The notes: generated by a model from the sequence alone, not told the origin. Positions 1 through 64,000 are shown, counted from the stretch's first letter. The stretch: DNA of 64,000 bases from Streptosporangiales bacterium (GCA_009379825.1 WHTA01000013.1:1-64000), one strand, 5' to 3'. Program-made: numbers and translations.

Positions 1-1
1 A

Positions 2-52
2 CACGGCATCTTCGCCCACAACCTGGTCAAGATCGGTGCACTGGCCGCGTGA
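2..52 (+). mobile_element. 3' end of a probable IS transposase, cut by the left edge
   Basis: Sixteen codons followed by TGA are open to the window edge. The C-terminal residues HGIFAHNLVKIGALAA resemble the ends of actinobacterial IS5/ISNCY-type transposases, where an aromatic-AHNL motif lies just before the C-terminus. No inverted terminal repeat could be identified in the following 85 bases. The call rests on recollection of this short tail and could be wrong. Confidence 0.45.
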
Positions 53-138
53 AGAGCCACCCGGGAAGACCACGCTCGAAGAAACCCACCAAACACGAAC
101 CAGGTCACCCCAGCCCACCATTTTTCAGGTCGAAGTAG

Positions 139-1581
139 CTAGGTCCAGGCGAACAGCCGCGTCTCCGGGTCCTCAAGGAAGTCGGCGATGTCGCGCAGGA
201 ACCTGGAACCCTGCTCGCCGTCGACGATGCGGTGGTCGAACGAGAGCCCCAGGGTGGTGACCATCCGCGGCACGACCTGACCGTCGTGCACCCACGGCTG
301 CTCCTTGATCGCGCCCACGGCGAGGATGCCGGCCTCGCCCGGGTTGAGGATCGGGGTGCCGGAGTCGACGCCGAAGATCCCGACGTTGGTGATGGTGAAC
401 GTCCCGCCTACCATCGCGGTCGGTGCGGTCTCGCCGGCTCGGGCCTGCTCGGTCAGCTGCTGCAGCTCGCCCGCCAACCCGACCAGCGACAGGGCGTCCG
501 CGCCGCGGATGTTGGGCACCATCAACCCGCGCGGCGTGGCCGCGGCGATACCCAGGTTGACGTAGCCGCGCACGACGATCTCCTGCGCCTCCTCGTCCCA
601 CGACGAGTTGACGATCGGCGTACGTGAGAGCGCGAGCAGGCAGGCCTTCGCCGCCAGCAGCAACGGGCTCACCTTGACGTGGGCGAACTCCGGCAACGTC
701 TTCAGCCGCGCCACCAGGTCCATCGTCTTCGTCGCGTCGATGGTCACGAACTCAGTGACGTGCGGCGCGGTGAACGCGCTGCGCACCATCGCGGCGGCGG
801 TCGACTTGCGCACGCCGCGCACCGGGATGCGTGCCTCCCGCGCGTCGTTCGCGAACGACAGCTCGGGCACCCACCCGGTCGCCGGGACGGTGGCCGGCAT
901 GCCGGCGCCGCCCGGCGCGGGCGCGGGCGGCTGGGTCGGCGGCTGGGTCGGCTGCTGCGCCGGTGCCGCCGCGGCGGCCTGCACGTCGTCGCGGCTGACG
1001 GTGCCGTTCGGCCCGGTCGGGGTCACCGTCCGCAGGTCGACGCCGAGGTCCTTCGCCAGCTTCCGCACCGGCGGCTTGGCAAGCACCGTGACCGCCGCCG
1101 GGGCGGACTGGGCTGCCGCCGGGGAACGGGGCTGCGCCCCGGCCGGCGCAGGGCCGGAGCCGGATGCCGGCGCGGACTGAGGCTGCGCGGCGGCCGGTGT
1201 TGGCTGGCCCGATGCCGGCGCGGGGGCGGCTGCCGGCGCGGAGCCGTTCGTCGACTTGCGGGGGCGGCGGTGGGCGGAGGTCGCGCGGGCGCCGTAGCCG
1301 ACCAGCGGCGCCTCGGTCTCTTCGTCCTCGTCCTGGTCGCCGGTTACGTCGATCGCGATGATCGGTGCGCCGACGTCCACGGTGGTGCCCTCGGCCACGT
1401 ACAGCTCACTGACCACGCCCGCCCACGGCGACGGCAGCTCGACGGCGACCTTCGCGGTCTCCACCTCGACCAGGTTCTGGTTGACCTCGACGGTGTCGCC
1501 AGGCTGCACCAGCCAGCGCAGGATCTCCCCCTCCGTCAGCCCCTCACCGACGTCGGGCAGCTTGAACTGCTTCACTCCCAC
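139..1581 (-). CDS. bkdC: 2-oxo acid dehydrogenase E2, dihydrolipoamide acyltransferase
   Basis: E2 core of a branched-chain 2-oxo acid (or pyruvate) dehydrogenase, 480 aa, cytoplasmic. It moves the acyl group from lipoamide to CoA. A single N-terminal lipoyl domain (about 1-80) has the lipoyl lysine K44 in the ETAKV motif. A long Ala/Pro linker follows, then a peripheral-subunit-binding domain (about 170-206, [12 protein letters not shown]) and a catalytic domain ending in FDHRIVDG with the HxxxDG active-site motif. The GTG start at 1581 has AGGAGA a few bases upstream. It is the last gene of the E1-alpha/E1-beta/E2 operon, 15 nt after E1-beta. By analogy with Mycobacterium Rv2495c-2497c, a branched-chain role is more likely than pyruvate, but sequence alone does not settle this. 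Confidence 0.93.
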
Positions 1582-1596
1582 GGTCTCTCCTCGCGC

Positions 1597-2571
1597 CTAG
1601 TAAGCAAGCGAGCGGTCGACGGCGTCCAGCACCCGGTCGAGGTCGGGCAGGAACGAGTCCTCCGCCCGCGCCGGCGGGTACGGGGCGTCGAAGCCCGTGA
1701 CCCGCAGCACCGGTGCCTCCAGATGGTAGAAGCAGCGCTCGGTCACCAGCGTGGCGATCTCGCCGGGCAGCCCGGCGGTACGCGGCGACTCGTTCACCAC
1801 CACCAGCCGGCCCGTACGTTGCACCGAGTCGTAGACCGGCGCGAGGTCCATCGGGGAGAGCGACCGCAGGTCGATCACCTCGAGCTCGGTGCCCTCCTCG
1901 GCCGCGGCCGTCGCCGCGTCGAGCGAGGTACGCACCATCGGGCCCCAACAGACCACCGTGCAGTGCTGGCCGGGCCGGATCACCCTCGCGTCGTGCAGCG
2001 GCGCCGGACTCGCCTCGACGTCCACCTCCGCCTTGTCGTGGTAGCGGCGCTTCGGCTCGAAGAAGACGATCGGGTCGTCGCTGCGGATCGCCTGCTGGAT
2101 CATCCAGTACGCGTCGGCCGGGTTCGAGCACGACACGACCTTCAGGCCGGCCGTATGGACGAAGTACGCCTCCGGCGACTCGCTGTGGTGCTCCACCGCG
2201 CCGATGCCGCCGCCGAACGGGATGCGGATCACGATCGGCATCGGCACCCGCCCCTGCGAGCGGTAGCGCAGCTTGGCGACCTGGCTGACGATCTGGTCGA
2301 AACCGGGGAAGACGAACCCGTCGAACTGGATCTCGCACACCGGCCGGTAGCCGCGCATGGCCAGGCCGACCGCCGTGCCGATGATGCCGGACTCGGCGAG
2401 CGGCGTGTCGATGACACGCTCCTCGCCGAAGTCCTTCTGCAGGCCGTCGGTCACCCGGAAGACGCCGCCGAGCTTGCCGACATCCTCGCCCATGACGAGG
2501 ACCTTGGCGGCGTCCTCGAGCGCCCGCCGCAGCCCCATGTTGATGGCCTTGCCCATGGTCACGGCCGTCAT
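1597..2571 (-). CDS. bkdB: 2-oxo acid dehydrogenase E1 component, beta subunit
   Basis: Beta subunit (324 aa) of the thiamine-diphosphate E1 component, which decarboxylates the 2-oxo acid and reductively acylates E2. The N-terminal GEDVGKLGGVFRVT and the HHSESPEAYF segment are standard for the transketolase-like pyrimidine-binding domain. A C-terminal transketolase domain follows from about residue 195. The ATG at 2571 overlaps the TGA of E1-alpha (ATGA), which indicates translational coupling. A longer reading frame extends upstream, but only inside the E1-alpha gene, so the overlap start was chosen. Confidence 0.93.
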   Translation of the reverse strand: MTAVTMGKAINMGLRRALEDAAKVLVMGEDVGKLGGVFRVTDGLQKDFGEERVIDTPLAESGIIGTAVGLAMRGYRPVCEIQFDGFVFPGFDQIVSQVAKLRYRSQGRVPMPIVIRIPFGGGIGAVEHHSESPEAYFVHTAGLKVVSCSNPADAYWMIQQAIRSDDPIVFFEPKRRYHDKAEVDVEASPAPLHDARVIRPGQHCTVVCWGPMVRTSLDAATAAAEEGTELEVIDLRSLSPMDLAPVYDSVQRTGRLVVVNESPRTAGLPGEIATLVTERCFYHLEAPVLRVTGFDAPYPPARAEDSFLPDLDRVLDAVDRSLAY

Positions 2572-3677
2572 CACTGCGCACCCCCCTCGAACGACGCGAG
2601 GTACCTGGCGAACTGCTCGCGCTCCTCGTCGAGCAGCGGGCTCGACTCCGCGTACACCTCGCTGAAGACCCGCATCGGGTCCGGGTCCGGCAGCGCCAGG
2701 CACTGCTTGCGCAGCGTCGCGGCCAGGTCGTTCGCCTCCTCCTCGATCGAGTCGAAGAACGCCTGGTCGACGAGGCCGTTACGGGCCAGGTAGACGCGTA
2801 CCCGCTCGATCGGGTCCTTCAGCCGCCACTCCTCGACCTCGCCGGCGATCCGGTAGCGGGTCGGGTCGTCGTTGGTGGTGTGCGCGCCCATCCGGTACGT
2901 GACCGCCTCGATGAGCGCCGGGCCGTTGCCCTCCCTGGCATTCTGCAGCGCCCGCTTGGTGACCTCGTGCACCGCGAGCACGTCGTTGCCGTCGACCTGG
3001 ATCCCGGGGAAGCCGAAGCCCTCGGCCCGCTTGTACAGCGGCGTACGGGTCTGGCGCTGCAGCGGTACGGAGATCGCCCACTGGTTGTTCTGGCAGAAGA
3101 ACACCACGGGTGCGTTGAAGACCCCGGCCCAGATGAACGACTCGTTGACGTCACCCTGGGCGGACGCGCCGTCACCGAAGTACGCGAGCACCGCGCCGTC
3201 GGCGCCGTCGCGCATCATGCCCATCGCGTAGCCGGCGGCGTGCAGGCACTGGGCGCCGATGACGATCGTGTAGAGCCCGAAGTTGTACTCGGCCGGGTCC
3301 CAGTCGCCGTGGTCCACCCCGCGGTACAGCCCGAGCAGGCGGATCGGGTCGATCCCACGGCACCAGGCCGCGCCGTGCTCGCGGTAGGTGGGGAACACGT
3401 AGTCGTCCGGCCGCAGCGCGCGTGCGGAGCCGACCTGTGCCGCCTCCTGGCCGAGCAGCGACGCCCAGATGCCCAGCTCGCCCTGCCGCTGCAGCGCGGT
3501 GGCCTCGGTGTCGATCCTGCGGATGAGGACGAAGTCGCGGTAGAAGTTGCGCAGCTCGTCGGCGCTGAACTCGACGTTTTCGTAGCCGGGCGGCCGCACC
3601 CGCTCGCCCTCGGGGGTGAGGAGCTGGACGCAGTCCGTGCCCTGGCGCGGTGACGCCGTCATGCTGTCCACGGTCAT
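2571..3677 (-). CDS. bkdA: 2-oxo acid dehydrogenase E1 component, alpha subunit
   Basis: Alpha subunit (368 aa) of the same E1 heterotetramer. It carries the thiamine diphosphate and Mg binding motif, GDGASAQGDVNES through to CQNNQW. It also has the YREHG region and a C-terminal phosphorylation-loop-like segment (YRMGAHTTNDDPTRYR) typical of this family. The ATG at 3677 was chosen because GAGGAGA lies about 6 nt upstream; an in-frame ATG at 3716 has no such site. It is the first gene of the bkd operon and diverges from the arginase-like gene across a 471-bp gap. Confidence 0.93.
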   Translation of the reverse strand: MTVDSMTASPRQGTDCVQLLTPEGERVRPPGYENVEFSADELRNFYRDFVLIRRIDTEATALQRQGELGIWASLLGQEAAQVGSARALRPDDYVFPTYREHGAAWCRGIDPIRLLGLYRGVDHGDWDPAEYNFGLYTIVIGAQCLHAAGYAMGMMRDGADGAVLAYFGDGASAQGDVNESFIWAGVFNAPVVFFCQNNQWAISVPLQRQTRTPLYKRAEGFGFPGIQVDGNDVLAVHEVTKRALQNAREGNGPALIEAVTYRMGAHTTNDDPTRYRIAGEVEEWRLKDPIERVRVYLARNGLVDQAFFDSIEEEANDLAATLRKQCLALPDPDPMRVFSEVYAESSPLLDEEREQFARYLASFEGGAQ

Positions 3678-3888
3678 TCGAGTCTCCTCGTCTGCTCGGC
3701 CGGCGGACGGGGTCACCGCCGCCGGATCCCCCGTCCGACTGCCCTGTCGTGGGTCGCACGCCTAGGTCTTCGGACGCCGTGGTCCTGCCGTGGGCCGCGC
3801 CCGCCCGCTTCGACCGTGCGCGGTGGTGCCGATCGTACGCGGTTCCCCGGTGGCTGCGTCCAGTTCCTCGCCAGAGTATGCCGGTTTC

Positions 3889-3907
3889 GTTGCACCCCCT
3901 GCGCAAC
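3889..3907. promoter_or_regulatory. Candidate operator upstream of the bkd operon
   Basis: GTTGC and GCAAC are exact reverse complements separated by 9 nt, immediately upstream of a CATACT hexamer that could be the minus-strand -10. Position and symmetry fit a regulator of the operon, such as an Lrp/AsnC-type BkdR. No such regulator gene is in the window, so this is inference. Confidence 0.3.
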
Positions 3908-4136
3908 CGGCGACGGCGCCCCACACGTTCGGTCCACCAACTAGGACATCCTGCTAGCTCTCCCGGCGCCGCGTAGGCCGGTGTTCTCGCTGGTCGCAGC
4001 GGTGATGACGGGAGGAGGGCAGCCCGCCGCGGCCGCCGGGCGGCAGGGCGCGGCCAGACCCGGCGTCGACCAGTTTTGACGTCCACGTATCGCCGAATCG
4101 GCACCCGAGCACGTGCAAGCGCGCGGCTGCCGCGGG

Positions 4137-4142
4137 TACGGT
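4137..4142 (+). promoter_or_regulatory. -10 element (TACGGT) of a probable leaderless arginase-like mRNA
   Basis: TACGGT fits TANNNT and lies 6 nt before the GTG at 4149, so transcription would start at or next to the start codon. A weak GTGCAA at 4113-4118 gives an 18-nt spacer. Confidence 0.4.
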
Positions 4143-4148
4143 GCTCTG

Positions 4149-4904
4149 GTGGGACATATCACCGTGCCTTACCACCTGAACGAGCCGATCGACCCGTACC
4201 CGGTGTCGGTGCCCGACGGGCTGGCGGTCAAGGGGCCGCGGCCGCAGGGCGAGACGTGGGACGCGTTCGTACCGCTCTACACCAGCATCGCGCAGATCGT
4301 GTTCGGCACCGAGAACGCCGTGGTGTGGACGGGTGACTGTGCGGTCTCGCTCGCCGTGGTCGCCGGGTTGCAGCGCCGCGGCATCGACCCCGCCGTCGTC
4401 TGGATCGACGCGCACGCCGACTTCAACACTCCCCAGACCACGGTGACCGGCTACCTCGGCGGGATGCCGCTTGCCATGCTCACCCAGCGCGGCGAGGTCG
4501 ACCTGGCCATGCACATCGGGATGCGGGCGATCCCCGACGACCGGGTGATCCTCGCCGGCCCGCGGGACGTCGACGACGCCGAGCAGGAGCTGCTCGACAT
4601 CTCGAAGCTGCACCGGATGCGGCTGGACGAGCTCGCGCCCCAGATCCTGCCGTCCGGTTCGGTCTACCTGCACGTCGACCTGGACATCCTCGACCCCAAG
4701 GAGCTGCCGGGCATGCGGTTCGCCACGCCCGGCGGCGCGTCGCTGGACGAGCTGGCCGCCGCCATCGAGTCGGTCACGAGCAGCACCAGGGTCGTGGCGG
4801 TCAGCTTCACCTTCACCCTCGGCGAGGAGCAGGACCCAGAACGTACGAAGGCCGTGTCCGACCGCCTGCTGGACGCGTTGCGCCGCGGCGGCTATCACCC
4901 GTGA
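4149..4904 (+). CDS. Arginase/agmatinase/formiminoglutamase-family hydrolase
   Basis: Ureohydrolase-fold protein of 251 aa, slightly shorter than typical arginases (about 300). It would hydrolyse a guanidino or amide-type substrate at a binuclear manganese site. The second and third metal motifs are clear: DAHADFNTP and HVDLDILDP. The first motif, usually GGDHS, reads GDCAVS, so the usual histidine ligand is replaced by cysteine; this variant occurs in other actinobacterial members. GTG 4149 was chosen because the conserved N-terminus starts there and a TANNNT element lies 6 nt upstream. The stop overlaps the next start (GTGA). The substrate cannot be assigned. Confidence 0.8.
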   Translation: MGHITVPYHLNEPIDPYPVSVPDGLAVKGPRPQGETWDAFVPLYTSIAQIVFGTENAVVWTGDCAVSLAVVAGLQRRGIDPAVVWIDAHADFNTPQTTVTGYLGGMPLAMLTQRGEVDLAMHIGMRAIPDDRVILAGPRDVDDAEQELLDISKLHRMRLDELAPQILPSGSVYLHVDLDILDPKELPGMRFATPGGASLDELAAAIESVTSSTRVVAVSFTFTLGEEQDPERTKAVSDRLLDALRRGGYHP

Positions 4905-5392
4905 CCCACGCGGTCGGCGCCGGCCGAAGTGCCGCGACCGTGCGGTTGGCGACCGGTGCCGACGTGCCCGCGCTCGCCGCACTGCGGCGGGACTGGACGG
5001 CCGAGAACGGCTGGGCGGCTGACGAGGACGACTTCGAACGCCGGTTCGCGGCGTGGTTCACCGGGGAGACGGAGCGGCGCGTGACCTGGCTGGCCGAGCT
5101 GGCAGGTCAGCCTGTCGGCATGCTCAACCTGGTGCTGTTCGACCGGATGCCGCGCCCCGGCCTCCGGGCGGGCGGCTGGGCGTACCTGGCCAACCTCTAC
5201 GTCCGGCCGGCCCATCGCGGGCAGCGCATCGGCGGCGACCTGCTCGACGGCGCGGTGGCGTACGCCCGCGAGCATCACCTTGACCGGATCGTGCTGCACC
5301 CGTCGGAACGCTCGGTGCCGTTCTACCGGCGCGCGGGGTTCGGTGTTGCGGATATGCTGCTCGTCCACCCGCTCGACGGAGCGCAACGATGA
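4901..5392 (+). CDS. GNAT-family N-acetyltransferase
   Basis: Single GNAT domain, 163 aa. The acetyl-CoA pyrophosphate-binding motif A is visible as YVRPAHRGQRIGGDLL (about residues 100-115), followed by a motif B region with FYRRAGF. The start GTG overlaps the stop of the arginase-like gene, and its own stop overlaps the next ATG, so the three genes form a coupled operon. Substrate unknown; the company of an arginase-fold protein and a second acyltransferase hints at amine metabolism, but this is inference. Confidence 0.82.
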   Translation: MTHAVGAGRSAATVRLATGADVPALAALRRDWTAENGWAADEDDFERRFAAWFTGETERRVTWLAELAGQPVGMLNLVLFDRMPRPGLRAGGWAYLANLYVRPAHRGQRIGGDLLDGAVAYAREHHLDRIVLHPSERSVPFYRRAGFGVADMLLVHPLDGAQR

Positions 5393-6372
5393 CCCTCGGC
5401 GCTGCCGCCGTCCGGACCGCGCTCGGGCTCGGCGACGACGCCCGCGCCTGGCTGGACGGGCTGGACACGGTCGGCCCGCCACCTGACGGGGTGGCGCTGC
5501 CCGCCCCGGACGACGCGCTCGAGCTGCTGCGCCGGCTTGCCGTGCCGGACCGCGACGCGGCGGAGATCGTCGACGCCATGCCGGGCGCGGACACCCATCC
5601 TGAGCTGTGGTGGTTGCTGGCCAGGCACCACCACAAGCTGGTGAGGGACCTCGGCGACTGCACCACCATGGACATGCCACCGCACCTGCCCGCAGCGCTC
5701 GGACCGGTCGCGCGGTACTTCTACGTGTACGTGTTCCTCGCCACCGTGCCCGCCGCCCGCAGGTACCACGCCGAGCGCGGCGTCCCCGACGACGTCGGCT
5801 GGGGCACGCTCGACCAGCTCGGCGAGCTGGTCGACGTCCACCGCAGGCAGTTCGGCGTCGGTGGCATGGACAAGCAGTTCTGGCTGACCCTGCACCTGCG
5901 CGGCGTCATCTACCGGCTGGGCCGGCTGCAGTTCAACCTGCAGCACCTCGACGACGACGTCCGCTACCTGGCACCCGGCCAGCCCGTCCTCGGTACGCAC
6001 ATCCCCGAGTTGGGCGGGCCGTTGACGCCGGCTGCCTGCGCGGCGTCGGTCGAGCGGGCGCGGCCGTACTTCGACCGCCACTTCCCCGAGCACGGCGCCA
6101 GGTACGCGGTCTGCACCTCGTGGCTGCTCGACCCGCAGCTGGCGGACCACCTGCCCGAGTCGTCGAACATCGTGCAGTTCCTGCGCAGCTGGACGCTGGT
6201 GGACGAGGAGCCGCAAGACGGCGACGAGTCGGTGCTCGAGTTCGTCTTCCGCCACAACGGGCAACCGCTCGCCGAGCTGCCGCGCCGGACCACCCTGGAG
6301 CGCGCCGTGCTCGACCACCTGGACGCCGGCAAGCACTGGCACGTCCGCACCGGCTACCTCGAGCTGCCCTGA
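5389..6372 (+). CDS. Two-domain GNAT-like acyltransferase protein (NAT_N plus GNAT_C type)
   Basis: Protein of 327 aa with the architecture of actinobacterial acyltransferase-domain proteins. A helical N-terminal part contains PELWWLLARHHH. A C-terminal GNAT-like part contains GMDKQFWLTLHLRGVIYRLGRLQFN and the conserved HIPELGGPLTP segment. The C-terminal NIVQFL and the ending WHVRTGYLEL are also characteristic. Its substrate is unknown. The ATG overlaps the stop of the preceding GNAT gene. Confidence 0.72.
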   Translation: MTLGAAAVRTALGLGDDARAWLDGLDTVGPPPDGVALPAPDDALELLRRLAVPDRDAAEIVDAMPGADTHPELWWLLARHHHKLVRDLGDCTTMDMPPHLPAALGPVARYFYVYVFLATVPAARRYHAERGVPDDVGWGTLDQLGELVDVHRRQFGVGGMDKQFWLTLHLRGVIYRLGRLQFNLQHLDDDVRYLAPGQPVLGTHIPELGGPLTPAACAASVERARPYFDRHFPEHGARYAVCTSWLLDPQLADHLPESSNIVQFLRSWTLVDEEPQDGDESVLEFVFRHNGQPLAELPRRTTLERAVLDHLDAGKHWHVRTGYLELP

Positions 6373-6386
6373 CCTGGGCGAACGCC

Positions 6387-6436
6387 TGTCGAAAGAACTC
6401 TTGCGAAACAATCCTTTCGAAACTATCGTTTCGACA
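6387..6436 (+). promoter_or_regulatory. Promoter with overlapping palindromic operators for the ArsR-type regulator
   Basis: TTGCGA (6401-6406) and TATCGT (6424-6429) are separated by 17 nt, a good -35/-10 pair. The ATG lies 6 nt after the -10, so the mRNA is probably leaderless. The element is covered by symmetry: CGAAAC-TATC-GTTTCG straddles the -10, CGAAA-N6-TTTCG covers the spacer, and TGTCGAAA (6387) pairs with TTTCGACA (6429-6436). This is the arrangement expected of an autorepressed ArsR-family gene. Confidence 0.7.
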
Positions 6437-7047
6437 TGCCCACCGACGACGGCTCCTGGCCGATCAAGGAACTCACCGACGCCCAGGTGATGCGCGCGAT
6501 GGCGCACCCGGTACGGATGAAGCTGGTCGAGCTGCTGCTCGTCGACGGCCCGCTGACCGCCACCGAGTGCGGTGCGCGGCTGGATGAGACGCCCGCGAAC
6601 TGCTCGTTCCACCTGCGCACGCTCGCCAAGCACGGCTTCGTCGAGGAGGCCGAGGGCGGCACCGGCCGGCAGCGGCCCTGGCGGGCGGTGCCGCAGGGCA
6701 CCAACTTCCCCAGCGGGCCGAGCGCACCACCGCACCTGCGGGCGGCCGCCGACCTGCTCACCCGCACGTTCGCCGAACGCAACGTCAGCCGGCTGTACGC
6801 GTACCTCGACCGGATGGACGACTACGGCAAGGAGTGGTCGGACGCCGCGATGCTCTCCGACCTCGCCAGCTACCTCACCCCCGAGGAGCTCACCCAGCTG
6901 CGGGAGCAGCTCATCTACTTGCTCCGCCCGTACGTCCCGCGGCTCGCCGACCCGGCCTCCCGCCCAGAGGGCGCGCGGCTGGTGACGTTCTTCCTCGCCG
7001 GGTTCCCGACGGAGCCGGCTGCCGGCGAGGGACCCGACGATGCGTGA
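6436..7047 (+). CDS. ArsR-family winged-helix transcriptional regulator
   Basis: DNA-binding protein of 203 aa. The N-terminal winged helix (about residues 10-80) shows the family pattern: MAHPVRMKLVELL, then LTATECGARLDETPANCSFHLRTLAKHGFVE, with the recognition helix in the second part. The longer C-terminal half resembles the ArsR subgroup that controls MFS exporters, and no cysteine metal site is evident. It overlaps the downstream MFS gene by 8 nt. It probably represses its own operon through the palindromes that cover its promoter. Confidence 0.85.
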   Translation: MPTDDGSWPIKELTDAQVMRAMAHPVRMKLVELLLVDGPLTATECGARLDETPANCSFHLRTLAKHGFVEEAEGGTGRQRPWRAVPQGTNFPSGPSAPPHLRAAADLLTRTFAERNVSRLYAYLDRMDDYGKEWSDAAMLSDLASYLTPEELTQLREQLIYLLRPYVPRLADPASRPEGARLVTFFLAGFPTEPAAGEGPDDA

Positions 7048-8253
7048 GCTGCTGAAACGCGGTGACTTCCGGCTGCTCCTGCTGGCGCTGGTGCTCACCA
7101 TGTTCGGCGACCGCGCGCTGATCCTCGCCAACGGGATCTGGGTGAAGAGCCTCACCGGCAGCAACTCGGCCGCCGGGCTGAACATCCTGCTGCTGGTCAC
7201 GCCCTCGGTCGTGTCGCCGTTCTTCGGCGTCGTGGTCGACAGGGTGAAGCGCCGGCCGTTCCTCGTGGTGCTCAACCTCAGCTGCGCGGTGGCGATCGTG
7301 CCACTGCTGTTCGTCCGGGACGCCGGCCAGGTGTGGATCATCTACGCGGTCTCGTTCCTCTACGGCATCGCACTGCTGCTGAACGACGCCGCGGTGAACG
7401 GTGTGCTCAAGTCGATGCTCACCGAGGATCAGCTGGCCAGCGCGAACGGCGTCATCCAGACGATGCGGGAAGGCCTGCGGCTGCTGGTGCCGATCGCCGG
7501 TGCCGGCCTGTTCGCCGTGTTCGGCGAACAGGCGGTGGTCGTGCTCGACATGGTGACGCTCGTACTCGGGGCCGGCACGCTGCTCGCACTGCGGCTGCGT
7601 GCGGCCAAGCCGGCGCCCGCCGAGCACAAGCTGCTCATGGAGGTGGCCGCCGGTGCCAGGCACCTGTTCGGTTCCGTCCGGCTCCGCCGGCTGGTGCTCA
7701 CCACGAGCACGGCGCTGCTGGTGATCGGGTTCAGCGAGACGGTGATCTTCGCTGTGATCGATGCGCTGCACCGGCCACCGGCGTACTTCGGCGTACTGAT
7801 GACCGCGCAGGGCGTCGGCGCCGTGCTCCGGGCACCACCGCGGCCGCCGTCGTCAGGCGCCGCGGCGAGCAGCTGACCGCGGCGTTCGGGTTCATGCTGT
7901 TCGCGATCGGCGACCTGCTGCTGGTGTTCGCGAACGAGCCGCTTGTGCTCGTCGGTGCGGTGATCGCCGGCGCCAGCATTCCATGGCTGCTAGTCGCGTT
8001 CTACACGCTGATGCAGCGGGAGACGCCGCAGCAGCTGATCGGCCGGGTCGCGACCTCGGCCGAGGTGCTGCTCGGCGGCCCGCAGACGTTGTCCATCGGC
8101 CTCGGCGCGGTGTTCGTCGCGATCGTCGACTACCGCATCCTGCTGGCCGTGATGGGCACCTTGGTGTTCGGCTGCGGCATCTTCCTCGTGCTGCGCCGCG
8201 ACCGGCCGCAACCAGTCAGCGCGGCCGCTGCCGTACGGGCTAGTTCGCCTTGA
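7040..8253 (+). pseudogene. MFS-family exporter, interrupted by a frameshift
   Basis: Major facilitator superfamily transporter of about 404 codons. The first frame (7040 to about 7825) encodes the N-terminal half, from MRELLKRGDFRLLLL through FGVLMTAQGVGAV. The second frame resumes at GTTAAAVVRRRGE and continues with LTAAFGFMLFAIGDLLL to the stop at 8253. The hydrophobic segments and the MFS loop DRVKRRPF fit when the frames are joined. A single-base indel near 7820-7835 explains the break. It is either a true pseudogene or a sequencing error in a GC-rich run. Its 3' end converges on hisC with a 14-nt overlap. Confidence 0.8.
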
Positions 8254-9331
8254 ACGCCCTGGCCACGCCGAGGAACCGGTCGCCGGCGGCGCGCTCGGCC
8301 ACGCTCACCCGGACGCCCTCGGTGCCGAACGGCCGCACGGCCACCCCCTGCGCAGCGCACGCCTCCGCGAACTCCGGGGTACGCGTACCCAGCCGCAGCC
8401 AGACGAAGTTCGCCTGCGACTCCACCACCTGGTAGCCGTACGAGAGCAGCGCGTCGCGTACCCGCTGGCGCTCCCCGACGATCTCGCGCACCCGGGCGAG
8501 CAGCTGGTCCTCAGCGTCGAGCGACGCGATCGCCGCGGCCTGCGCCACCGAGGAGACGGTGAACGGCAGCATGGTCTTGCGCGCCGCCTCCGCGACCGGC
8601 TCGTGCGCGACCGCGAAACCGACCCGCAGACCGGCCAGCCCGTACGCCTTGGAGAACGTACGCAGCACCGCCACGTTCGGCCGCTCCCCATACAGCGTGA
8701 GGCCGTCGGGCACAAGGTCGTCGGTGACGAACTCGCGGTACGCCTCGTCGAGTACGACCAGGCAGTCCTGGGGCACGTAGTCGAGGAACTCGACAAGCGC
8801 CTCCCGCCGCACCACGGTGCCTGTCGGGTTGTTCGGGTTGCACACGAAGATCAGGCGCGTGCGGTCGGTGATCGCCTCCGCCATGGCGTCCAGGTCATGG
8901 GTCTCGCCGTCCAGCGGCACCTGCACGCTCGTCGCACCCGTCAGCTGCACGAGGATCGGGTAGGCCTCGAACGACCGCCACGCGTAGACCACCTCGTCGC
9001 CAGGCCCGGCGGCGGCGAGCATCAGCTGTTCCATCACGCCGACCGAGCCGCACCCGACGGCGACGTGGCTCTCCGGCACCTCGAAGCGCTGCGCGATCCG
9101 GCCGACCAGCTCCACGGAGCCGTTGTCCGGGTAACGGTTGCCGTCCCCGGCCGCCGCCGCGATCGCGTCGCGCACGCTCGGCAACGGGGTCAGCGGTGTC
9201 TCGTTGCTGGACAGCTTGTACGCCTTGCCGTCCGGGGCGACCGCGGGTTTGCCCGGTACGTAGGCGGCGAGCTTGTCGAGGGTCTCGCGGAACTTGGGAC
9301 CTTGGTTACTAGCTGAAGTGGAAGCACTCAC
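8240..9331 (-). CDS. hisC: Histidinol-phosphate (or aromatic) aminotransferase
   Basis: PLP-dependent class I/II aminotransferase of 363 aa. Visible features are [15 protein letters not shown] near the N-terminus, [11 protein letters not shown], the DEAYREFV motif, and [16 protein letters not shown] with the PLP lysine. The GTG at 9331 was chosen because longer in-frame starts run back into the divergent gene and lack family similarity. No other his gene is nearby, so the protein could equally be an aromatic amino acid aminotransferase (Pat), which this family cannot easily be told from. Confidence 0.85.
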
Positions 9332-9359
9332 GCCAACACTCTGCCATGGCCGCTGTGCC

Positions 9360-10097
9360 ATGGTAACCGGATGGGCACCATTCGGGCGGCGTTGGCCGTG
9401 GCTCGGGGTAGCTGGCTGCCTCATGGTGGCCGCTGTTGTGACCGCCACGCTCCTCGTCCGGGAGCCGCCTGAGGAGCCGCGACCGGGCCCGTTCCCCGGC
9501 TACACGCTGACCACGACCGGCGGCGTCGCCGGCGTCCGGCACACGGTGCAGGTCGATGCAGAAGGCAACGCGCTCTTCGGCGACGAGGGCAACCGCGAGG
9601 ACCCGAACTGCGCGGACGGCTTCACGTACACACTGCAGGTGCGGCGGCTGACGGTGTCCAGGTACGAGTGCGGCACCGGCGGCCCGGCGCCGCTGTTCGA
9701 CGAGATCCGCTCGCTGACCTCCCGCGACCGGCTGCGCCCGCTGGCTGCCGACGTCCCCGCCTTCCGCGGCCTGCGGGTGAAGTACTGGCTGCTCGACGAC
9801 ATCGAGGCGACCGCGCGGGTCACCCCGGCGGGACGGGTCATGGTGGACCGCTCCGACGCGCCCGTACGGCGCGGCGAGCTGGAGCCCAGGACGCTCGACG
9901 CGTACCGACTGCTCTACGCGAAACCGCTCAGCCCGCCGAAGCAGGCGACCGGGTTCGACTGCATCCCCGAGCAGGTGCCCACGTACAAGATCACGCCGAC
10001 CGGCCGGCCGACCACGACCGCGTCGGTCTGCCGGGTCGACGATGTGCGCTGGCTGGCCAGGCTGCAGCTACTGCGCAACGAGATCTACCACGGCTGA
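9360..10097 (+). CDS. Membrane-anchored protein of unknown function
   Basis: Not recognised. The protein has 245 aa with a basic N-terminus and one hydrophobic segment (about residues 13-36, [20 protein letters not shown]), so it is probably anchored with its C-terminal domain outside. Four cysteines in the outer part (within [21 protein letters not shown] and SVCRVDD) could form two disulfides. ATG 9360 is the last plausible start before the anchor. It converges on the GH31 gene with a 13-nt overlap. Confidence 0.6.
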
Positions 10098-12319
10098 ACG
10101 GCCGCGGCGATCGGCTGGCTGCCGGCCGCGGTCACCTGCCCGCCTGCCACCTGCACCGACGTCACGGAGCCGTCGAAGCCGACCAGCTCACGCGCGACCG
10201 GCTCCGCATCGTGCACACACAGCTGCCACGGCCGGCCGATCAGGTCGTCCGTGCGCCGCACCCCGTCGTCGACCTCGACCACGGGGATCACCGCGCCGGT
10301 TCGTACAAGTACCGGCATTCGCTCGAGCGACACCTCGACGGTGTGGAAGCCCGGCCCGGTGAACGTCTCGCCGGTGAACCAGTCGCGCCAGGTGCCGGCC
10401 GGCAGGTAGAACCGACGCTGTACGGTCCCCGGCCGGTCGTCGAAGATCGGCGCGGCGAGCAGGTCGGCGCCGAGCAGGAAGGCGTCGTCGGTGCGTACGG
10501 CGACCGGGTCGTCGGGGAACTCCAGGCCGAGCGGCCGCAGCATCGGCCAGCCGCCCGCGGCGGACTCGTGCGCCACCTGCCACAGGTACGGCAGCAGCGC
10601 GTACCGCAGCCTGATCCAGTCTCGGACGATCGCCAGCGCCTCGTCGCCGAACGCCCACGGTTCGCGCGGCCGCAGGCCGTGTGCCCGCATCATCGGCGAC
10701 AGCGCGCCGAACTGCGTCCACCGTACGAACAGCTCCGGGGTGAGCTCCGGTCCGTAGAACCCGCCGACGTCGTGGCTCCACACCCCTGGCGCGGACAGCG
10801 CGTAAGACAGGCCGCCACGCAGCGACGCCTGCATGCCGGCCACCGTGGACTCGGCGTCGCCGCCCCACTGGCCGGGGTACCGCTGCGAGCCGGCCCAGCC
10901 GCTGCGGCCGAACACCAACGGCGAGCGGCCGGTATGGCGGCCGATGACCTCGCTGACCGCGCCGTTGTAGCGCAGCGGGTAGAGGTTGTGGGCGTGGTTC
11001 GGCGGCGTGCCGTCGTACGACACGGCATCGTCGGGCAGGCCCTCGCCGAAGTCGGTCTTGAACACCGCGACGCCGTCGTCGAGGAAGGCCTCGTGCATCG
11101 ACTGCCACCACTCGCGTGCGGCCGGGTTGGTGAAGTCGACGAGTCCCCTGGGCAGGCCGTCCGGGGTGAGCGTCTTCGTCACGCGCGCCGGCTCGCCGTC
11201 CGCGTCGGTCACCAGGTAGCCGAGCCGCTCGGCCTCCGCGTACCTGTGCGACCTGGGGTCGAGGTACGGCAGCTCCCACACCGACAGCCGCAGGCCGAGC
11301 GCGTCGAGCGCCTCGACCAGCTCGCGGCGGTTGCCGAACCGCTCGGTGTTCCAGACGAAGTCGGTGTTGAGCCGGTCGAGCACCAGCCAGTCCGGGTCCA
11401 GGTGGATGACGTCGCACGGCACCTGGTGCTTGCGCAGCCCCTGGCCGACCTCCTCCAGCTCGGCGCGCGAGTGGTACCGGCAGCGGCCGAGCCAGCCGCC
11501 GTACGCCCACAGCGGCGGCACCGGGCCGCGGCCGGTCAGCGCCGTGTACGCGGACAGCCGCTCCTTCGGGGTCGCCGCCGCGACAACGTACAGGTCGACG
11601 GCGGTGTCCGGCACGGTCAGCGCGAGCACGCTCGGCCTGGAATGACCGACGTCGGCGACGACCTGCGCGCCGGTGTTAAGGAAGCCCAGGTAGCCGCGGG
11701 TGGAGTGCCACACCGGCACCGGCTTGTACGCCATCCCGGTGCCGGTGCCGTACGCGTCCTCGTCGGCGGCCAGCTCGAAGTGCACGGTGGTGGCGTCGTC
11801 GTCGGTGGCGAGCACGGCGGGCGCCATCGGGAAGCCGGCCACCTGGCGCAGCCGGTCGGCCGTGCGCAGCAGCACCTCGCCGGTCGCAACGTCGACCACC
11901 TCGACGGCCAGCGACTGCCTGCGCACCCGCACCCGTAGCTGCGCGCTTGCCGCCTCGACCCAGCCGTCGCGCTCCTCGACGGTCACGTCGGACGGCTGCG
12001 GCGCCGCGTCTGTGACGATGCCGAGCCTGGTGCCGTCGTCGGCGTGCGGCCAGGCGTCCGGCGGGGCGATGGTGAGCCGTACGGTGCCGGGCGCGGCCCA
12101 CCGCACCCGGATCTCGTACGCCCGCTCGTCGCCGGTCGGCAGGTCCAGCTCGGGCGGCAGGTTCGGCAGCGTGGTCTCGATCCCCTGCACCTGCGGCGGC
12201 TCACCGGTGAGGTAGCCGGGGCCGCCTGGCAGCTGGGCACACGGCACGGCGCGCACGCCGAGTACGAGCCCGTCCGTCGTCGTGTGTACCTCGGTGACCT
12301 CGCGCAGCAGGTGGCTCAT
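10085..12319 (-). CDS. Glycoside hydrolase family 31, alpha-xylosidase/alpha-glucosidase type
   Basis: Retaining alpha-glycosidase of 744 aa, close to the length of E. coli YicI. The catalytic nucleophile is D423 in VFKTDFGEGLPDD, and the acid/base is probably D488 in GQWGGDAEST. The KTDFGE form resembles YicI-type alpha-xylosidases. No signal peptide is seen, so it acts inside the cell on imported oligosaccharide. The ATG overlaps the GH116 stop (ATGA). It is the last gene of the six-gene sugar operon. Confidence 0.88.
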   Translation of the reverse strand: MSHLLREVTEVHTTTDGLVLGVRAVPCAQLPGGPGYLTGEPPQVQGIETTLPNLPPELDLPTGDERAYEIRVRWAAPGTVRLTIAPPDAWPHADDGTRLGIVTDAAPQPSDVTVEERDGWVEAASAQLRVRVRRQSLAVEVVDVATGEVLLRTADRLRQVAGFPMAPAVLATDDDATTVHFELAADEDAYGTGTGMAYKPVPVWHSTRGYLGFLNTGAQVVADVGHSRPSVLALTVPDTAVDLYVVAAATPKERLSAYTALTGRGPVPPLWAYGGWLGRCRYHSRAELEEVGQGLRKHQVPCDVIHLDPDWLVLDRLNTDFVWNTERFGNRRELVEALDALGLRLSVWELPYLDPRSHRYAEAERLGYLVTDADGEPARVTKTLTPDGLPRGLVDFTNPAAREWWQSMHEAFLDDGVAVFKTDFGEGLPDDAVSYDGTPPNHAHNLYPLRYNGAVSEVIGRHTGRSPLVFGRSGWAGSQRYPGQWGGDAESTVAGMQASLRGGLSYALSAPGVWSHDVGGFYGPELTPELFVRWTQFGALSPMMRAHGLRPREPWAFGDEALAIVRDWIRLRYALLPYLWQVAHESAAGGWPMLRPLGLEFPDDPVAVRTDDAFLLGADLLAAPIFDDRPGTVQRRFYLPAGTWRDWFTGETFTGPGFHTVEVSLERMPVLVRTGAVIPVVEVDDGVRRTDDLIGRPWQLCVHDAEPVARELVGFDGSVTSVQVAGGQVTAAGSQPIAAAVQPW

Positions 12320-14565
12320 GCGGATCCCTTCGTGACCGCGAGCAGCCACCACGCCGCGAGTGGCCGCATGTTCAGTGGGGCACGGAACCTGCCCTCGCCG
12401 TCGACCGCCGCAGGCGTACGGAACTGCAGCCCGGTGCCGCCGTACAGCGTGTTGCGCAGCGCCCCGGCCACGGCCGCGGCCTCGTCGCGCAGGCCGTAGT
12501 GCGCGAGCATCGCGGTGAACAGCCAGCCCGAGCCGAGCAGCACCTCGTTGACCTGCAGCTCCTGGCCGCCGTCGCGTTCGTACCTGCGCAGCTGCTCCTC
12601 GGCGACGAGCAGCGGGCCGACGGTGCCGCCGCGATAGCCGGCGAACGCGTACTCGTACGCGGTGCGCAGGTGGTTCGCGATCCGCTCCCTCGGCAGCACG
12701 TCGCCCGCGCCGCAGACGTCCGCGTAGAAGACGCCCATCAGCGAGTCCGGCATGACCGCCTCGGTGTACTTACCCTCGGACGCGGCGCGGAAGTGCGTGC
12801 CGTTCCACAGCTCGCCGAGCACGTCCTGCGCAGCCCGCAGCCGCTCGTGGTCGCCGAGCACCGCCCACAGCCCGGCGTACAGCGACGCCACGTACGTGGA
12901 GTGGCCGCGCAGCCCGAGGTTGTCCCAGGTGCTGTCGCCGAACTCGTCGTGCCTCGGCACCGCGTCGTCGCCGGCCACGGCCGCCGCCGCGGTCCGCAGC
13001 CGCTGCCAGGTCGTGTCGTCCGGCCGGCGGCCGGTGAGCCTGTGGTGCGCGAGGGTGGCGAGCACGTACGCCGGGTTCAGGTCGCGCCAGGTGTTCGGGT
13101 CGTCGCGCATCACGTACCCGTTCACCCGGACGAACGGGTCTTCGGCGGCGCAGCCGAGGTCGTGCGGCATCCGGTCCGCGACGAGGACCTGCCGCGGCTG
13201 CGCGGGACGGTAGACCGGGCGCCTGGTCTCGACCGCCGCGTCGAGGGTGCGGCCGAGGTCGGCGAAGACCAGGTCAGCCAGCCGCGGCCAGGTCAGCGCG
13301 AGCGCAGGGAACGCGTAGTGCCAGAGGTCGGCGGTGTCGTAGTAGAAATAGCCGTCGTCGAAGCCCTCCAGCACGCCGAAGTGCTCGGCCTGCGCATCGC
13401 GTACCCAGGCGGTGCCCAGCGACGTGACCAGGTTGAGCTCGTTGACGACACAGCCGGCGACCTCGTCGGACCAACCAGCCAGCTCGCCGAGTGCGGCGGT
13501 GTGCCAGGCGTCCAGTCGGCCCAGCCAGTCGTCCGCCTCGGCGAGTGCCCGCGCGGCGACGTCGCTCGCCGGCTGCGCGGCCGCGCCGCGTCGCCAGGGG
13601 CGTCCGGCGCCGAACTTCACCGTCGGCCAGTCGAACGCGACGGCGAACCTGGCCAGCAGGTGGGGCCGGCCCGCCTCTGCGTGCGCGGCCACCGCGCTGC
13701 CGATCGGTTCGTGCCAGTGCGCCTGCCAGCTGTCGTCCGGGGTCACGCCGAGCCGGCCGGTCTCGGCGAACGCGGCCACCACGGCGTCGAGGGTGTAGAG
13801 CTGCTCCGCGTCCGGCACTCCGGTCTCCAGCGGGTGCAGCAGGAACTGCACCTGCCTGGTGTAGTCGCCGGCCGTGCCGCCGGCTACGAGTGCGACGTCG
13901 CCGCACACGTCCTGCGGCTCGTCCGCCACCCGCTCACGCGACTGCACGACGCCGGCGCCCGCCGCCGGCCGGTTCACGTTGCCGGCATGGTGCTGACCCG
14001 GCCAGCTCGCGTCACCACGCGCGTCCGTGGTCACCAGGGACGCCCGCCAGCCGTTCAGGTTCGGCCAGCAGGCCAGCACGTCCACCGCCGGCAGGGTGGC
14101 GCTCTCGATCGGCTCGACGTGCACGTCGAAGACCACCACGGGCAGCCCGGCCAGCTCCTCGTCGCCTGGCACAGCAGGCGTGTACGTGGTCAGCAGCACC
14201 CGGAACGGCGCGTCGTCGAACGTGAACACCTCGTGGTTCATCGGGTGCAGTGCAGCCACCTCGTGGCTGGTCGCCTCGTCGCGGCGCAGCCGCGCGAACC
14301 GCGGTCCGTCCGGCGTGAGCCAGCGGACGGCGAGGAACGCCGCGTCCACGTCCGCGATCGTGTGCATCCCCGGCTGCAGGTGCCAGCGGCTGAACCTGCC
14401 GGTCAGGTCACGGGAGAACGCCGGCCCGCCGACCGGGCCGTGGAACAGGCCGTGCTCCGGGCCGTCGTCGTGGCTGCCCGGCTTCGCCACGTACGCCGCG
14501 GGTGGCACGGCGGCAGCGCGGAACCCGTACCGGCGCGCCCGCGCCAACCGTTCCGACGAGCTCAT
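12316..14565 (-). CDS. Glycoside hydrolase family 116 (GBA2-like) protein
   Basis: Protein of 749 aa with the two-part GH116 architecture. The N-terminal beta domain begins GPVGGPAFSRDLTGRFSRWHL, and the C-terminal helical domain contains DLNPAYVL. Candidate catalytic residues by analogy with TxGH116 are E400 (before GFDDGYFYYDTADLW) and D548 (in DSTWDNLGLRGHS). Family members are beta-glucosidases, beta-xylosidases or beta-N-acetylglucosaminidases. No signal peptide is seen. The ATG overlaps the stop of the upstream permease gene. Pairing with a GH31 alpha-xylosidase-like enzyme suggests sequential trimming of a plant-type oligosaccharide. Confidence 0.8.
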   Translation of the reverse strand: MSSSERLARARRYGFRAAAVPPAAYVAKPGSHDDGPEHGLFHGPVGGPAFSRDLTGRFSRWHLQPGMHTIADVDAAFLAVRWLTPDGPRFARLRRDEATSHEVAALHPMNHEVFTFDDAPFRVLLTTYTPAVPGDEELAGLPVVVFDVHVEPIESATLPAVDVLACWPNLNGWRASLVTTDARGDASWPGQHHAGNVNRPAAGAGVVQSRERVADEPQDVCGDVALVAGGTAGDYTRQVQFLLHPLETGVPDAEQLYTLDAVVAAFAETGRLGVTPDDSWQAHWHEPIGSAVAAHAEAGRPHLLARFAVAFDWPTVKFGAGRPWRRGAAAQPASDVAARALAEADDWLGRLDAWHTAALGELAGWSDEVAGCVVNELNLVTSLGTAWVRDAQAEHFGVLEGFDDGYFYYDTADLWHYAFPALALTWPRLADLVFADLGRTLDAAVETRRPVYRPAQPRQVLVADRMPHDLGCAAEDPFVRVNGYVMRDDPNTWRDLNPAYVLATLAHHRLTGRRPDDTTWQRLRTAAAAVAGDDAVPRHDEFGDSTWDNLGLRGHSTYVASLYAGLWAVLGDHERLRAAQDVLGELWNGTHFRAASEGKYTEAVMPDSLMGVFYADVCGAGDVLPRERIANHLRTAYEYAFAGYRGGTVGPLLVAEEQLRRYERDGGQELQVNEVLLGSGWLFTAMLAHYGLRDEAAAVAGALRNTLYGGTGLQFRTPAAVDGEGRFRAPLNMRPLAAWWLLAVTKGSA

Positions 14566-15386
14566 CCCTTGACGGCTCCCGCCGTCATACCGGCCACGAA
14601 GTAGCGCTGCAGGAAGACGTACGCCACGACGATCGGCAGCGAAGCCACCATCACGCCGGTGAACAGCAGCGGGTAGTTGGTGAGGAACTCGCCGGTGAAG
14701 TCCAGCAGGGCGACCGGCAGCGTCTTCTTGCTCGGCTCCTGTACGAACAGCAGCGGGTACAGCAGGTCGTTCCAGTGGATGACGAACAGGAAGATCGCGG
14801 TGGCCGCGAGCGACGGGCGCGACAACGGCAGCACGACCGAGCGGTAGACCCGCCACGGCCCCGCGCCGTCGACCGACGTCGCCTCGTACAGCTCGCGGGG
14901 CAGCGTACGCATGAACCCGGCGAGGATGAACATCGCGATCGGCAGTGTCATCACGATGTTGATGAGAACCAGGCCGATCCGGCTGTTCAGCAGGCCGAGC
15001 GAGTCGAACAGCACGTACTGCGGGATCATGTTCGCCTGCACGGGCACCGCCATGCCGAGCACCACGAAACCGTAGACGAGACGTCCCGGCCAGCCGGGGA
15101 TGCGCGCGACACCGTACGCGGCGAGGCTCGCGAGGAACAGCGTCAGCGTGACCGAGCAGGCGGTCACGATCGTGCTGTTAAGCAACGCACGGCCGAGGTT
15201 CTCCTGGGTCAGCACGGTGACGTAGTTCTTCGGGCTGAACGACTCGGGCAGGCCGAACGGGGAGTTGAACAGCTCGCCCTGGGTCTTGAAGGTGCCGGTG
15301 AACACGACGATCAACGGCACGATGATGAGCAGCGCGTACACCAGGAGTACGGCGCGGCGACCGAGTTGGTAACCCATCGGCGTCAC
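14562..15386 (-). CDS. Sugar ABC transporter permease, MalG type
   Basis: Inner-membrane permease of 274 aa with about six transmembrane helices. The EAA loop that contacts the ATPase is visible as YEATSVDGAGPWRVYRSVVLPLSRP. The GTG at 15386 overlaps the stop of the MalF-type permease (GTGA); an ATG three codons downstream (15377) is possible. No ATPase gene is in the operon, so a shared MsiK-like ATPase elsewhere probably energises it, as is common in actinomycetes. Confidence 0.88.
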   Translation of the reverse strand: MTPMGYQLGRRAVLLVYALLIIVPLIVVFTGTFKTQGELFNSPFGLPESFSPKNYVTVLTQENLGRALLNSTIVTACSVTLTLFLASLAAYGVARIPGWPGRLVYGFVVLGMAVPVQANMIPQYVLFDSLGLLNSRIGLVLINIVMTLPIAMFILAGFMRTLPRELYEATSVDGAGPWRVYRSVVLPLSRPSLAATAIFLFVIHWNDLLYPLLFVQEPSKKTLPVALLDFTGEFLTNYPLLFTGVMVASLPIVVAYVFLQRYFVAGMTAGAVKG

Positions 15387-16345
15387 ATCCCTGCCTGCGT
15401 CAGCCGTACGGTGCGCCGCTGCAGCCAGGTAACCAGGGCGATGATGATGACGAACAGGATCGACTGGGCGGCGGCGTAGCCGAACTCGGAGTTGGTGAAC
15501 GTCGTGTAGATGCGCGTCGACAGGATGTCCAGCGACCGCTTCGGCGGGTTGCCGCCGAGGCCGAGGATCAGGTCGAACGCCTTGAACGACTGGATCGTGG
15601 TGTACGCGAGCACGATCGCCGTGGCGGGCGCGATCATCGGCCAGGTGACGTACCTGAACTGCTGCCACCGGCCGGCGCCGTCGACGAGCGCAGACTCGTA
15701 CAGCTCCTTCGGCACCTGCTGCAGGCCCGCCACGTAGACCACCATCATCTGGCCCGCGTGGAACCACACCTGGGTCAGCGCGACGAAGTAGATGGCCTTT
15801 GCCGGGTCACCGAGGAACGCACCGTGCCAGGCGTCCAGCCCGATCACGCTCAGCGTCTGGTTGATCAGGCCGAAGTTCGGGTCGTAGATGAACTTCCACA
15901 CGAACGCGACCGACACGCTCGAGAGGATGGTGGGGAAGAAGTACAGCGCGCGCAGCAGCGACGAGGCCCTGGTGGTCTTCACCAGGTACAGCGCGAGCAG
16001 CAGCGCGAGCAGCGTCTGCAGCACGACGACGACCAGCATGAACTTCAGGTTGTTGACCAGCGCCGACGAGAACAGGTCGTCGTTCGTCACCAGCCGACTG
16101 AAGTTGTCCGCCCCCACCGTGTTGTAGTCGGCGCTGATGCCGTCCCAGTCGGTGACTGCGTACTGCACCGCCTGCACCGTGGGGATGGCGAAGAACACCA
16201 CGTACAGCACGAGCGCGGGTACGGGGAACAGGTAGAGCCCAGGATGCACGTGCGCACCGCGGTGCCCCAGCAGCCGGGCGGGCCAGGAGCTGCCCCGCCG
16301 CTCCGGCTCCGGCGGCGCAGCTGGCCGGGTGTCCGTCTTGCTCAC
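15383..16345 (-). CDS. Sugar ABC transporter permease, MalF/UgpA type
   Basis: Permease of 320 aa that partners the MalG-type protein. A hydrophilic, proline-rich N-terminus of about 40 residues precedes six membrane segments. The EAA loop reads YESALVDGAGRWQQFRYVTWPM. The GTG at 16345 overlaps the stop of the binding-protein gene (GTGA). Confidence 0.88.
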   Translation of the reverse strand: MSKTDTRPAAPPEPERRGSSWPARLLGHRGAHVHPGLYLFPVPALVLYVVFFAIPTVQAVQYAVTDWDGISADYNTVGADNFSRLVTNDDLFSSALVNNLKFMLVVVVLQTLLALLLALYLVKTTRASSLLRALYFFPTILSSVSVAFVWKFIYDPNFGLINQTLSVIGLDAWHGAFLGDPAKAIYFVALTQVWFHAGQMMVVYVAGLQQVPKELYESALVDGAGRWQQFRYVTWPMIAPATAIVLAYTTIQSFKAFDLILGLGGNPPKRSLDILSTRIYTTFTNSEFGYAAAQSILFVIIIALVTWLQRRTVRLTQAGM

Positions 16346-17631
16346 TTCCGCCTCTGGTCGGCGATCTTCTCTGCGGCCTGCGCGGCCTTCTCCGGGTCCT
16401 TGCCGCCGACGACCTCGATCGCCGCGTTCTCCACGGCAGCGGCGATGTCGAGGTCGACGAACTGGAAGCGGGGCGCCAGCATCGTCTTCTTCTCCAGCCA
16501 CGGCTCGAGCGCCTTGAGGTCCTTGTTCGTGTACTCGACGCCCTTGATCGTCGAGTGCTGGACGGTGGCGTCGGCGTACTTGACCGCGACCTTCGGGTCC
16601 GACAGATACTCGAGGAACTTCACCGCGGCCGGGGTGTTGTCCGACTTCGTGTTCACCCCGAGGATGAACGTCGCGTTGTGGATCCCCTGGTACTTCGCAT
16701 CCTTCTCCGCGACGGTGATGGGAGCGAGGCAGTCCATCGGGAACTTGGCCCCGACAGCCCGCAGGGCGATGATATGGAACGAGCCGGTCGCGAGCATCGC
16801 CGCCTTCTCGTCCACGAACATCTGCTCGGCGGGCTCGACCTGGGTGCCGGTGGCGTTCTTCTGGAAGTACGGCCGCAGCTGCGCGTACTGCTCGAGGGTG
16901 TGGACGTACCAGTCGTCGGTGGCCTTGTAGTCACCGGCTTCCATCTTGGCGAACATGTCGTCGCTCGGGGCGTTGTTCATCACCATGGAGTTGAGCAGGT
17001 GCCCCGCGTTGCCCGGCTCGCCACCCGGCCAGGCGATCGGGGTGACGCCCTGCGCCTTGAGCTTGCGGCACATGGCGAGGAAGCCGTCCCAGTCGGTCGG
17101 TGGTTCCTCGTAGCCGGCCTTCTGCAACAGGTTCACGTTGTAGACCGGCATGTTGAAGACGTACTGGTAAGGGAAGCCGAGCAGCTCGCCGTCGTGCTTG
17201 CCGGGCGCCGCGAGTTCCTGGTCGTAGTTCTCCGCCCACGGCTGCTTCGACAGATCGGCGTACAGCCCGGCCCCGACCATGTCGACGAACTGCGCGCCGC
17301 GGAACGCGACGAAGACGTCACCGACGTTGCCGCCGCGGATCTGCTGCAGCGCCTTCGACTGGTAGTCGTACGACGGCGAGATGTCCTGGCGTACGGAGAC
17401 CTTCGAGTTGGCCTTGGTGAAGGCATCGATGATGTCGGCGAACGCCTTCTTGTCCTCAGCCCGCCAGTGCGCGAAGGAGAGGTCACCTTCGACGGGGCCT
17501 GTGGTGTCGATGCCCGACGGCTTGTCGTTGCTGCTGCTCCCTGGGCCTGCGCACCCGGCGACCGTCGCGCCCGCGGCCAACGCGCCGAACGCCTGCAGCA
17601 ACCGGCGACGGGTCAGCGAATCGTATGGCAT
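16342..17631 (-). CDS. Sugar ABC transporter substrate-binding lipoprotein
   Basis: Extracellular binding protein of 429 aa, family 1 (MalE-like). The N-terminus carries a twin-arginine-type signal (RRRLLQAFGALAAGATVAGC) with a lipobox cysteine, so it is a Tat-exported lipoprotein. The body contains a FVAFRGAQFVDMVGAGLYADLS segment typical of the family. ATG 17631 is preceded by GAGGAG at a good distance; an upstream GTG lies inside that site. The ligand is probably the oligosaccharide cleaved by the GH31 and GH116 enzymes. Confidence 0.87.
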   Translation of the reverse strand: MPYDSLTRRRLLQAFGALAAGATVAGCAGPGSSSNDKPSGIDTTGPVEGDLSFAHWRAEDKKAFADIIDAFTKANSKVSVRQDISPSYDYQSKALQQIRGGNVGDVFVAFRGAQFVDMVGAGLYADLSKQPWAENYDQELAAPGKHDGELLGFPYQYVFNMPVYNVNLLQKAGYEEPPTDWDGFLAMCRKLKAQGVTPIAWPGGEPGNAGHLLNSMVMNNAPSDDMFAKMEAGDYKATDDWYVHTLEQYAQLRPYFQKNATGTQVEPAEQMFVDEKAAMLATGSFHIIALRAVGAKFPMDCLAPITVAEKDAKYQGIHNATFILGVNTKSDNTPAAVKFLEYLSDPKVAVKYADATVQHSTIKGVEYTNKDLKALEPWLEKKTMLAPRFQFVDLDIAAAVENAAIEVVGGKDPEKAAQAAEKIADQRRK

Positions 17632-17659
17632 GTCCACTCCTCGACTTTGACTTCTGGGT

Positions 17660-19156
17660 TCACCACTCGACGACAGGGATCCCCCGAAGATCCGCGATGG
17701 TGCGCAGCTGTGGCCGCACGTCGGTCCACGCCAGCACCGTGTGATGCGGGAAGCCGCCGGTGACCAACCCGTGCACGAACGGCTCCGCCTCGGTGTCGAG
17801 ACGGACGGCGGCAGTGTTGCCCTGGAACCGGTTCGGCTCCGGCACCGACTCCCCGGACGCGAGCAGCAGGCGCAGCCCGCCAGGGTGCTCTGGATCGTCG
17901 GTGAGCCTGGCCAGCACGACGTCCCCGGTACGCAGCGGGAAGTTCCCCGCCACCCCGATCCGCCTGTTGCAGTGCACGTACTGTGTGGCGTTCGCCGGGT
18001 CGGCCGCGAGCGCGGTCGCCGCGGAGCCGCAGTGCCAGGCGCGGATCACGTTGCGGTCGGCATCCAGGTCGACGGTGTCGACCAGGTAGGTCGTACCTGC
18101 GCCCGCGGCCTCGAGCAACAGCATGGTGAGGGCGCCGTAGACGTCGCGCTCGCACGCCGTCACCGTGCCCTCGTCGGCGAGGCGGGACAGCGACGAGCAC
18201 GGGCACACACCCAGCTCGGTGGGGAACTCCGGCCAGCAGCGCACGGCCAGCGCGTCCAGCCGGTCGTCGCTCGTCCAGGTACGCAACGCGGTGGTCACCG
18301 CAGCCGCGTTCGTCACCTCGTCGGCGTCCAGCTCCCGCAGGCTCGGCCGCGCGTCGCATGCCGCGGAGCGCTCGGCGTCGCGGTCGTCCGGGTCGACCGC
18401 CTCGGTACGGGTGAACGCGTCGTCGAGGTCGAGCCGCTCGACCTCGACGCCGAACAGGTCCCGCACCAGGTCCGCGTCGTAGTCGCACGGCGTGAAACCC
18501 GCGGGTGCGTCGCCGAGCGCACCGATCCGTCGGCCGCGCAGCCGGTCGAGCGCCTGGTGCGCTGTGCGCTCCGCCGCGCGCACGCCTCTCGTCGTCGGCA
18601 GCGGCGGTACGGTGGGCAGCTGGCCGGCGAGCGCGTCGCGCAGCACCTGCTCGACCGCAGGCTCACCCGGGTCGCCGTAGAGCAGCCGGACGCTGCCACC
18701 GGACTGCACGACCGCGTGGCCGAAGAGGTTCGCGCCGCACAGCGAGTTCAGCCACAGCCGGTCGCCGACCGGGCCGGGCTCGCGGAACGCCCACAGCAGT
18801 ACGGGCGCGCGCGTGTCCACGTAGAGGCGCAGTGCGGGGGACGCGTCGGAGAACGAGGCACAGACGTTGACGACCAGGTCGGTCTGGCCGTCCAGGTGGC
18901 CGGCCGCCTGCTCCACGTCGTCCGCGGTCATCACCAGATCGCTCGGCCCGTGGACGTCGGCGCCGAGGTCGGCCAACAGCGTGCGCGCCTGGTCCGCCCG
19001 CTTCGCGGCCTCGTCGACGGCGAACGTCGGCCGCGCGGTGGCGATGACGACGACCCGTGCGCGGGTGTGCGGCACTGCGGGCACGACTGGCACCTCCTTG
19101 GGCCGGTTCGTCTCCACGACAGCTACCGAGCGAGCGATGCGCGGAGGTGTGACCAT
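17660..19156 (-). CDS. L-fucose isomerase-like sugar isomerase-family protein
   Basis: Protein of 498 aa with an FucI/AraA-like fold. The middle segment GVCPCSSLSRLADEGTVTACERDVYGALTMLLLEAAG and the late AWHCGSAATAL (probable metal-ligand histidine) match the pattern of fucose isomerase C-terminal-like proteins. It presumably converts an aldose released by the operon's glycosidases into a ketose. The ATG at 19156 has AGGA about 6 nt upstream. It is the first gene of the operon, facing the DeoR regulator across 66 bp. The exact reaction cannot be assigned. Confidence 0.65.
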   Translation of the reverse strand: MVTPPRIARSVAVVETNRPKEVPVVPAVPHTRARVVVIATARPTFAVDEAAKRADQARTLLADLGADVHGPSDLVMTADDVEQAAGHLDGQTDLVVNVCASFSDASPALRLYVDTRAPVLLWAFREPGPVGDRLWLNSLCGANLFGHAVVQSGGSVRLLYGDPGEPAVEQVLRDALAGQLPTVPPLPTTRGVRAAERTAHQALDRLRGRRIGALGDAPAGFTPCDYDADLVRDLFGVEVERLDLDDAFTRTEAVDPDDRDAERSAACDARPSLRELDADEVTNAAAVTTALRTWTSDDRLDALAVRCWPEFPTELGVCPCSSLSRLADEGTVTACERDVYGALTMLLLEAAGAGTTYLVDTVDLDADRNVIRAWHCGSAATALAADPANATQYVHCNRRIGVAGNFPLRTGDVVLARLTDDPEHPGGLRLLLASGESVPEPNRFQGNTAAVRLDTEAEPFVHGLVTGGFPHHTVLAWTDVRPQLRTIADLRGIPVVEW

Positions 19157-19222
19157 GGACGTCCTGTGCAGGATGTAACACGTATGTTCAGAAGTCAACA
19201 TTTCTTGTTTAGACTCTGACGC
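19157..19222. promoter_or_regulatory. Divergent promoter/operator for the sugar operon and its DeoR regulator
   Basis: This 66-bp gap is much richer in A/T than its surroundings. It has repeated AACA/TGTT half-sites: AACA-N4-TGTT at 19177-19188, AACA-N5-TGTT at 19197-19209, and ATGTT-N8-AACAT at 19184-19201. Going right, TAGACT (19210-19215) is a TANNNT -10 placed 7 nt before the regulator ATG, with TTCAGA 17 nt upstream. Going left, TTGACT (19198-19193) is a candidate -35. The half-sites are likely DeoR-binding elements. Confidence 0.6.
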
Positions 19223-20011
19223 ATGGTCGAGCAGCTGGGTCCTCTCGACGGCGCGACGGCGCGCCGTCGGTCGATCCTGACCGCGTTGCACTCATCCGGC
19301 TTCGCCTCGATCACCGACCTCGCCCGCTCGCTGGGCGTCTCCGACATGACCATCAGACGCGACCTGCAGAAACTCGCCGAGGTCGGCGAGGCCCGCGTGG
19401 TGCGCGGCGGCGTGAGCCTGCCCGAGGGCTCGCTGCAGCACACCGGTTTCGACAACCGCGCCGGCGTGAACACCGCGGCGAAGCAGCGCATCGCCGAACG
19501 CGCCGTCGGGCTGGTCGCGCTCACCGACAGCGTCGCCGTCGACGCTGGCACGACCACCTGCGCGCTCGCGGACGCGCTACCGAGCGACTTCACCGGGTGC
19601 GTGGTCACCCACTCGGTGCCGGTCATCCACCGGCTCACCGCGAGCCGGCCGGACGCACGCGTCGTCGGTCTCGGCGGCGACCTGCTGCGCGCCAGCGAGG
19701 CGTTCGTCGGCCCGATGACCGTAGACGCGGCGACGCACGTACGGGTGCGGCTGTTCTTCCTCGGCGCCGCGGCAGTCGACGGCCGCGGCGTCTACGTGGC
19801 GGCGGACACCGAGCGCCCGACGAAGCTCGCCCTGATGGCAGCCGCGGACGAGGTGGTACTGCTCGCCGACCACACGAAGTTCGCCACCTCCGCCCCGGTG
19901 CGGCTGTGCGAGCTGGAACAGCTCAGCACAGTGGTCACCGACCGCGACCCACCCGAGGAACTGCGCGACCAACTGGCCGAGGCCGGCGTCACCCTGACCG
20001 TCGCCGACTGA
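19223..20011 (+). CDS. DeoR/GlpR-family transcriptional repressor
   Basis: Regulator of 262 aa. The N-terminal DeoR helix-turn-helix (about 15-70) contains ASITDLARSLGVSDMTIRRDLQKL. The C-terminal sugar-phosphate sensor domain shows DAGTTTCALADAL, GGDLLRASEAFVGP and LADHTKF, typical of the family. It probably represses the divergent sugar operon and responds to a phosphorylated sugar. The mRNA is probably leaderless. Confidence 0.9.
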   Translation: MVEQLGPLDGATARRRSILTALHSSGFASITDLARSLGVSDMTIRRDLQKLAEVGEARVVRGGVSLPEGSLQHTGFDNRAGVNTAAKQRIAERAVGLVALTDSVAVDAGTTTCALADALPSDFTGCVVTHSVPVIHRLTASRPDARVVGLGGDLLRASEAFVGPMTVDAATHVRVRLFFLGAAAVDGRGVYVAADTERPTKLALMAAADEVVLLADHTKFATSAPVRLCELEQLSTVVTDRDPPEELRDQLAEAGVTLTVAD

Positions 20012-20050
20012 CGGCCGTGCTCGCCCTGAACGGGTAGCTAGTGGCACAAT

Positions 20051-20069
20051 CGTAGGGTTGAGGCCTACG
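20051..20069 (+). promoter_or_regulatory. Inverted repeat at the abiEi promoter
   Basis: CGTAGG-N7-CCTACG is an exact inverted repeat directly after a possible -10 (CACAAT, 20045-20050) and before the antitoxin start. AbiEi proteins are known to repress their own promoters by binding inverted repeats, so this is a good candidate autoregulatory site. Confidence 0.5.
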
Positions 20070-20081
20070 AAGGTGACACTG

Positions 20082-20711
20082 ATGGCGCGGGTTCCGGGAG
20101 GAGTGCCTGCCGAGCTGTTGCGGCGGCCGCTGCGGGTGATCCGGCCGGCGGACGCCGGGGCGGTGTACGCCCACCCGCGGCCGGAGATCGCGCGGCTGAC
20201 CCGTAGCGGCGTGTTGCACAAGCTCGCGACCGGCTACTACGCCGTCGTGCCCGAGGCGAGCGTCGGGCAACCGTGGCAGCCCAGCCTGGAGGCCGCCGGG
20301 CTGGGGATGGCCGCCGCCGATGAGGGTGCCGACACGGTGGCCGTCATGGGCGTCAGTGCCGCCCGGCTGCACGGCGCGCTCCCCCGCGCCGTCGGCGTCG
20401 CCGTCGTCGCGGCACTACGGCACCGTCGCACCTTACGGCTGGTCGACCGTGCTGCCACGGTGCTGTTCGTACGCAGAAAGGTGGCGGATCTCGACGTACA
20501 GCGGCACAGCTTCGACCTCGGCACCGGCTGGGTGACCACGGTCGAGCAGACGGCGCTCGACCTGATCGCCAGGCCCGCGCTCGGCGCCGTCCCCGACGAG
20601 GCGGTCGCCGCCGCCCGCGCGCTGCTCCCCCGCGCGGACGAGGACCTGCTGCACGACCTGGCCGTCGCGCAGCGCCGGTGCGGCACCCTGGTGAGGTTCC
20701 TCGATGCTTGA
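20082..20711 (+). CDS. abiEi: Type IV toxin-antitoxin AbiEi-family antitoxin
   Basis: Protein of 209 aa with an N-terminal winged helix (YAHPRPEIARLTRSGVLHKLATGYYAVVP) and a C-terminal AbiEi domain (GWVTTVEQTALDLIARP). It would repress the operon and counter the AbiEii nucleotidyltransferase. ATG 20082 has AAGGTG about 7 nt upstream; a TTG at 20058 in the same frame is an alternative leaderless start. The stop overlaps the toxin start by 8 nt. The antitoxin looks complete although its toxin partner is broken. Confidence 0.75.
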   Translation: MARVPGGVPAELLRRPLRVIRPADAGAVYAHPRPEIARLTRSGVLHKLATGYYAVVPEASVGQPWQPSLEAAGLGMAAADEGADTVAVMGVSAARLHGALPRAVGVAVVAALRHRRTLRLVDRAATVLFVRRKVADLDVQRHSFDLGTGWVTTVEQTALDLIARPALGAVPDEAVAAARALLPRADEDLLHDLAVAQRRCGTLVRFLDA

Positions 20712-21063
20712 CCCGGGCGAAGCCGCAGCGGTCGCAGCCCGGTTCGGCGTGGCCGAGCCCCAGGTCGAACGCGACCACCTGATCTCGCACCTGCTCGCAG
20801 CCCTCGGCCGGCGGCTCGCCGACTGGGTGGTGTTCTTCGGCGGTACGGCACTGGCCAGGGCCTACCTGCCGGAGGGACGGCTGTCGGAGGACATCGACCT
20901 GCTCGCCCGTGGCGCGTCCCGTACGCAGGTCGCGGCCGAGCTGGAGACGGAGCTGCCGCGACCTGCACCAGCGGTACTCGGACGCCCCGGCAGCGCTGCA
21001 TGCGGTGCGCGCGGCCTGGCGGCAGGCCAGTTGACCGGAAGAGCAGGCCACCTGGCGGCTTAG
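20704..21063 (+). pseudogene. AbiEii-family nucleotidyltransferase toxin, internally deleted
   Basis: The first 80 codons match the N-terminus of AbiEii/AbiGii toxins: ERDHLISHLLAAL, then FFGGTALARAYLPEGRLSEDIDLLA with the GG and DxD nucleotidyltransferase motifs. The family is normally 250-300 aa, but this frame ends after 119. A second frame (20960-21034) reads DLHQRYSDAPAALHAVRAAWRQAS and stop, which resembles middle and C-terminal pieces of the family. Most of the catalytic middle is missing and the remaining pieces are out of frame, so the toxin is almost certainly inactive. Confidence 0.7.
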
Positions 21064-21066
21064 CCT
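21061..21066 (+). promoter_or_regulatory. -10 element (TAGCCT) of pdxS
   Basis: TAGCCT fits TANNNT and sits 6 nt before the ATG, predicting a leaderless or near-leaderless mRNA. No convincing -35 was found. Confidence 0.4.
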
Positions 21067-21072
21067 GAAGGC

Positions 21073-21957
21073 ATGCGAGACGAAGCGACGTTCAGGGTCA
21101 AGTCCGGGCTGGCGGAGATGCTGAAGGGCGGCGTCATCATGGACGTCGTCACCCCGGAGCAGGCGAAGATCGCCGAGCAGGCGGGCGCATGCGCCGTGAT
21201 GGCGCTCGAGCGGGTGCCCGCCGACATCCGGCGCGACGGCGGCGTGGCCAGGATGTCCGATCCGGAGATGATCGAGGGCATCAAGGCGGCCGTCACGATC
21301 CCCGTGATGGCGAAGGCACGTATCGGCCACTTCGCCGAGGCGCAGGTGCTCGAGGCCCTGGAAGTCGACTACATCGACGAGTCCGAGGTGCTCACGCCGG
21401 CCGACGAGGCCAACCACGTCGACAAGTGGGCGTTCAACGTGCCGTTCGTGTGCGGTGCGACCAACCTGGGCGAGGCGCTGCGCCGCATCGGCGAGGGCGC
21501 GGCGATGATCCGGTCCAAGGGCGAAGCGGGCACCGGTGACATCGTCGAGGCGGTACGCCACATGCGCATGATCACCGGCCAGATCCGCAAGCTCGCGGCG
21601 CTGGACACCGCCGAGCTCGCGACCGCGGCGAAGGAGCACCAGGCGCCGTTCGACCTGGTGCGGGACGTGGCGGAGAACGGCAAGCTGCCGGTCGTGCTGT
21701 TCTGCGCAGGCGGCATCGCCACCCCGGCGGACGCGGCGCTGATGATGCAGCTCGGCGCGGAGGGCGTGTTCGTCGGCTCCGGCATCTTCAAGTCGGAGGA
21801 CCCGCAGCGGCGGGCGAACGCGATCGTGGAGGCGACCACGCACTACGCCGACCCGGCCAGGGTGGCGAAGGCGTCGCGCGGCCTCGGCACGGCGATGACC
21901 AGCCTGGAGTCGGCGAAGCTCACCGACGAGCAGCTGCTCGCGGGCCGCGGCTGGTGA
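21073..21957 (+). CDS. pdxS: Pyridoxal 5'-phosphate synthase lyase subunit PdxS
   Basis: Synthase subunit (294 aa) of the deoxyxylulose-independent vitamin B6 pathway. It makes pyridoxal phosphate from ribose 5-phosphate, glyceraldehyde 3-phosphate and ammonia delivered by PdxT. A TIM-barrel protein with both catalytic lysines visible: K81 in MAKARIGHF and K149 in [10 protein letters not shown]. The C-terminal [12 protein letters not shown] is also conserved. The length is normal. The pdxT start overlaps its stop. Confidence 0.97.
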
Positions 21958-22517
21958 CGGCCGCCGCCATGGGCCGGACCGTCGGCGTGCTCGCGCTGCA
22001 GGGCGACTTCGCCGCGCACGCGGCGATCCTGCGGACGCTCGGCGCGGCGTCCCGCGAGGTACGGGTGCCCGCGGACCTGGACGGCATCGACGCCCTGGTG
22101 ATCCCCGGCGGCGAGTCCACCACCATGACGCTCGGCATCGAGCGGGAGGGGCTGGGCGACCCGATCCGCGAGCTGGCGGCGAGCAAGCCGGTGCTCGGCA
22201 CCTGTGCCGGCCTGATCATGCTCGACCAGAAGCACCTCGGCGTGCTCGACATGGTCGCCGAGCGCAACGCGTTCGGCCGCCAGGTGCGCTCGTTCGAGGC
22301 CGACCTGGACGTCACCGGCGTCGACGGCCGGGTGCGCGCGGTCTTCATCCGGGCGCCCTGGGTCGCCTCGTACGGCCCGGACGTCGAGGTGCTCGCCGAG
22401 GTCGACGGGCACCCGGTGGCGGTGCGTACAGGCACGGCGCTCGCGGTGGCGTTCCACCCGGAGCTGACCAGCGAGGCCCGCATCCACCGGCTGCTTCTCG
22501 ACCAGCTCAACCGGTAA
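21954..22517 (+). CDS. pdxT: Pyridoxal 5'-phosphate synthase glutaminase subunit PdxT
   Basis: Class I glutamine amidotransferase (187 aa) that supplies ammonia to Pdx[13 protein letters not shown] starts the domain, and IPGGESTTM is a family motif. The nucleophile C84 lies in [10 protein letters not shown], and the His-Glu pair is in AFHPELTSE. The GTG at 21954 overlaps the pdxS stop (GTGA); ATG 21969 is an alternative closer to typical family starts. Two tandem TAA stops end the gene. Confidence 0.96.
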
Positions 22518-22590
22518 TAACGAAACGCGCCCGCTCAGCTACTTTGAGTTATAGTTGCTGGGCACCCTGCTTCTCCTACGGAGGACCACC

Positions 22591-22878
22591 ATGCGGCGCG
22601 TCACCAGGCTCCTGGCCGTCCCTGCCGTTGCGGCCGTGCTCGCCGGCTTCTGCGGCGGCACTGCGCACGCGGCGAGCGGGACGCTGTACATCGGCAACAT
22701 CCCGTACGCGGACCCCGCCGGCTGCAAGAACGGCGCCGGCCGCGCCTTCCAGCTCGACAACGACACCGACGGGCGGGTTTTCGTGCACCCGCGCAGGGAC
22801 TGCGGCGGCCCGGTCATCGCCGTCATCGAGCCGGGCGACGACCGCACCGTCCCCGGGCAGAGCGTCTTCGTGGAGTGA
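22591..22878 (+). CDS. Small secreted protein of unknown function
   Basis: A 95-aa protein with a clear Sec signal peptide: basic MRRVTR, a hydrophobic core, and a probable cut after GTAHA (about residue 26). The mature part is about 69 residues with two cysteines, in AGCKNG and RDCGG, likely paired in a disulfide. The ATG is preceded by GGAGG at 6 nt, and TATAGT (22550-22555) is a plausible -10. The family was not recognised. Confidence 0.72.
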   Translation: MRRVTRLLAVPAVAAVLAGFCGGTAHAASGTLYIGNIPYADPAGCKNGAGRAFQLDNDTDGRVFVHPRRDCGGPVIAVIEPGDDRTVPGQSVFVE

Positions 22879-22890
22879 CCACCCGCCGGC

Positions 22891-23570
22891 TCAGTGGCCG
22901 AGCAGCGGCGGGATCTCCGCGAGCGACGTGACGCGCTCCCCCGTCCAGGACGCGCCCTCGTAGTCGGCGGCCGGCCGCAGCGGGCGTTCGGCGTCCAGGT
23001 ACACGGCACGCAGGCCGACCGCCGTCGCACCGGTCAGCTCGTTGCTGTTGCCGTCACCAACGTACAGGCACCGCTCGGGCGCGACGCCGAGGCCGTCGCA
23101 GGCGGTGAGGTACATCCTGGCGTCCGGCTTCTGCGTGCCCATCGACGCGGACAGCACGGCGGTACGGAAGTAGGCGCCATCGGGGTGTCCGGCCACAGCT
23201 GCGCCGCGTCGGACGAGGCATCGCTGACCAACGCGAGCGGCACGCCGGCCGCGCGGAGCCGGTCGAGCGCAGGCAGCGTCGCCGGCCGCGGCACCAGCCA
23301 CTTCCGCAGCATCTCCTCGCGCGCAGCGACGGCCGCCGCCAGCTGCGTCTCGTCGACGGCCACGCACGCGCTCGCGCAGATCTGCCTGATCGACTCCGTG
23401 ACGGTGCACGCACCGGTCATCCGGTCGCGGGTGAGCGCGCCGTAGCCGGCGGCGAACTCGTCCGTCGGCATGCCCAACGGCTCGGCCAGCAACCGCATCT
23501 GCTCCGGCCAGCTCAACGCCGGCGCGACCGGCACGAGCGTGCCGAACAGGTCGAACAGCAGCGCATCCAT
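22891..23570 (-). pseudogene. HAD-superfamily hydrolase, interrupted by a frameshift
   Basis: Haloacid-dehalogenase-like phosphatase of about 226 codons. The 5' frame starts at ATG 23570 with MDALLFDLFGTLVPV (motif I, DLFGT) and runs through ALVSDASSDAAQLWPDTP. The 3' frame resumes with YFRTAVLSASMGTQKPDARMYL (motif III lysine) and CLYVGDGNSNELTGA (motif IV). The junction near 23170-23190 needs a one-base change. All core motifs are present across both frames, so the lesion is recent or a sequencing error. Confidence 0.8.
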
Positions 23571-23593
23571 CCGACCATCTTGCCCGGCGTCGG

Positions 23594-24355
23594 TCAGCTG
23601 CCGGCCCCGCCGTCGGTGGTGAGCACCTGGCCGTGCACGTTCGTGTGCTCGAACAGCAGCATCCGCACCAGCGGCACGACCTCGGCCGGCTCGGTGAGGT
23701 GGCCGGTGGGGGTACGGCGGACGATCTGGTCGAGCTGCGTCTGCCCGAGCACGGCGGACATCTCGGACGCGAAGAAGCCAGGCGCCACGCAGTTCACCAG
23801 CATCCGCCCGCGCAGCTCGCGCGCGAGCGCCCTGGTGGCCGCCTCCAGGCCGCCCTTGGTCGCCGAGTACGTCACCAGTCCGGGGAAGCCGCGCTGCGCG
23901 CAGATCGACGTCACGTTCACCACCCGGCCGCGGCCGCCCTTCGCCAGCAGCCGGCGGACGACCTGCCTGGTGAGCAGCAGCGGCGCGGTCAGGTTGGTCG
24001 CCACGATGCGCTCCACCGCGTCCGGCGCGGTGTGTACGTGCAGCGAGTCCTGGCCGACGGCGGCGTTGTTGACCAGGCCGTCGACCGGGCCGTACGCGTC
24101 CTCCACGGCACGCACGAACCCGGCGACCGCGTCCGGGTCGGTGACGTCGACGGAGCCGGTGAGCAGCTGCCCCGGCCACTCCTTCGCCAGCACCTCGAGC
24201 TCGCTGGTGACCGTACGGGCGAACACCCCGACCGCGGCACCCTGCTCCAGCAGGTCACGGACGATGGCCAGGCCCAGCCCACGGGACCCGCCCGACACCA
24301 GCACCACCGACGCCGGCGGCACCTGTTCTGGCAACTCGGCTCGCTCAGACGTCAC
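23594..24355 (-). CDS. Short-chain dehydrogenase/reductase, FabG-like
   Basis: NAD(P)-dependent oxidoreductase of 253 aa. The cofactor motif is SGGSRGLGLAIV, followed by LVNNAAVGQ, the catalytic serine region VTSICAQRG, and YSATKGG with the Tyr and Lys. The C-terminal region resembles beta-ketoacyl-ACP reductases. The GTG at 24355 overlaps the ligase gene by 11 nt. In an operon with a carrier protein and a ligase, it may reduce a carrier-bound acyl group destined for the pseudaminic-acid pathway; this role is inferred. Confidence 0.85.
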   Translation of the reverse strand: MTSERAELPEQVPPASVVLVSGGSRGLGLAIVRDLLEQGAAVGVFARTVTSELEVLAKEWPGQLLTGSVDVTDPDAVAGFVRAVEDAYGPVDGLVNNAAVGQDSLHVHTAPDAVERIVATNLTAPLLLTRQVVRRLLAKGGRGRVVNVTSICAQRGFPGLVTYSATKGGLEAATRALARELRGRMLVNCVAPGFFASEMSAVLGQTQLDQIVRRTPTGHLTEPAEVVPLVRMLLFEHTNVHGQVLTTDGGAGS

Positions 24356-25553
24356 TCTTCAAGGTCTCCTTCACGGGAATCTCCTCGAGCACGGTGAACC
24401 GGCGCGGCACGCCGTACTCCGGCAGCCGGCCGGCCGCCCACTGGGTGAGGGTGGCGACGTCGACGGTGCCGTCGGTCACCACGTCGGCGACGACCACGTG
24501 GCCGACGATCGGCGCCCGCCTGGCACGCACCCGCGCCCACGCCACGGACGGGTGCTCCTGCAACGTGTCCCTGACCACGCCTGCGGAGATCTTCGAGCCG
24601 CCCACGTTGATCTCGTCGCTGCCGCGCCGGCCGATGATCAGCACCCGGTCGGCGGTCAGCTCGACCCGGTCGCCGGTATGTACGGGACCGTCCAGGCTGG
24701 TGCCCGCGTACGGTGAGCGCACCACCAGCTCGCCGCCCTCCACGCTGAGCAGCGGCCGCCCGGGCGCCGCCCGGTTCAGCCAGCGGCGCGGGAAGCCCGC
24801 CCGGCCGTCGTGCACGACGATCGCCGCACCGACCTCGCTGGACGCGTAGATCCAGCTCACCCTGGCGCGGGGGAACGTCTCGCGCAGCCGGTCCAGGATC
24901 GCCTGGTCGACCGGTTCGCCGCCGAGCGTCACCTGCTCCAACGGCAGTGCGGCCAGCTCTGCCCCGCTACGGAACAGCGTCTGCCGCCAGAAGGTCGGCG
25001 TGCCGGAGACCGCCGTGACCCCGTCCTTCACGGCGATCTCCGGCCAGTCGACCAACCGGTCCGCGCTCACCGCCACCAGGTGTTGGCCTGGCTGGGTGAG
25101 GCTGAGCATGGCCAGCTGCCACCAGGCGTACGTACCCGGTGAGTACGGGCACAGCCAGGTGCGCGCCGGCTGCTCGGTGCCGACCGTGGCGAGGCTGGCG
25201 AGCGTGTGCCCGACCCGCTTCGGCCGCCCGGTGCTGCCGCTGGTGAGGATCCACACCCGGTCTGGCTCCGCCGGTCGCGGCTGCGTCGGCGACTGCACCG
25301 TGTGGCCGTCGGCGAGGTGGAAGCCGGCGGCCCGCAGCTCCGCCCGCATCTCGTCGTCCGCCCGGCTGGCCGCGACGAGCAACAGCTCGCCGCCGCCGGC
25401 GGCGTGCCCGCGGACGGCGGCGAACGCCGCTCGCGGGTCGTCGGTGAGCACCGCGACCGGGTCCGGCAGCGCGGCCCCGCCCCCGAGGTCGGCCCAGGTG
25501 TTCGCCGCCTCGCCGTCGACGACGATGCGGTTCGCGTCCCCCCGTAGCTCCAT
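24345..25553 (-). CDS. AMP-dependent acid ligase (ANL superfamily)
   Basis: Adenylate-forming enzyme of 402 aa, shorter than typical acyl-CoA ligases (about 500). Core motifs are visible: ILTSGSTGRPKRVGHT (phosphate loop), YASSEVG, TGDRVEL, and GRRGSDEINVGG. The C-terminal PVKETLKSD carries the catalytic lysine. It probably activates a carboxylic acid and loads it on the adjacent carrier protein. The ATG overlaps the carrier-protein stop (ATGA). The acid is unknown. Confidence 0.85.
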   Translation of the reverse strand: MELRGDANRIVVDGEAANTWADLGGGAALPDPVAVLTDDPRAAFAAVRGHAAGGGELLLVAASRADDEMRAELRAAGFHLADGHTVQSPTQPRPAEPDRVWILTSGSTGRPKRVGHTLASLATVGTEQPARTWLCPYSPGTYAWWQLAMLSLTQPGQHLVAVSADRLVDWPEIAVKDGVTAVSGTPTFWRQTLFRSGAELAALPLEQVTLGGEPVDQAILDRLRETFPRARVSWIYASSEVGAAIVVHDGRAGFPRRWLNRAAPGRPLLSVEGGELVVRSPYAGTSLDGPVHTGDRVELTADRVLIIGRRGSDEINVGGSKISAGVVRDTLQEHPSVAWARVRARRAPIVGHVVVADVVTDGTVDVATLTQWAAGRLPEYGVPRRFTVLEEIPVKETLKSDV

Positions 25554-25801
25554 CAGGCCGCCAGCTTCTGCAGGAAGTCGAGCACGTCACCCGTCGTGGT
25601 GATGCTGCGCAGCCCCGGTGCGTCGAAGTTCAGCTCCGCGCCGATCTCGTCCTCCACCCGCAGCGCGAGCTCGGAGAAGTCCAGCGACCGGAAGCCGATG
25701 CTCGCCAGGTCGGTCGACTCGTCGTCGGGCAGGGTAACGCCCTTGGCCGACAGCACGTCGGCCATCAGGTCACGGATCCGCGCACGGTCAAGTGAGGCCA
25801 T
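25553..25801 (-). CDS. Acyl carrier protein
   Basis: An 82-aa acyl-carrier domain. The phosphopantetheine attachment serine lies in IGFRSLDFSELAL, about residue 43; RSL replaces the more usual DSL. The protein is acidic with the expected four-helix pattern. It is the first gene of the ACP-ligase-SDR operon, divergent from pseH across 115 bp. The frame extends upstream, but ATG 25801 gives a normal ACP length. Confidence 0.85.
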   Translation of the reverse strand: MASLDRARIRDLMADVLSAKGVTLPDDESTDLASIGFRSLDFSELALRVEDEIGAELNFDAPGLRSITTTGDVLDFLQKLAA

Positions 25802-25916
25802 GTTCGCGGACGCTAGCCAGCTGGAACGTCCCGGATATGAACTCGAACCGTCGGCTGCGTGAACGTCCAGCTCACCGTGCAGACCGGCGCTCCCGCCGCT
25901 GGCATGCTGGGGAACC
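25802..25916. promoter_or_regulatory. Divergent promoter region between the ACP operon and pseH-pseI
   Basis: AGCTGGA (25819-25825) and TCCAGCT (25866-25872) form an exact inverted repeat around a 40-nt loop. GAACGTC occurs twice in the same orientation (25824-25830 and 25861-25867). These could be operator half-sites co-ordinating the two transcripts. No strong -35/-10 pair was found. Confidence 0.3.
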
Positions 25917-26438
25917 GTGTTACGTGACGCCACGACGGCGGACCTCGCCGACATCAGGAGCTGGCGCAATCACGAGCAGGTCCGAGCGGTCAGCTTGACC
26001 TCGCACGAGATCAGCGCCGAGGAGCACCGGAACTGGTGGACGGTGGTCCGCAGTGACCCCGCCCGCCGGACGCTCGTCTACGAGCAGTCCGGCGTCCCCA
26101 GCGGTGTGGTCAACTTCTTCGACCTCGACCCGGCCGCCCGCACCTGTGCCTGGGGTTTCTTCCTCGACCTCGCCGGGCTGGACGAACGCGGCGAGACGCT
26201 GCCGGCCTGGCTCGAGGTGCAGCGCGAGGCGCTCGACTACGCCTTCGGCGTGTTGGACGTCGACGTGCTCACCGGCGAGGTGCTGGAACACAACACGGTC
26301 GTGCGGCGGATGAACAAGCGCTTCGGCTTCACCGAAGGTGAGCCACAGATGCGCGACGGCGACGGCCAGCCGGTCGTCGTGTACCCGATCCGGCTGCACC
26401 GCGACGACCGCAGGGCCCGCAAGGAGAGCAACGCATGA
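25917..26438 (+). CDS. pseH: PseH-like UDP-aminosugar N-acyltransferase
   Basis: GNAT enzyme of 173 aa. PseH acetylates the 4-amino group of UDP-4-amino-4,6-dideoxy-N-acetyl-beta-L-altrosamine in pseudaminic acid synthesis. The N-terminal DLADIRSWRNHEQVR and the C-terminal LEHNTVVRRMNKRFGFTEG are typical of PseH/RimJ-like sugar acetyltransferases. Its stop overlaps the ATG of pseI. Because an ACP and ligase are divergently encoded next door, its acyl donor may not be acetyl-CoA. Confidence 0.82.
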   Translation: MLRDATTADLADIRSWRNHEQVRAVSLTSHEISAEEHRNWWTVVRSDPARRTLVYEQSGVPSGVVNFFDLDPAARTCAWGFFLDLAGLDERGETLPAWLEVQREALDYAFGVLDVDVLTGEVLEHNTVVRRMNKRFGFTEGEPQMRDGDGQPVVVYPIRLHRDDRRARKESNA

Positions 26439-27490
26439 CCGCTGCCCCCGTGCCGTTCGGCAAGTACGAGATCGGGCCGGACCAGCCGCCGCTGATCATC
26501 GCCGAGGTGTCGGGCAACCACAACGGCCGGCTCGACCGCGCGCTCGACATCGTGCGGGCCGTCGCCGACAGCGGCGCGCAGGCGGTGAAGCTCCAGACGT
26601 ACACGGCCGACACCATCACCGTGGACGTGGACGGCCCGCTGTTCCGGCTGTCGTCCGACCACGAGCTGTGGGCGGACAGGAACCTGTACCAGCTCTACAC
26701 CGAGGCGCACACGCCGTGGGAGTGGCACGAACCGATCTTCGAGCTCGCCACCGACCTCGGCCTGGTCGCGTTCTCCTCGCCGTTCGACCCCACCGCCGTG
26801 GACTTCCTGGAACGGCTGGACGCGCCCGCGTACAAGGTGGCCTCCTCGGAGATCGTCGACCTGCCGTTGGTACGGCGGATGGCGGAGACCGGCAAGCCGC
26901 TGGTCATCTCCACCGGCATGGCCAGCCTCGCGGAGATCGACGCCGCCGTACGCACCGCACGCTCGGCCGGCAACGACCAGCTCGTGGTGCTCGGGTGCAC
27001 GGCCTCGTACCCGGCGCCACCCGAGCACAGCAACCTGCGCAGCCTGCGGGTGCTCGCGGACGCGTTCGGCGTGCACGCGGGACTGTCCGACCACACGCCT
27101 GGCATCGGCGCCGCGGTGGCCGCGGTCGCCCTCGGCGCCGTCGCGGTGGAGAAGCACGTGACGCTGGACCGCGGCGACGGCGGCGTGGACTCCGCGTTCT
27201 CGCTGGAACCGACCGAGCTCGCGACACTGCGGCGGGAGACGGAGACCGCGTGGCGGGCGCTCGGCAGCACGGACATCGGCCCGGTGGCGTCCGAGGCGGA
27301 GGGCCTGCGCTTCCGGCGCTCGCTGTTCGTGGTGGCGGACGTCCGCGCGGGCGACGAGGTGACGTCGGCGAACGTCCGGTCGATCCGGCCGGCCGGCGGC
27401 CTGCCGCCTGCGGCCATCGACGACGTACTCGGCCGGACGTTCCGCAAGGACGCCGCGAAGGGCACCCCACTCGGCTGGGACCTGCTGTAG
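26435..27490 (+). CDS. pseI: Pseudaminic acid synthase
   Basis: NeuB-family condensing enzyme (351 aa) that joins phosphoenolpyruvate with 2,4-diacetamido-2,4,6-trideoxy-L-altrose to give pseudaminic acid. The N-terminal TIM barrel shows IIAEVSGNHNG, AVKLQTYTADT, SSPFDPTAVDFLE, and SDHTPG followed by VEKHVTLDR. A C-terminal SAF (antifreeze-like) domain contains RSLFVVADVRAGDEVT. The length is as expected. It is coupled to pseH by an ATGA overlap. Confidence 0.93.
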   Translation: MTAAPVPFGKYEIGPDQPPLIIAEVSGNHNGRLDRALDIVRAVADSGAQAVKLQTYTADTITVDVDGPLFRLSSDHELWADRNLYQLYTEAHTPWEWHEPIFELATDLGLVAFSSPFDPTAVDFLERLDAPAYKVASSEIVDLPLVRRMAETGKPLVISTGMASLAEIDAAVRTARSAGNDQLVVLGCTASYPAPPEHSNLRSLRVLADAFGVHAGLSDHTPGIGAAVAAVALGAVAVEKHVTLDRGDGGVDSAFSLEPTELATLRRETETAWRALGSTDIGPVASEAEGLRFRRSLFVVADVRAGDEVTSANVRSIRPAGGLPPAAIDDVLGRTFRKDAAKGTPLGWDLL

Positions 27491-27536
27491 CCTCGCCAGC
27501 CACACGGCTCGCGCGCCGCGCGGGAAGGTGGTCGCG

Positions 27537-27908
27537 ATGGTGTTCCGGTGGCTCGCGGTGGCGGTGGCCTGCGTGCACGCCGGGTACCTGGTCTACCTCG
27601 TCGTCGGCGGCTTCCTCGCCTGGCGCTTCCCGAAGACGTTCTTCGTGCACGCGCTCGCGAGCGGCTGGGCGCTCGCCATCGTGCTCGCCGGGGTCGTCTG
27701 TCCGCTGACGGTGCTGCAGAACGCCCTGCGGGTGCGTGGCGGTCAACCGGAGCTGCCCGGCGCCTTCCTCGACGTCTACGTACGCGACGTCGTGTACCCG
27801 GTGGAATACCAGGACCAGGTGTACTTGGCGGTGGCAGTGGTCATCGCGATCTCCTGGGTCGGCGTCGCCGTCCGGCTCTACCGAAACCGCCGCACCCGAC
27901 CGACCTAG
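27537..27908 (+). CDS. DUF2784 small membrane protein
   Basis: Protein of 123 aa with three to four hydrophobic segments and the conserved PVEYQDQVYL near the C-terminus, typical of DUF2784. Function unknown. ATG 27537 has AAGG about 9 nt upstream; a GTG at 27528 is an alternative. Its 3' end overlaps the end of the convergent LysR gene by 4 nt. It starts the block that separates pseHI from pseGF. Confidence 0.78.
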   Translation: MVFRWLAVAVACVHAGYLVYLVVGGFLAWRFPKTFFVHALASGWALAIVLAGVVCPLTVLQNALRVRGGQPELPGAFLDVYVRDVVYPVEYQDQVYLAVAVVIAISWVGVAVRLYRNRRTRPT

Positions 27909-28753
27909 AGACGTGTCGCAGTCCGGACGAGGCCGGCGACCGCCCGTGATCGGCTGTGTGGTGGCCACGCGATCACCGTCGTCACCTTCGGCGCGTCCAG
28001 CACCGGCACCGTGACGAGGTCGCCGCGCAGTTGGGAGCGGATCGACTCCGGCAGGATCACCGAGGTGCGGCCGAGCGCGACCAGCTGCAACAGCTGCGTG
28101 TGGTCCCTGACCTCGGGACCTGGCCCTTCCGGGTCCGTGCCGTCACGGCGGGGCCAGCGCGGCATCGGCAGGCCGGGTAGCTCGGCGACCTCGTCCATCA
28201 GCACGTGGCTCCGCCCGGTGAGCGGATGCCCGGCCGGCAGGACCAAGACCTGCCCCTCCGTGTAGAGCTCCTCGGTGTCGAAACCGGCCGTCGCGTCGAA
28301 CGGCCGGTGCAGTATCGCCACGTCGGCCCGCCCGTCGCGCAGCAGCGGCTCCTGCTCACCGATCCCGCAGAGGTGTACGTCGATGGTGACCACATCGGGT
28401 TCGGCGGAGTAGGCGTCGAGCAGCTTCGCCAGCAGTTCGCTCGACGCGCCGGCCTTCGTGGCGAGGACCACGCCGGCCTGGCCGGTCGCGGCAAGAGCAG
28501 CGCGGCGGGTACGGCGGTCGGCGGCCTCGACCGCGTCCAGCGCCGCCCGGCCCTCCCGCAGGAGCACCGACCCGGCCTCGGTCAGGGTGACCGCCCGGCT
28601 GGTGCGTGCCAGCAGCGTCGCCCCGAGCCGTCGCTCGAGCAGCCGGATCGCCCGCGACAGCGGCGGCTGCGCGATCCCGAGCCGCTGCGCGGCCCTGCCG
28701 AAGTGCAGCTCCTCCGCCACCGCGACGAAGTACCTCAGCTCCCGCGTCTCCAT
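27905..28753 (-). CDS. LysR-family transcriptional regulator
   Basis: Regulator of 282 aa. The N-terminal helix-turn-helix reads ELRYFVAVAEELHFGRAAQRLGIAQPPLSRAIRLLERRLG, and a C-terminal periplasmic-binding-like effector domain follows. It is divergent from an SDR gene, the classical LysR arrangement, and probably controls the SDR and the flavin oxidoreductase behind it. Confidence 0.92.
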   Translation of the reverse strand: METRELRYFVAVAEELHFGRAAQRLGIAQPPLSRAIRLLERRLGATLLARTSRAVTLTEAGSVLLREGRAALDAVEAADRRTRRAALAATGQAGVVLATKAGASSELLAKLLDAYSAEPDVVTIDVHLCGIGEQEPLLRDGRADVAILHRPFDATAGFDTEELYTEGQVLVLPAGHPLTGRSHVLMDEVAELPGLPMPRWPRRDGTDPEGPGPEVRDHTQLLQLVALGRTSVILPESIRSQLRGDLVTVPVLDAPKVTTVIAWPPHSRSRAVAGLVRTATRL

Positions 28754-28776
28754 GGCGACACGGTACCTCGCGATCG

Positions 28777-28791
28777 ATACCCGTGAGGTAT
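28777..28791. promoter_or_regulatory. Candidate LysR-binding site
   Basis: ATACC-N5-GGTAT is an exact inverted repeat that contains a T-N11-A LysR motif, in the 96-bp gap between the divergent regulator and the SDR. A second palindrome, GGTACC, lies about 14 bp toward the LysR gene. Confidence 0.5.
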
Positions 28792-28849
28792 TGCTGCCCA
28801 CCCAGCCGGTGTTGGCGGTGCCGACCGGGCCGCGGGCACGCTCGAGGGC

Positions 28850-29575
28850 ATGAGCGGACAGACGACAGCGCTGGTCACCGGCGCGAACAAGGGAATCGGA
28901 TACGAGATCGCCGCGGGCCTCGGCGCACTCGGCTGGAGCATCGGCGTCGGCGCCCGCGATGATCAGCGCCGCGAGGCGGCCGTGGAGAAGCTGCGCGCAG
29001 CCGGCGCCGATGCGTTCGGCGTGCCGCTCGACGTGACCGACGACGCGAGCGTGACGGCAGCCGCCAGGTTGCTCGCGGACCGCTCCGGTCGCCTCGACGT
29101 GCTCGTCAACAACGCCGGCGTGACCGGTGCCATGCCCCAAGACCCCACGACGGTGGACCTTGCGACCTTACGGACGGCCCTGGAGACGAACGGCATCGGC
29201 GTCATCCGCGTCACCAACGCGATGCTGCCGCTGCTGCGCCGTTCGGCGTCGCCGCGGATCGTGAACATGTCGAGCAGTGGCGGCTCGCTCACCCGGCAGT
29301 CGGTTCCCGGCGAGGAACCGGGACCGCTGTCCGCCGCGTACTCGCCGTCGAAGTCGTTCCTCAACGCCGTCACCGTCCAGTACGCCAGGGAACTGCGCGA
29401 CACGAGCATCCTGGTCAACGCCGGCTGCCCCGGCTTCTGCGCGACCGACCTCAACGGCTTCCGCGGCGTCCGTACCCCGGAACAGGGCGCGGCGATCGCG
29501 ATCCGGCTCGCGACCCTGCCCGATGACGGCCCGACGGGTGGCTTCTTCGAGGACGCCGGGGTGGTCCCGTGGTGA
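28850..29575 (+). CDS. SDR-family oxidoreductase, carbonyl-reductase-like
   Basis: NADP-dependent short-chain dehydrogenase of 241 aa. It has TGANKGIGYEIA (cofactor loop), LVNNAGVTG, the serine region NMSSSGGS, and YSPSKSF with the catalytic Tyr and Lys. Overall it resembles carbonyl reductases. It is divergent from the LysR gene and coupled to the next gene by a GTGA overlap. Substrate unknown. Confidence 0.88.
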   Translation: MSGQTTALVTGANKGIGYEIAAGLGALGWSIGVGARDDQRREAAVEKLRAAGADAFGVPLDVTDDASVTAAARLLADRSGRLDVLVNNAGVTGAMPQDPTTVDLATLRTALETNGIGVIRVTNAMLPLLRRSASPRIVNMSSSGGSLTRQSVPGEEPGPLSAAYSPSKSFLNAVTVQYARELRDTSILVNAGCPGFCATDLNGFRGVRTPEQGAAIAIRLATLPDDGPTGGFFEDAGVVPW

Positions 29576-30429
29576 CCCGACCGAGCTTCGGCATCATGAC
29601 CGCCCCCTCCCAGGTCGAGTACCACGACGTACTGCGGGTGTGGCGTGAGGCAGACGAGGTCCCGGAGATCGAGCACGCCTGGCTGTTCGACCACCTGCTG
29701 CCGATCTTCGGCGACCCGAACGGCCCGACCTACGAGGGCTGGACGCTGCTCGCGGCGCTCGCCGCGCAGACCCGACGGCTCCGCCTCGGGCTGCTCGTGA
29801 CCAGCAACCGCTTCCGGCCGCCCGCGATGCTCGCCAAGATCGCCGCAACCGTCGACATCGTCAGCGACGGACGGCTCGACTTCGGCATCGGCGCCGGCTC
29901 GCGTACCGACATCCCGTGGGCCCGACGCGAGTACGACGCCCACGGACTCCCGTATGACGACGCGAAACATGCCGTGGCGAGCCTTGCCCAAACCTGCGCC
30001 CTCGTCCGGAGGCTCTGGACGGAGGACGAACCGTTCGACTTCGACGGCCGGCACACCCAGCTCACCGGCGCGTTCTGCAACCCGAAACCCGTTCAGCGCC
30101 CCGGCCCGCCGGTACTCATCGGCGGGCGTGCCGCCAGGACCTTGCGCGTCGCCGCCGAGCACGCCGACCTATGGAACATGCCGGGCGACGACATCGACGA
30201 CGCGACGCTACGCAGCAAGCTGCTGGACCGCTACTGCGCCGAAGTCGGCCGCGACCCCGCCGCGATCACCCGCTCGATCTACCTCCCGGTCGACTACGAC
30301 CGTCCCCAGGACGTCCGTGACTCGACCGGCCGAGCGGTCGACGCCGGCTTCCGGCACATCGTGCTCGGACTCCCCGCGCCCTACCCCACCGACGTCGCAC
30401 GCTGGGTCGCCGACGAGATCATCGGCTAG
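29572..30429 (+). CDS. LLM-class flavin-dependent oxidoreductase
   Basis: Luciferase-like monooxygenase fold, 285 aa. Visible features are HAWLFDHLLPIFGDP, RLRLGLLVTSNRFRPPAMLAK, DIVSDGRLDFGIGAG, and PVLIGGRAARTLRVAAEHADLWN. It probably uses FMN or F420. The GTG at 29572 overlaps the SDR stop. It converges on pseG with a 4-nt overlap. Confidence 0.88.
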   Translation: MTRPSFGIMTAPSQVEYHDVLRVWREADEVPEIEHAWLFDHLLPIFGDPNGPTYEGWTLLAALAAQTRRLRLGLLVTSNRFRPPAMLAKIAATVDIVSDGRLDFGIGAGSRTDIPWARREYDAHGLPYDDAKHAVASLAQTCALVRRLWTEDEPFDFDGRHTQLTGAFCNPKPVQRPGPPVLIGGRAARTLRVAAEHADLWNMPGDDIDDATLRSKLLDRYCAEVGRDPAAITRSIYLPVDYDRPQDVRDSTGRAVDAGFRHIVLGLPAPYPTDVARWVADEIIG

Positions 30430-31463
30430 GCGTGCTGATGCTCGGCGGACAGTACGTCGAGCAGGGCGTCGGCAACCCTCGCCGTGCCGCGGCCGTCGAC
30501 CAGGGCCCAGCCGCGGCGGCGCAGCGCTGCGCGTTCGTCGGCCGAACGCAGCAGCTCGGCCAGCCGGGCGGTGGCCGCCGCCGGGTCGCTGCGTACGTCG
30601 CGCAACGAGCCCAGCCCGGCGACCGCGCCGGTGGCGACCGTCCGCCGGTAGCCGACGAGCTGGTTGTCCGCCACGTACACCACCGCGGCCGCCGCGCCGA
30701 GGCAGAGCAGCTCCCACAGCGAGGTGCCGGACGCGGCGAGCACCAGGTCCGCGCCGAGCACGTGTGCGGCGAGGTCGTCGGTCGGCGGGATCACCGTGAC
30801 CCGCTGCCCGCCGGCCAGCGGCACCGCGTCGACCTCCGCGACCCGGTCGGCAGCGGCCGCGACCACGGTGGCGGTGAACGGCTGCCCGGTCAGCGCCAGC
30901 GCGCGGCAGAGCACCGGCGCAGCGCCGAACGCATCGGTGCCGCCGAAGAACGCCAGCACATGAGGCACGCCAGGTTCGGCGCCGGTGCCCGGCTGCGCGG
31001 GACGCGCTTGCGCGATCTCGGCACGCAGCATCGCGTACCGCAGCCCGGCCAGCCGCACTGCGCCCGCGGGCAGGTCGACCGGCGCGTCCTCCGCGCCGAG
31101 GTTCTGGTCGACGTACAGGTCGGCGCGGTGGCCGGCCAGCTCGCCGTCCACGATCGCGAGCACGGGCACACCCGCCGCCTGGAAGCCCTCGGACACCTCG
31201 GCCGGCAACAGGTACGAGTCGAGCACCACGGCGGCCGGCTGCCGACCGAGCACCGCACGCAGGTACGCGCTCGGGTCGTCTGCGGACGCGACCACCTGGA
31301 ACCCCCGCCGCCGCAGCTGCGCACCCGCCCACGGCAGGTCAGCCACCGAGGCGAAGAACACCGGACGCAGACCGCGCGCCGCGACCGCCTCGGCCAGCGC
31401 GATGCAGCGCATCACGTGGCCCACCCCGATCTGCGGGCCGGCGTCGCAGCAGAACGCGACCAT
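30426..31463 (-). CDS. pseG: UDP-2,4-diacetamido-2,4,6-trideoxy-L-altropyranose hydrolase
   Basis: GT-B-fold hydrolase (345 aa) that removes UDP to give the free sugar used by PseI. Motifs are GVGHVMRCIALAEA with the family histidine near the N-terminus, FFGGTDAFG, and ASGTSLWELLCLGA near the C-terminus. ATG 31463 aligns with the usual PseG N-terminus; a TTG at 31478 overlapping the pseF stop (TTGA) is an alternative. It is the second gene of the pseF-pseG operon. Confidence 0.9.
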   Translation of the reverse strand: MVAFCCDAGPQIGVGHVMRCIALAEAVAARGLRPVFFASVADLPWAGAQLRRRGFQVVASADDPSAYLRAVLGRQPAAVVLDSYLLPAEVSEGFQAAGVPVLAIVDGELAGHRADLYVDQNLGAEDAPVDLPAGAVRLAGLRYAMLRAEIAQARPAQPGTGAEPGVPHVLAFFGGTDAFGAAPVLCRALALTGQPFTATVVAAAADRVAEVDAVPLAGGQRVTVIPPTDDLAAHVLGADLVLAASGTSLWELLCLGAAAAVVYVADNQLVGYRRTVATGAVAGLGSLRDVRSDPAAATARLAELLRSADERAALRRRGWALVDGRGTARVADALLDVLSAEHQHA

Positions 31464-31474
31464 CCGGGGCGCGG

Positions 31475-32227
31475 TCAACCTGCTTCCAGCACCTTCTGCT
31501 CGACGTGCGCGTTGAGCTCGACCATCTCCGGCCGCGACCGCAGGAACGCCACCACCTCTGGCAGCGCGGCCGGCCGGTCGCCGAGCTCCGCCACCATCGC
31601 CTCGAGCATGGCGAGGTCGTCGGTCGTGTCCAGGGTGACGCGCAGGTCAGCGGCGTTCGGCTGGATACCGAGACCGAGCAGCTGGTACCGACCCGGGTTG
31701 GTGTAGATGCCGGACGTGACGTGCGTACGGTGATGCGCCTCGGCGATCCCGTCCAGCTCGCGCAGCGCCTCGCCGCGTACCACCTCGACGTCCATGCCGC
31801 GCGGCACGCACCGCGGCATGGCAGTGCTCACGTAGTCGAGCCACGGCGCGGCTCGCCAGCTGGCGACCGACGCGGCGACGAGCGTGGGATCGAGCAACGG
31901 ACAGTCTGCAGTGAACCGCGCGATGGCGTCCGGCTTGAGGTTCTCAGTCGCGGTCAGGAACCTGCCGAGCACGTCGTCCGCGTCGCCGCGCGCGACGGCT
32001 ACGCCGAGCCGCTCGCACTCCGCGACGATCGGGGCGTCGTCGGAGTCCGTGGTCGTGGCCACGATCAGCTCGTCGAGGCAGTCGGCTACACGTACGGCAC
32101 GCACCACCCACCCGAGCACGCTGCGCCCTGCCAACGGGTGCAGCACCTTGCCGGGCAGTCTGGTGGATCCCATGCGCGCCTGTAGGACGCCGACGACGGT
32201 GGGGCTACCGCCTTCGTAGTTGTTCAT
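31475..32227 (-). CDS. pseF: Pseudaminic acid cytidylyltransferase
   Basis: Nucleotidyltransferase (250 aa) that makes CMP-pseudaminic acid. It has VLQARMGSTRLPGKVLHPLAG (CTP-binding N-terminus), ARGDADDVLGRFL, and the FTADCPLLDP acidic motif. The pattern is of the SpsF/PseF type. ATG 32227 was chosen; two other in-frame starts lie just upstream. It diverges from pseB across about 170 bp. Confidence 0.88.
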   Translation of the reverse strand: MNNYEGGSPTVVGVLQARMGSTRLPGKVLHPLAGRSVLGWVVRAVRVADCLDELIVATTTDSDDAPIVAECERLGVAVARGDADDVLGRFLTATENLKPDAIARFTADCPLLDPTLVAASVASWRAAPWLDYVSTAMPRCVPRGMDVEVVRGEALRELDGIAEAHHRTHVTSGIYTNPGRYQLLGLGIQPNAADLRVTLDTTDDLAMLEAMVAELGDRPAALPEVVAFLRSRPEMVELNAHVEQKVLEAG

Positions 32228-32396
32228 CGACACCCATCTGAGCACGGCAAAGTCGCGGCGTCACCCTTCGACGGCCGCGCTTCACCTTCCATACCCCCTT
32301 GAATTCATGTGGGCGTCACTTTCGCTACCTAGCTTCTCGCGCGGACCCACTAACGTTTCACTACGCGCAGGCGTGCGCCGGGAAGGCTGTATCGGC

Positions 32397-33377
32397 GTGT
32401 CGATACTCAATGGCTCGGACATCCTCGTCACCGGCGGGACCGGCTCCTTCGGGAAGACGTTCATCCGCCACGTGCTCGACAACTACGAGCCGCGTCGCAT
32501 CGTGGTCATCTCCCGGGACGAGCTGAAGCAGTACGAGGCCCGTCAGCTCTTCGAAGACGACCCGCGGTTGCGCTGGTTCCTCGGCGACATCCGCGACCGC
32601 GACCGGCTGATGCGCGCCATGCACGGCGTCGACTACGTCGTGCACGCGGCCGCACTGAAGCAGGTCGACACGGCGGAGTACAACCCGTTCGAGTACGTAC
32701 GCACGAACGTGACCGGCTCGCAGAACGTCGTCGAGGCGGCGATCGACTCGGGCGTGCAGAAGGTCGTCGCGCTGTCGACCGACAAGGCGTCGAGCCCGAT
32801 CAACCTCTACGGCGCGACCAAGCTCGTGGCGGACAAGCTCTTCGTGTCGGCGAACCACTACGCCGCCAACCACCCGACCCGCTTCGCGGTCGTCAGGTAC
32901 GGGAACGTGATGGCCAGCCGCGGCTCGGTGATCCCGTTCTTCCGCAAGCTCGGCGCGGAGGGCAAGTCGCTGCCGATCACCGACAAGCGGATGACCAGGT
33001 TCTGGATCACCCTCGACCAGGCGGTGCAGTTCGTCGTCGACTCGTTCGAGCTGATGGCCGGCGGCGAGCTCTACGTGCCGCGCATCCCGAGCATGAAGCT
33101 CGTCGACCTGGCCCAGGCGATCGCGCCGGACGCGCCGATGCACGAGATCGGGGTGCGGCCGGGCGAGAAGCTGCACGAGGAGATGGTGTCGCCCGAGGAG
33201 GGCAGGCGCGCGCTGCAGCTCGGTGACAGGTACGTCCTGCAGCCGACGATCGCGACCTGGGGTTACGAACCGCCGAAGGACGGCGTCGCACTGTCGGACG
33301 GCTTCGCGTACCGTTCCGACACCAACGACCTCTGGCTCGACGTGGACCAGATCCGCGACATGCTGCCCGAACTCTGA
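32397..33377 (+). CDS. pseB: UDP-N-acetylglucosamine 4,6-dehydratase (inverting)
   Basis: SDR-type dehydratase/5-epimerase (326 aa) catalysing the first step of pseudaminic acid synthesis. Visible motifs are TGGTGSFGKTF (NADP loop), AAALKQVDTAEYNPFE, and DKASSPINLYGATK with the active-site Tyr and Lys. GTG 32397 has GGAAGG upstream; the frame is open further upstream, but those residues do not fit the family. pseC follows after 21 nt. Confidence 0.95.
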   Translation: MSILNGSDILVTGGTGSFGKTFIRHVLDNYEPRRIVVISRDELKQYEARQLFEDDPRLRWFLGDIRDRDRLMRAMHGVDYVVHAAALKQVDTAEYNPFEYVRTNVTGSQNVVEAAIDSGVQKVVALSTDKASSPINLYGATKLVADKLFVSANHYAANHPTRFAVVRYGNVMASRGSVIPFFRKLGAEGKSLPITDKRMTRFWITLDQAVQFVVDSFELMAGGELYVPRIPSMKLVDLAQAIAPDAPMHEIGVRPGEKLHEEMVSPEEGRRALQLGDRYVLQPTIATWGYEPPKDGVALSDGFAYRSDTNDLWLDVDQIRDMLPEL

Positions 33378-33398
33378 CCGCAGAGGAAACGCAACGAA

Positions 33399-34523
33399 AT
33401 GCTGCCGTACGGCCGCCAGTCCGTCACCGCCGAAGACATCGCCGCGGTGACGGAGGTGTTGCAGGGTGACTGGCTCACCACCGGGCCAGCCGTGCGTACG
33501 TTCGAGGAGCAGCTGGGCGCCTGGGCCGGCGGCACCGAGTGCGTGACGGTGACGTCGGGGACGGCCGCCTTGCACACGGCGTACGCCGCCTGCCGGGTCG
33601 GCCACGGCGACGAGGTCGTCACCACCCCCATGACGTTCGTCGCCACCGCGTCGTGCGCGTCGATCCTCGGCGCCACACCGGTCTTCGCCGACATCGACCT
33701 GGCCACCGGCCTGCTCGACCCGGAGGCGGCGAAGGCGGCCACCAGCTCCCGCACCCGCGCCGTCACGGCGGTCGACTACGCCGGCCAGCCCGCCGACTAC
33801 GACGCGCTGCGTCAGGTCACGGACGCCTGCGGTGCGCTGCTGATCGCGGACGCGGCCCACTCCATCGGCTCGCGGTACCGCGGCCGGGCGGTCGGCTCCG
33901 TCGCCGACGTCACGACGTTCTCGTTCTTCCCCACGAAGAACCTCACCACGGCAGAGGGCGGCGCGGTGGCGACACCGCATGCGGACATCGCCACCCGTGC
34001 CAGGCGGTTCCGCACCATCGGCCTGGTGCGTGACCACGGCGACCTGCGGTACCCGGACGAGGGCGGCTGGCACCAGGAGGTGCACGAGTTCGGGGTGAAC
34101 TACCGGCTCCCCGACGTGCTCTGCGCGCTCGGCCTCGCCCAGCTGAACCGGCTGGCGGCGTTCCGCAGCCGCCGGCTCGCGCTCGTAGAGCGGTACCGCG
34201 AGCTGCTCGCCGGCGTCGACGGCATCCAGCTGCTCGAGCAGCGCGCGGACTCCGAGGCCACCTGGCACCTGTTCCCCGTACGCGTGCTAGACGGCCGCAG
34301 ACGCGAGGTCTACGAGAAGATGCGCGCGGCCGGCATCGGGGTGCAGGTCAACTACGTCCCCGTCTACTGGCACCCGGTGTACGCCGACCTCGGCTACCGG
34401 CGCGGCCTGTGCCCGAACGCCGAGCAGTTCTACGCCGAGGAGCTCTCGCTGCCGTTGTTCCCCGACCTCACCCAGGCCGACCAGGACCGCACCGTCGAGG
34501 CGCTCGTCGCGGCGTTGGGCTGA
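33399..34523 (+). CDS. pseC: UDP-4-amino-4,6-dideoxy-N-acetyl-beta-L-altrosamine transaminase
   Basis: DegT/DnrJ/EryC1-type PLP aminotransferase (374 aa), second step of pseudaminic acid synthesis. It has GDWLTTGPAVRTFEE near the N-terminus, ADAAHSIGSRYRG, and SFFPTKNLTTAEGG with the PLP lysine. The C-terminal half shows GVNYRLPDVLCALGLAQL. Length and motifs match PseC. The gene after it begins only 4 nt later. Confidence 0.94.
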   Translation: MLPYGRQSVTAEDIAAVTEVLQGDWLTTGPAVRTFEEQLGAWAGGTECVTVTSGTAALHTAYAACRVGHGDEVVTTPMTFVATASCASILGATPVFADIDLATGLLDPEAAKAATSSRTRAVTAVDYAGQPADYDALRQVTDACGALLIADAAHSIGSRYRGRAVGSVADVTTFSFFPTKNLTTAEGGAVATPHADIATRARRFRTIGLVRDHGDLRYPDEGGWHQEVHEFGVNYRLPDVLCALGLAQLNRLAAFRSRRLALVERYRELLAGVDGIQLLEQRADSEATWHLFPVRVLDGRRREVYEKMRAAGIGVQVNYVPVYWHPVYADLGYRRGLCPNAEQFYAEELSLPLFPDLTQADQDRTVEALVAALG

Positions 34524-34527
34524 CCTC

Positions 34528-35580
34528 GTGCACCACATCAACTACTTCTACGGGCATGCGCACGTACTCGCGCGCTACGCGGGGCTGGCGGACTGGTGCG
34601 ACCCGCCGCGCATCTGGGGGTACCTGCAGCACGGCTGGAACGTCCATCATGGCTTCGACCCGCGCGCCGACCTGGCGCCTGGCGTGCCGAAGCTGGTGTG
34701 GTCGGACGGGCCGCGCGCCCGGGGCCACGAGCTCGGCCTGCGCGACTACCACGTCCTCGGCGCCCCGTGGGCGTACCTGCTCGCGCTCGCGCCGCAGGAC
34801 GAGCACGCCGGCGAACGCCGCGGCACGATCGTCTACCCGTTCCACGGCTGGGAGAAGCAACCGGTCACCGGCGACCACCGCAGGCTCGCCGCGACCATCA
34901 GGGCGCACGAGAGCGGGCCGGTCACCGTCTGCCTGTACTGGCTGGAGTACCAGACCCCGGACGTCAGGCGCAGCTACGAGCGCGCCGGCTTCCGGGTGAT
35001 CACGCACGGCAGGCGCGGCCGCGGCCGGCACGACGCCAACGTGGACTTCCTCCACCGGCAGCTCGCCGAACTGCGCCGGCACCGCCGGGTGGTTTCGAAC
35101 CGCCTCAGCACCGCCGTGCTCTACGGCGCGTCGGTCGGCTGCGAGGTCGGGGTGTACGGCGACCCGATGCGGCTCGCCGACGACGACATCGTGCCCGGCG
35201 GTGCCGAGCGCATCCGCACCGAGTGGGCGGAGATGCACGGCCACGTCGTACCGACCGACGTGGCGGAGAAGGTGGCCAGGCAGGAGCTCGGCCTCGGCCA
35301 CCGACGGGAGCCGGCGGAGATCGTCGACCTGGTGGGCTGGCAGGAGGCGCACGACGAGCGGACCGGGAGGACGTTCGTCGCAGTACCCTCTCCACCCGCC
35401 GGTGAGGACCGGCCGAGCGAGCTGCACGCACAGCTGCGGTGGCTCGACCGGGTCGTGCAAGAGCGGGATGCCGAGTTACGGCGGGTACGCACGTCCACCA
35501 GCTACCGGGTCGGGAACCGGCTGGTCCGGTCGGCAGGTGCGGTGTGGCGAAGGCTGTTCCGGAGAGGAGCTGGGCGATGA
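34528..35580 (+). CDS. Putative GT-B-like glycosyltransferase of the pse cluster
   Basis: A 350-aa protein without a clear family match. It has no signal peptide or membrane segment. The central VVSNRLSTAVLYGASVGCEVGVYGDP resembles the nucleotide-sugar-binding half of GT-B transferases of the sialyl/capsular type. The C-terminal 50 residues form a basic coiled coil (LHAQLRWLDRVVQERDAELRRVR), a tail common in actinobacterial glycan enzymes. It lies between pseC and another transferase-like gene, coupled by an ATGA overlap. A role as nonulosonate transferase is inferred. Confidence 0.5.
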   Translation: MHHINYFYGHAHVLARYAGLADWCDPPRIWGYLQHGWNVHHGFDPRADLAPGVPKLVWSDGPRARGHELGLRDYHVLGAPWAYLLALAPQDEHAGERRGTIVYPFHGWEKQPVTGDHRRLAATIRAHESGPVTVCLYWLEYQTPDVRRSYERAGFRVITHGRRGRGRHDANVDFLHRQLAELRRHRRVVSNRLSTAVLYGASVGCEVGVYGDPMRLADDDIVPGGAERIRTEWAEMHGHVVPTDVAEKVARQELGLGHRREPAEIVDLVGWQEAHDERTGRTFVAVPSPPAGEDRPSELHAQLRWLDRVVQERDAELRRVRTSTSYRVGNRLVRSAGAVWRRLFRRGAGR

Positions 35581-37250
35581 GGCTACAGGCCCAGGGCAGG
35601 GAGTTCGACAGGTTCTGTAGCACCGCGGAGGTGTTCTGGCGGAACAACGTCCAGCGTCACACCACCGGCGACGAACGGTGGATCCTGGTCGAGGCACTGC
35701 ACCAGGACATCCGCGTGTCGCTGCGCAACCTCACCGTCGCGAACGCACTGCGGCGGATCTTCCCCGCCAAGCTCGCCGTGCTCACCGGTACCGACGAGGA
35801 CTGGTACGCGGCGCTGTGGAGCGACTTCGACGTCGCCAAGGTCGAGGAGCTCGCCCGTGCCTACGGCGCCGATGCCGTCATCGACATCCACAGCATCATC
35901 GACAAGCGGCTCGCCGCCGGCATCGACGTACCCGACACCATCGACGTGGCCGGCCAGCGGATCCCGATGGACGGTGCGCCGAACGGGATCGACCCCACCC
36001 AGCTCGACCACGTGGTGCGGGCCACCGCGTGCCGGGTGCTGCGGGTGCCGCGGCTGAGCGCCGCCGACATGGACGGCGAGGCGTACACACGGGTGCGCGG
36101 CCGCAGCGCCGAGTTCTCCCGCGTCTACGACGCGCTCTGCCACTCGCTGCAGCCGGCCGCCCTGGTCACCAGCCACGTCGACTACAACCACTGGGGTCTC
36201 GCCGTGGAGTCCGCGACCAGGTTCGCCGTGCCGGTCGTGCACGTGCAGAGCACCGGCTCGCTGAAGGCGTACACGCTGTTCCCCGAACACGCGACCGGCA
36301 CCCGCACCTTCCGCGGCGAGCTCACCGTGCAGATCGGCGAGTACTTCGAGAAGTACCTCTGGGCGAACCGGGAGAAGATCAGGCGCAGCGCGGAGCTGGT
36401 CGCGTGGCGGGCGAAGGGCAACCTCGGCCGGCCGTCGTGGTGGCGTGCAGGCAGCAGCGCGACGATGGACCTGGCCACGGCGACCGAGCGCGCCCAGCTG
36501 CGGCTGCACGCCGTGGACCGGATGGGTTTCGACCGCGACAAGCCCGTCGTCGCCGTCTTCAACCACGCGGTCTCCGACGCGCTGAACACGAACCTCGAGA
36601 CGTTCGACGACCTCGCCGGCTGGTTCGAGGAGACTGCGGCGTACGCGCGGGAGCGCACGGACGTCAGCTGGCTGTTCCTCGACCACCCGAGCCAGGCGCT
36701 CTACGACGTCACCGGGTTCTTCGACGAGGTGGCCGAACGCCACGCGGACGCCGGCCATATGGCGTTCCGGCCGAGCCGCGCGCTGAGCAAGAACATGCTG
36801 TGGAGCATGCTCGACCTCGGCGTCACCGTGCGCGGCAGCGTCAGCAACGAGCTGCCCGCGTACGGCATCCCGGCAGTGCAGGCCGGCTGGTCGGAGTGGA
36901 GCTCGTGCGGCCTGTCCAGGGTGGCGGCCGACAAGGACGACTACTGGGCCATCCTCGACCACTCGCTCGACTCGCTGTGTGCCGGCGACTCGCTGATCAC
37001 GCAGGAACAGATCGAGCGGGCCCGGCTGTGGCATTGGTTCTACCGCAGCGGCAACGACGTCAGCACACCGCTCGTGCCGCACTGGGACGTCGGCGCCAGC
37101 GACCAGCTGCTGCGGGTGATCCGGATCGCCATGGCCGGCATGGAGTGCGACGGCGACCCGGCGTTCACCGCCACCCGGCGGATGTGGGAACGCAGGGAGC
37201 CGTTCCTCACCCGAATCGACCTGACCGCGTTGGAAGCGAGCGACCTATGA
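35577..37250 (+). CDS. Putative capsule-type glycosyltransferase of the pse cluster
   Basis: A 557-aa protein with no signal peptide. The C-terminal half reads as a GT-B sugar-nucleotide domain: SWLFLDHPSQALYD, then NMLWSMLDLGVTVRGSVSNELPAYGIPAVQAGWSEWSSCGL. This is like the KpsC/KpsS-type and capsule synthesis proteins, which transfer Kdo, another ulosonic acid. The ATG overlaps the previous stop, and its own stop overlaps the next start. It is a strong candidate to transfer pseudaminic acid from CMP, but this is inference. Confidence 0.5.
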   Translation: MRLQAQGREFDRFCSTAEVFWRNNVQRHTTGDERWILVEALHQDIRVSLRNLTVANALRRIFPAKLAVLTGTDEDWYAALWSDFDVAKVEELARAYGADAVIDIHSIIDKRLAAGIDVPDTIDVAGQRIPMDGAPNGIDPTQLDHVVRATACRVLRVPRLSAADMDGEAYTRVRGRSAEFSRVYDALCHSLQPAALVTSHVDYNHWGLAVESATRFAVPVVHVQSTGSLKAYTLFPEHATGTRTFRGELTVQIGEYFEKYLWANREKIRRSAELVAWRAKGNLGRPSWWRAGSSATMDLATATERAQLRLHAVDRMGFDRDKPVVAVFNHAVSDALNTNLETFDDLAGWFEETAAYARERTDVSWLFLDHPSQALYDVTGFFDEVAERHADAGHMAFRPSRALSKNMLWSMLDLGVTVRGSVSNELPAYGIPAVQAGWSEWSSCGLSRVAADKDDYWAILDHSLDSLCAGDSLITQEQIERARLWHWFYRSGNDVSTPLVPHWDVGASDQLLRVIRIAMAGMECDGDPAFTATRRMWERREPFLTRIDLTALEASDL

Positions 37251-38464
37251 CGACGACCTCGCCAGCCGCGTTCGGCATCGGCACGGACTTCGACCAGCCG
37301 ACGCAGGTGCTCCCGGTGCCGGGAGCGGTCACGAGCGGTGGGCAGCCGGAGCTGAAGCTCGTCGACGGTCTCACCCGCGGCGACGGGGTCGTCGGCCGGT
37401 TCGAGACCAGCCCCGGCCTGTTCGCCGTCAAGGTCGCGGAGCCGACCGGGCCGGTGCGGGTCACCGTCGAGCTGGCCGCGGACGCCGAGACCGCGGCCTG
37501 GTGGGAACGGCTGGTGCCGGAACACGTCCAGCCGCGCACGCCGCACGGCGCCCGGCTGCTCGCCGTACGGGCGCAGGGCGCGACCCGCGGCACGGTGCTG
37601 CTGGCGCGCCGCGTCACCGACTTCGGGCTGCGTGCACGGCAACGGGTCAGCTTCCCGCTTGCTGCGGAAGAGCTGCCCGCCGACGGCTTCCTGGTGATCG
37701 ACGTCACCGAGGTCGAGGCGCACGTCCCCGCGTGGGCGGAGCCGACCACCGAGCGGCCGGCCGTCGGCGTGCGCGTGGACGCCGTACACGCCACGCCGAC
37801 CGGGCCGGAGCCGCCGATGCCCACCCGGCCCGGCGCCACCCTGGACGCGCCAACGTGTGACCGGCTCGGCCTGATCGCTGCGGGCGGCAGCACCGAGAGC
37901 ACGGCCATCGACGTACGGGCGGACTACTTCGTGGCACAGCCGATGCCGGCGGTGCCAGGGCCGGTCACGTGGACGCTGCAGCCACAGCTGGTCGGCGAGG
38001 TGCGTCCCGACCCGGCGCGGCCGGGCCGGGGCAGCCTGGTGTTCCCGAAGCCGGCGCCCGGCCAGCCACCACTGTCCACCAGGCAGAAGGCGCAGCTGGT
38101 CGCACAGCACGAGCTGGGGAACTTCGGCACCGACCTGCGCCGGCGAATGCGGCACCTCGCCGTCCGTGGCGTACGCAAGGCTGCCCGGCCGCTCGACCAG
38201 GGCCTCAGCTCGCGCACGGGCGCGGAGCTGCTGGCCCGCGGCCAGCTCCGCGCCGTGCTGGTGCCGATCGGGTCGAGCCGGCAGCTGCCCTGTCAGATCA
38301 CCGCGGCTGCCGGCGGCCGGATCGCCGTCACCTGCACCGAGCCACCGGACGGCGCCGCGCTCGTCCACCTGGGCGTGGTCGCCACCGACGGCGGGCCGCT
38401 GACCCGTCTCGCCGACCGGCGGATGCACTGGCAGCTGGTATCCGCGAGGTACGGGCAGGCATGA
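37247..38464 (+). CDS. Unknown protein of the pse cluster
   Basis: Not recognised. The protein has 405 aa, no signal peptide and no membrane segment. It is rich in short hydrophobic beta-like stretches (for example VRVTVELAADAETAAWW, GFLVIDVTEVEAHV, RIAVTCTEPP) separated by Pro/Gly loops, with one basic helical stretch (about 290-320, LVAQHELGNFGTDLRRRMRHLAVRGVRKAAR). The ATGA overlap with the upstream transferase gene argues for a joint function. Confidence 0.55.
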   Translation: MTTTSPAAFGIGTDFDQPTQVLPVPGAVTSGGQPELKLVDGLTRGDGVVGRFETSPGLFAVKVAEPTGPVRVTVELAADAETAAWWERLVPEHVQPRTPHGARLLAVRAQGATRGTVLLARRVTDFGLRARQRVSFPLAAEELPADGFLVIDVTEVEAHVPAWAEPTTERPAVGVRVDAVHATPTGPEPPMPTRPGATLDAPTCDRLGLIAAGGSTESTAIDVRADYFVAQPMPAVPGPVTWTLQPQLVGEVRPDPARPGRGSLVFPKPAPGQPPLSTRQKAQLVAQHELGNFGTDLRRRMRHLAVRGVRKAARPLDQGLSSRTGAELLARGQLRAVLVPIGSSRQLPCQITAAAGGRIAVTCTEPPDGAALVHLGVVATDGGPLTRLADRRMHWQLVSARYGQA

Positions 38465-38586
38465 GTAGCGAAGGAGCTGAGGAGCTGGCCAGAGGTAGGG
38501 GCCGCGTTGCGGCCTTGGTGGTCAGCCAGGCCACCGCGGCACCTGTCGGAGGACAGCGATCGAAGCGGTCGCGGAGGAACGGATGA
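38461..38586 (+). CDS. Possible 41-aa coupled small ORF
   Basis: A 41-codon frame begins at an ATGA overlap with the preceding gene and ends at an ATGA overlap with the next one. That is neat architecture for a coupled gene. Against it, third-position G/C is only about 68 percent, far below the neighbours, and the peptide is compositionally plain (MSSEGAEELARGRGRVAALV and a basic C-terminus). The next gene has its own GGAGG inside this frame. It may be spacer DNA. Confidence 0.25.
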   Translation: MSSEGAEELARGRGRVAALVVSQATAAPVGGQRSKRSRRNG

Positions 38587-39698
38587 GCGAGACGACCGAC
38601 CTGGCTACCGCAACCGTGCCCGAGCATCAGCCGACGCTGACCGACGACCCGCACGAGAACACCGCCATCCTGCGTGAGCTGCTGGCCACCGCGACGCCCG
38701 GGCGCATCCACGTCGCGGCCGGCCGCCATCCGCTCGCCGAGGGGCTCGTGCTGACCGACGGCTGGTCGCTGCACGGCCCGCCAGGTGGGCTACCGCGGGC
38801 GACCCTGGCGCAGGTCGAGCCGGTCGAGCAACCGTTCGTGCACATCCTCGGCTCCCGGTGCAGCATCTCCGACCTGCGCCTCGAGCTGCCGGCCGCGTAT
38901 CCCGGCCCGCACGACGGCGACCGCTGGACGGCCGTCACCGTCGGCCAGTACCTCTATCCGGCTACCGCGGACTGGCTGGCCGACGTCTCGCTGCAGCGGA
39001 TCCACGTACTCCGCGCCGGGCGGTGCGCGGCCAACAGCATCGCCGTGATGGGTGCCGTACGCCGGATCCACCTCGCCGAGGTGCATGTCAGCGGTGGCGG
39101 CACCGGCGTCGCCGCGCACTGGGGCGCGCCCGGCGAGAGCGTGGACGACCTCACCGGCCCAACGTACCACCCGCACCAGCTGACCATCGAGGACCTGTAC
39201 GTACGCAAGGCGTTCGAGGGCTTCTACCTGAGCTCCGTACACGACGTCACGGTCGAGCGGGCACGGATGTCCGGCGTGGAGATCGGCTTCCGGCTGTTGC
39301 CCGGCGACAACACCGACCGGTTCCACGAGTCCCCGGGCGAGTCGCAGGTCAGCTCCCGGATCTCCGTCTCGGACTGCGAGATCGGCTGGATCGGGGGGCT
39401 GTACGCGCTCCGGGTGGCCGGCTGGGGGCAGAGCGAAGTGGACAGCGAGATCAGCCAGCTCGACTACCGCGACCTCACCATCTCCGACATCGTCGTCCAC
39501 CCGTGGCCGCAGCCGGACGCCGAGGCGACCGAAGGACGCGCGGCCGTAGTGGTCGAGAACGCCGGCCGGGTCGCGTTCCACCGGATCGGCCTCGCCAGCA
39601 GCACGGACGTCGTACCCGTACGGCTCGACGGCGAGGAGCTTCCGCTGTCTAGCCTCACCGACGCGGTGGATAGGATGTCGCGGCAGGGAGACCGGTAG
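38583..39698 (+). CDS. Parallel beta-helix protein, pectate-lyase-like fold
   Basis: A 371-aa protein made of repeated beta-helix rungs with short I/V-x-V/I patterns (ISDLRLELP, IHLAEVHVSGG, LTIEDLYVRKA, VTVERARMSGVEI, ISVSDCEIGW). The repeats run from about residue 90 to 345. No signal peptide is visible. Such folds occur in polysaccharide lyases, epimerases and glycan-binding proteins. ATG 38583 has GGAGG 5 nt upstream. As the last gene of the pseB operon, it may modify or recognise the glycan; the activity is unknown. Confidence 0.6.
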   Translation: MSETTDLATATVPEHQPTLTDDPHENTAILRELLATATPGRIHVAAGRHPLAEGLVLTDGWSLHGPPGGLPRATLAQVEPVEQPFVHILGSRCSISDLRLELPAAYPGPHDGDRWTAVTVGQYLYPATADWLADVSLQRIHVLRAGRCAANSIAVMGAVRRIHLAEVHVSGGGTGVAAHWGAPGESVDDLTGPTYHPHQLTIEDLYVRKAFEGFYLSSVHDVTVERARMSGVEIGFRLLPGDNTDRFHESPGESQVSSRISVSDCEIGWIGGLYALRVAGWGQSEVDSEISQLDYRDLTISDIVVHPWPQPDAEATEGRAAVVVENAGRVAFHRIGLASSTDVVPVRLDGEELPLSSLTDAVDRMSRQGDR

Positions 39699-39802
39699 TC
39701 GCCGCGCAACGATCTCTTTGGTAACTTCCGCCGACGCTCGCTCCTACGAGCCGCGGCACTCCGCTACCGTGTGGCTGCAGTAGTTCACCGTGGAGGGATT
39801 CC

Positions 39803-40003
39803 TTGGTCGGCAGACAGGGCCGGGTCACCGGCAAGATCGCGACCGGTCTTGTCGGCGAGGTGATGCTCGAGGTCCGTGGCGGCGTCGAAGCGTTCTATGC
39901 GTACCCGACGGTTCCGGACGAGAGCTTCGAAGAGGGCCAGATCGTGGTGGTCACCGAATACCATCCGCCGCGCACAATCTACGTGACAGCGGCGTACGGC
40001 TGA
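39803..40003 (+). CDS. Short NfeD-like OB-fold protein
   Basis: A 66-aa protein equal to the C-terminal soluble OB domain of NfeD (RQGRVTGKIATGLVGEVMLEV, then EGQIVVVTEYHPPRTIYVTAA). It lacks the protease and membrane parts of long NfeD. The TTG start is supported by GGAGGG at 6 nt. NfeD proteins pair with flotillins; the next gene is a flotillin, 96 nt downstream. Confidence 0.7.
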   Translation: MVGRQGRVTGKIATGLVGEVMLEVRGGVEAFYAYPTVPDESFEEGQIVVVTEYHPPRTIYVTAAYG

Positions 40004-40099
40004 TCGGAGCCATCGACGAGTTGACCCCGTCCCACTCCACACCGAACGTCTGACTGGACCTGCCCGGGGGACGGCCCCCGGTCGACGAAGGAGTGAACG

Positions 40100-41593
40100 T
40101 TGCTGTTAACCAGTTATCTCTACATCGCTGCGGCGGTGGTGGTCGCGGTCATCGTGATCGTGATCATCTTCCGCCTGGTCTGGAAGGTCGCAGAACCGAA
40201 CGAGGCCCTGATCATCTCCGGCCTCGGCGCCCGAGGCGAACGCACCGGCGCCGCCGAGAGCCTCGGCTTCAAGATCATTACCGGTAAGGGCGCTATGGTG
40301 ATGCCCGGCTTCCAGACCGCCCGCCGGCTGCTGCTCGACTCCCGCGCCGCGTCCCTCGAGGTCGAGTGCGTGACCAAGCAAGGTATTCCCGTGAGTATCC
40401 AGGGCGTCGTCATCTACAAGGTCGGCGACGACTTCGTCTCCATCGCGAACGCCGCGCGCCGGTTCCTCGACCAGCAGAAGCAGATGGACGAGACCATCCA
40501 CGAGCTGTTCACCGGCCACCTGCGGTCGATCATAGGGAATCTCACCGTCGAAGACCTGCTGCTCAACCGCGAGCAGCTGACCTCGGAGATCCGTAGCTCG
40601 TCGGCCAACGAGATGAGCAAACTCGGCCTGATCGTCGACTCGCTGCAGATCCAGGAGATCCAGGACCACTCCGGTTACATCGAGAACATCGGCAAGCCGC
40701 ACGCGGCCGCCATCTCCGCCCAGGCGAGGATCGCGGAGGCCGAGCGCGACCAGGAGGCGACCAAGTCCGAGCAGGTCGCCGCCGCGGAGAAGGCGCTGTC
40801 GATCAGGGACAGTCAGATCAAGCAGGCGTCGTACCAGGCCGAGGTCGACAAGGCCGCCGCCACTGCGCGGCAGGCGGGCCCGCTGTCCGAGGCCACCGCA
40901 CGGCAGGACGTCATCCGGGCGGAGACCGAGGGCGCCGAGCTGTCCGCACAGCTGGCCGAGCAGAAGCTGCAGTCCGAGGTCCGTAAGCCGGCCGACGCGA
41001 AGGCGTACGAGACCAGGACGCTGGCCGACGCGCAGCGCGACGCGCGCATCTCCTCGGCCGAGGCCGAGGCGCGGGAGACCGAGCTGCGGGCGAACGCGGA
41101 CGCGATGCGCGTACAGACCTCCGCGAACGCCGACGCCGAGGCGACCAAGATGCGTGGTGACGCCGAGGCGCACGCCACCCGGGCGACCGGTGAGGCGGAC
41201 GCGGCTGCGGCCCAGGCCCGCGGTCTGGCCGAGGCCGAGGCGGCGAAGGCCAAGGGCCTCGCCGAGGCCGAGGCGATTCAGGCCAGGGCGAACGCGCTGG
41301 CGGAGAACCAGGAAGCCGTCGTCGCCCAGCAGCTGGCGGAGAAGTGGCCGGAGATCGTGTCGGCCGGCGCCCAGGCGCTCGGCAACGTCGACCACATGGT
41401 CGTGCTCAACGGCGCGGACGGCGTATCGGACATGCTCGCGAAGGCGCTGACCCTGGGCGGCACCGGCATGGGGCTCGCCAAGACGCTGCTGAACTCCATG
41501 AGGGAGGACGGCACGGTGCCGGCCAGCACCAACGGCACCGCGCAGGACAGCACCGCACCGGCGCCCGCCACCGACGCGGCCGCCGCCAGCTGA
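40100..41593 (+). CDS. floT: Flotillin-family (SPFH) membrane scaffold protein
   Basis: A 497-aa protein with an N-terminal membrane segment (about 8-28), an SPFH/band-7 domain (about 35-200) and a long Ala/Glu-rich coiled coil with many AEA repeats (about 210-420), ending in a Ser/Thr/Ala tail. Flotillins organise functional membrane microdomains. The TTG at 40100 has AAGGAG 6 nt upstream. Confidence 0.9.
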   Translation: MLLTSYLYIAAAVVVAVIVIVIIFRLVWKVAEPNEALIISGLGARGERTGAAESLGFKIITGKGAMVMPGFQTARRLLLDSRAASLEVECVTKQGIPVSIQGVVIYKVGDDFVSIANAARRFLDQQKQMDETIHELFTGHLRSIIGNLTVEDLLLNREQLTSEIRSSSANEMSKLGLIVDSLQIQEIQDHSGYIENIGKPHAAAISAQARIAEAERDQEATKSEQVAAAEKALSIRDSQIKQASYQAEVDKAAATARQAGPLSEATARQDVIRAETEGAELSAQLAEQKLQSEVRKPADAKAYETRTLADAQRDARISSAEAEARETELRANADAMRVQTSANADAEATKMRGDAEAHATRATGEADAAAAQARGLAEAEAAKAKGLAEAEAIQARANALAENQEAVVAQQLAEKWPEIVSAGAQALGNVDHMVVLNGADGVSDMLAKALTLGGTGMGLAKTLLNSMREDGTVPASTNGTAQDSTAPAPATDAAAAS

Positions 41594-41620
41594 CGAGGCA
41601 GCACCCACGGAAGGGCACGC

Positions 41621-42124
41621 ATGGCTGAAACCAACCCGCAGCCCTTCCGGGTGTGCTTCGTCTGCACCGGCAACATCTGTCGCTCGCCGATGGCCGAGGT
41701 CGTGTTCCGCTCCCACGTGGAGCGGGCCGGCCTCGGCCATGCGGTCGCCGTGGCCAGCGCGGGTCTCGGCTCGTGGCACGTCGGGGACCCACCGGAGCAC
41801 GGCACCGTCGAGGTGCTCGCGCAGCACGGCCTGGACGGCTCACAGCTGCGCGCTCGCCAGTTCCGGCCGGCCGAGCTCGGCACGCTCGACCTCGTCATCG
41901 GCCTGGATCGCGGCCACCTACGGGCGCTGCAACAACACGCCGGCCAGCATGCCGACAAGGTACGGCTGCTGCGCGACTACGACCCGGACGCCGACGGGCC
42001 GGACGTGCCAGACCCGTACGGCGGACCACTGCGCGACTTCGAGCACGTCTACCGGCTGACCGAGGCGGCCATGCCGGGTCTGCTCGACGCGGTCCGCAAC
42101 GACCTGGACCGTATCTCCCGCTGA
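41621..42124 (+). CDS. Low-molecular-weight protein tyrosine phosphatase
   Basis: A 167-aa cytoplasmic phosphatase. The P-loop is CTGNICRS with nucleophile C15 and R21 (CX5R), and the general acid aspartate is in VPDPYGG near residue 128. Such enzymes often act on bacterial tyrosine kinases of capsule synthesis, which would suit the pse locus upstream, but no kinase gene is seen. Confidence 0.92.
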   Translation: MAETNPQPFRVCFVCTGNICRSPMAEVVFRSHVERAGLGHAVAVASAGLGSWHVGDPPEHGTVEVLAQHGLDGSQLRARQFRPAELGTLDLVIGLDRGHLRALQQHAGQHADKVRLLRDYDPDADGPDVPDPYGGPLRDFEHVYRLTEAAMPGLLDAVRNDLDRISR

Positions 42125-42135
42125 CCGGCGCCCAG

Positions 42136-42141
42136 TAGGGT
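42136..42141 (+). promoter_or_regulatory. -10 element (TAGGGT) of the carbonic anhydrase gene
   Basis: TAGGGT fits TANNNT and ends 7 nt before the GTG at 42149, predicting a leaderless mRNA. No clear -35. Confidence 0.4.
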
Positions 42142-42148
42142 TCTGCCC

Positions 42149-42643
42149 GTGGCCGCACGCACTTCAGACGAGATGTTCACCCACGCCAGTACGCGCGCGC
42201 CGGTCAAGGTGGCTGACCTCCCTCGCGCGCCTGCGAGGCGCGTCGCGGTGCTGACGTGCATGGACGCGAGAATCGACCTGGCCGCACTGTTCGGCCTGGC
42301 CCTCGGCGACGCGAACGTGTTGCGCAACGCCGGCGGCGTCGTCACCGCCGACGTCCGGCGGACCCTCGCGATCAGCCAGCGGTTGCTCGGCACGACGGAG
42401 ATCGTGGTGCTCGGCCACACCGGCTGCGGCATGCTCGACGTCGACGACCAGGAGTTCACCGCCGTCCTCAGGGAGGAGACCGGCCAGGTGCCCGACTGGC
42501 CGGTGGCGGGCTTCCGCGACCTGGACGAGCGGGTGCGGCAGTCCGTCGCGGAGCTGGCCGCCGATCCGTTCCTGCCGGCCAGGGACGTCATCCGCGGCGT
42601 CGTCTACGACCTCGCCAGCGGCGAGGTGCGCGAGGTGCGCTGA
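42149..42643 (+). CDS. Beta-class carbonic anhydrase
   Basis: A 164-aa zinc enzyme for CO2/bicarbonate interconversion. Metal and catalytic residues are visible: CMDARID (C37, D39, R41) and GHTGCGM (His and Cys ligands). The central ANVLRNAGGVVTADVRRTLAIS is typical of the short actinobacterial members. The GTG start is supported by the -10 element just upstream. Confidence 0.92.
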   Translation: MAARTSDEMFTHASTRAPVKVADLPRAPARRVAVLTCMDARIDLAALFGLALGDANVLRNAGGVVTADVRRTLAISQRLLGTTEIVVLGHTGCGMLDVDDQEFTAVLREETGQVPDWPVAGFRDLDERVRQSVAELAADPFLPARDVIRGVVYDLASGEVREVR

Positions 42644-42647
42644 CCGG

Positions 42648-42653
42648 TAGCGT
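42648..42653 (+). promoter_or_regulatory. -10 element (TAGCGT) of the kinase-like gene
   Basis: TAGCGT fits TANNNT and ends 7 nt before the ATG at 42661, again suggesting leaderless transcription. Confidence 0.35.
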
Positions 42654-42660
42654 CGGGGCC

Positions 42661-43545
42661 ATGCCAGGTAGGAGTGCTCTCCCCGACGTCGCCAACCGGC
42701 TGCTCGGTCAGCCGACGCAGGACTGGCAGCCGGTAGGCGGCGGCTGCATCGGCGACTGCGCCCGGGTCACGCTCACCGACGGCCGGTCGGTGTTCGTGAA
42801 GACGATGGCCGACCCGCCGGCGCACTTCTTCGCCGCAGAGGCGGCCGGCCTGCGCTGGCTCGCCGAGGCAGGCGGTCCGCCCGTCCCCGAGGTACTGGCA
42901 GCCGGCGAGGACGGTATCGCGCTCGCGTGGGTGCCTACGGCAGGCGCGTCCGCCACGGCGGCGGAGCAGCTGGGCGGCGAGCTTGCGCGGATGCACGCGG
43001 CCGGCGCGGACTCGTTCGGCGCGCCGTGGTCCGGCTTCATCGGGTCGCTGCCGATGGACAACTCGCCCGCCGCCGACTGGCCCACCTTCTACGCCGAGCG
43101 GCGGCTGCTGCCGTACGCAAGGCAGGCGTTCGACCGCGGCCACCTCGACGCCGACCAGCTGGCCCTGGTGGAACGCGTCGCGGACCGGCTCGGCGAGCTG
43201 GCCGGCCAGGCGGAACCGCCGGCGCGGATCCACGGCGACCTGTGGAGCGGCAACCTGCACTGGGCGGCGGACGGCCGTTGCTGGCTGCTCGACCCGGCGG
43301 CGCACGGCGGCCACCGGGAGACCGACCTGGCGATGCTCGCGCTGTTCGGCGCCCCGCATCTCGACCGCCTAGTGGACGCGTACCGCGAGGCGGCCACGGA
43401 CCTCGGCGCACCACTGGCCGACGGCTGGCGCGACCGGATACCGCTGCACCAGCTCTGGCCGTTGCTCGTGCACGCCGTGCTCTTCGGCAGCGGCTACGGC
43501 GCGCAGGCGGCGGCCGCCGCGCGTACGGCGTTGCGCACCAACTGA
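42661..43545 (+). CDS. Fructosamine kinase-family protein
   Basis: A 294-aa kinase-fold protein of the fructosamine-3-kinase/ketosamine kinase family, involved in protein deglycation or sugar-amine salvage. The GGGCIGDCARVTL glycine loop is followed by FVKTM with the ATP lysine. The catalytic loop is HGDLWSGNLHW, and the metal motif region DPAAHGGHRETDLAML matches the family strongly. The stop is 26 nt before the next gene. Confidence 0.87.
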   Translation: MPGRSALPDVANRLLGQPTQDWQPVGGGCIGDCARVTLTDGRSVFVKTMADPPAHFFAAEAAGLRWLAEAGGPPVPEVLAAGEDGIALAWVPTAGASATAAEQLGGELARMHAAGADSFGAPWSGFIGSLPMDNSPAADWPTFYAERRLLPYARQAFDRGHLDADQLALVERVADRLGELAGQAEPPARIHGDLWSGNLHWAADGRCWLLDPAAHGGHRETDLAMLALFGAPHLDRLVDAYREAATDLGAPLADGWRDRIPLHQLWPLLVHAVLFGSGYGAQAAAAARTALRTN

Positions 43546-43571
43546 CCGGGTTCTGGTGTCAGGATGGATGG

Positions 43572-43964
43572 ATGCGGCTGCTAGCCAAGATCGTCATCAC
43601 GGCACTCGCGCTGTGGGCGGCCACGCTGCTGCCCGGCATCAGCGCGGGCGCAGGCTCAGGCGCCGAACGTGCGGTGACCCTGGTCGTGGTGGCGTGCGTC
43701 TTCGGCGTCATCAACGCGGTGCTGAAGCCGATCATCGAGACGGTCGGCTGCCTGTTCTACGTACTCACCCTCGGCCTGTTCACGTTCGTGGTGAACGCCG
43801 CGCTGCTACTGCTCACCGCGTGGATCACCGGCAAGCTCGGCTTCGGCTTCCAGGTCGACGGCTTCTGGTGGGCGGTAGCCGGGTCGATCGTGGTGAGCAT
43901 CGTGAGCTACCTGCTCCACCTGGCCCTGCCAGGGCCGCGCAGGGACGCCGAGCCGGGCGACTAG
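43572..43964 (+). CDS. Phage holin family 4 / YvlD-like membrane protein
   Basis: A 130-aa protein with four transmembrane segments, the third and fourth separated by GFGFQVDGFWWA. The pattern GVINAVLKPIIETVGCLFYVLTLGLFTFVVNAALLLLTAWI is typical of YvlD/holin-4 proteins, which despite the name are chromosomal and of unknown function. The end overlaps the convergent SUMF1-like gene by 4 nt. Confidence 0.87.
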   Translation: MRLLAKIVITALALWAATLLPGISAGAGSGAERAVTLVVVACVFGVINAVLKPIIETVGCLFYVLTLGLFTFVVNAALLLLTAWITGKLGFGFQVDGFWWAVAGSIVVSIVSYLLHLALPGPRRDAEPGD

Positions 43965-44638
43965 CGCGCGACGGTCGAGCGTGCGAGGCGGAACCCCACG
44001 TCGTCGATCTCGAACGTCGGGTGGCTGCGGCGGCGCACGGCGGCCCGGCAGCTCCAGTGCTCGTCGGACCACCCACCGCCGCGGAGCACCCGGTATTCGC
44101 CGTACACGGCGGCGTCGTAGACGTCCCAGCACCAGTCCCACACGTTGCCCAGCATGTCGTGCAGACCCCACGCGTTGGGTTGCTTGCCGCCGACGTCGTG
44201 CACCCGCCCGTCCGAGTTGCCGCGGTACCAGGCGATCGCGTCGAGCTCGCCGTACCGCGGGCCGGTGGTGCCGGCGCGGCAGGCGTGCTCCCACTCGGCC
44301 TCGGTCGGTAGCCGGTAACCCTCGGCGGCGGCGTCCCACTCGACGGTCTCGGTGTCGGCACTGAGACGGTACGCGGGCGCCAACCCCTCACGCTGCGACA
44401 ACGCGTTGCAGAACCGGACCGCGTCCCACCACGACACGCTCTCGACGGGCAGCCGCTCGCCATGCCCGGCGCTCGGGTGCCCGCCGGTGACCTGGCCGTA
44501 CCGCAGCTGCGTGACCGGGACGGCGGCCAGCAGGAACGGCCCGACGTCGACCGACCAGGTGCGCTGCGTTCTTCGGTCCGACAGCGTCACCCGCCCCGCC
44601 GGGATGGCGACCAGCTCGCCCGCTGCGTCCGTGCCCAC
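43961..44638 (-). CDS. SUMF1/EgtB-fold (formylglycine-generating-enzyme-like) protein lacking the Cys pair
   Basis: A 225-aa protein with an FGE-sulfatase fold: PVESVSWWDAVRFCNALSQREGL, YRLPTEAEWEHACRAG, GLHDMLGNVWDWCWD, and RVLRGGGWSDEHWSCRAAVRRR. True FGE carries two cysteines in the last motif (as in human C336/C341); here only one is present, so formylglycine generation is unlikely. It may be a non-heme iron or structural relative. Its substrate is unknown. Confidence 0.82.
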   Translation of the reverse strand: MGTDAAGELVAIPAGRVTLSDRRTQRTWSVDVGPFLLAAVPVTQLRYGQVTGGHPSAGHGERLPVESVSWWDAVRFCNALSQREGLAPAYRLSADTETVEWDAAAEGYRLPTEAEWEHACRAGTTGPRYGELDAIAWYRGNSDGRVHDVGGKQPNAWGLHDMLGNVWDWCWDVYDAAVYGEYRVLRGGGWSDEHWSCRAAVRRRSHPTFEIDDVGFRLARSTVAR

Positions 44639-44650
44639 GAGTAGGCGACT

Positions 44651-44935
44651 CTAACCCCCGGACACCGCGGGCAGGATGGTGACCTCGTCGCCGGACGCGA
44701 GCTTCGTCTCGAGCAGCTGCGCGTCCCTGATGTTCCTGTCGCCGACGAACACGTTCACGTGCCGGCGCAGCCTGCCGGCCTCGTCCTGGATGCGGCGGTG
44801 CAGAACCGGCCGCTGCTCGGCGAGCCGGCCGAGCACCGTGCCGATGGTGGCGTCGGCCGGCACGTCGACGGCGACCTGCGACGCGCCGTCGGTGTACTGC
44901 CGCAGCGCGCCTGGCACCACTACGACAACCTCCAT
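44651..44935 (-). CDS. MoaD/ThiS-family sulfur-carrier-like protein
   Basis: A 94-aa beta-grasp protein ending in SGG, so it carries the C-terminal diglycine that is adenylated and thiolated in sulfur carriers. VNVFVGDRNIRDAQLLETKLASGDEVTILPAVSGG is a typical C-terminus. The ATG overlaps the stop of the upstream BNR-repeat gene (ATGA). No MoaE, ThiG or E1-like gene is nearby. Confidence 0.85.
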   Translation of the reverse strand: MEVVVVVPGALRQYTDGASQVAVDVPADATIGTVLGRLAEQRPVLHRRIQDEAGRLRRHVNVFVGDRNIRDAQLLETKLASGDEVTILPAVSGG

Positions 44936-46023
44936 CACAGCGTCACCGCCCGCACCGACAGCACGTCGGGCAGGTTCCGCGCGATGGTCTGCCAGCTCTC
45001 TCCCTCGTCGTTGCTCGCGTACAGCTCGCCGTTGCGGCTGCCGAAGTACACCCCGGCCCGCTCGGCCGTGTCGGTGCACATCGCGTCGCGCAGCACGGTG
45101 GAGTAGTAGCCCTCCTGCTGCAGCCCGGCGGACAGCGCCCGCCAGCTCTCGCCCGCGTCGTCGGACCGGTACACCCGGCACGCCAGCTCGGGCGGCATCC
45201 GCTCACCGTCGGCGGTCAGCGGGAACAGGTAGACGGTGTCCGGCTTGTGCGGGTGCACCACGATCGGGAAACCGAAGTTGCTCGGCAACCCGGTCTCGAT
45301 CTCCCGCCAGGAGTCACCGCCGTCGTCGCTGCGGTAGACGCCGTGGTGGTTCTGCGCGAACATCCGGTCCGGCCGGCCGGCGTGGCTCGCGACCTTGTGT
45401 ACGCACTGGCCGTACTCGGGCTCGGGGTCCGGCATGAAGCGCACGGAGATGCCCTTGTTCGTCGGTGACCAGCTCGCCCCGCCGTCGGTGGTCCGGTAGA
45501 CGCCGCCGGTGGACATGGCGACGGTGACCCGCTCGGTGTCCACCGGGTGCGGCACGATCGTGTGCACCGCCTGGCCACCGAACCCGGGGAACCAGTCCTT
45601 CCGGTGCGGGTGGTCCCAGAGACCCTCGACCAGCGTGAAGCTGTCGCCGCCGTCGACGGACTTGAACACCGCGCTCGGCTCGGTGCCGGCGTAGACCACG
45701 TCCGGCTGGCTCGCCGGCCCCGGCTGGACCTGCCACACCCGGGCGAGCGCCGCCCCGGTGCGTTCGGGGAACCGGACGGGCGCCTGCTCCGGCTCCACCC
45801 AGGTGGCGCCGAGGTCGTCGGAGTGGAACAGCGAAGGTCCCCAGTGTTCGCTGTCCGCCGCGGCGAACAGCCGCGGTGTCGCACGTCTGGTGTCGACGCC
45901 CACGGCGTAGACCGCGTTCATCGTGAACCGCAGCGGGTCGAACTGCCAGCCACTGCGGTCGCCGGTGCTGCGTGCGAGCACGAGTCCCTTGCGGGTGCCT
46001 ACGAGCAGGAGCACTTCGGTCAT
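44935..46023 (-). CDS. BNR/sialidase-like beta-propeller protein
   Basis: A 362-aa protein with several Asp-box repeats (SDDLGATW, SVDGGDSF, TTDGGASW, SDDGGDSW, SDDAGESW, SNDEGESW) that mark a beta-propeller. No signal peptide is visible, so it is probably cytoplasmic and not a secreted sialidase. The catalytic residues of sialidases cannot be recognised. Coupling with a MoaD-like protein recurs in actinobacteria; function unknown. Confidence 0.82.
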   Translation of the reverse strand: MTEVLLLVGTRKGLVLARSTGDRSGWQFDPLRFTMNAVYAVGVDTRRATPRLFAAADSEHWGPSLFHSDDLGATWVEPEQAPVRFPERTGAALARVWQVQPGPASQPDVVYAGTEPSAVFKSVDGGDSFTLVEGLWDHPHRKDWFPGFGGQAVHTIVPHPVDTERVTVAMSTGGVYRTTDGGASWSPTNKGISVRFMPDPEPEYGQCVHKVASHAGRPDRMFAQNHHGVYRSDDGGDSWREIETGLPSNFGFPIVVHPHKPDTVYLFPLTADGERMPPELACRVYRSDDAGESWRALSAGLQQEGYYSTVLRDAMCTDTAERAGVYFGSRNGELYASNDEGESWQTIARNLPDVLSVRAVTL

Positions 46024-46174
46024 CGCGATCCCTCCACGTCGTCCACGTATCGCTCAGTATCCGGCGAGGTGGCGTGGTGCGCTTCTTCAAACTTGCCGTA
46101 CTCGACGGGACGGGCAACCGACCACGAGCCGGCCCGGTGGCCACCGGCCACTCACGCTCCGCGTGACCCACCCC

Positions 46175-46448
46175 ACAGGCTGTGCAGGACCCTGCTGATC
46201 CGCGAGGCGATCTACGACCTGGTCAAGTGGGCACCGACGTCGGCGAACACGCAGCCGCTGCTCGCCACCGACCCGACCCGTACGGACAAGGCCACGTTCA
46301 ACGCGGCACTGCAGGTCGGCTACGTGATCGTCGGCATCCGGGCCGCCGGACTCGCCGCCGGCCCAATGGTCGGCTTCGACCGCGCCGGGACGCCTACCAC
46401 CCGCGCAACCCGCGGCTCGGCTACGACGAGGTCGTCCGCAGCGTCTGA
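46175..46448 (+). pseudogene. Nitroreductase-family (RutE-like) remnant
   Basis: One frame reads LLIREAIYDLVKWAPTSANTQPL, then KATFNAALQVGYVIVGIRAAGLAAGPMVGFDRAG. Another frame ends YHPRNPRLGYDEVVRSV and stop. Together they match the start, middle and end of malonic-semialdehyde reductase (RutE)-type nitroreductases, normally about 195 aa. About half the protein is missing in two deletions, so the gene is dead. It lies in the 430-bp gap between the BNR gene and gluconate kinase. Confidence 0.75.
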
Positions 46449-46455
46449 CCGCCCG

Positions 46456-46974
46456 TCAGCGGGCGGCTTCGATGGCCGCGACGATGTCGCCGACGATGCT
46501 CGCCCGGTCGCGGGTCACGTCCACGGTGACCCCGACCTCGTCCGGCTGCAACGGCTCCAGGTCGGCGAACTGGCTGTCGAGCAGGTCGGCCGGCATGAAG
46601 TCGTGCGTACGGCTGGCGACGCGCTGCGAGATGACCTCCCGGCTCGCCGCCAGGTGGACGAAGAACACCCCCTCGGCGCCGCCGCGGAGGATGTCGCGGT
46701 AGCTGCGCTTGAGCGCCGAGCACGCGACCACGCCACCGTCGCCGCCGCCCAGGCGCGAAGCGATCCACCCGGCCAGGTCGCGCAACCACGGCCGGCGGTC
46801 CTCGTCGTCGAGCGGCTCGCCGGCACGCATCTTCGCCACGTTCGCGGGCGGATGCCGCTCGTCGCCCTCGAGGAACTCGCACCCCAGCTGCGCGGCGACC
46901 CGCTGCCCGATCGTCGTCTTCCCGGACCCGGAGACACCCATCACGACGACCACCGTGGCGTGCGCTGCGTCCAT
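46456..46974 (-). CDS. gntK: Gluconokinase
   Basis: A 172-aa kinase that phosphorylates gluconate to 6-phosphogluconate. The P-loop is MGVSGSGKTTIG. EGDERHPPANVAKMRAGEPLDDEDRRPWL and VACSALKRSYRDILR are the signature regions. The ATG at 46974 lies 2 nt after the MFS stop, so the transporter and kinase form an operon that imports and activates a sugar acid. Confidence 0.93.
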   Translation of the reverse strand: MDAAHATVVVVMGVSGSGKTTIGQRVAAQLGCEFLEGDERHPPANVAKMRAGEPLDDEDRRPWLRDLAGWIASRLGGGDGGVVACSALKRSYRDILRGGAEGVFFVHLAASREVISQRVASRTHDFMPADLLDSQFADLEPLQPDEVGVTVDVTRDRASIVGDIVAAIEAAR

Positions 46975-46976
46975 CC

Positions 46977-48311
46977 TCACTCCTTCGCCTTCGGGGCGGC
47001 ACCAAGCGCGATCGTCAGCACGCCGGCGCCGACCATCGCGGCGCCGACCGCCCACATCCCCGCGTTCTGGGTGCCGGTCAGGTCCGCGAGCGCTCCCGTG
47101 ACGTACGGGGCGACGAAACCGGCCAGGTTGCCGATCGAGTTCACCAGGGCGATACCGCCGGCCGCTGCGGCACCGGTGAGGAACGTGGTGGGCAACGACC
47201 AGAACGTCGGCAGACCACAACACACCCCGACGGCACACACCGTCACCGCGATCATGGTCAGCAGCGGACTCTGCAGGTAGAGCGCGATGGGGATCGCCGC
47301 GCCGCCGACGATGGCCGGCAGCGCCACGTGCCACACCCGTTCCCTGGTGCGGTCCCCGTGGTGCGCCCACAGCACCATGGCGATCGCCGCGACCGCGTAC
47401 GGCACGGCGGTGATCATGCCGACCTGCACCAGCGAATACTCCACCCCGAACTGCTGCTGGAAGCCGTCCACGATGGTGGGCAGGAAGAACGACAGCGCGT
47501 ACAGGCCGTAGACGATGCCGAAGTAGACGAACGACAGCGCGATGACCCGCGGGTTGGTCAGCGCCTTGCGCAGCGGGAAGTGGAACTGCTGACCGGTCTC
47601 CGCCTCCTCCTGCGCCATCTCGGCGGCCAGCCATTCCCGCTGGTCCGGGGTCAGCCACTTCGCGTCCGCCGGCCGGTCGGTGAGGTAGAACCAGGTGACG
47701 AAGGCCAGCAGGATCGCCGGCAGGCCCTCGACGAGGAACATCACCCGCCAGCCGGCGAGCCCGGCCAGCCCGTCCGTGGCGTACATGATCGCCGTGGACA
47801 GCGGCGCGCCGAGCATCGACGAGATCGGCACCGCCGCGATGAACAGGGCGACGATCTTCGCCCGCTCCCGCTTCGGGAACCAGAACGTCAGGTACAGGAT
47901 GATGCCGGGGAAGAAGCCGGCTTCCGCGACGCCGAGCAGCAGCCTGAGCACGTACAACGTGCCGGCGTTGGGCACGAACGCCATGGCGGCGGCGAGGATG
48001 CCCCAGGTCAGCATGATGCGGGCGATCCAGCGCCTGGCACCGAACTTGTGCAACGCGAGGTTGCTCGGCACCTCCAGCACCAGGTAGCCGATGAAGAACA
48101 GGCCGGACGCCAGCCCGAACATCGTCTCCGTCAGCGCCAGGTCCTCGCTCATGGTGAGCTTGGCGAAGCCGATGTTCGTACGGTCCAGGTAGTTGATGAA
48201 GTAGAGCAACGCGACGAACGGCAACAGCCGCATCGCCACCCGCCGGATCGTCCGCCGGCCCAGGTCGCTGTCGCTTCCCGCCGCGGCGGCCGGCACGGAC
48301 GGCTCGGACAT
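46977..48311 (-). CDS. MFS transporter, anion:cation symporter family
   Basis: A 444-aa transporter with about twelve membrane segments. The ACS-family signature FINYLDRTNIGFAKLTM is in the first helices, followed by LGVAEAGFFPGIILYLTFWFPKRERAK. Family members carry sugar acids, tartrate or phthalate. GAGGAGAG supports ATG 48311. The adjacent gluconokinase suggests gluconate or a related acid as substrate. Confidence 0.9.
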   Translation of the reverse strand: MSEPSVPAAAAGSDSDLGRRTIRRVAMRLLPFVALLYFINYLDRTNIGFAKLTMSEDLALTETMFGLASGLFFIGYLVLEVPSNLALHKFGARRWIARIMLTWGILAAAMAFVPNAGTLYVLRLLLGVAEAGFFPGIILYLTFWFPKRERAKIVALFIAAVPISSMLGAPLSTAIMYATDGLAGLAGWRVMFLVEGLPAILLAFVTWFYLTDRPADAKWLTPDQREWLAAEMAQEEAETGQQFHFPLRKALTNPRVIALSFVYFGIVYGLYALSFFLPTIVDGFQQQFGVEYSLVQVGMITAVPYAVAAIAMVLWAHHGDRTRERVWHVALPAIVGGAAIPIALYLQSPLLTMIAVTVCAVGVCCGLPTFWSLPTTFLTGAAAAGGIALVNSIGNLAGFVAPYVTGALADLTGTQNAGMWAVGAAMVGAGVLTIALGAAPKAKE

Positions 48312-48407
48312 GCGCTCTCCTCGAGATGCGTGCGTTCGGTACCGCCGCCGATCATGCCGCGTATTCGAGGCTGGTGCCGGGCCGGGTCCGGTTGGCATAC
48401 TCACCGC

Positions 48408-49604
48408 ATGCCGACACTCGCCGCTCTACTCGACGACGCCCGTGCACTGCAGGAGCGGATCGTCGAGTTCCGTAGGAAACTGCACCGTCAACCGGAGATC
48501 GGCCTCGACCTGCCGATCACCCGGCAGGCCATCCTCGACGAGATCGCCGACCTCGGCCTGGACATCACGTTGTCCGAGCGTACGTCCGCCGTCATCGCGA
48601 AGCTGACCGGCGGCAAGCCGGGCCCGACGGTGATCCTGCGTGGCGACATGGACGCGTTGCCGCTGAAGGAGGACACCGGCCTGCCGTTCGCGTCCGAGTT
48701 CCCCGGCGTGATGCACGCGTGCGGGCACGACACGCACGTGGCGATGCTCGCCGGTGCCGCCCGCCTGCTGGCCGGCCGCCGCGACGAGCTGGCCGGCAAC
48801 GTCGTGTTCTTCTTCCAGCCCGGCGAGGAGGGCGACGGCGGCGCGCGGATCGTCCTCGAGGAGGGGCTGCTCGACTACCCGCGCGACTCGGTGGCGGGTG
48901 CGTTCGCCCTGCATATCTCGACGTCGGAGCACACCGGGGTGGTCTCGCTACGCCGCGGCGCGCAGCTCGCCGCCGCGGACACCTTCCGTGTCACGGTCAC
49001 CGGCAGGGGCGGGCACGCGTCGTCACCGGCGGCCGCGAACGACCCGATCCCCGTGGCCTGCGAGATGGTAACCGCGCTGCAGACGGTGATGACCAGGCGG
49101 GTGAAGGCGTTCGACCCGGCGATCCTCACGGTGGCGCACCTGGTCGCCGGCACCACCACGAACGTGATCCCGGCGACAGCGTCCATCGAGGGCACGATCA
49201 GGACGCTGTCCGAGGACGTCCGTACGGCCGTGCACGAGCACCTGCGCCGGGTGGTGGCCGGTGTCGCAGCCGCCCACGACATGACCGCCGAGGTGGACAT
49301 CGAGCTGGGTTACCCGGTGACGGTCAACGACGACGCGTTCGCGGAGCGCGTCCACACCGTCACGACCGACCTGCTCGGCGAGCACGCGAAGTGGATGGAC
49401 CAGCCGATCATGGGCGCCGAGGACTTCTCCTACGTCCTCCAGGCGTACCCGGGTGCGATGGCGTTCATCGGCGCCTGCCCGCCCGACCAGGACACCGGCT
49501 CCGTCCCGTGGAACCACTCCAACCTGGTCGTCTTCGACGAGGCGGCGTTCAGCTCCGGCATCGCCACGCACGCGGCGGTCACCCTGGACCTGATCGGCAG
49601 CTGA
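48408..49604 (+). CDS. M20-family metal-dependent amidohydrolase
   Basis: A 398-aa protein of the HipO/IAA-amino acid hydrolase type. Metal ligands are in HACGHDTHVAM and PGEEGDGG, a further histidine is in HISTSEHTG, and the dimerisation domain includes GRGGHASSP. The late MGAEDFSYVL supplies another ligand. It hydrolyses N-acyl amino acids or similar. CATACT ends 6 nt before the ATG and may be its -10. Confidence 0.92.
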   Translation: MPTLAALLDDARALQERIVEFRRKLHRQPEIGLDLPITRQAILDEIADLGLDITLSERTSAVIAKLTGGKPGPTVILRGDMDALPLKEDTGLPFASEFPGVMHACGHDTHVAMLAGAARLLAGRRDELAGNVVFFFQPGEEGDGGARIVLEEGLLDYPRDSVAGAFALHISTSEHTGVVSLRRGAQLAAADTFRVTVTGRGGHASSPAAANDPIPVACEMVTALQTVMTRRVKAFDPAILTVAHLVAGTTTNVIPATASIEGTIRTLSEDVRTAVHEHLRRVVAGVAAAHDMTAEVDIELGYPVTVNDDAFAERVHTVTTDLLGEHAKWMDQPIMGAEDFSYVLQAYPGAMAFIGACPPDQDTGSVPWNHSNLVVFDEAAFSSGIATHAAVTLDLIGS

Positions 49605-49670
49605 CGAGTGTGACCAGTCAGACGCGCCCGTCCCGCGGCGACCGGTCGCCCGGTCCGTGATGATGAAGGT

Positions 49671-50852
49671 ATGAGCGACCGCACCACGGGGACGGCGAAC
49701 CTGCTGGCCACCTACCGTGCCGGGCAGACGTTCTTCGCCACCAGGCGCGGCATGCTGCTCGGCGAGGGGGTCCGGGCGACGCTCCCGGCGACCGACGGCG
49801 ACCAGGCCTGGGCCACGCTGCCGGCGCGGGCCACCGCCCTGGTCGAGGCGGCCGCCGCAGACGGCTCCGGTGCCGTCGTCGCCGGTGCCATCCCGTTCGA
49901 GCGGACGGCGGCCCCGCACCTGTTCGTGCCCGAGGTGGTGCGCCACAACGGCCCGGTGGACGCCGAGGTCGACCGGTACGAGCCACCGGCGGCCACCCGC
50001 TGGCAGGTGCGCCACGACCCGCCGGCCGACGGCTACGCGGCCGCGGTGGCCGAGGCGGTGAGCCGGTTCGGCACGACACCGCTGGAGAAGGTGGTGCTGG
50101 CCAGGACCGTGCACCTCACCACGACGCCGGCGCCCGACCCGGCCGGCATCCTCACCGCGCTGGCCGCCAGGGACCCGCGCGGCAACACGTTCGCGGTGCC
50201 GGTGCCAGGCACCGACCCGCAGGTGCCGCGCACCTTCCTCGGCGCCAGCCCCGAGCTGCTCATCGGCCGGTACGGCGACCGTGTGGTCGCGAACCCGTAC
50301 GCCGGCTCCGCGCCGCGCAGCGCCGACCCGGTCGAGGACGAACGCCTGGGCAGCGAGCTGCTCCGCTCGGCGAAGAACCTGCACGAGCACGCGGTCGTCG
50401 TCGACGACATCGAGCGCCTGCTGCGGCCGTTCTGCCGGTCGCTGTCGCTGTCCCCGGCTCCCGAGCTGGTCAGCACCCGGTCGATGTGGCACCTCGCCAC
50501 CCGCATCGAGGGCGTGCTCGCCGACCCCGCGACCACCGCCCTCGACGTCGCCTGCGCACTGCACCCGACACCTGCGGTGTGCGGCACCCCGACCGAGCTG
50601 GCGTACCGGACGATCGCCGAGCTCGAGCCGTTCGACCGCGGCTACTACGCGGGCATGGTCGGCTGGCTGGACGCCGACGGCGACGGCGAGTGGGTGGTGG
50701 CGATCAGGAGCGCCGAGGTCGAGGGCGACCGGCTGCGGCTGTTCGCCGGGGCCGGGATCGTCGACGGCTCCGTACCCGCCGACGAGATGCAGGAGACGTC
50801 GGCGAAGTTCCGCACCGTGCTCGACGCGATCGGCGTCCAGGCGGACCTGTAG
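49671..50852 (+). CDS. menF: Isochorismate synthase
   Basis: A 393-aa chorismate-utilising enzyme that forms isochorismate for menaquinone or a catechol siderophore. Visible motifs are GASPELLIGR, the helix LHEHAVVVDDIERLL, HPTPAVCGTPTELA, FDRGYYAGMVGWLDADG, and RSAEVEGDRLRLFAGAGIVDGS. The dhbC/entC naming is equally possible; no siderophore genes are adjacent. Confidence 0.9.
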   Translation: MSDRTTGTANLLATYRAGQTFFATRRGMLLGEGVRATLPATDGDQAWATLPARATALVEAAAADGSGAVVAGAIPFERTAAPHLFVPEVVRHNGPVDAEVDRYEPPAATRWQVRHDPPADGYAAAVAEAVSRFGTTPLEKVVLARTVHLTTTPAPDPAGILTALAARDPRGNTFAVPVPGTDPQVPRTFLGASPELLIGRYGDRVVANPYAGSAPRSADPVEDERLGSELLRSAKNLHEHAVVVDDIERLLRPFCRSLSLSPAPELVSTRSMWHLATRIEGVLADPATTALDVACALHPTPAVCGTPTELAYRTIAELEPFDRGYYAGMVGWLDADGDGEWVVAIRSAEVEGDRLRLFAGAGIVDGSVPADEMQETSAKFRTVLDAIGVQADL

Positions 50853-51197
50853 TCAGCCGATGATGTCACCGGGCTCAGGGCCCGGCTGGTCCGCCGACAG
50901 CAGGTGGACGGTGCCGTCGGTCGCGTAGGCGCCGATCATCAGGAACTCGCTCTTCACCCCGGCGATCTGCCGACTGCCGATGTTGACCACGCCGATGACC
51001 AACCGGCCGCGGAGGTCGTCGGGCGAGTAGTGCGAGACCTGCGCGCTCGTAGTACGTACCCCGAGTAGACCGAAGTCCACGTCGACCACGTACGCGGCGC
51101 TGCGCGCAGTCTCGTGTGGCCGGACGTCGACTACGCGGCCGACGCGGATGTCGAGGTCGAAGAAGCTGCTCGGCTCGACTTCGGGTTTCGGTCGCAT
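50853..51197 (-). CDS. CsaA-type tRNA-binding domain protein
   Basis: A 114-aa OB-fold protein (FFDLDIRVGRVVDVRPHETARSAAYVVDVDFG, then RLVIGVVNIGSRQIAGVKSEFLMIGA) like CsaA, a dimeric export-linked chaperone, and the tRNA-binding domain of MetRS. The stop lies just past the end of the isochorismate synthase gene. CAGACT is a possible -10, 7 nt before the ATG. Confidence 0.88.
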   Translation of the reverse strand: MRPKPEVEPSSFFDLDIRVGRVVDVRPHETARSAAYVVDVDFGLLGVRTTSAQVSHYSPDDLRGRLVIGVVNIGSRQIAGVKSEFLMIGAYATDGTVHLLSADQPGPEPGDIIG

Positions 51198-51386
51198 GCT
51201 GCCAAGTCTGTCGAAGGTCGTCGGGCGACATCACCAAGATCAACTTCGCACAGCGGACCATATCAAATATTGAGACAACCGTCGCGTTTCGTCACCATAT
51301 GCAGTCGGACAGCGAGGCGGACCACCACATTCCGCGCGCCGACAGGACTGCTGATCGCGGAGCGTGGTCAGCCTCGGCGCGTCGGG
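51198..51386. other. A/T-rich intergenic patch
   Basis: No gene is seen. The stretch 51261-51300 (ATATCAAATATTGAGACAACC) is unusually A/T-rich for this genome and could hold promoters for csaA or another element. No clear hairpin was found. Confidence 0.35.
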
Positions 51387-52802
51387 TCAGCCGGTGAACT
51401 CCGCGCCCAGCAACCGGAGCAGCGGCGTCGCCTTCACCGCCGTCTCCTCGTACTCGGCGACCGGGTCGGAGTCGGCGACGATCGCCCCGCCGACGCCGTA
51501 GCTCACCAGGCCGCGGGCGACCACCGCGGTACGTATCACCATGGCCAGGTCGAGCGCCCCGTCGACGCCGAGCCAGCCCAACGCGCCCGAGTACACCCCG
51601 CGCGGCCCGCCCTCCAGCTCGTCCAGCAGCTCCATGGTGCGCAGCTTCGGCGCGCCGGTCATCGACCCGCCGGGGAACGCCGCCCGGACGCAGTCGACGG
51701 CCGTACGGTCGGCGCGCAGCCGCGCCTGCACCGTGCTGACCAGCTGGTGCACGGTCGCGTACGTCTCGACCTCGAACAACCCGGCGACCTCGACCGAACC
51801 GGGTTCGGCGACCCTGGCCAGGTCGTTGCGTACCAGGTCGACGATCATCAGGTTCTCCGCGCGGTCCTTCGGGTTGGCCGCCAGCTCCGCGGCGAGCGCG
51901 GCGTCCTCGGCCGCGTCCCGGCCGCGCGGCCGAGTGCCCTTGATCGGTCGCGACTGCGCCACCCCGTCCCTGCCGACGGCGAGGAAGCGTTCAGGCGACG
52001 TGCTCAGCACCGCCACGTCACCGAACCTGAGGTACGCCGCGTACGGGGCGGGCGCGACCTGCCGCAGCCGCCGGTACGCCTGCCACGGGTCGAACCCGGC
52101 CGGCGCCTCGACCATGTTGGTGAGGCACAGCTCGTAGCTGTCGCCGACCCTGATCGCCTGGTGGCACCGGTCGACCAACTGGAGGTACTCGGTGCGGCCG
52201 TGCCGCAGCCGTAGCGGGGTGGCGTCGACGCCGAACTGCGGCGGCTCCGCGGGTGCCAGGTCGGCGAGCCGGTCGCCGGTCTCCGTCAGCCACTGTTCCG
52301 CGGTGCCCGACCCGTCGTCGAGCGCGAACAGGTAGGTGCGCGCGGAGATCGCGTCGATCGCGACGACGCGGTCCGCGAACAGCAACGCGGCATCCGGGTT
52401 GGGTGCCCGGTGCGCGCGGGCACCGCCGCACTCGGCCTTCAGCTCGTACCCGAGGTACCCCACCCAGCCGACCTGGAACGGCACGTCGGCGTCGGCCATC
52501 GTCACCGGCCGCTCGTGGTGTGCCCCCAGCCAGTCGAAGAACGGCATGGACAGCTGCTCGGCGGCACCCGAGGAGTCGGCGACGGTCACGGTGCCCGCCC
52601 ACACGTCGGCCGTGACCACCTGCGCGAGCGGCCCGCCCGCGTCACCGAGGAACGACCACCGCGCCTGCCGGTCACCGGGCCGCGAGCTGTCGAGCCAGAA
52701 CCCGTACGGGCTGTCGCGGTAGAGCGCGGCGAACGCCGCCTCCGCATCCACCGCCTCCGGCAACCGCCGAGCCCGCACCCACATGCGCCGATTCTCGACC
52801 AC
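51387..52802 (-). CDS. pabB: Aminodeoxychorismate synthase component I
   Basis: A 471-aa chorismate-binding enzyme of folate (p-aminobenzoate) synthesis. The PIKGTRPRG motif with the PabB-type lysine is followed by NLMIVDLVRNDLARV, PGGSMTGAPKLRTMELLDELE and ALGWLGVDGALDLAMVIRT. The N-terminal domain has the FWLDSSR segment. No PabA glutaminase gene is in the window. Confidence 0.92.
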   Translation of the reverse strand: MVENRRMWVRARRLPEAVDAEAAFAALYRDSPYGFWLDSSRPGDRQARWSFLGDAGGPLAQVVTADVWAGTVTVADSSGAAEQLSMPFFDWLGAHHERPVTMADADVPFQVGWVGYLGYELKAECGGARAHRAPNPDAALLFADRVVAIDAISARTYLFALDDGSGTAEQWLTETGDRLADLAPAEPPQFGVDATPLRLRHGRTEYLQLVDRCHQAIRVGDSYELCLTNMVEAPAGFDPWQAYRRLRQVAPAPYAAYLRFGDVAVLSTSPERFLAVGRDGVAQSRPIKGTRPRGRDAAEDAALAAELAANPKDRAENLMIVDLVRNDLARVAEPGSVEVAGLFEVETYATVHQLVSTVQARLRADRTAVDCVRAAFPGGSMTGAPKLRTMELLDELEGGPRGVYSGALGWLGVDGALDLAMVIRTAVVARGLVSYGVGGAIVADSDPVAEYEETAVKATPLLRLLGAEFTG

Positions 52803-52825
52803 GACGCAGCGCCCCGCCCCGCGGG

Positions 52826-53493
52826 TCAGGAACCGGCGACGAGCTCACTGCGCGACTCGACCACCGTCACCCGGAAGCTCGCCGACCGGCCGACGGCAGG
52901 CAACGAGCCGCCGTCCCCGTCCGACCCGACCCAGCTCGCGCCCCAGCGCACCGTCACCCGCACCGTGTAGGTACCGGACTCCTCGTACGCGTGCGTGCAA
53001 GCCGCGTCCTCGTCGGCGTCCTTCGCGTACGAGACCCCCGGCGCGGCACACGTCACCGGATCGTCCCCAGGATCGACGACCACCGTCCTGGCCGACGCCG
53101 TCACCGTCGCCCAGTTGTCTCCGGCCCGAGCAGTCGCGCTGCGCGAACCGTGTTGCGCCTCGCCCAGCCAGAACCAGGTAGGCATCCGCACCAGCATCCG
53201 CTTGTCCTTCGGCGGCGCAGTCCGCACCACCGGCGCCGGCACAGGCAACCGCTCGTAAGCCCGCTCGGACAACGTCACCGCCGACGGCCCGTCCTCCTCG
53301 CCGGAGGGGCCGCGCGTACAGGGCCCGTAGTCGACCTGGTCATAAGCCCGGCTGCCACACCGTCTCCTGACACGAGATCGCCGGGTCGTTGATGCCAGCC
53401 CGTTGGCGGGGCAGCCGCCGTCGTCGACAAGGTCAGGGCACGCACCGCGCCGAGGGCGGCGCTCACGACCAGCCTCACGCCGGGGGTGAACAC
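52826..53493 (-). pseudogene. Secreted PKD-domain-type protein, probably frameshifted near its N-terminus
   Basis: The intact 3' frame (stop at 52826) reads LSERAYERLPVPAPVVRTAPPKD, WFWLGEAQ, GDDPVTCAAPGVSYA and TYTVRVTVRWGASW, typical of secreted actinobacterial proteins with a PKD-like domain. Upstream the same frame continues without a start (CGSRAYDQVDYGPCTRG). Another frame has a GTG at 53493 followed by a signal-peptide-like RLVVSAALGAVRALTL. Joining them needs one indel near 53375. Alternatively, a shorter protein starts at GTG 53278 (150 aa). Confidence 0.5.
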
Positions 53494-53751
53494 GTCTGCC
53501 TCAGATCCCTCGTGGCACTGACCCGCCAACCGTCCTTGGATCGAGTGAGCGTGTTCTTGACGAACGCAAAGTCGTCGAGCCCCTTGTCGACCCGTTCGCC
53601 AGTCTCTTCGTCGATCATCCGGAACTGGCTTTGATCGACGACAAGACGGTCACTTGATCGCCTCGACCTGCTTCTCGTCGGACAGGCCCTTGGTGCTCTT
53701 CGGCGAGGAGTTGGGTGACTCGCTGGTCGAGCTCCGCGTAGGGTTGCCGCG
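53475..53751 (-). pseudogene. Remnant of a lipoprotein-like gene
   Basis: One minus-strand frame reads DRLVVDQSQFRMIDEETGERVDKG, then KNTLTRSKDGWRVSATRDL, and ends at 53475. A second frame upstream reads SPNSSPKSTKGLSDEKQVEAIK and stop. This is the pattern of short NTF2-like actinobacterial lipoproteins whose C-terminus ends in a G-W-R/K-V strand, with the signal and middle missing. It often neighbours PKD-type secreted proteins. Confidence 0.4.
53739..53744 (+). promoter_or_regulatory. -10 element (TAGGGT) of the lut operon
   Basis: TAGGGT fits TANNNT and ends 6 nt before the GTG at 53751, with GTGACT (53715-53720) at an 18-nt spacing as -35. The mRNA is probably leaderless. Confidence 0.5.
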
Positions 53752-54488
53752 TGCGCGTCGGGCTCTTTGTTACCTGTATCAATGACGCGGTGTTGCCGGA
53801 GACCGGGAAGGCGACGGTCCGGTTGCTCGAGCGGCTCGGGTGCACCGTGGCGTTTCCGATGGGTCAGACGTGTTGTGGGCAGATGCACTTCAACACCGGG
53901 TACCGGCCGGAGTGCGTGCCGCTGGTGCGGCGGTTCGTGGACGCGTTCCGCGGTTACGACGCGGTGGTCGTGCCGTCGGGGTCGTGTACGGGGATGATTC
54001 GCCACTACCACTCGGTCGTGGCGGAGGAAGCCGGCGACCGGGCGCTGCAGGACGCGGTCACGGAGACGGTGCCGCGGGTCTACGAGCTCAGTGAGTTCCT
54101 CGTGGACGTGCTCGGCCGGGTGGACGTGGGAGCGACGTTCCCGCACCGGGTCACGTACCACCCGACGTGCCACTCGCTGCGGCTGCTCGAGGTCGGGGAC
54201 CGGCCGCTGCGGCTGCTCGGCGCGGTGCGCGGGATCGACCTGGTGGACCTGCCCGCGGCCAGCGAGTGCTGCGGGTTCGGCGGCACCTTCGCGCTGAAGA
54301 ACGCCGACGTGTCCACGGCGATGGGCGCGGACAAGGTCGCGCACGTCCGGCAGACCGGCGCCGAGGTGGTCGTTGCGGGTGACAACTCGTGCCTCACCCA
54401 CATCGGCGGGCTGCTCAGCCGGCTACGTACGGGCGTACGCACCATGCACCTCGCCGAGGTGCTCGCCGCCACCGGAGGTGATCGCTGA
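53751..54488 (+). CDS. lutA: Lactate utilisation protein A (Fe-S oxidoreductase)
   Basis: A 245-aa CCG-domain protein that acts with LutB and LutC to oxidise L-lactate to pyruvate. Two cysteine-rich CCG motifs are present: QTCCGQMHFN and ECCGFGGTFAL, preceded by THPTCH-type YHPTCHSL. The GTG start follows a -10 element directly. The ATG of lutB overlaps its stop region. Confidence 0.9.
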   Translation: MRVGLFVTCINDAVLPETGKATVRLLERLGCTVAFPMGQTCCGQMHFNTGYRPECVPLVRRFVDAFRGYDAVVVPSGSCTGMIRHYHSVVAEEAGDRALQDAVTETVPRVYELSEFLVDVLGRVDVGATFPHRVTYHPTCHSLRLLEVGDRPLRLLGAVRGIDLVDLPAASECCGFGGTFALKNADVSTAMGADKVAHVRQTGAEVVVAGDNSCLTHIGGLLSRLRTGVRTMHLAEVLAATGGDR

Positions 54489-55936
54489 TGTCGACGTTCA
54501 TGGGGATGCCGGCCTTCCCCGAGGCGGCCAAACACGCACTGGCCGACACCCAGCTGCGCCGCAACCTCGCACACGCCACGTCGACGATCCGCGCGAAGCG
54601 CGAGCAGGCCATCGGCGAGCTGCCGGACTGGCCGGAGCTGAGGCAGGCGGCAGCGGCGATCAAGGACCACACGCTGCGCCACCTGGACACCTACCTCGAG
54701 CAGTTCGAAGGCGCGGTGCAGCAGGCCGGCGGCCACGTGCACTGGGCGCGCGACGACACCGAAGCCTGCCGCATCGTGCTCGACCTCGTCCGCGCGCACC
54801 AGGCCGACGACGTGGTGAAGGTCAAGTCGATGGCCACCCAGGAGATCGGCCTGAACGAGGCGCTTGGCGCGGCCGGCGTCGCCGCGTGGGAGACCGACCT
54901 CGCCGAGCTGATCGTGCAACTGGGCGACGACGCGCCCAGCCACTTCCTCGTCCCCGCCATCCACCGCAACCGCACCGAGATCAAGGAGATCTTCCAGCGC
55001 GAGATGGCCGCCGTCGGCCGCCCGGCACCTGCCGACCTCACCGACGAGCCCCGCCGGCTCGCCGAAGCGGCCCGGCTGCACCTGCGGGAGAAGTTCCTCC
55101 GTGCGAAGGTCGGCATCTCCGGCGCCAACTTCGCCGTCGCCGACACCGGGACGCTGGTCGTCGTGGAGTCCGAGGGCAACGGCCGGATGTGCCTGACGCT
55201 GCCCGAGGTGCTCATCTCCGTGGTCGGCATCGAGAAGCTCGTACCGAGCTGGACGGACCTGGAGACGTTCCTGCAGGTGCTGCCTCGGTCGTCCACCGCC
55301 GAGCGGATGAACCCGTACACCTCGACCTGGAGCGGAGTCACCCCGGGCGACGGGCCACAGGAGGTGCACGTGGTGCTGCTCGACAACGGCCGCAGCCGGG
55401 CGCTCGCCGACACCGTCGGCCGGCAGGCGCTGCGCTGCATCCGCTGTTCCGCCTGCCTCAACGTCTGCCCGGTGTACGAGCGGGTCGGCGGCCACGCGTA
55501 CGGCTCGGTGTACCCCGGGCCGATCGGTGCGATCCTGAACCCGCTGTTGCACGGGACGACCGACCCGCACGACGCCGCACTGCCGTACGCGTCCACCCTC
55601 TGCGGTGCCTGTTACGAGGTGTGCCCGGTCGCGATCGACATCCCGTCGGTGCTGGTGGAGCAGCGCGCGGCGGCCGTCGACACGAAACGACAGTCACGCA
55701 AACCCGACCCGGAGCGGGCGGCGATGCGGGCGGCGGCGTGGTTGTTCGCCGAGCCCAACCGACTGGCCCGGGCGGAACGGGCCGCGTCGGCTACCCGCGC
55801 AGTGACCGGTCGGATCCGTCGACTGCCGCGGCCGATTGCCGGCTGGACGGACTCTCGTGACATCCCCTCGCCGCCACGAGAATCCTTCCGCGCCTGGTGG
55901 CGGCGCACCCGTGGCTCGGACAGCACCCACGGGTAG
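54488..55936 (+). CDS. lutB: Lactate utilisation protein B (ferredoxin-type Fe-S protein)
   Basis: A 482-aa protein with an N-terminal LUD domain and two C-terminal 4Fe-4S motifs: CIRCSACLNVCPVY and CGACYEVCPVAI. ISGANFAVADTGTLVVVESEGN is the LUD signature. It is coupled to lutA. The third lut gene, usually next, is displaced about 1.5 kb downstream. Confidence 0.92.
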   Translation: MSTFMGMPAFPEAAKHALADTQLRRNLAHATSTIRAKREQAIGELPDWPELRQAAAAIKDHTLRHLDTYLEQFEGAVQQAGGHVHWARDDTEACRIVLDLVRAHQADDVVKVKSMATQEIGLNEALGAAGVAAWETDLAELIVQLGDDAPSHFLVPAIHRNRTEIKEIFQREMAAVGRPAPADLTDEPRRLAEAARLHLREKFLRAKVGISGANFAVADTGTLVVVESEGNGRMCLTLPEVLISVVGIEKLVPSWTDLETFLQVLPRSSTAERMNPYTSTWSGVTPGDGPQEVHVVLLDNGRSRALADTVGRQALRCIRCSACLNVCPVYERVGGHAYGSVYPGPIGAILNPLLHGTTDPHDAALPYASTLCGACYEVCPVAIDIPSVLVEQRAAAVDTKRQSRKPDPERAAMRAAAWLFAEPNRLARAERAASATRAVTGRIRRLPRPIAGWTDSRDIPSPPRESFRAWWRRTRGSDSTHG

Positions 55937-55965
55937 CCGACAACAGCCGCGGCCTCCACGTCCGA

Positions 55966-56121
55966 TCAGGAGTGAACGTGACCGCCCTGGAGATGCGTCC
56001 TCAGGTACGCGATCTTGTCGTCTCGCTCCATATACTCGTCGACGCCTTCGGCCAGCCATCGCCAAGCCTCTGCGTCGTATCCCGCCAGGTCGAGCCACCA
56101 CACGTTGCGCTCACCCGACAC
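55966..56121 (-). CDS. Small 51-aa protein with a strong ribosome binding site
   Basis: Not recognised. A GTG at 56121 is preceded by AAAGGAGG at 5 nt, one of the strongest sites in the window. The peptide is acidic and Trp/Tyr-rich (NVWWLDLAGYDAEAWRWLAEGV, then MERDDKIAYLRTHL), predicted helical. Third-position G/C is about 78 percent, lower than the neighbours, which suggests recent acquisition. It is antisense to, and just downstream of, lutB. Confidence 0.6.
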   Translation of the reverse strand: MSGERNVWWLDLAGYDAEAWRWLAEGVDEYMERDDKIAYLRTHLQGGHVHS

Positions 56122-56298
56122 GACGACCTCCTTTACGGTCCCCGAGCCAGACGACATCTTCTCTTTCGCGGATCGGTAGCCGGACCGTCGGTATTACGGA
56201 GTACGGCTGCACCAAGACGCACGGTGAGATCGGGGCCGTTACTCGTTACTGAGCGAAGTGTCGCGAGGTCGCGGAGGTACCACTCGCGCGCTCTACGG

Positions 56299-57384
56299 TC
56301 AGCCCTGCAACGCCGCTACTGCGAGGTCGACGTCGGCCTCGGTGTTCCAGAGGTGGAAGCCGAGCCGGACGTTGCCGGCCCGCGCCGAGACCGCGCATCC
56401 CGCCGCCCGCAGCTTCTCCGCGGCCGACCCTTCGGGGTCGGGCAGCGTCACGATCGCACTGCCCGTAGGGTCCGCGCCGACGCGCTTGCGGAGCAGGTCA
56501 GCCAGCGCGCTGTCGTGCGCGTACACCTCGGCGGGCGGCACGCTGGTGAACAGCTCGAGCGCGGGCACGGCACCGACCCAGCAGTGCCAGGCCGGTGAGA
56601 TGTCGAACCGCTGGGCCGTCGACGCGAGCTGCATCTCCGGTCCGTAGATCGAGTCCCACCTCGACTCGCCCGCGTACCAGCCCGCGTAGAGCGGGCGGAG
56701 CCAGTCGAGGCGCTCCGGCCGGACGGTGAGGAAAGCCGTTCCCCGTGGGTGGCACAGCCACTTGTACCCACCGCACACGGTGATGTCGAAGCGGCTCGCA
56801 TCGACCGGCAGCCAGCCGGCGGCCTGGGTGACGTCACACATGGTGAGCGCTCCGGCGGCGGTAGCCGCGTCCCGCACCGCGTCCGCGTCGGCCACCTCGC
56901 CGGTCGCCGACTGGGCGAGCGAGTACGCGACCAGGGTGGTCTCCGTTCGTACGGCGTCGGCCAGCTCGGCCAGCGGCACGTGCCGTACCCGCACGCCGCG
57001 ATCGGCGTGGACGAGGAACGGATACACCACCGAGGAGAAGTCGCCTGCAGGCACGACCACGTCGGCGCCGTCGGGCAGCGCCGCGGCGACCAACCCCGCC
57101 CACACGGAGACCTGGTTGCCGACCGCGACCCACTCGCCTGGCACGCCGACGAGCTTGGCGTACAGCTCGCGACACCGCTCGACGGCGGTGTCGTACCCCG
57201 GTGCGGACGCGTCCCCGCCTGCCCAGACCTCCAGCTCGGTGTGCAGCGCACGCAACGTCGACTGGGTCGGCAGGCCGATGGTCGGAGCGGCGAAGTGTCC
57301 TGGCGGTGGTTCAGGCCATTCACGGCGGACGAGCTGTGACAGTTCCACAGCCGCGAGTCTCTCGCAGAAGTCGGGTTCGCGCAC
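56299..57384 (-). CDS. Class V aminotransferase / kynureninase-like PLP enzyme
   Basis: A 361-aa fold-type I PLP enzyme. The cofactor lysine is in VCGGYKWLCHPRG, preceded by MCDVTQAAGWLPVDASRF, and GNQVSVWAGLVAAALP lies in the N-terminal half. The overall layout resembles kynureninase and cysteine desulfurase-like proteins; the substrate is unclear. GTG 57384 was taken as the start. It is inserted, on the opposite strand, between lutB and lutC. Confidence 0.82.
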   Translation of the reverse strand: MREPDFCERLAAVELSQLVRREWPEPPPGHFAAPTIGLPTQSTLRALHTELEVWAGGDASAPGYDTAVERCRELYAKLVGVPGEWVAVGNQVSVWAGLVAAALPDGADVVVPAGDFSSVVYPFLVHADRGVRVRHVPLAELADAVRTETTLVAYSLAQSATGEVADADAVRDAATAAGALTMCDVTQAAGWLPVDASRFDITVCGGYKWLCHPRGTAFLTVRPERLDWLRPLYAGWYAGESRWDSIYGPEMQLASTAQRFDISPAWHCWVGAVPALELFTSVPPAEVYAHDSALADLLRKRVGADPTGSAIVTLPDPEGSAAEKLRAAGCAVSARAGNVRLGFHLWNTEADVDLAVAALQG

Positions 57385-57458
57385 CGCCGTAACAGCGGGT
57401 GGTGAAGGCGCACAGCAGCGAGGGTGGCTTACCGTGAGGGAGTGCGAGGTGTACGCCC

Positions 57459-58094
57459 ATGAGCAGGGCAAGGGACGAGATCTTGGCGCGGGTCCGCGGC
57501 GCGCTGCGTGACGTACCACGAAGTGAGACGGCGACAGAACCGTCGATACCGCGGGCGTACGGCCGGGGTGCCGACCCGGACACGGACGTGGCGGCGCTGT
57601 TCACCGACAGGGTCGAGCACTACCGCGCCACGGTCCGCCGGATCGCCGCAGCCGAGCTGGCGACCGCCGTCGCGGACCGGCTCGCCGAGCGAACCGTCGG
57701 CCGGCTCGTCGTCCCCGCCGACCTGCCCGCGGAGTGGCTGGACGCGACCAGCGCAGAGGTGGTCCGCGACGACGGCGACCACACCGCGGACGACCTCGAC
57801 CGGATCGACGCCGTGCTGACCGGCTGCGTGGTCGCCGTCGCTGAGACCGGCACGATCGTGCTGGACGCCGGCCGCCACCAGGGCCGCCGCGCGATCAGCC
57901 TGGTGCCCGACTACCACCTCTGTGTCGTGCATGCGGACCAGGTCGTCGGTACGGTGCCGGAGGCGATCGGCCGGCTCGACCCCGGCCGACCGCTCACCTG
58001 GATCAGCGGGCCGTCCGCGACCAGCGACATCGAGCTGGACCGTGTCGAGGGTGTGCACGGCCCGCGTACGCTCGACGTGCTGCTCGTCGGCTAA
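57459..58094 (+). CDS. lutC: Lactate utilisation protein C (LUD domain)
   Basis: A 211-aa LUD-domain protein. GCVVAVAETGTIVLDAG and the C-terminal WISGPSATSDIELDRVEGVHGPRTLDVLL are diagnostic. It completes the LutABC set, but it is separated from lutAB by an oppositely oriented aminotransferase gene, so it must have its own promoter. Confidence 0.93.
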   Translation: MSRARDEILARVRGALRDVPRSETATEPSIPRAYGRGADPDTDVAALFTDRVEHYRATVRRIAAAELATAVADRLAERTVGRLVVPADLPAEWLDATSAEVVRDDGDHTADDLDRIDAVLTGCVVAVAETGTIVLDAGRHQGRRAISLVPDYHLCVVHADQVVGTVPEAIGRLDPGRPLTWISGPSATSDIELDRVEGVHGPRTLDVLLVG

Positions 58095-58141
58095 CCGCCT
58101 GCCGCTGTTCATCTCGTCGCGGTGGCCGAGCTCCACGACCC

Positions 58142-59046
58142 GTACTGCGTCACCGGCCATGGCGCTACGACTACGAGCACGAGCGGCCGCTGCACGACGC
58201 GCTCGACCACGGGTTCACCAGCGTGGAGGTGACGTCTGGTTGGTCGGCGGCGAGCTGCTGGTCGCGCACGACCTCGCTGACGTCGACCCGACCCGCACGA
58301 TGGAGAGCCTCTACCTTGACCCGCTGCGCGCGATCGTCAAGGCGAACGGCGGCAGCGTCCACCCCGGCGACGACGGACGGTTCCAGCTGCTCGTCGACGT
58401 GAAGAGCGAGGCGGTCAGCACGTACCGGGCGCTGCACAGGACACTGCGGGAGTACCCGGACATCATGACCCGCTGGGTCGGCGGTCAACCCAAGCAGCGG
58501 GCGGTGGACGCGGTGGTCAGCGGGAACCGCGCGCTCGAGGTCATGACCGACCAGCGGGTCAGGTACGCCGGGTACGACGGCAGGCTGGCCGACCTCGACT
58601 CCGGCCCGCCGCCCACGGTCATGCCGCTGGTCAGCGACAACTGGACCAACCACTTCAGCTGGACCGGCGACGGCCCGATGCCCGCGGACGAACGGGCCAG
58701 GTTGCGCGCGCTCGTCGCGACCGCGCACGACAACGGCTACCTGGTGCGGATCTGGGCGACTCCCGACGAGCCCGGCGAAGCACGTGAAGCGGTCTGGCAG
58801 GAGCTCGTCGACGCGGGCGTCGACTACCTGAACACCGACGATCTCGCCGGCCTGCAGGACTTCCTCACCGCCAGGGCGCCGGCGCGCCTGATCGGACCCG
58901 CAATCCGTTGGCTACCAACGGGTAACGTCACCCGGCCGGGTGAATCTCCTGCGCACGAACGAGGCAACGTGCAATTGTCTAAACGGTCTCGCACTGTAAT
59001 GTTCTGGTTGCACCGGGTTGCGTTTGACGGGCGGTCACCGTGTTAA
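58142..59046 (+). pseudogene. Glycerophosphodiester phosphodiesterase/PI-PLC-like protein, frameshifted
   Basis: One frame reads YDYEHERPLHDALDHGFTSVE (58166-58228). After a one-base loss at 58229-58230, another frame continues with DVWLVGGELLVAHDLADVDPTRTMESLYLDPLRAIV, VDAVVSGNRALEVM, PLVSDNWTNHFSW and VDYLNTDDLAGLQDFL. Joined, they match secreted actinobacterial PI-PLC/GDPD-family proteins. The signal peptide and first catalytic histidine region (normally HAHNDYEHERP) are degraded to HRPWRYDYEHERP. Two lesions support real decay. Confidence 0.75.
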
Positions 59047-59049
59047 CGT
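59044..59049 (+). promoter_or_regulatory. -10 element (TAACGT) of the methyltransferase gene
   Basis: TAACGT fits TANNNT and ends 7 nt before the ATG at 59057. TTGACG (59024-59029) is an attractive -35, but the 14-nt spacing is short. Confidence 0.4.
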
Positions 59050-59056
59050 TTTGTGG

Positions 59057-60061
59057 ATGGGAGCGCAAGCCACTGTCGGGGGCAAGGCACGGCGAGCGGC
59101 GCGGGTAGCGGTTGGACTTGCTCGTCCATCGTCCCGCCCGAGGTACGTCGCGGCGGTCCGACGCCGCCTCCGGTCCAACGAGTTCTCTTCCGGCGACCCG
59201 AACGAGATCTGTCTCGTCTGTGGAGCAGGCCGGCCCAAGCGGAAGACCATCAGGTACTCCAAGGACCCCAACACGGTCTGCGACGTTCGCGTCTGCCGGC
59301 GCTGTGGCCACGTCGGCAACCCGGACAACGTGCACGACTACCGCAACTTCCAGAAGCTGGAGAAGCTCCCGCTGCGCGCCCGGGTGGGCACGGAACAACG
59401 GCAGGGCAGGGAGTTCTACATGGCCAAGATGGCGGCCGAGATGCTCGGCCGCCCGAACCTCAGCGTGCTCGTCTACGGCGCCGGACGCAGCTTCGACAAC
59501 AAGCACATCGAGGCGTTGCCCAACGTGCACCGCGTCGCCGTCGCCGACGTGATGAAGCTCAGGGACGACACCGAGTTCGTCGACATCAACCAGCCCGCGA
59601 ATCAGAAGTTCTCGCTGGTGCTCGCGAGTGAGGTCGTGGAGCATTTCCTGAACCCGCAGGAGGACTTCCAGAGCCTCTTCAACTACGTCGAGGACGACGG
59701 TCTGCTGCTCTGCTCGACGAACGTCTACGACGGCAGCGACCTGGCGAAGCACAAGTACATCTTCATTCCCGGGCACACGTCGTACTACACGCCGGAGGCG
59801 CTGGCGCACATCGCCCGCAGCAACGGCTACTACATCGACTTCAGGGTGCCGTGGGTGGCGACCGGCTACGGCGGGCCGCGCAAGCGCTACCTGTTCCTCA
59901 CCAAGGACCTCTCGCTGCTCACCAACATCGCCTGCTACTTCGGCAAGCGCATGTACGCGCCCTCGGAGCGTCCGCACGCGGACACCGAGCTCGCTGAGGC
60001 CATCGCGGCGGAGAAGAAGCAGGCAGCACAGCAGAAGCAGGACAAGGCCGCCGGCGACTGA
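59057..60061 (+). CDS. SAM-dependent methyltransferase with N-terminal zinc ribbon
   Basis: A 334-aa protein. An N-terminal four-cysteine ribbon (CLVCGAG and CRRCGHVG, about residues 54-90) precedes a class I methyltransferase domain: LSVLVYGAGRSFDNKHIE, then FSLVLASEVVEHFLNPQEDFQ. This layout resembles sugar C-methyltransferases and polysaccharide-modifying enzymes. A basic N-terminus and a Lys/Gln/Ala-rich C-terminal helix flank it. The substrate is unknown; a surface glycan is plausible. Confidence 0.8.
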   Translation: MGAQATVGGKARRAARVAVGLARPSSRPRYVAAVRRRLRSNEFSSGDPNEICLVCGAGRPKRKTIRYSKDPNTVCDVRVCRRCGHVGNPDNVHDYRNFQKLEKLPLRARVGTEQRQGREFYMAKMAAEMLGRPNLSVLVYGAGRSFDNKHIEALPNVHRVAVADVMKLRDDTEFVDINQPANQKFSLVLASEVVEHFLNPQEDFQSLFNYVEDDGLLLCSTNVYDGSDLAKHKYIFIPGHTSYYTPEALAHIARSNGYYIDFRVPWVATGYGGPRKRYLFLTKDLSLLTNIACYFGKRMYAPSERPHADTELAEAIAAEKKQAAQQKQDKAAGD

Positions 60062-60114
60062 CCCACCCCCGCAGCTGGCTGGCGTCAGTTGCGTAGTGCA
60101 CCGGAGATACTGGC

Positions 60115-61032
60115 ATGGTGCCCCGCCGTCATGTCCTGCTCGCGTTGTTCGTCGTCGTCATCTGAGGCGTCAACTTCGTCATCGTGGACATCGGCCTGGA
60201 GACGTTCCCGCCGCTGCTCTTCGTGGCCCTGCGGTACGTGGTGGCGCTGTTCCCCGCGGTGCTGTTCGTCCCCCGGCCGAAGACCAAGATGCGGTACGTC
60301 GTCGCAGTGGGGACGTTCATCGGCTGTGGCCAGTTCTCCCTGCTCTTCGTCGGCATGCACCTGGGCATGCCGCCCGGGCTCAGCTCCATCGTGCTGCAGG
60401 CCCAGGCGATCTTCACCGTGGTGTTCGCGCTGGCAGCGCTGCGGGAGCGGCCGACGGGTCACCAGCTGGCCGGGCTGCTGATCGCGACCTCGGGGATCGT
60501 CGTGATCGCCGTCAACCGCAGCCTGCACACGGAGTTGTTCCCGCTCCTGCTCGTCGTCGCCACCGCGGCGTCTTGGGGTATCGGCAACATCGCGTCGCGG
60601 CGCGCGTCGGCCGACGGGCTCTCGCTGATCGTCTGGTCGAGCTTCATCCCGCCGATCCCGCTCTTCGTGCTCTCCCTGCTGTTCGAGGGACCGGCGGCGA
60701 TCGCGCAGGCGTTCACGACGCTGTCGTGGAGCGGCGTCGGCGCGCTGCTCTACCTGGCGGTGCTCGCCACCCTGGTCGGGTTCGGCATCTGGGCATCCCT
60801 GCTGCGGCAGCATCCGGCCGCGGCGGTAGCCCCGTTCTCGTTGCTGGTGCCGGTCGTCGACATCGCCACCGCCTGGTTGGTGCGTGGCGAGTGGATGTCG
60901 GTCGCCGAGCTCGGCGGCGGCGTGCTCGTGCTCGTCGGCCTGATGGTGCTCAACCAGGTGCTGCGCCGGCGGCGGCCGAGCCGGCCTGCGCAGGTCAGCG
61001 CGGTGACGGTGAGTGACCGCACCGCAGATTAA
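60115..61032 (+). pseudogene. EamA-family (drug/metabolite) transporter with an early stop codon
   Basis: From ATG 60115 the frame reads MVPRRHVLLALFVVVI, then TGA at codon 17 (60163-60165), then GVNFVIVDIGLETFPPLLFVALRY. Family members have IWGVNF here, so a conserved tryptophan (TGG) became TGA. The rest of the frame to 61032 is intact, with ten hydrophobic segments. A GTG at 60184 could give a 282-aa protein without the first helix. It is a pseudogene, a sequencing error, or a protein restarted downstream. Confidence 0.75.
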
Positions 61033-61034
61033 TT

Positions 61035-61049
61035 TGACAACCGTTTCCA
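61035..61049 (+). promoter_or_regulatory. Candidate Zur box overlapping the -35 of the metal-uptake operon
   Basis: TGACAACCGTTTCCA is an imperfect palindrome (5 of 7 arm positions) like actinobacterial Zur sites (TGAAAATGATTTTCA type). A perfect -35, TTGACA (61034-61039), overlaps it, so bound Zur would block RNA polymerase. It lies 51 bp before znuA. Confidence 0.55.
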
Positions 61050-61099
61050 ATAAGACGAGTCTGATCGGTGAGGAGCCTTTTATGTCCTGAGGAGAGCCA

Positions 61100-62083
61100 G
61101 TGCCCGGTCCGCGAGGTCGTGTCAGTTCGTGGCGTGTCGCCGTGCTCGCGTCGGCCCTTGTCATGGCGCTGCCAGTGCTGGCGGCCTGCGGACCGGGCAC
61201 GTCCGCCAGCGAGAAGGACGGCGGCCGGATCCAGGTGGTCGCGACCACCACACAGGTCGCCGACTTCGCCAGGAACGTCGGCGGCAAGCGGGTGCAGGTC
61301 ACCCAGCTGCTCAAGCCGAACGTGGACCCGCACGACTTCGAGGCCGCCCCGGCGGACATCCAGGCGATCAGCGCGGCCGACCTCATCGTGAAGAACGGCC
61401 TCGGGCTGGAGGCCTGGCTGGACGACACCATCGAGGCCGCCGGCTTCGACGGCACCACCGTCGACACCAGCAACGGCGTGGCCGTACGTGAAGCTGCGGA
61501 GGAAGAAGAAGAGGAGCACGGCGAGGAGCACGGGCACGGCGAGGACGACCCGCACATCTGGCACAACCCGGCGAACGCGAAGATCATGGCGCGCAACATC
61601 GCGAACGGGTTGGCCGAGGTCGACGCCGAGCACGAGAAGGACTACCGGGCCAACCTGAAGAAGTACTCCGCCGAGCTGGACGAGCTGGACGCCGACATCA
61701 AGAAGCAGATCGCCAGCATCCCGAAGGAACAGCGCAAGCTCGTCACCAACCACGACGCCTTCGGCTACTACCTCGACCACTACGGGATCAGGTTCGTCGG
61801 GTCGATCATCCCGAGCCAGGACAGCTCGGCCGAGCTGTCCGGCAAGCGCCTCGACGATCTGGTCGACAAGATCAAGGCCGAGCAGGTGCCTGCGGTGTTC
61901 TCCGAGTCGAGCCTGTCGCCGAAGACCGCGCGCACGATCGGTGACCGGGCCGGCGTCAAGGTCGTCGCAGGTGAGGACTCGCTCTACGGCGACACCCTGG
62001 GGCCGCGCAGCTCCGACGGCGGGACGTACATTGCCATGATGGAGCACAACACGGAGACGATCGTCGGAGGATTGGGTGGCTGA
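61100..62083 (+). CDS. znuA: Zinc/manganese ABC transporter substrate-binding lipoprotein
   Basis: A 327-aa cluster A-I binding protein. The N-terminal signal ends in a lipobox (LPVLAAC). Metal ligands are in PHDFE, DPHIWHNP and TNHDAFGYY, with a late aspartate/glutamate. The acidic, histidine-rich loop EEEEEEHGEEHGHGEDD (about 130-147) is typical of zinc-specific ZnuA. The GTG at 61100 has GAGGAG 5 nt upstream. A two-codon frame ATG-TCC-TGA precedes it. Zinc is likelier than manganese. Confidence 0.92.
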   Translation: MPGPRGRVSSWRVAVLASALVMALPVLAACGPGTSASEKDGGRIQVVATTTQVADFARNVGGKRVQVTQLLKPNVDPHDFEAAPADIQAISAADLIVKNGLGLEAWLDDTIEAAGFDGTTVDTSNGVAVREAAEEEEEEHGEEHGHGEDDPHIWHNPANAKIMARNIANGLAEVDAEHEKDYRANLKKYSAELDELDADIKKQIASIPKEQRKLVTNHDAFGYYLDHYGIRFVGSIIPSQDSSAELSGKRLDDLVDKIKAEQVPAVFSESSLSPKTARTIGDRAGVKVVAGEDSLYGDTLGPRSSDGGTYIAMMEHNTETIVGGLGG

Positions 62084-62885
62084 GGCGCCGGCATCCTGGC
62101 CGTCATCGACCGCCGATGACGGCCACGCCGCTGAGGTGACCCTGCGCCTCGACGACGCCTACTTCGCCTACGACGTCGCGCCGGTGCTCGAACGCGTGCA
62201 CGGCATCGCACACGCCGGTGACTCGGTCGCACTCATCGGCCCCAACGGCGCCGGCAAGTCCACGTTGTTGAAGGGCATCCTCGGGCTGGTGCCGCTGGTC
62301 CGCGGCAGCATCACCGTGTTGGGCACCACACCGGCCAAGGCCCGCAGGCGGATCGGCTACGTGCCGCAGGCGGACACCCTGGACGCCGAGTTCCCCGTCT
62401 CCGCCGCGCAGGTCGTACTGATGGGCCGCTACCGCGCCATCGGGTGGCTGCGGCGTCCCGGCAAGGCCGACCGGCAGCTCGCCCTCGACGCGCTCGACCG
62501 GGTCGGCCTGCGCGACCGTGCAGGTGACCAGTTCGGCGCGCTCTCCGGCGGGCAGCGCCAGCGGGTGCTGCTCGCGCGTGCCATCGTCAGCGAACCGCGG
62601 ATGATGCTGCTCGACGAACCCACCGGCGGCCTGGACGCGGTGAGCCAGGAGGCGCTGCTCGAGGCCCTGCGCGAGCTCAAGCAGGCCGGCGTCACCATCG
62701 TGGTCTCCACCCACGACCTGTCGCTTGCGCACCTGGCCTGCGACGAGGTGTGCCTGCTGAACAAGCACCAGTTCGCGTACGGCCCGGTGGAGTCCACCCT
62801 CACCCCGGACAACCTGCGGGCGACGTACGGCGGCCACGCGCTCGAACTGCCCGGCGAGCACGTGATCATCGCGCAGAACCGGTGA
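62076..62885 (+). CDS. znuC: Zinc/manganese ABC transporter ATPase
   Basis: A 269-aa ABC ATPase. The Walker A is GPNGAGKST, the signature LSGGQRQRV, the Walker B MMLLDEPTGGLD, and the switch histidine is in STHDLS. The N-terminus has an extra 20 residues before the domain. The GTG overlaps the znuA end by 8 nt. Confidence 0.95.
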   Translation: MAEAPASWPSSTADDGHAAEVTLRLDDAYFAYDVAPVLERVHGIAHAGDSVALIGPNGAGKSTLLKGILGLVPLVRGSITVLGTTPAKARRRIGYVPQADTLDAEFPVSAAQVVLMGRYRAIGWLRRPGKADRQLALDALDRVGLRDRAGDQFGALSGGQRQRVLLARAIVSEPRMMLLDEPTGGLDAVSQEALLEALRELKQAGVTIVVSTHDLSLAHLACDEVCLLNKHQFAYGPVESTLTPDNLRATYGGHALELPGEHVIIAQNR

Positions 62886-62894
62886 CGGCAGACC

Positions 62895-63812
62895 GTGGAG
62901 CTCTGGTACGAATCGCTCGTCGCCCCGTTCCAGCTGCCGTACATGGCACAGGCGCTGGTGGAGGTGCTGCTGCTCGGCGCGCTCGCCGGCACCGTCGGCG
63001 TGTTCGTGGTGATCCGGCGGCTGGCGTTCGTCTCCGACGCCCTCACGCACACGGTCTTCCCCGGCGTGGTGATCGGCTACCTGCTCGCCGGTGACACCGG
63101 CATCTTCGCCGGCGCCCTGGTCGCCGGCGCCGCCACGGCGGTCGCACTCACGCTGCTGACCCGCGGCCGGCGGCTCAGCGAGGACGCCGCGGTCGCGGTG
63201 ATCCTGACCAGCATGTTCAGCGTCGGCGTGGCGCTGGTCTCGCACCGCAGCTCGTACACCTCGGACCTCACGGCGTTCCTGTTCGGCCGGCTGCTCACCG
63301 TCTCGGTCACAGAGATCGTGCAGACCGCAGTGGTCGCTGCGCTCGTCTTCGGCACGTTGCTGGTCGTGGGCAAGGAGCTGGTGTTCCGTGCGTTCGACCC
63401 GCAGGGCGCCCAGGCCCAGGGGTTCCGGGTCGGCCTGCTCGACCTCGTACTGAACGTGCTCATCGCGCTCGTCGTCGTCGCCGCGGTACACGCCGTCGGC
63501 ACGGTGCTCGTGATCGCGCTGCTGATCGTGCCGGCCGCGGCCGCGCGGTTCGTCACCCACCGGCTGGTGCTGATCGGGGTGATCGCGGCGGCCATCGGCA
63601 TGGTCGGCGGCTGGCTCGGCCTGGTGGTCAGCTGGAACGCGTCCATCCACGCCGGTGCCCGGCTGGGCTCGGGCGCGACGGTGGTGGTGGTCATCGTGGC
63701 GATCTACGCGGCCCTGCTCACCGCGACCGCGGTGATCCGGCGGGTGCGCAGGCGCAAGGCCGGGCAGCAACGGCCGTCGGTGGAGCCACCGCTGGTGGGA
63801 GCGCAGCAGTGA
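62895..63812 (+). CDS. znuB: Zinc/manganese ABC transporter permease
   Basis: A 305-aa membrane protein of ABC-3 family with about eight helices. RRLAFVSDALTHTVFPGVVIGYLLAG and DPQGAQAQGF are characteristic. The GTG at 62895 is 9 nt after znuC, and the stop overlaps the next permease start (GTGA). Confidence 0.93.
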   Translation: MELWYESLVAPFQLPYMAQALVEVLLLGALAGTVGVFVVIRRLAFVSDALTHTVFPGVVIGYLLAGDTGIFAGALVAGAATAVALTLLTRGRRLSEDAAVAVILTSMFSVGVALVSHRSSYTSDLTAFLFGRLLTVSVTEIVQTAVVAALVFGTLLVVGKELVFRAFDPQGAQAQGFRVGLLDLVLNVLIALVVVAAVHAVGTVLVIALLIVPAAAARFVTHRLVLIGVIAAAIGMVGGWLGLVVSWNASIHAGARLGSGATVVVVIVAIYAALLTATAVIRRVRRRKAGQQRPSVEPPLVGAQQ

Positions 63813-64000
63813 TGACCGACAGCGTGCTCGCGTACCCACTGGTCGAGGTGTGCCTGGTCGGCCTGCTCTCCGCCTGCATCGGGGTGCACGTCGTACTGCG
63901 GCGCCGGGCCTTCTTCACCATGGCCATGACGCACGCCACCTTCCCCGGGGTGGTGCTTGCCTCGATGCTCGGTCTGAACCTGTACCTCGGCGGCGCGCTC
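63809..64000 (+). CDS. Second metal ABC transporter permease, cut by the right edge
   Basis: Sixty-four codons are present before the window ends. The segment VGLLSACIGVHVVLRRRAFFTMAMTHATFPGVVLASMLG matches the start of an ABC-3 permease. Two permease genes after one ATPase occur in Mn/Zn systems of MntABCD type. The start is GTG 63809 or ATG 63812. Confidence 0.9.
   Translation, partial: MMTDSVLAYPLVEVCLVGLLSACIGVHVVLRRRAFFTMAMTHATFPGVVLASMLGLNLYLGGAL

Follow-up and report, generated by a model that had tools for sequence, protein, structure and literature searches.

A putative pseudaminic acid transfer module with remote kinship to capsule Kdo transferases in a Streptosporangiales bacterium

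Results

The pse locus and the four genes behind pseC

The DNA analysed here (the window) is a stretch of 64,000 nucleotides from a Streptosporangiales bacterium and has the character of high-GC actinobacterial DNA. Judged by profile matches, it carries a complete-looking set of genes for the biosynthesis of pseudaminic acid (Pse). On the plus strand lie a pseH-like N-acyltransferase gene (25917-26438; TIGR03585, 90 bits against a cut-off of 93) and pseI, encoding pseudaminic acid synthase (26435-27490; TIGR03586, 448 bits, cut-off 340); on the minus strand, a pseG-like UDP-sugar hydrolase gene (30426-31463; TIGR03590, 131 bits, cut-off 154) and a pseF-like CMP-sugar synthetase gene for donor activation (31475-32227); and, again on the plus strand, pseB (32397-33377; TIGR03589, 494 bits, cut-off 408) and pseC (33399-34523; TIGR03588, 398 bits, slightly below the cut-off of 424). 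PseI and PseB reach the equivalog level. The pseF-like product is far under the cut-off of TIGR03584 (22.6 bits, i.e., 23/206), yet its match to CTP_transf_3 is clear (PF02348, E 3.7e-22). PseI is the sole NeuB-family match over cut-off in the window's genome, so Pse is the likely nonulosonic acid of this organism. The cluster yielded no polymerase, exporter or wall-attachment gene, and we identified no gene set for teichulosonic acids.

Four open reading frames follow pseC on the plus strand, as a sequence-only reading of this DNA had proposed: A (34528-35580; GTG start, 350 aa), which begins 4 nt behind the end of pseC at 34523, B (35577-37250; ATG start, 557 aa), C (37247-38464; 405 aa) and D (38583-39698; 371 aa). 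The nearly continuous overlaps claimed for the string are present at A/B and at B/C (4 nt each), whereas D is separated from C by a gap of 118 nt. All four frames are open, and their order is kept behind pseB-pseC, in two other genomes of the same genus (L031 and L032), with identities of about 65-70 % for A, 79-82 % for B, 49-55 % for C and 59-60 % for D. Third codon positions are more variable than first and second ones in each of the four, which identifies A to D as genuine coding genes.

The AlphaFold2 model of A (pLDDT 83.8) is a compact GT-B protein, and Foldseek returned generic matches to GT-B enzymes, UDP-GlcNAc 2-epimerases, MurG and TagF that single out no subfamily. Pfam and NCBIfam gave no match, the PDB sequence search was unproductive, and an HP motif was looked for in A and not found. 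We regard this minimal GT-B-fold protein as the probable second glycosyltransferase of the Pse pathway.

Remote kinship of B to the capsule Kdo transferases

The AlphaFold2 model of B (pLDDT 84.6, pTM 0.88) consists of two Rossmann-like domains, and Foldseek matched it to GT-B proteins, with WecB-type epimerases and generic GT-B enzymes ranking top. The GT-B nature that had been read from the sequence for two of the proteins is thus borne out for A and B, neither of which was placed in an unrelated fold. The TM-scores for B were only 0.2-0.3, with no KpsC, WbbB or KrkA entry among the best 50 matches listed; because scores this low cannot assign a subfamily, the subfamily was taken from sequence instead.

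KpsC (GT107) and WbbB (GT99) are retaining beta-Kdo transferases, and PF05159 is the Capsule_synth family. Searches with B and its relatives yielded no Pfam or NCBIfam family, a PDB profile search with B was empty, and B has no direct match to PF05159 or KpsC; the relation runs only through a bridge protein. A profile of 17 B proteins, searched against 397 genomes of the phylum, recovered one distant relative, a 569-aa protein (L054:1249-2955, genome G333) that belongs to the pse cluster of a different lineage: pseI (52 % identical) and pseB (over cut-off) lie within ~18 kb of it, as does a pseC relative. This bridge protein scores above the cut-off of PF05159 (23.2 bits against 20) and matches the KpsC structure 6mgb with E 0.004. 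On its other side, it is matched by the B profile with 96 % probability (E 1.5e-9, 294 columns) and by B itself in pairwise BLASTP (E 4e-10 in a single comparison), and a three-protein family of the bridge protein and two plasmid-borne relatives is matched by the B profile with 98 % (E 4.7e-14). Controls from the same G333 locus gave 0.35 % (PseG) and 0.1 % (another GT-B-like protein) in the profile comparison with B, and no relation by sequence was detected between B and A, between B and protein X (see below), or between B and other GT-B control proteins. A PDB search with the profile of the three-protein family did not recover KpsC, both plasmid members fall short of the PF05159 cut-off, and a scan of 120 genomes of the phylum for PF05159, meant to provide a comparison set, found none. 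The sequence link of B to KpsC/PF05159 hangs on one bridge protein. From these comparisons, B is remotely but clearly akin to the capsule Kdo-transferase group (KpsC/Capsule_synth), in keeping with the earlier impression that one of the transferases resembles the capsule Kdo type.

Candidate catalytic signature of B

The C-terminal domain of B contains three motifs on the plus strand that form a candidate catalytic signature. H330-x-x-x-D334 (36564-36578) follows strand 1 and would provide D334 as the nucleophile; L368-D-H370-P371 (36678-36689) follows strand 2 and is a candidate CMP-binding HP motif; and G420-S-V-S-N-E425 (36834-36851), in which S421-V-x-x-E425 follows strand 4, is a candidate phosphate- or ribose-binding SVxxE motif. 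The columns of the bridge protein aligned to these motifs hold HxxxD, KIHP and an acidic residue, and the two proteins have in common S-H-x-x-Y-x-x-W-G in the N-terminal domain (199-207 of B). In KpsC, the covalent Kdo adduct forms on Asp160, within the invariant QXXXD motif (PMC10148158). KrkA uses Asp193, its HP motif is SxHP (225-228), and Ser271-Ser272-Val273 and Glu276 are located at the CMP; the (K/R)XHP motif is described in the same paper (PMC12887879). The motifs HxxxD, xHP and SVxxE of B keep the order seen in KpsC/KrkA at near-equal spacing, with an Asp-to-His distance of 36 in B compared with 34 in KrkA, and with SVxxE spaced as Ser272-Val273-x-x-Glu276 of KrkA (PMC12887879).

Compared with the features that define GT99 and GT107, B has the GT-B fold with two Rossmann-like domains, but departs from the invariant QXXXD, in which Asp is kept and Gln is replaced by His, and from (K/R)XHP, in which HP is kept and the basic residue is replaced by Leu (LDHP). 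Owing to these departures in two defining motifs, we do not file B in either family; its motif pattern suggests that it probably works like their enzymes. HxxxD is kept in all full-length members and lost in short paralogues. The shorter B paralogues of Nonomuraea retain neither Asp nor HP, and SH..Y..WG is gone as well, yet they still have a C partner; from this loss they are probably inactive.

Distribution of the four genes

Among 299 genomes of the order, B is present in 38, all of which have pseB (38/38), compared with 17/261 genomes without B (Fisher p 3.5e-35, uncorrected for phylogeny). The 17 pseB-positive genomes that have no B argue that B is not a universal Pse transferase. Within Nonomuraea (the genus of G049, named from a member whose A gene matches N. 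gerenzanensis at 100 %), B occurs in 38/45 pseB-positive and 0/10 pseB-negative genomes (p 6.6e-7); with full-length B only, the counts are 11/45 and 0/10, which is not significant (p 0.085). Both of these values are likewise uncorrected for phylogeny. B-C is located away from the pse cluster in Nonomuraea. In the window's genus and in L033-L036 and L046, the pair adjoins a pse locus or sits inside it. Relatives of the B family also lie in neuB/CMP-sugar synthetase (nonulosonic acid) clusters on plasmids of Azospirillum thermophilum and Legionella adelaidensis.

Of the pse loci, 24 extend far enough for a judgement on A, and 23 of these have the gene. It is usually followed there by protein X, which the window does not encode; B occupies the place of X behind A in the window's genus. 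The conservation of gene order beside pse loci that had been anticipated is thus found for A, and in part for B-C. A remote but, by its match (98 %, E 1.6e-14), secure relative of A is encoded on a plasmid of Azospirillum brasilense, ~7 kb from a neuB-family gene. Genome G525, which has no pseB, encodes A in a polysaccharide cluster alongside a flippase, a sugar-phosphate transferase and a transferase of the WecG type; this occurrence speaks against confining A strictly to Pse. The distant Azospirillum and Legionella relatives of the two families place both in nonulosonic-acid clusters of Proteobacteria.

C comes after B in every locus read and is naturally fused to it in four genomes (L037, L040, L041 and L042), a pattern most simply explained by an accessory domain; C is probably such a domain, or an accessory protein, of the B enzyme. 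C or its alignments matched no family in sequence searches of Pfam, NCBIfam and the PDB, in line with the initial description of the 405-aa protein as unrecognised.

For D, the Pfam, NCBIfam and PDB sequence searches gave no useful above-threshold match. The beta-helix proposed for it is barely detectable, as a match to the pectate-lyase-like profile PF12708 that is present but below threshold (12-13.9 bits, cut-off 27; E 0.18 for the window's D and 0.049 for that of L031), and we describe D as a possible right-handed beta-helix protein. It was found in 3/299 genomes, all of the window's genus. Transmembrane-like segments were sought in A, B, C and D and found in none, and D also has no signal-like segment. 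The suggestion that D processes the surface glycan was rejected as unsupported because of the missing export signal and the lack of conservation beyond the genus; the substrate of D could be an intermediate in the cytoplasm, or D could belong to another context.

Discussion

We lean, with little more than even confidence, towards reading the module as the transfer half of the Pse pathway, in which B, together with C, is a retaining CMP-Pse transferase and A a second transferase. B bears the active-site pattern of the capsule Kdo transferases and, on that account, probably attaches Pse to a surface polymer. PseB, PseC, PseH, PseG, PseI and PseF would produce CMP-Pse in the cytoplasm, and its co-occurrence with pseB suggests that B uses this donor. 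With C assisting, perhaps in acceptor or membrane association, B would draw on CMP-Pse to place Pse on an acceptor in the cytoplasm, either a glycan or a lipid-linked precursor. Its chemistry would probably be a retaining double displacement, as known for KpsC, WbbB and KrkA: D334 would take the sugar as a covalent adduct, which an activated acceptor hydroxyl would then displace, giving a linkage of presumably retained stereochemistry. A would serve the same polymer by attaching either Pse or the neighbouring sugar, and export and wall attachment of the polymer would follow through genes located elsewhere. The genomic context suggests a surface glycan as the acceptor. Other pse clusters of the order encode a GT2 + Glyphos_transf protein and a GT2 that weakly matches TarS-linker, and these proteins point to a teichoic-acid-like wall polymer, by an analogy that is not evidence for the window.

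The roles of the two transferases might instead be divided differently, A being the Pse transferase and B adding a different residue, for example onto the attached Pse, or another ulosonic acid. It is A rather than B that almost all pse loci of the order contain, even in pseB-positive genomes without B, and a relative of A lies in a neuB cluster. However, the missing HP motif of A, a likeness to Kdo/sialyl transferases that ends at the GT-B fold, and its occurrence in a pseB-less genome all weigh against this division, whereas B tracks pseB even when unlinked and bears the CMP-ulosonate signature; we consider it unlikely, though deserving of attention. Less likely again is that A and B both transfer Pse, one linkage each, in the manner of KpsC, whose two modules serve one Kdo linkage each. 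Such a scheme would fit the tracking of nonulosonic acid genes by both families in several phyla and the window itself, where no further recognised glycosyltransferase gene beyond A and B was found from pseC to the flotillin gene, but CMP-sugar binding by A is unsupported, and A and B have no detectable sequence relation. We give very little credence to B as a CDP-polyol (TagF-like) or UDP-sugar wall-polymer transferase in incidental company of pse genes: the GT-B fold with its generic best matches and the GT2 + Glyphos_transf protein of other pse clusters would accommodate it, but the bridge leads to PF05159/KpsC and not to PF04464, the Asp is conserved at the position of the KpsC nucleophile, and B co-occurs with pseB. 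That the four genes are a chance string beside pseC with no joint function, as the restriction of D to one genus and the fast evolution of C might hint, can be practically dismissed given the overlapping starts, the order kept in three genomes, the four B-C fusions and the B-C pairs beside pse genes in several further genera, conservation that contradicts it for A to C, although not for D.

The reading of the module as the transfer half of the Pse pathway places it within a kind already known, the KpsC-like ulosonic acid transferases, of which KpsS1 has been reported for Pse; A and B belong to families for which Pfam and NCBIfam hold no model. More tentatively, and with somewhat less than even confidence, we propose that A and B represent two new glycosyltransferase families and that B, with C, is an actinobacterial pseudaminyltransferase that forms a covalent Pse-Asp intermediate via HxxxD, recurs in Streptosporangiales together with pse genes, and builds a Pse wall polymer in Gram-positives. 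To our knowledge, very few pseudaminyltransferases are known, and the literature that we searched, which excluded most subscription journals, contained no Pse transferase of actinobacteria. If the proposal is true, the module would offer candidates for the enzymes that transfer Pse in actinobacterial envelopes, and tools for attaching a bacteria-only sugar. As to the product, the teichulosonic acids of actinobacterial cell walls, in which a nonulosonic acid is part of a wall polymer, would by analogy be the likely class.

B shares with KpsC and WbbB the GT-B fold, the order of the Asp, HP and acidic motifs, the relation through the bridge protein and the expected use of a CMP-activated ulosonic acid, but it belongs to no Pfam family, shows HxxxD where they have QXXXD and LDHP where they have (K/R)XHP, has an N-terminal domain that is longer and unlike theirs, and is accompanied by its partner C. 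KrkA (GT140), the Kdo transferase of E. coli K13, likewise has a fold diverged beyond sequence recognition, with Ser in place of the basic residue of the HP motif, and resembles B in its Asp-to-His spacing and in an SVxxE much as in B, whereas it belongs to a Gram-negative capsule, uses a Kdo donor, and has no detectable sequence match to B. Closest in the expected donor is KpsS1 (GT118), a retaining Pse5Ac7Ac transferase of Acinetobacter baumannii with KpsC-like ancestry (PMC12887879); the KpsC-like ancestry and the CMP-Pse donor, the latter an expectation for B, are what the two would share, and B differs in its actinobacterial setting without capsule export genes. Whether the one pseudaminyltransferase placed near KpsC uses double displacement is still unclear (PMC12887879), and B, as a second independent lineage with a conserved candidate nucleophile, would make this question testable.

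Genes accompanying pse clusters

In the window, genes for an acyl carrier protein (ACP), an AMP-binding ligase and an SDR (23594-25765, -) adjoin pseH; the same trio also adjoins pse genes in locus L060 and is seen in part in L061 and in L032, and further pse loci carry ACP-SDR-ligase-LuxE, with LuxC in some. These neighbours suggest that the window's pseudaminic acid (Pse) may carry an N-acyl group other than plain acetyl. The CMP-sugar synthetase of the window (31475-32227, -) scores 22.6 bits, far under the PseF cut-off of 205.7, as if actinobacterial PseF formed a separate branch.

After D, the possible beta-helix protein, lie genes for a 66-aa protein, a flotillin and low-molecular-weight phosphatase-like, carbonic-anhydrase-like and kinase-like proteins (39803-43545). 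Within the window's genus, this entire order is identical in L032 and is shared by L031 from the phosphatase-like gene onward.

In most pse loci, A, the compact GT-B-fold protein, is followed by protein X (e.g., L033:10888-12888), which is absent from the window's genus. X proteins span ~530-770 aa, with a coiled-coil-like C-terminus and, in some members, weak methyltransferase-like matches. In the pse locus of genome G606, a second, diverged A copy and an adjoining GT2 protein occupy L061:13777-16883, and the neighbouring protein at L061:12237-13784 shows weak similarity to X. In L048-L050 and other Nonomuraea loci, short paralogues of B, the probable CMP-Pse transferase, have lost the catalytic Asp as well as the HP and SH..Y..WG motifs and are retained alongside a protein of the C (partner) type, possibly as a dead-enzyme pair.

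Pse clusters of Streptosporangiaceae (L034:16073-19633, L064, L066, L070) encode large relatives of a fusion between GT2 and CDP-glycerol glycerophosphotransferase, and an additional GT2 with a weak TarS-linker match, hinting at a Pse polymer of teichoic-acid-like type.
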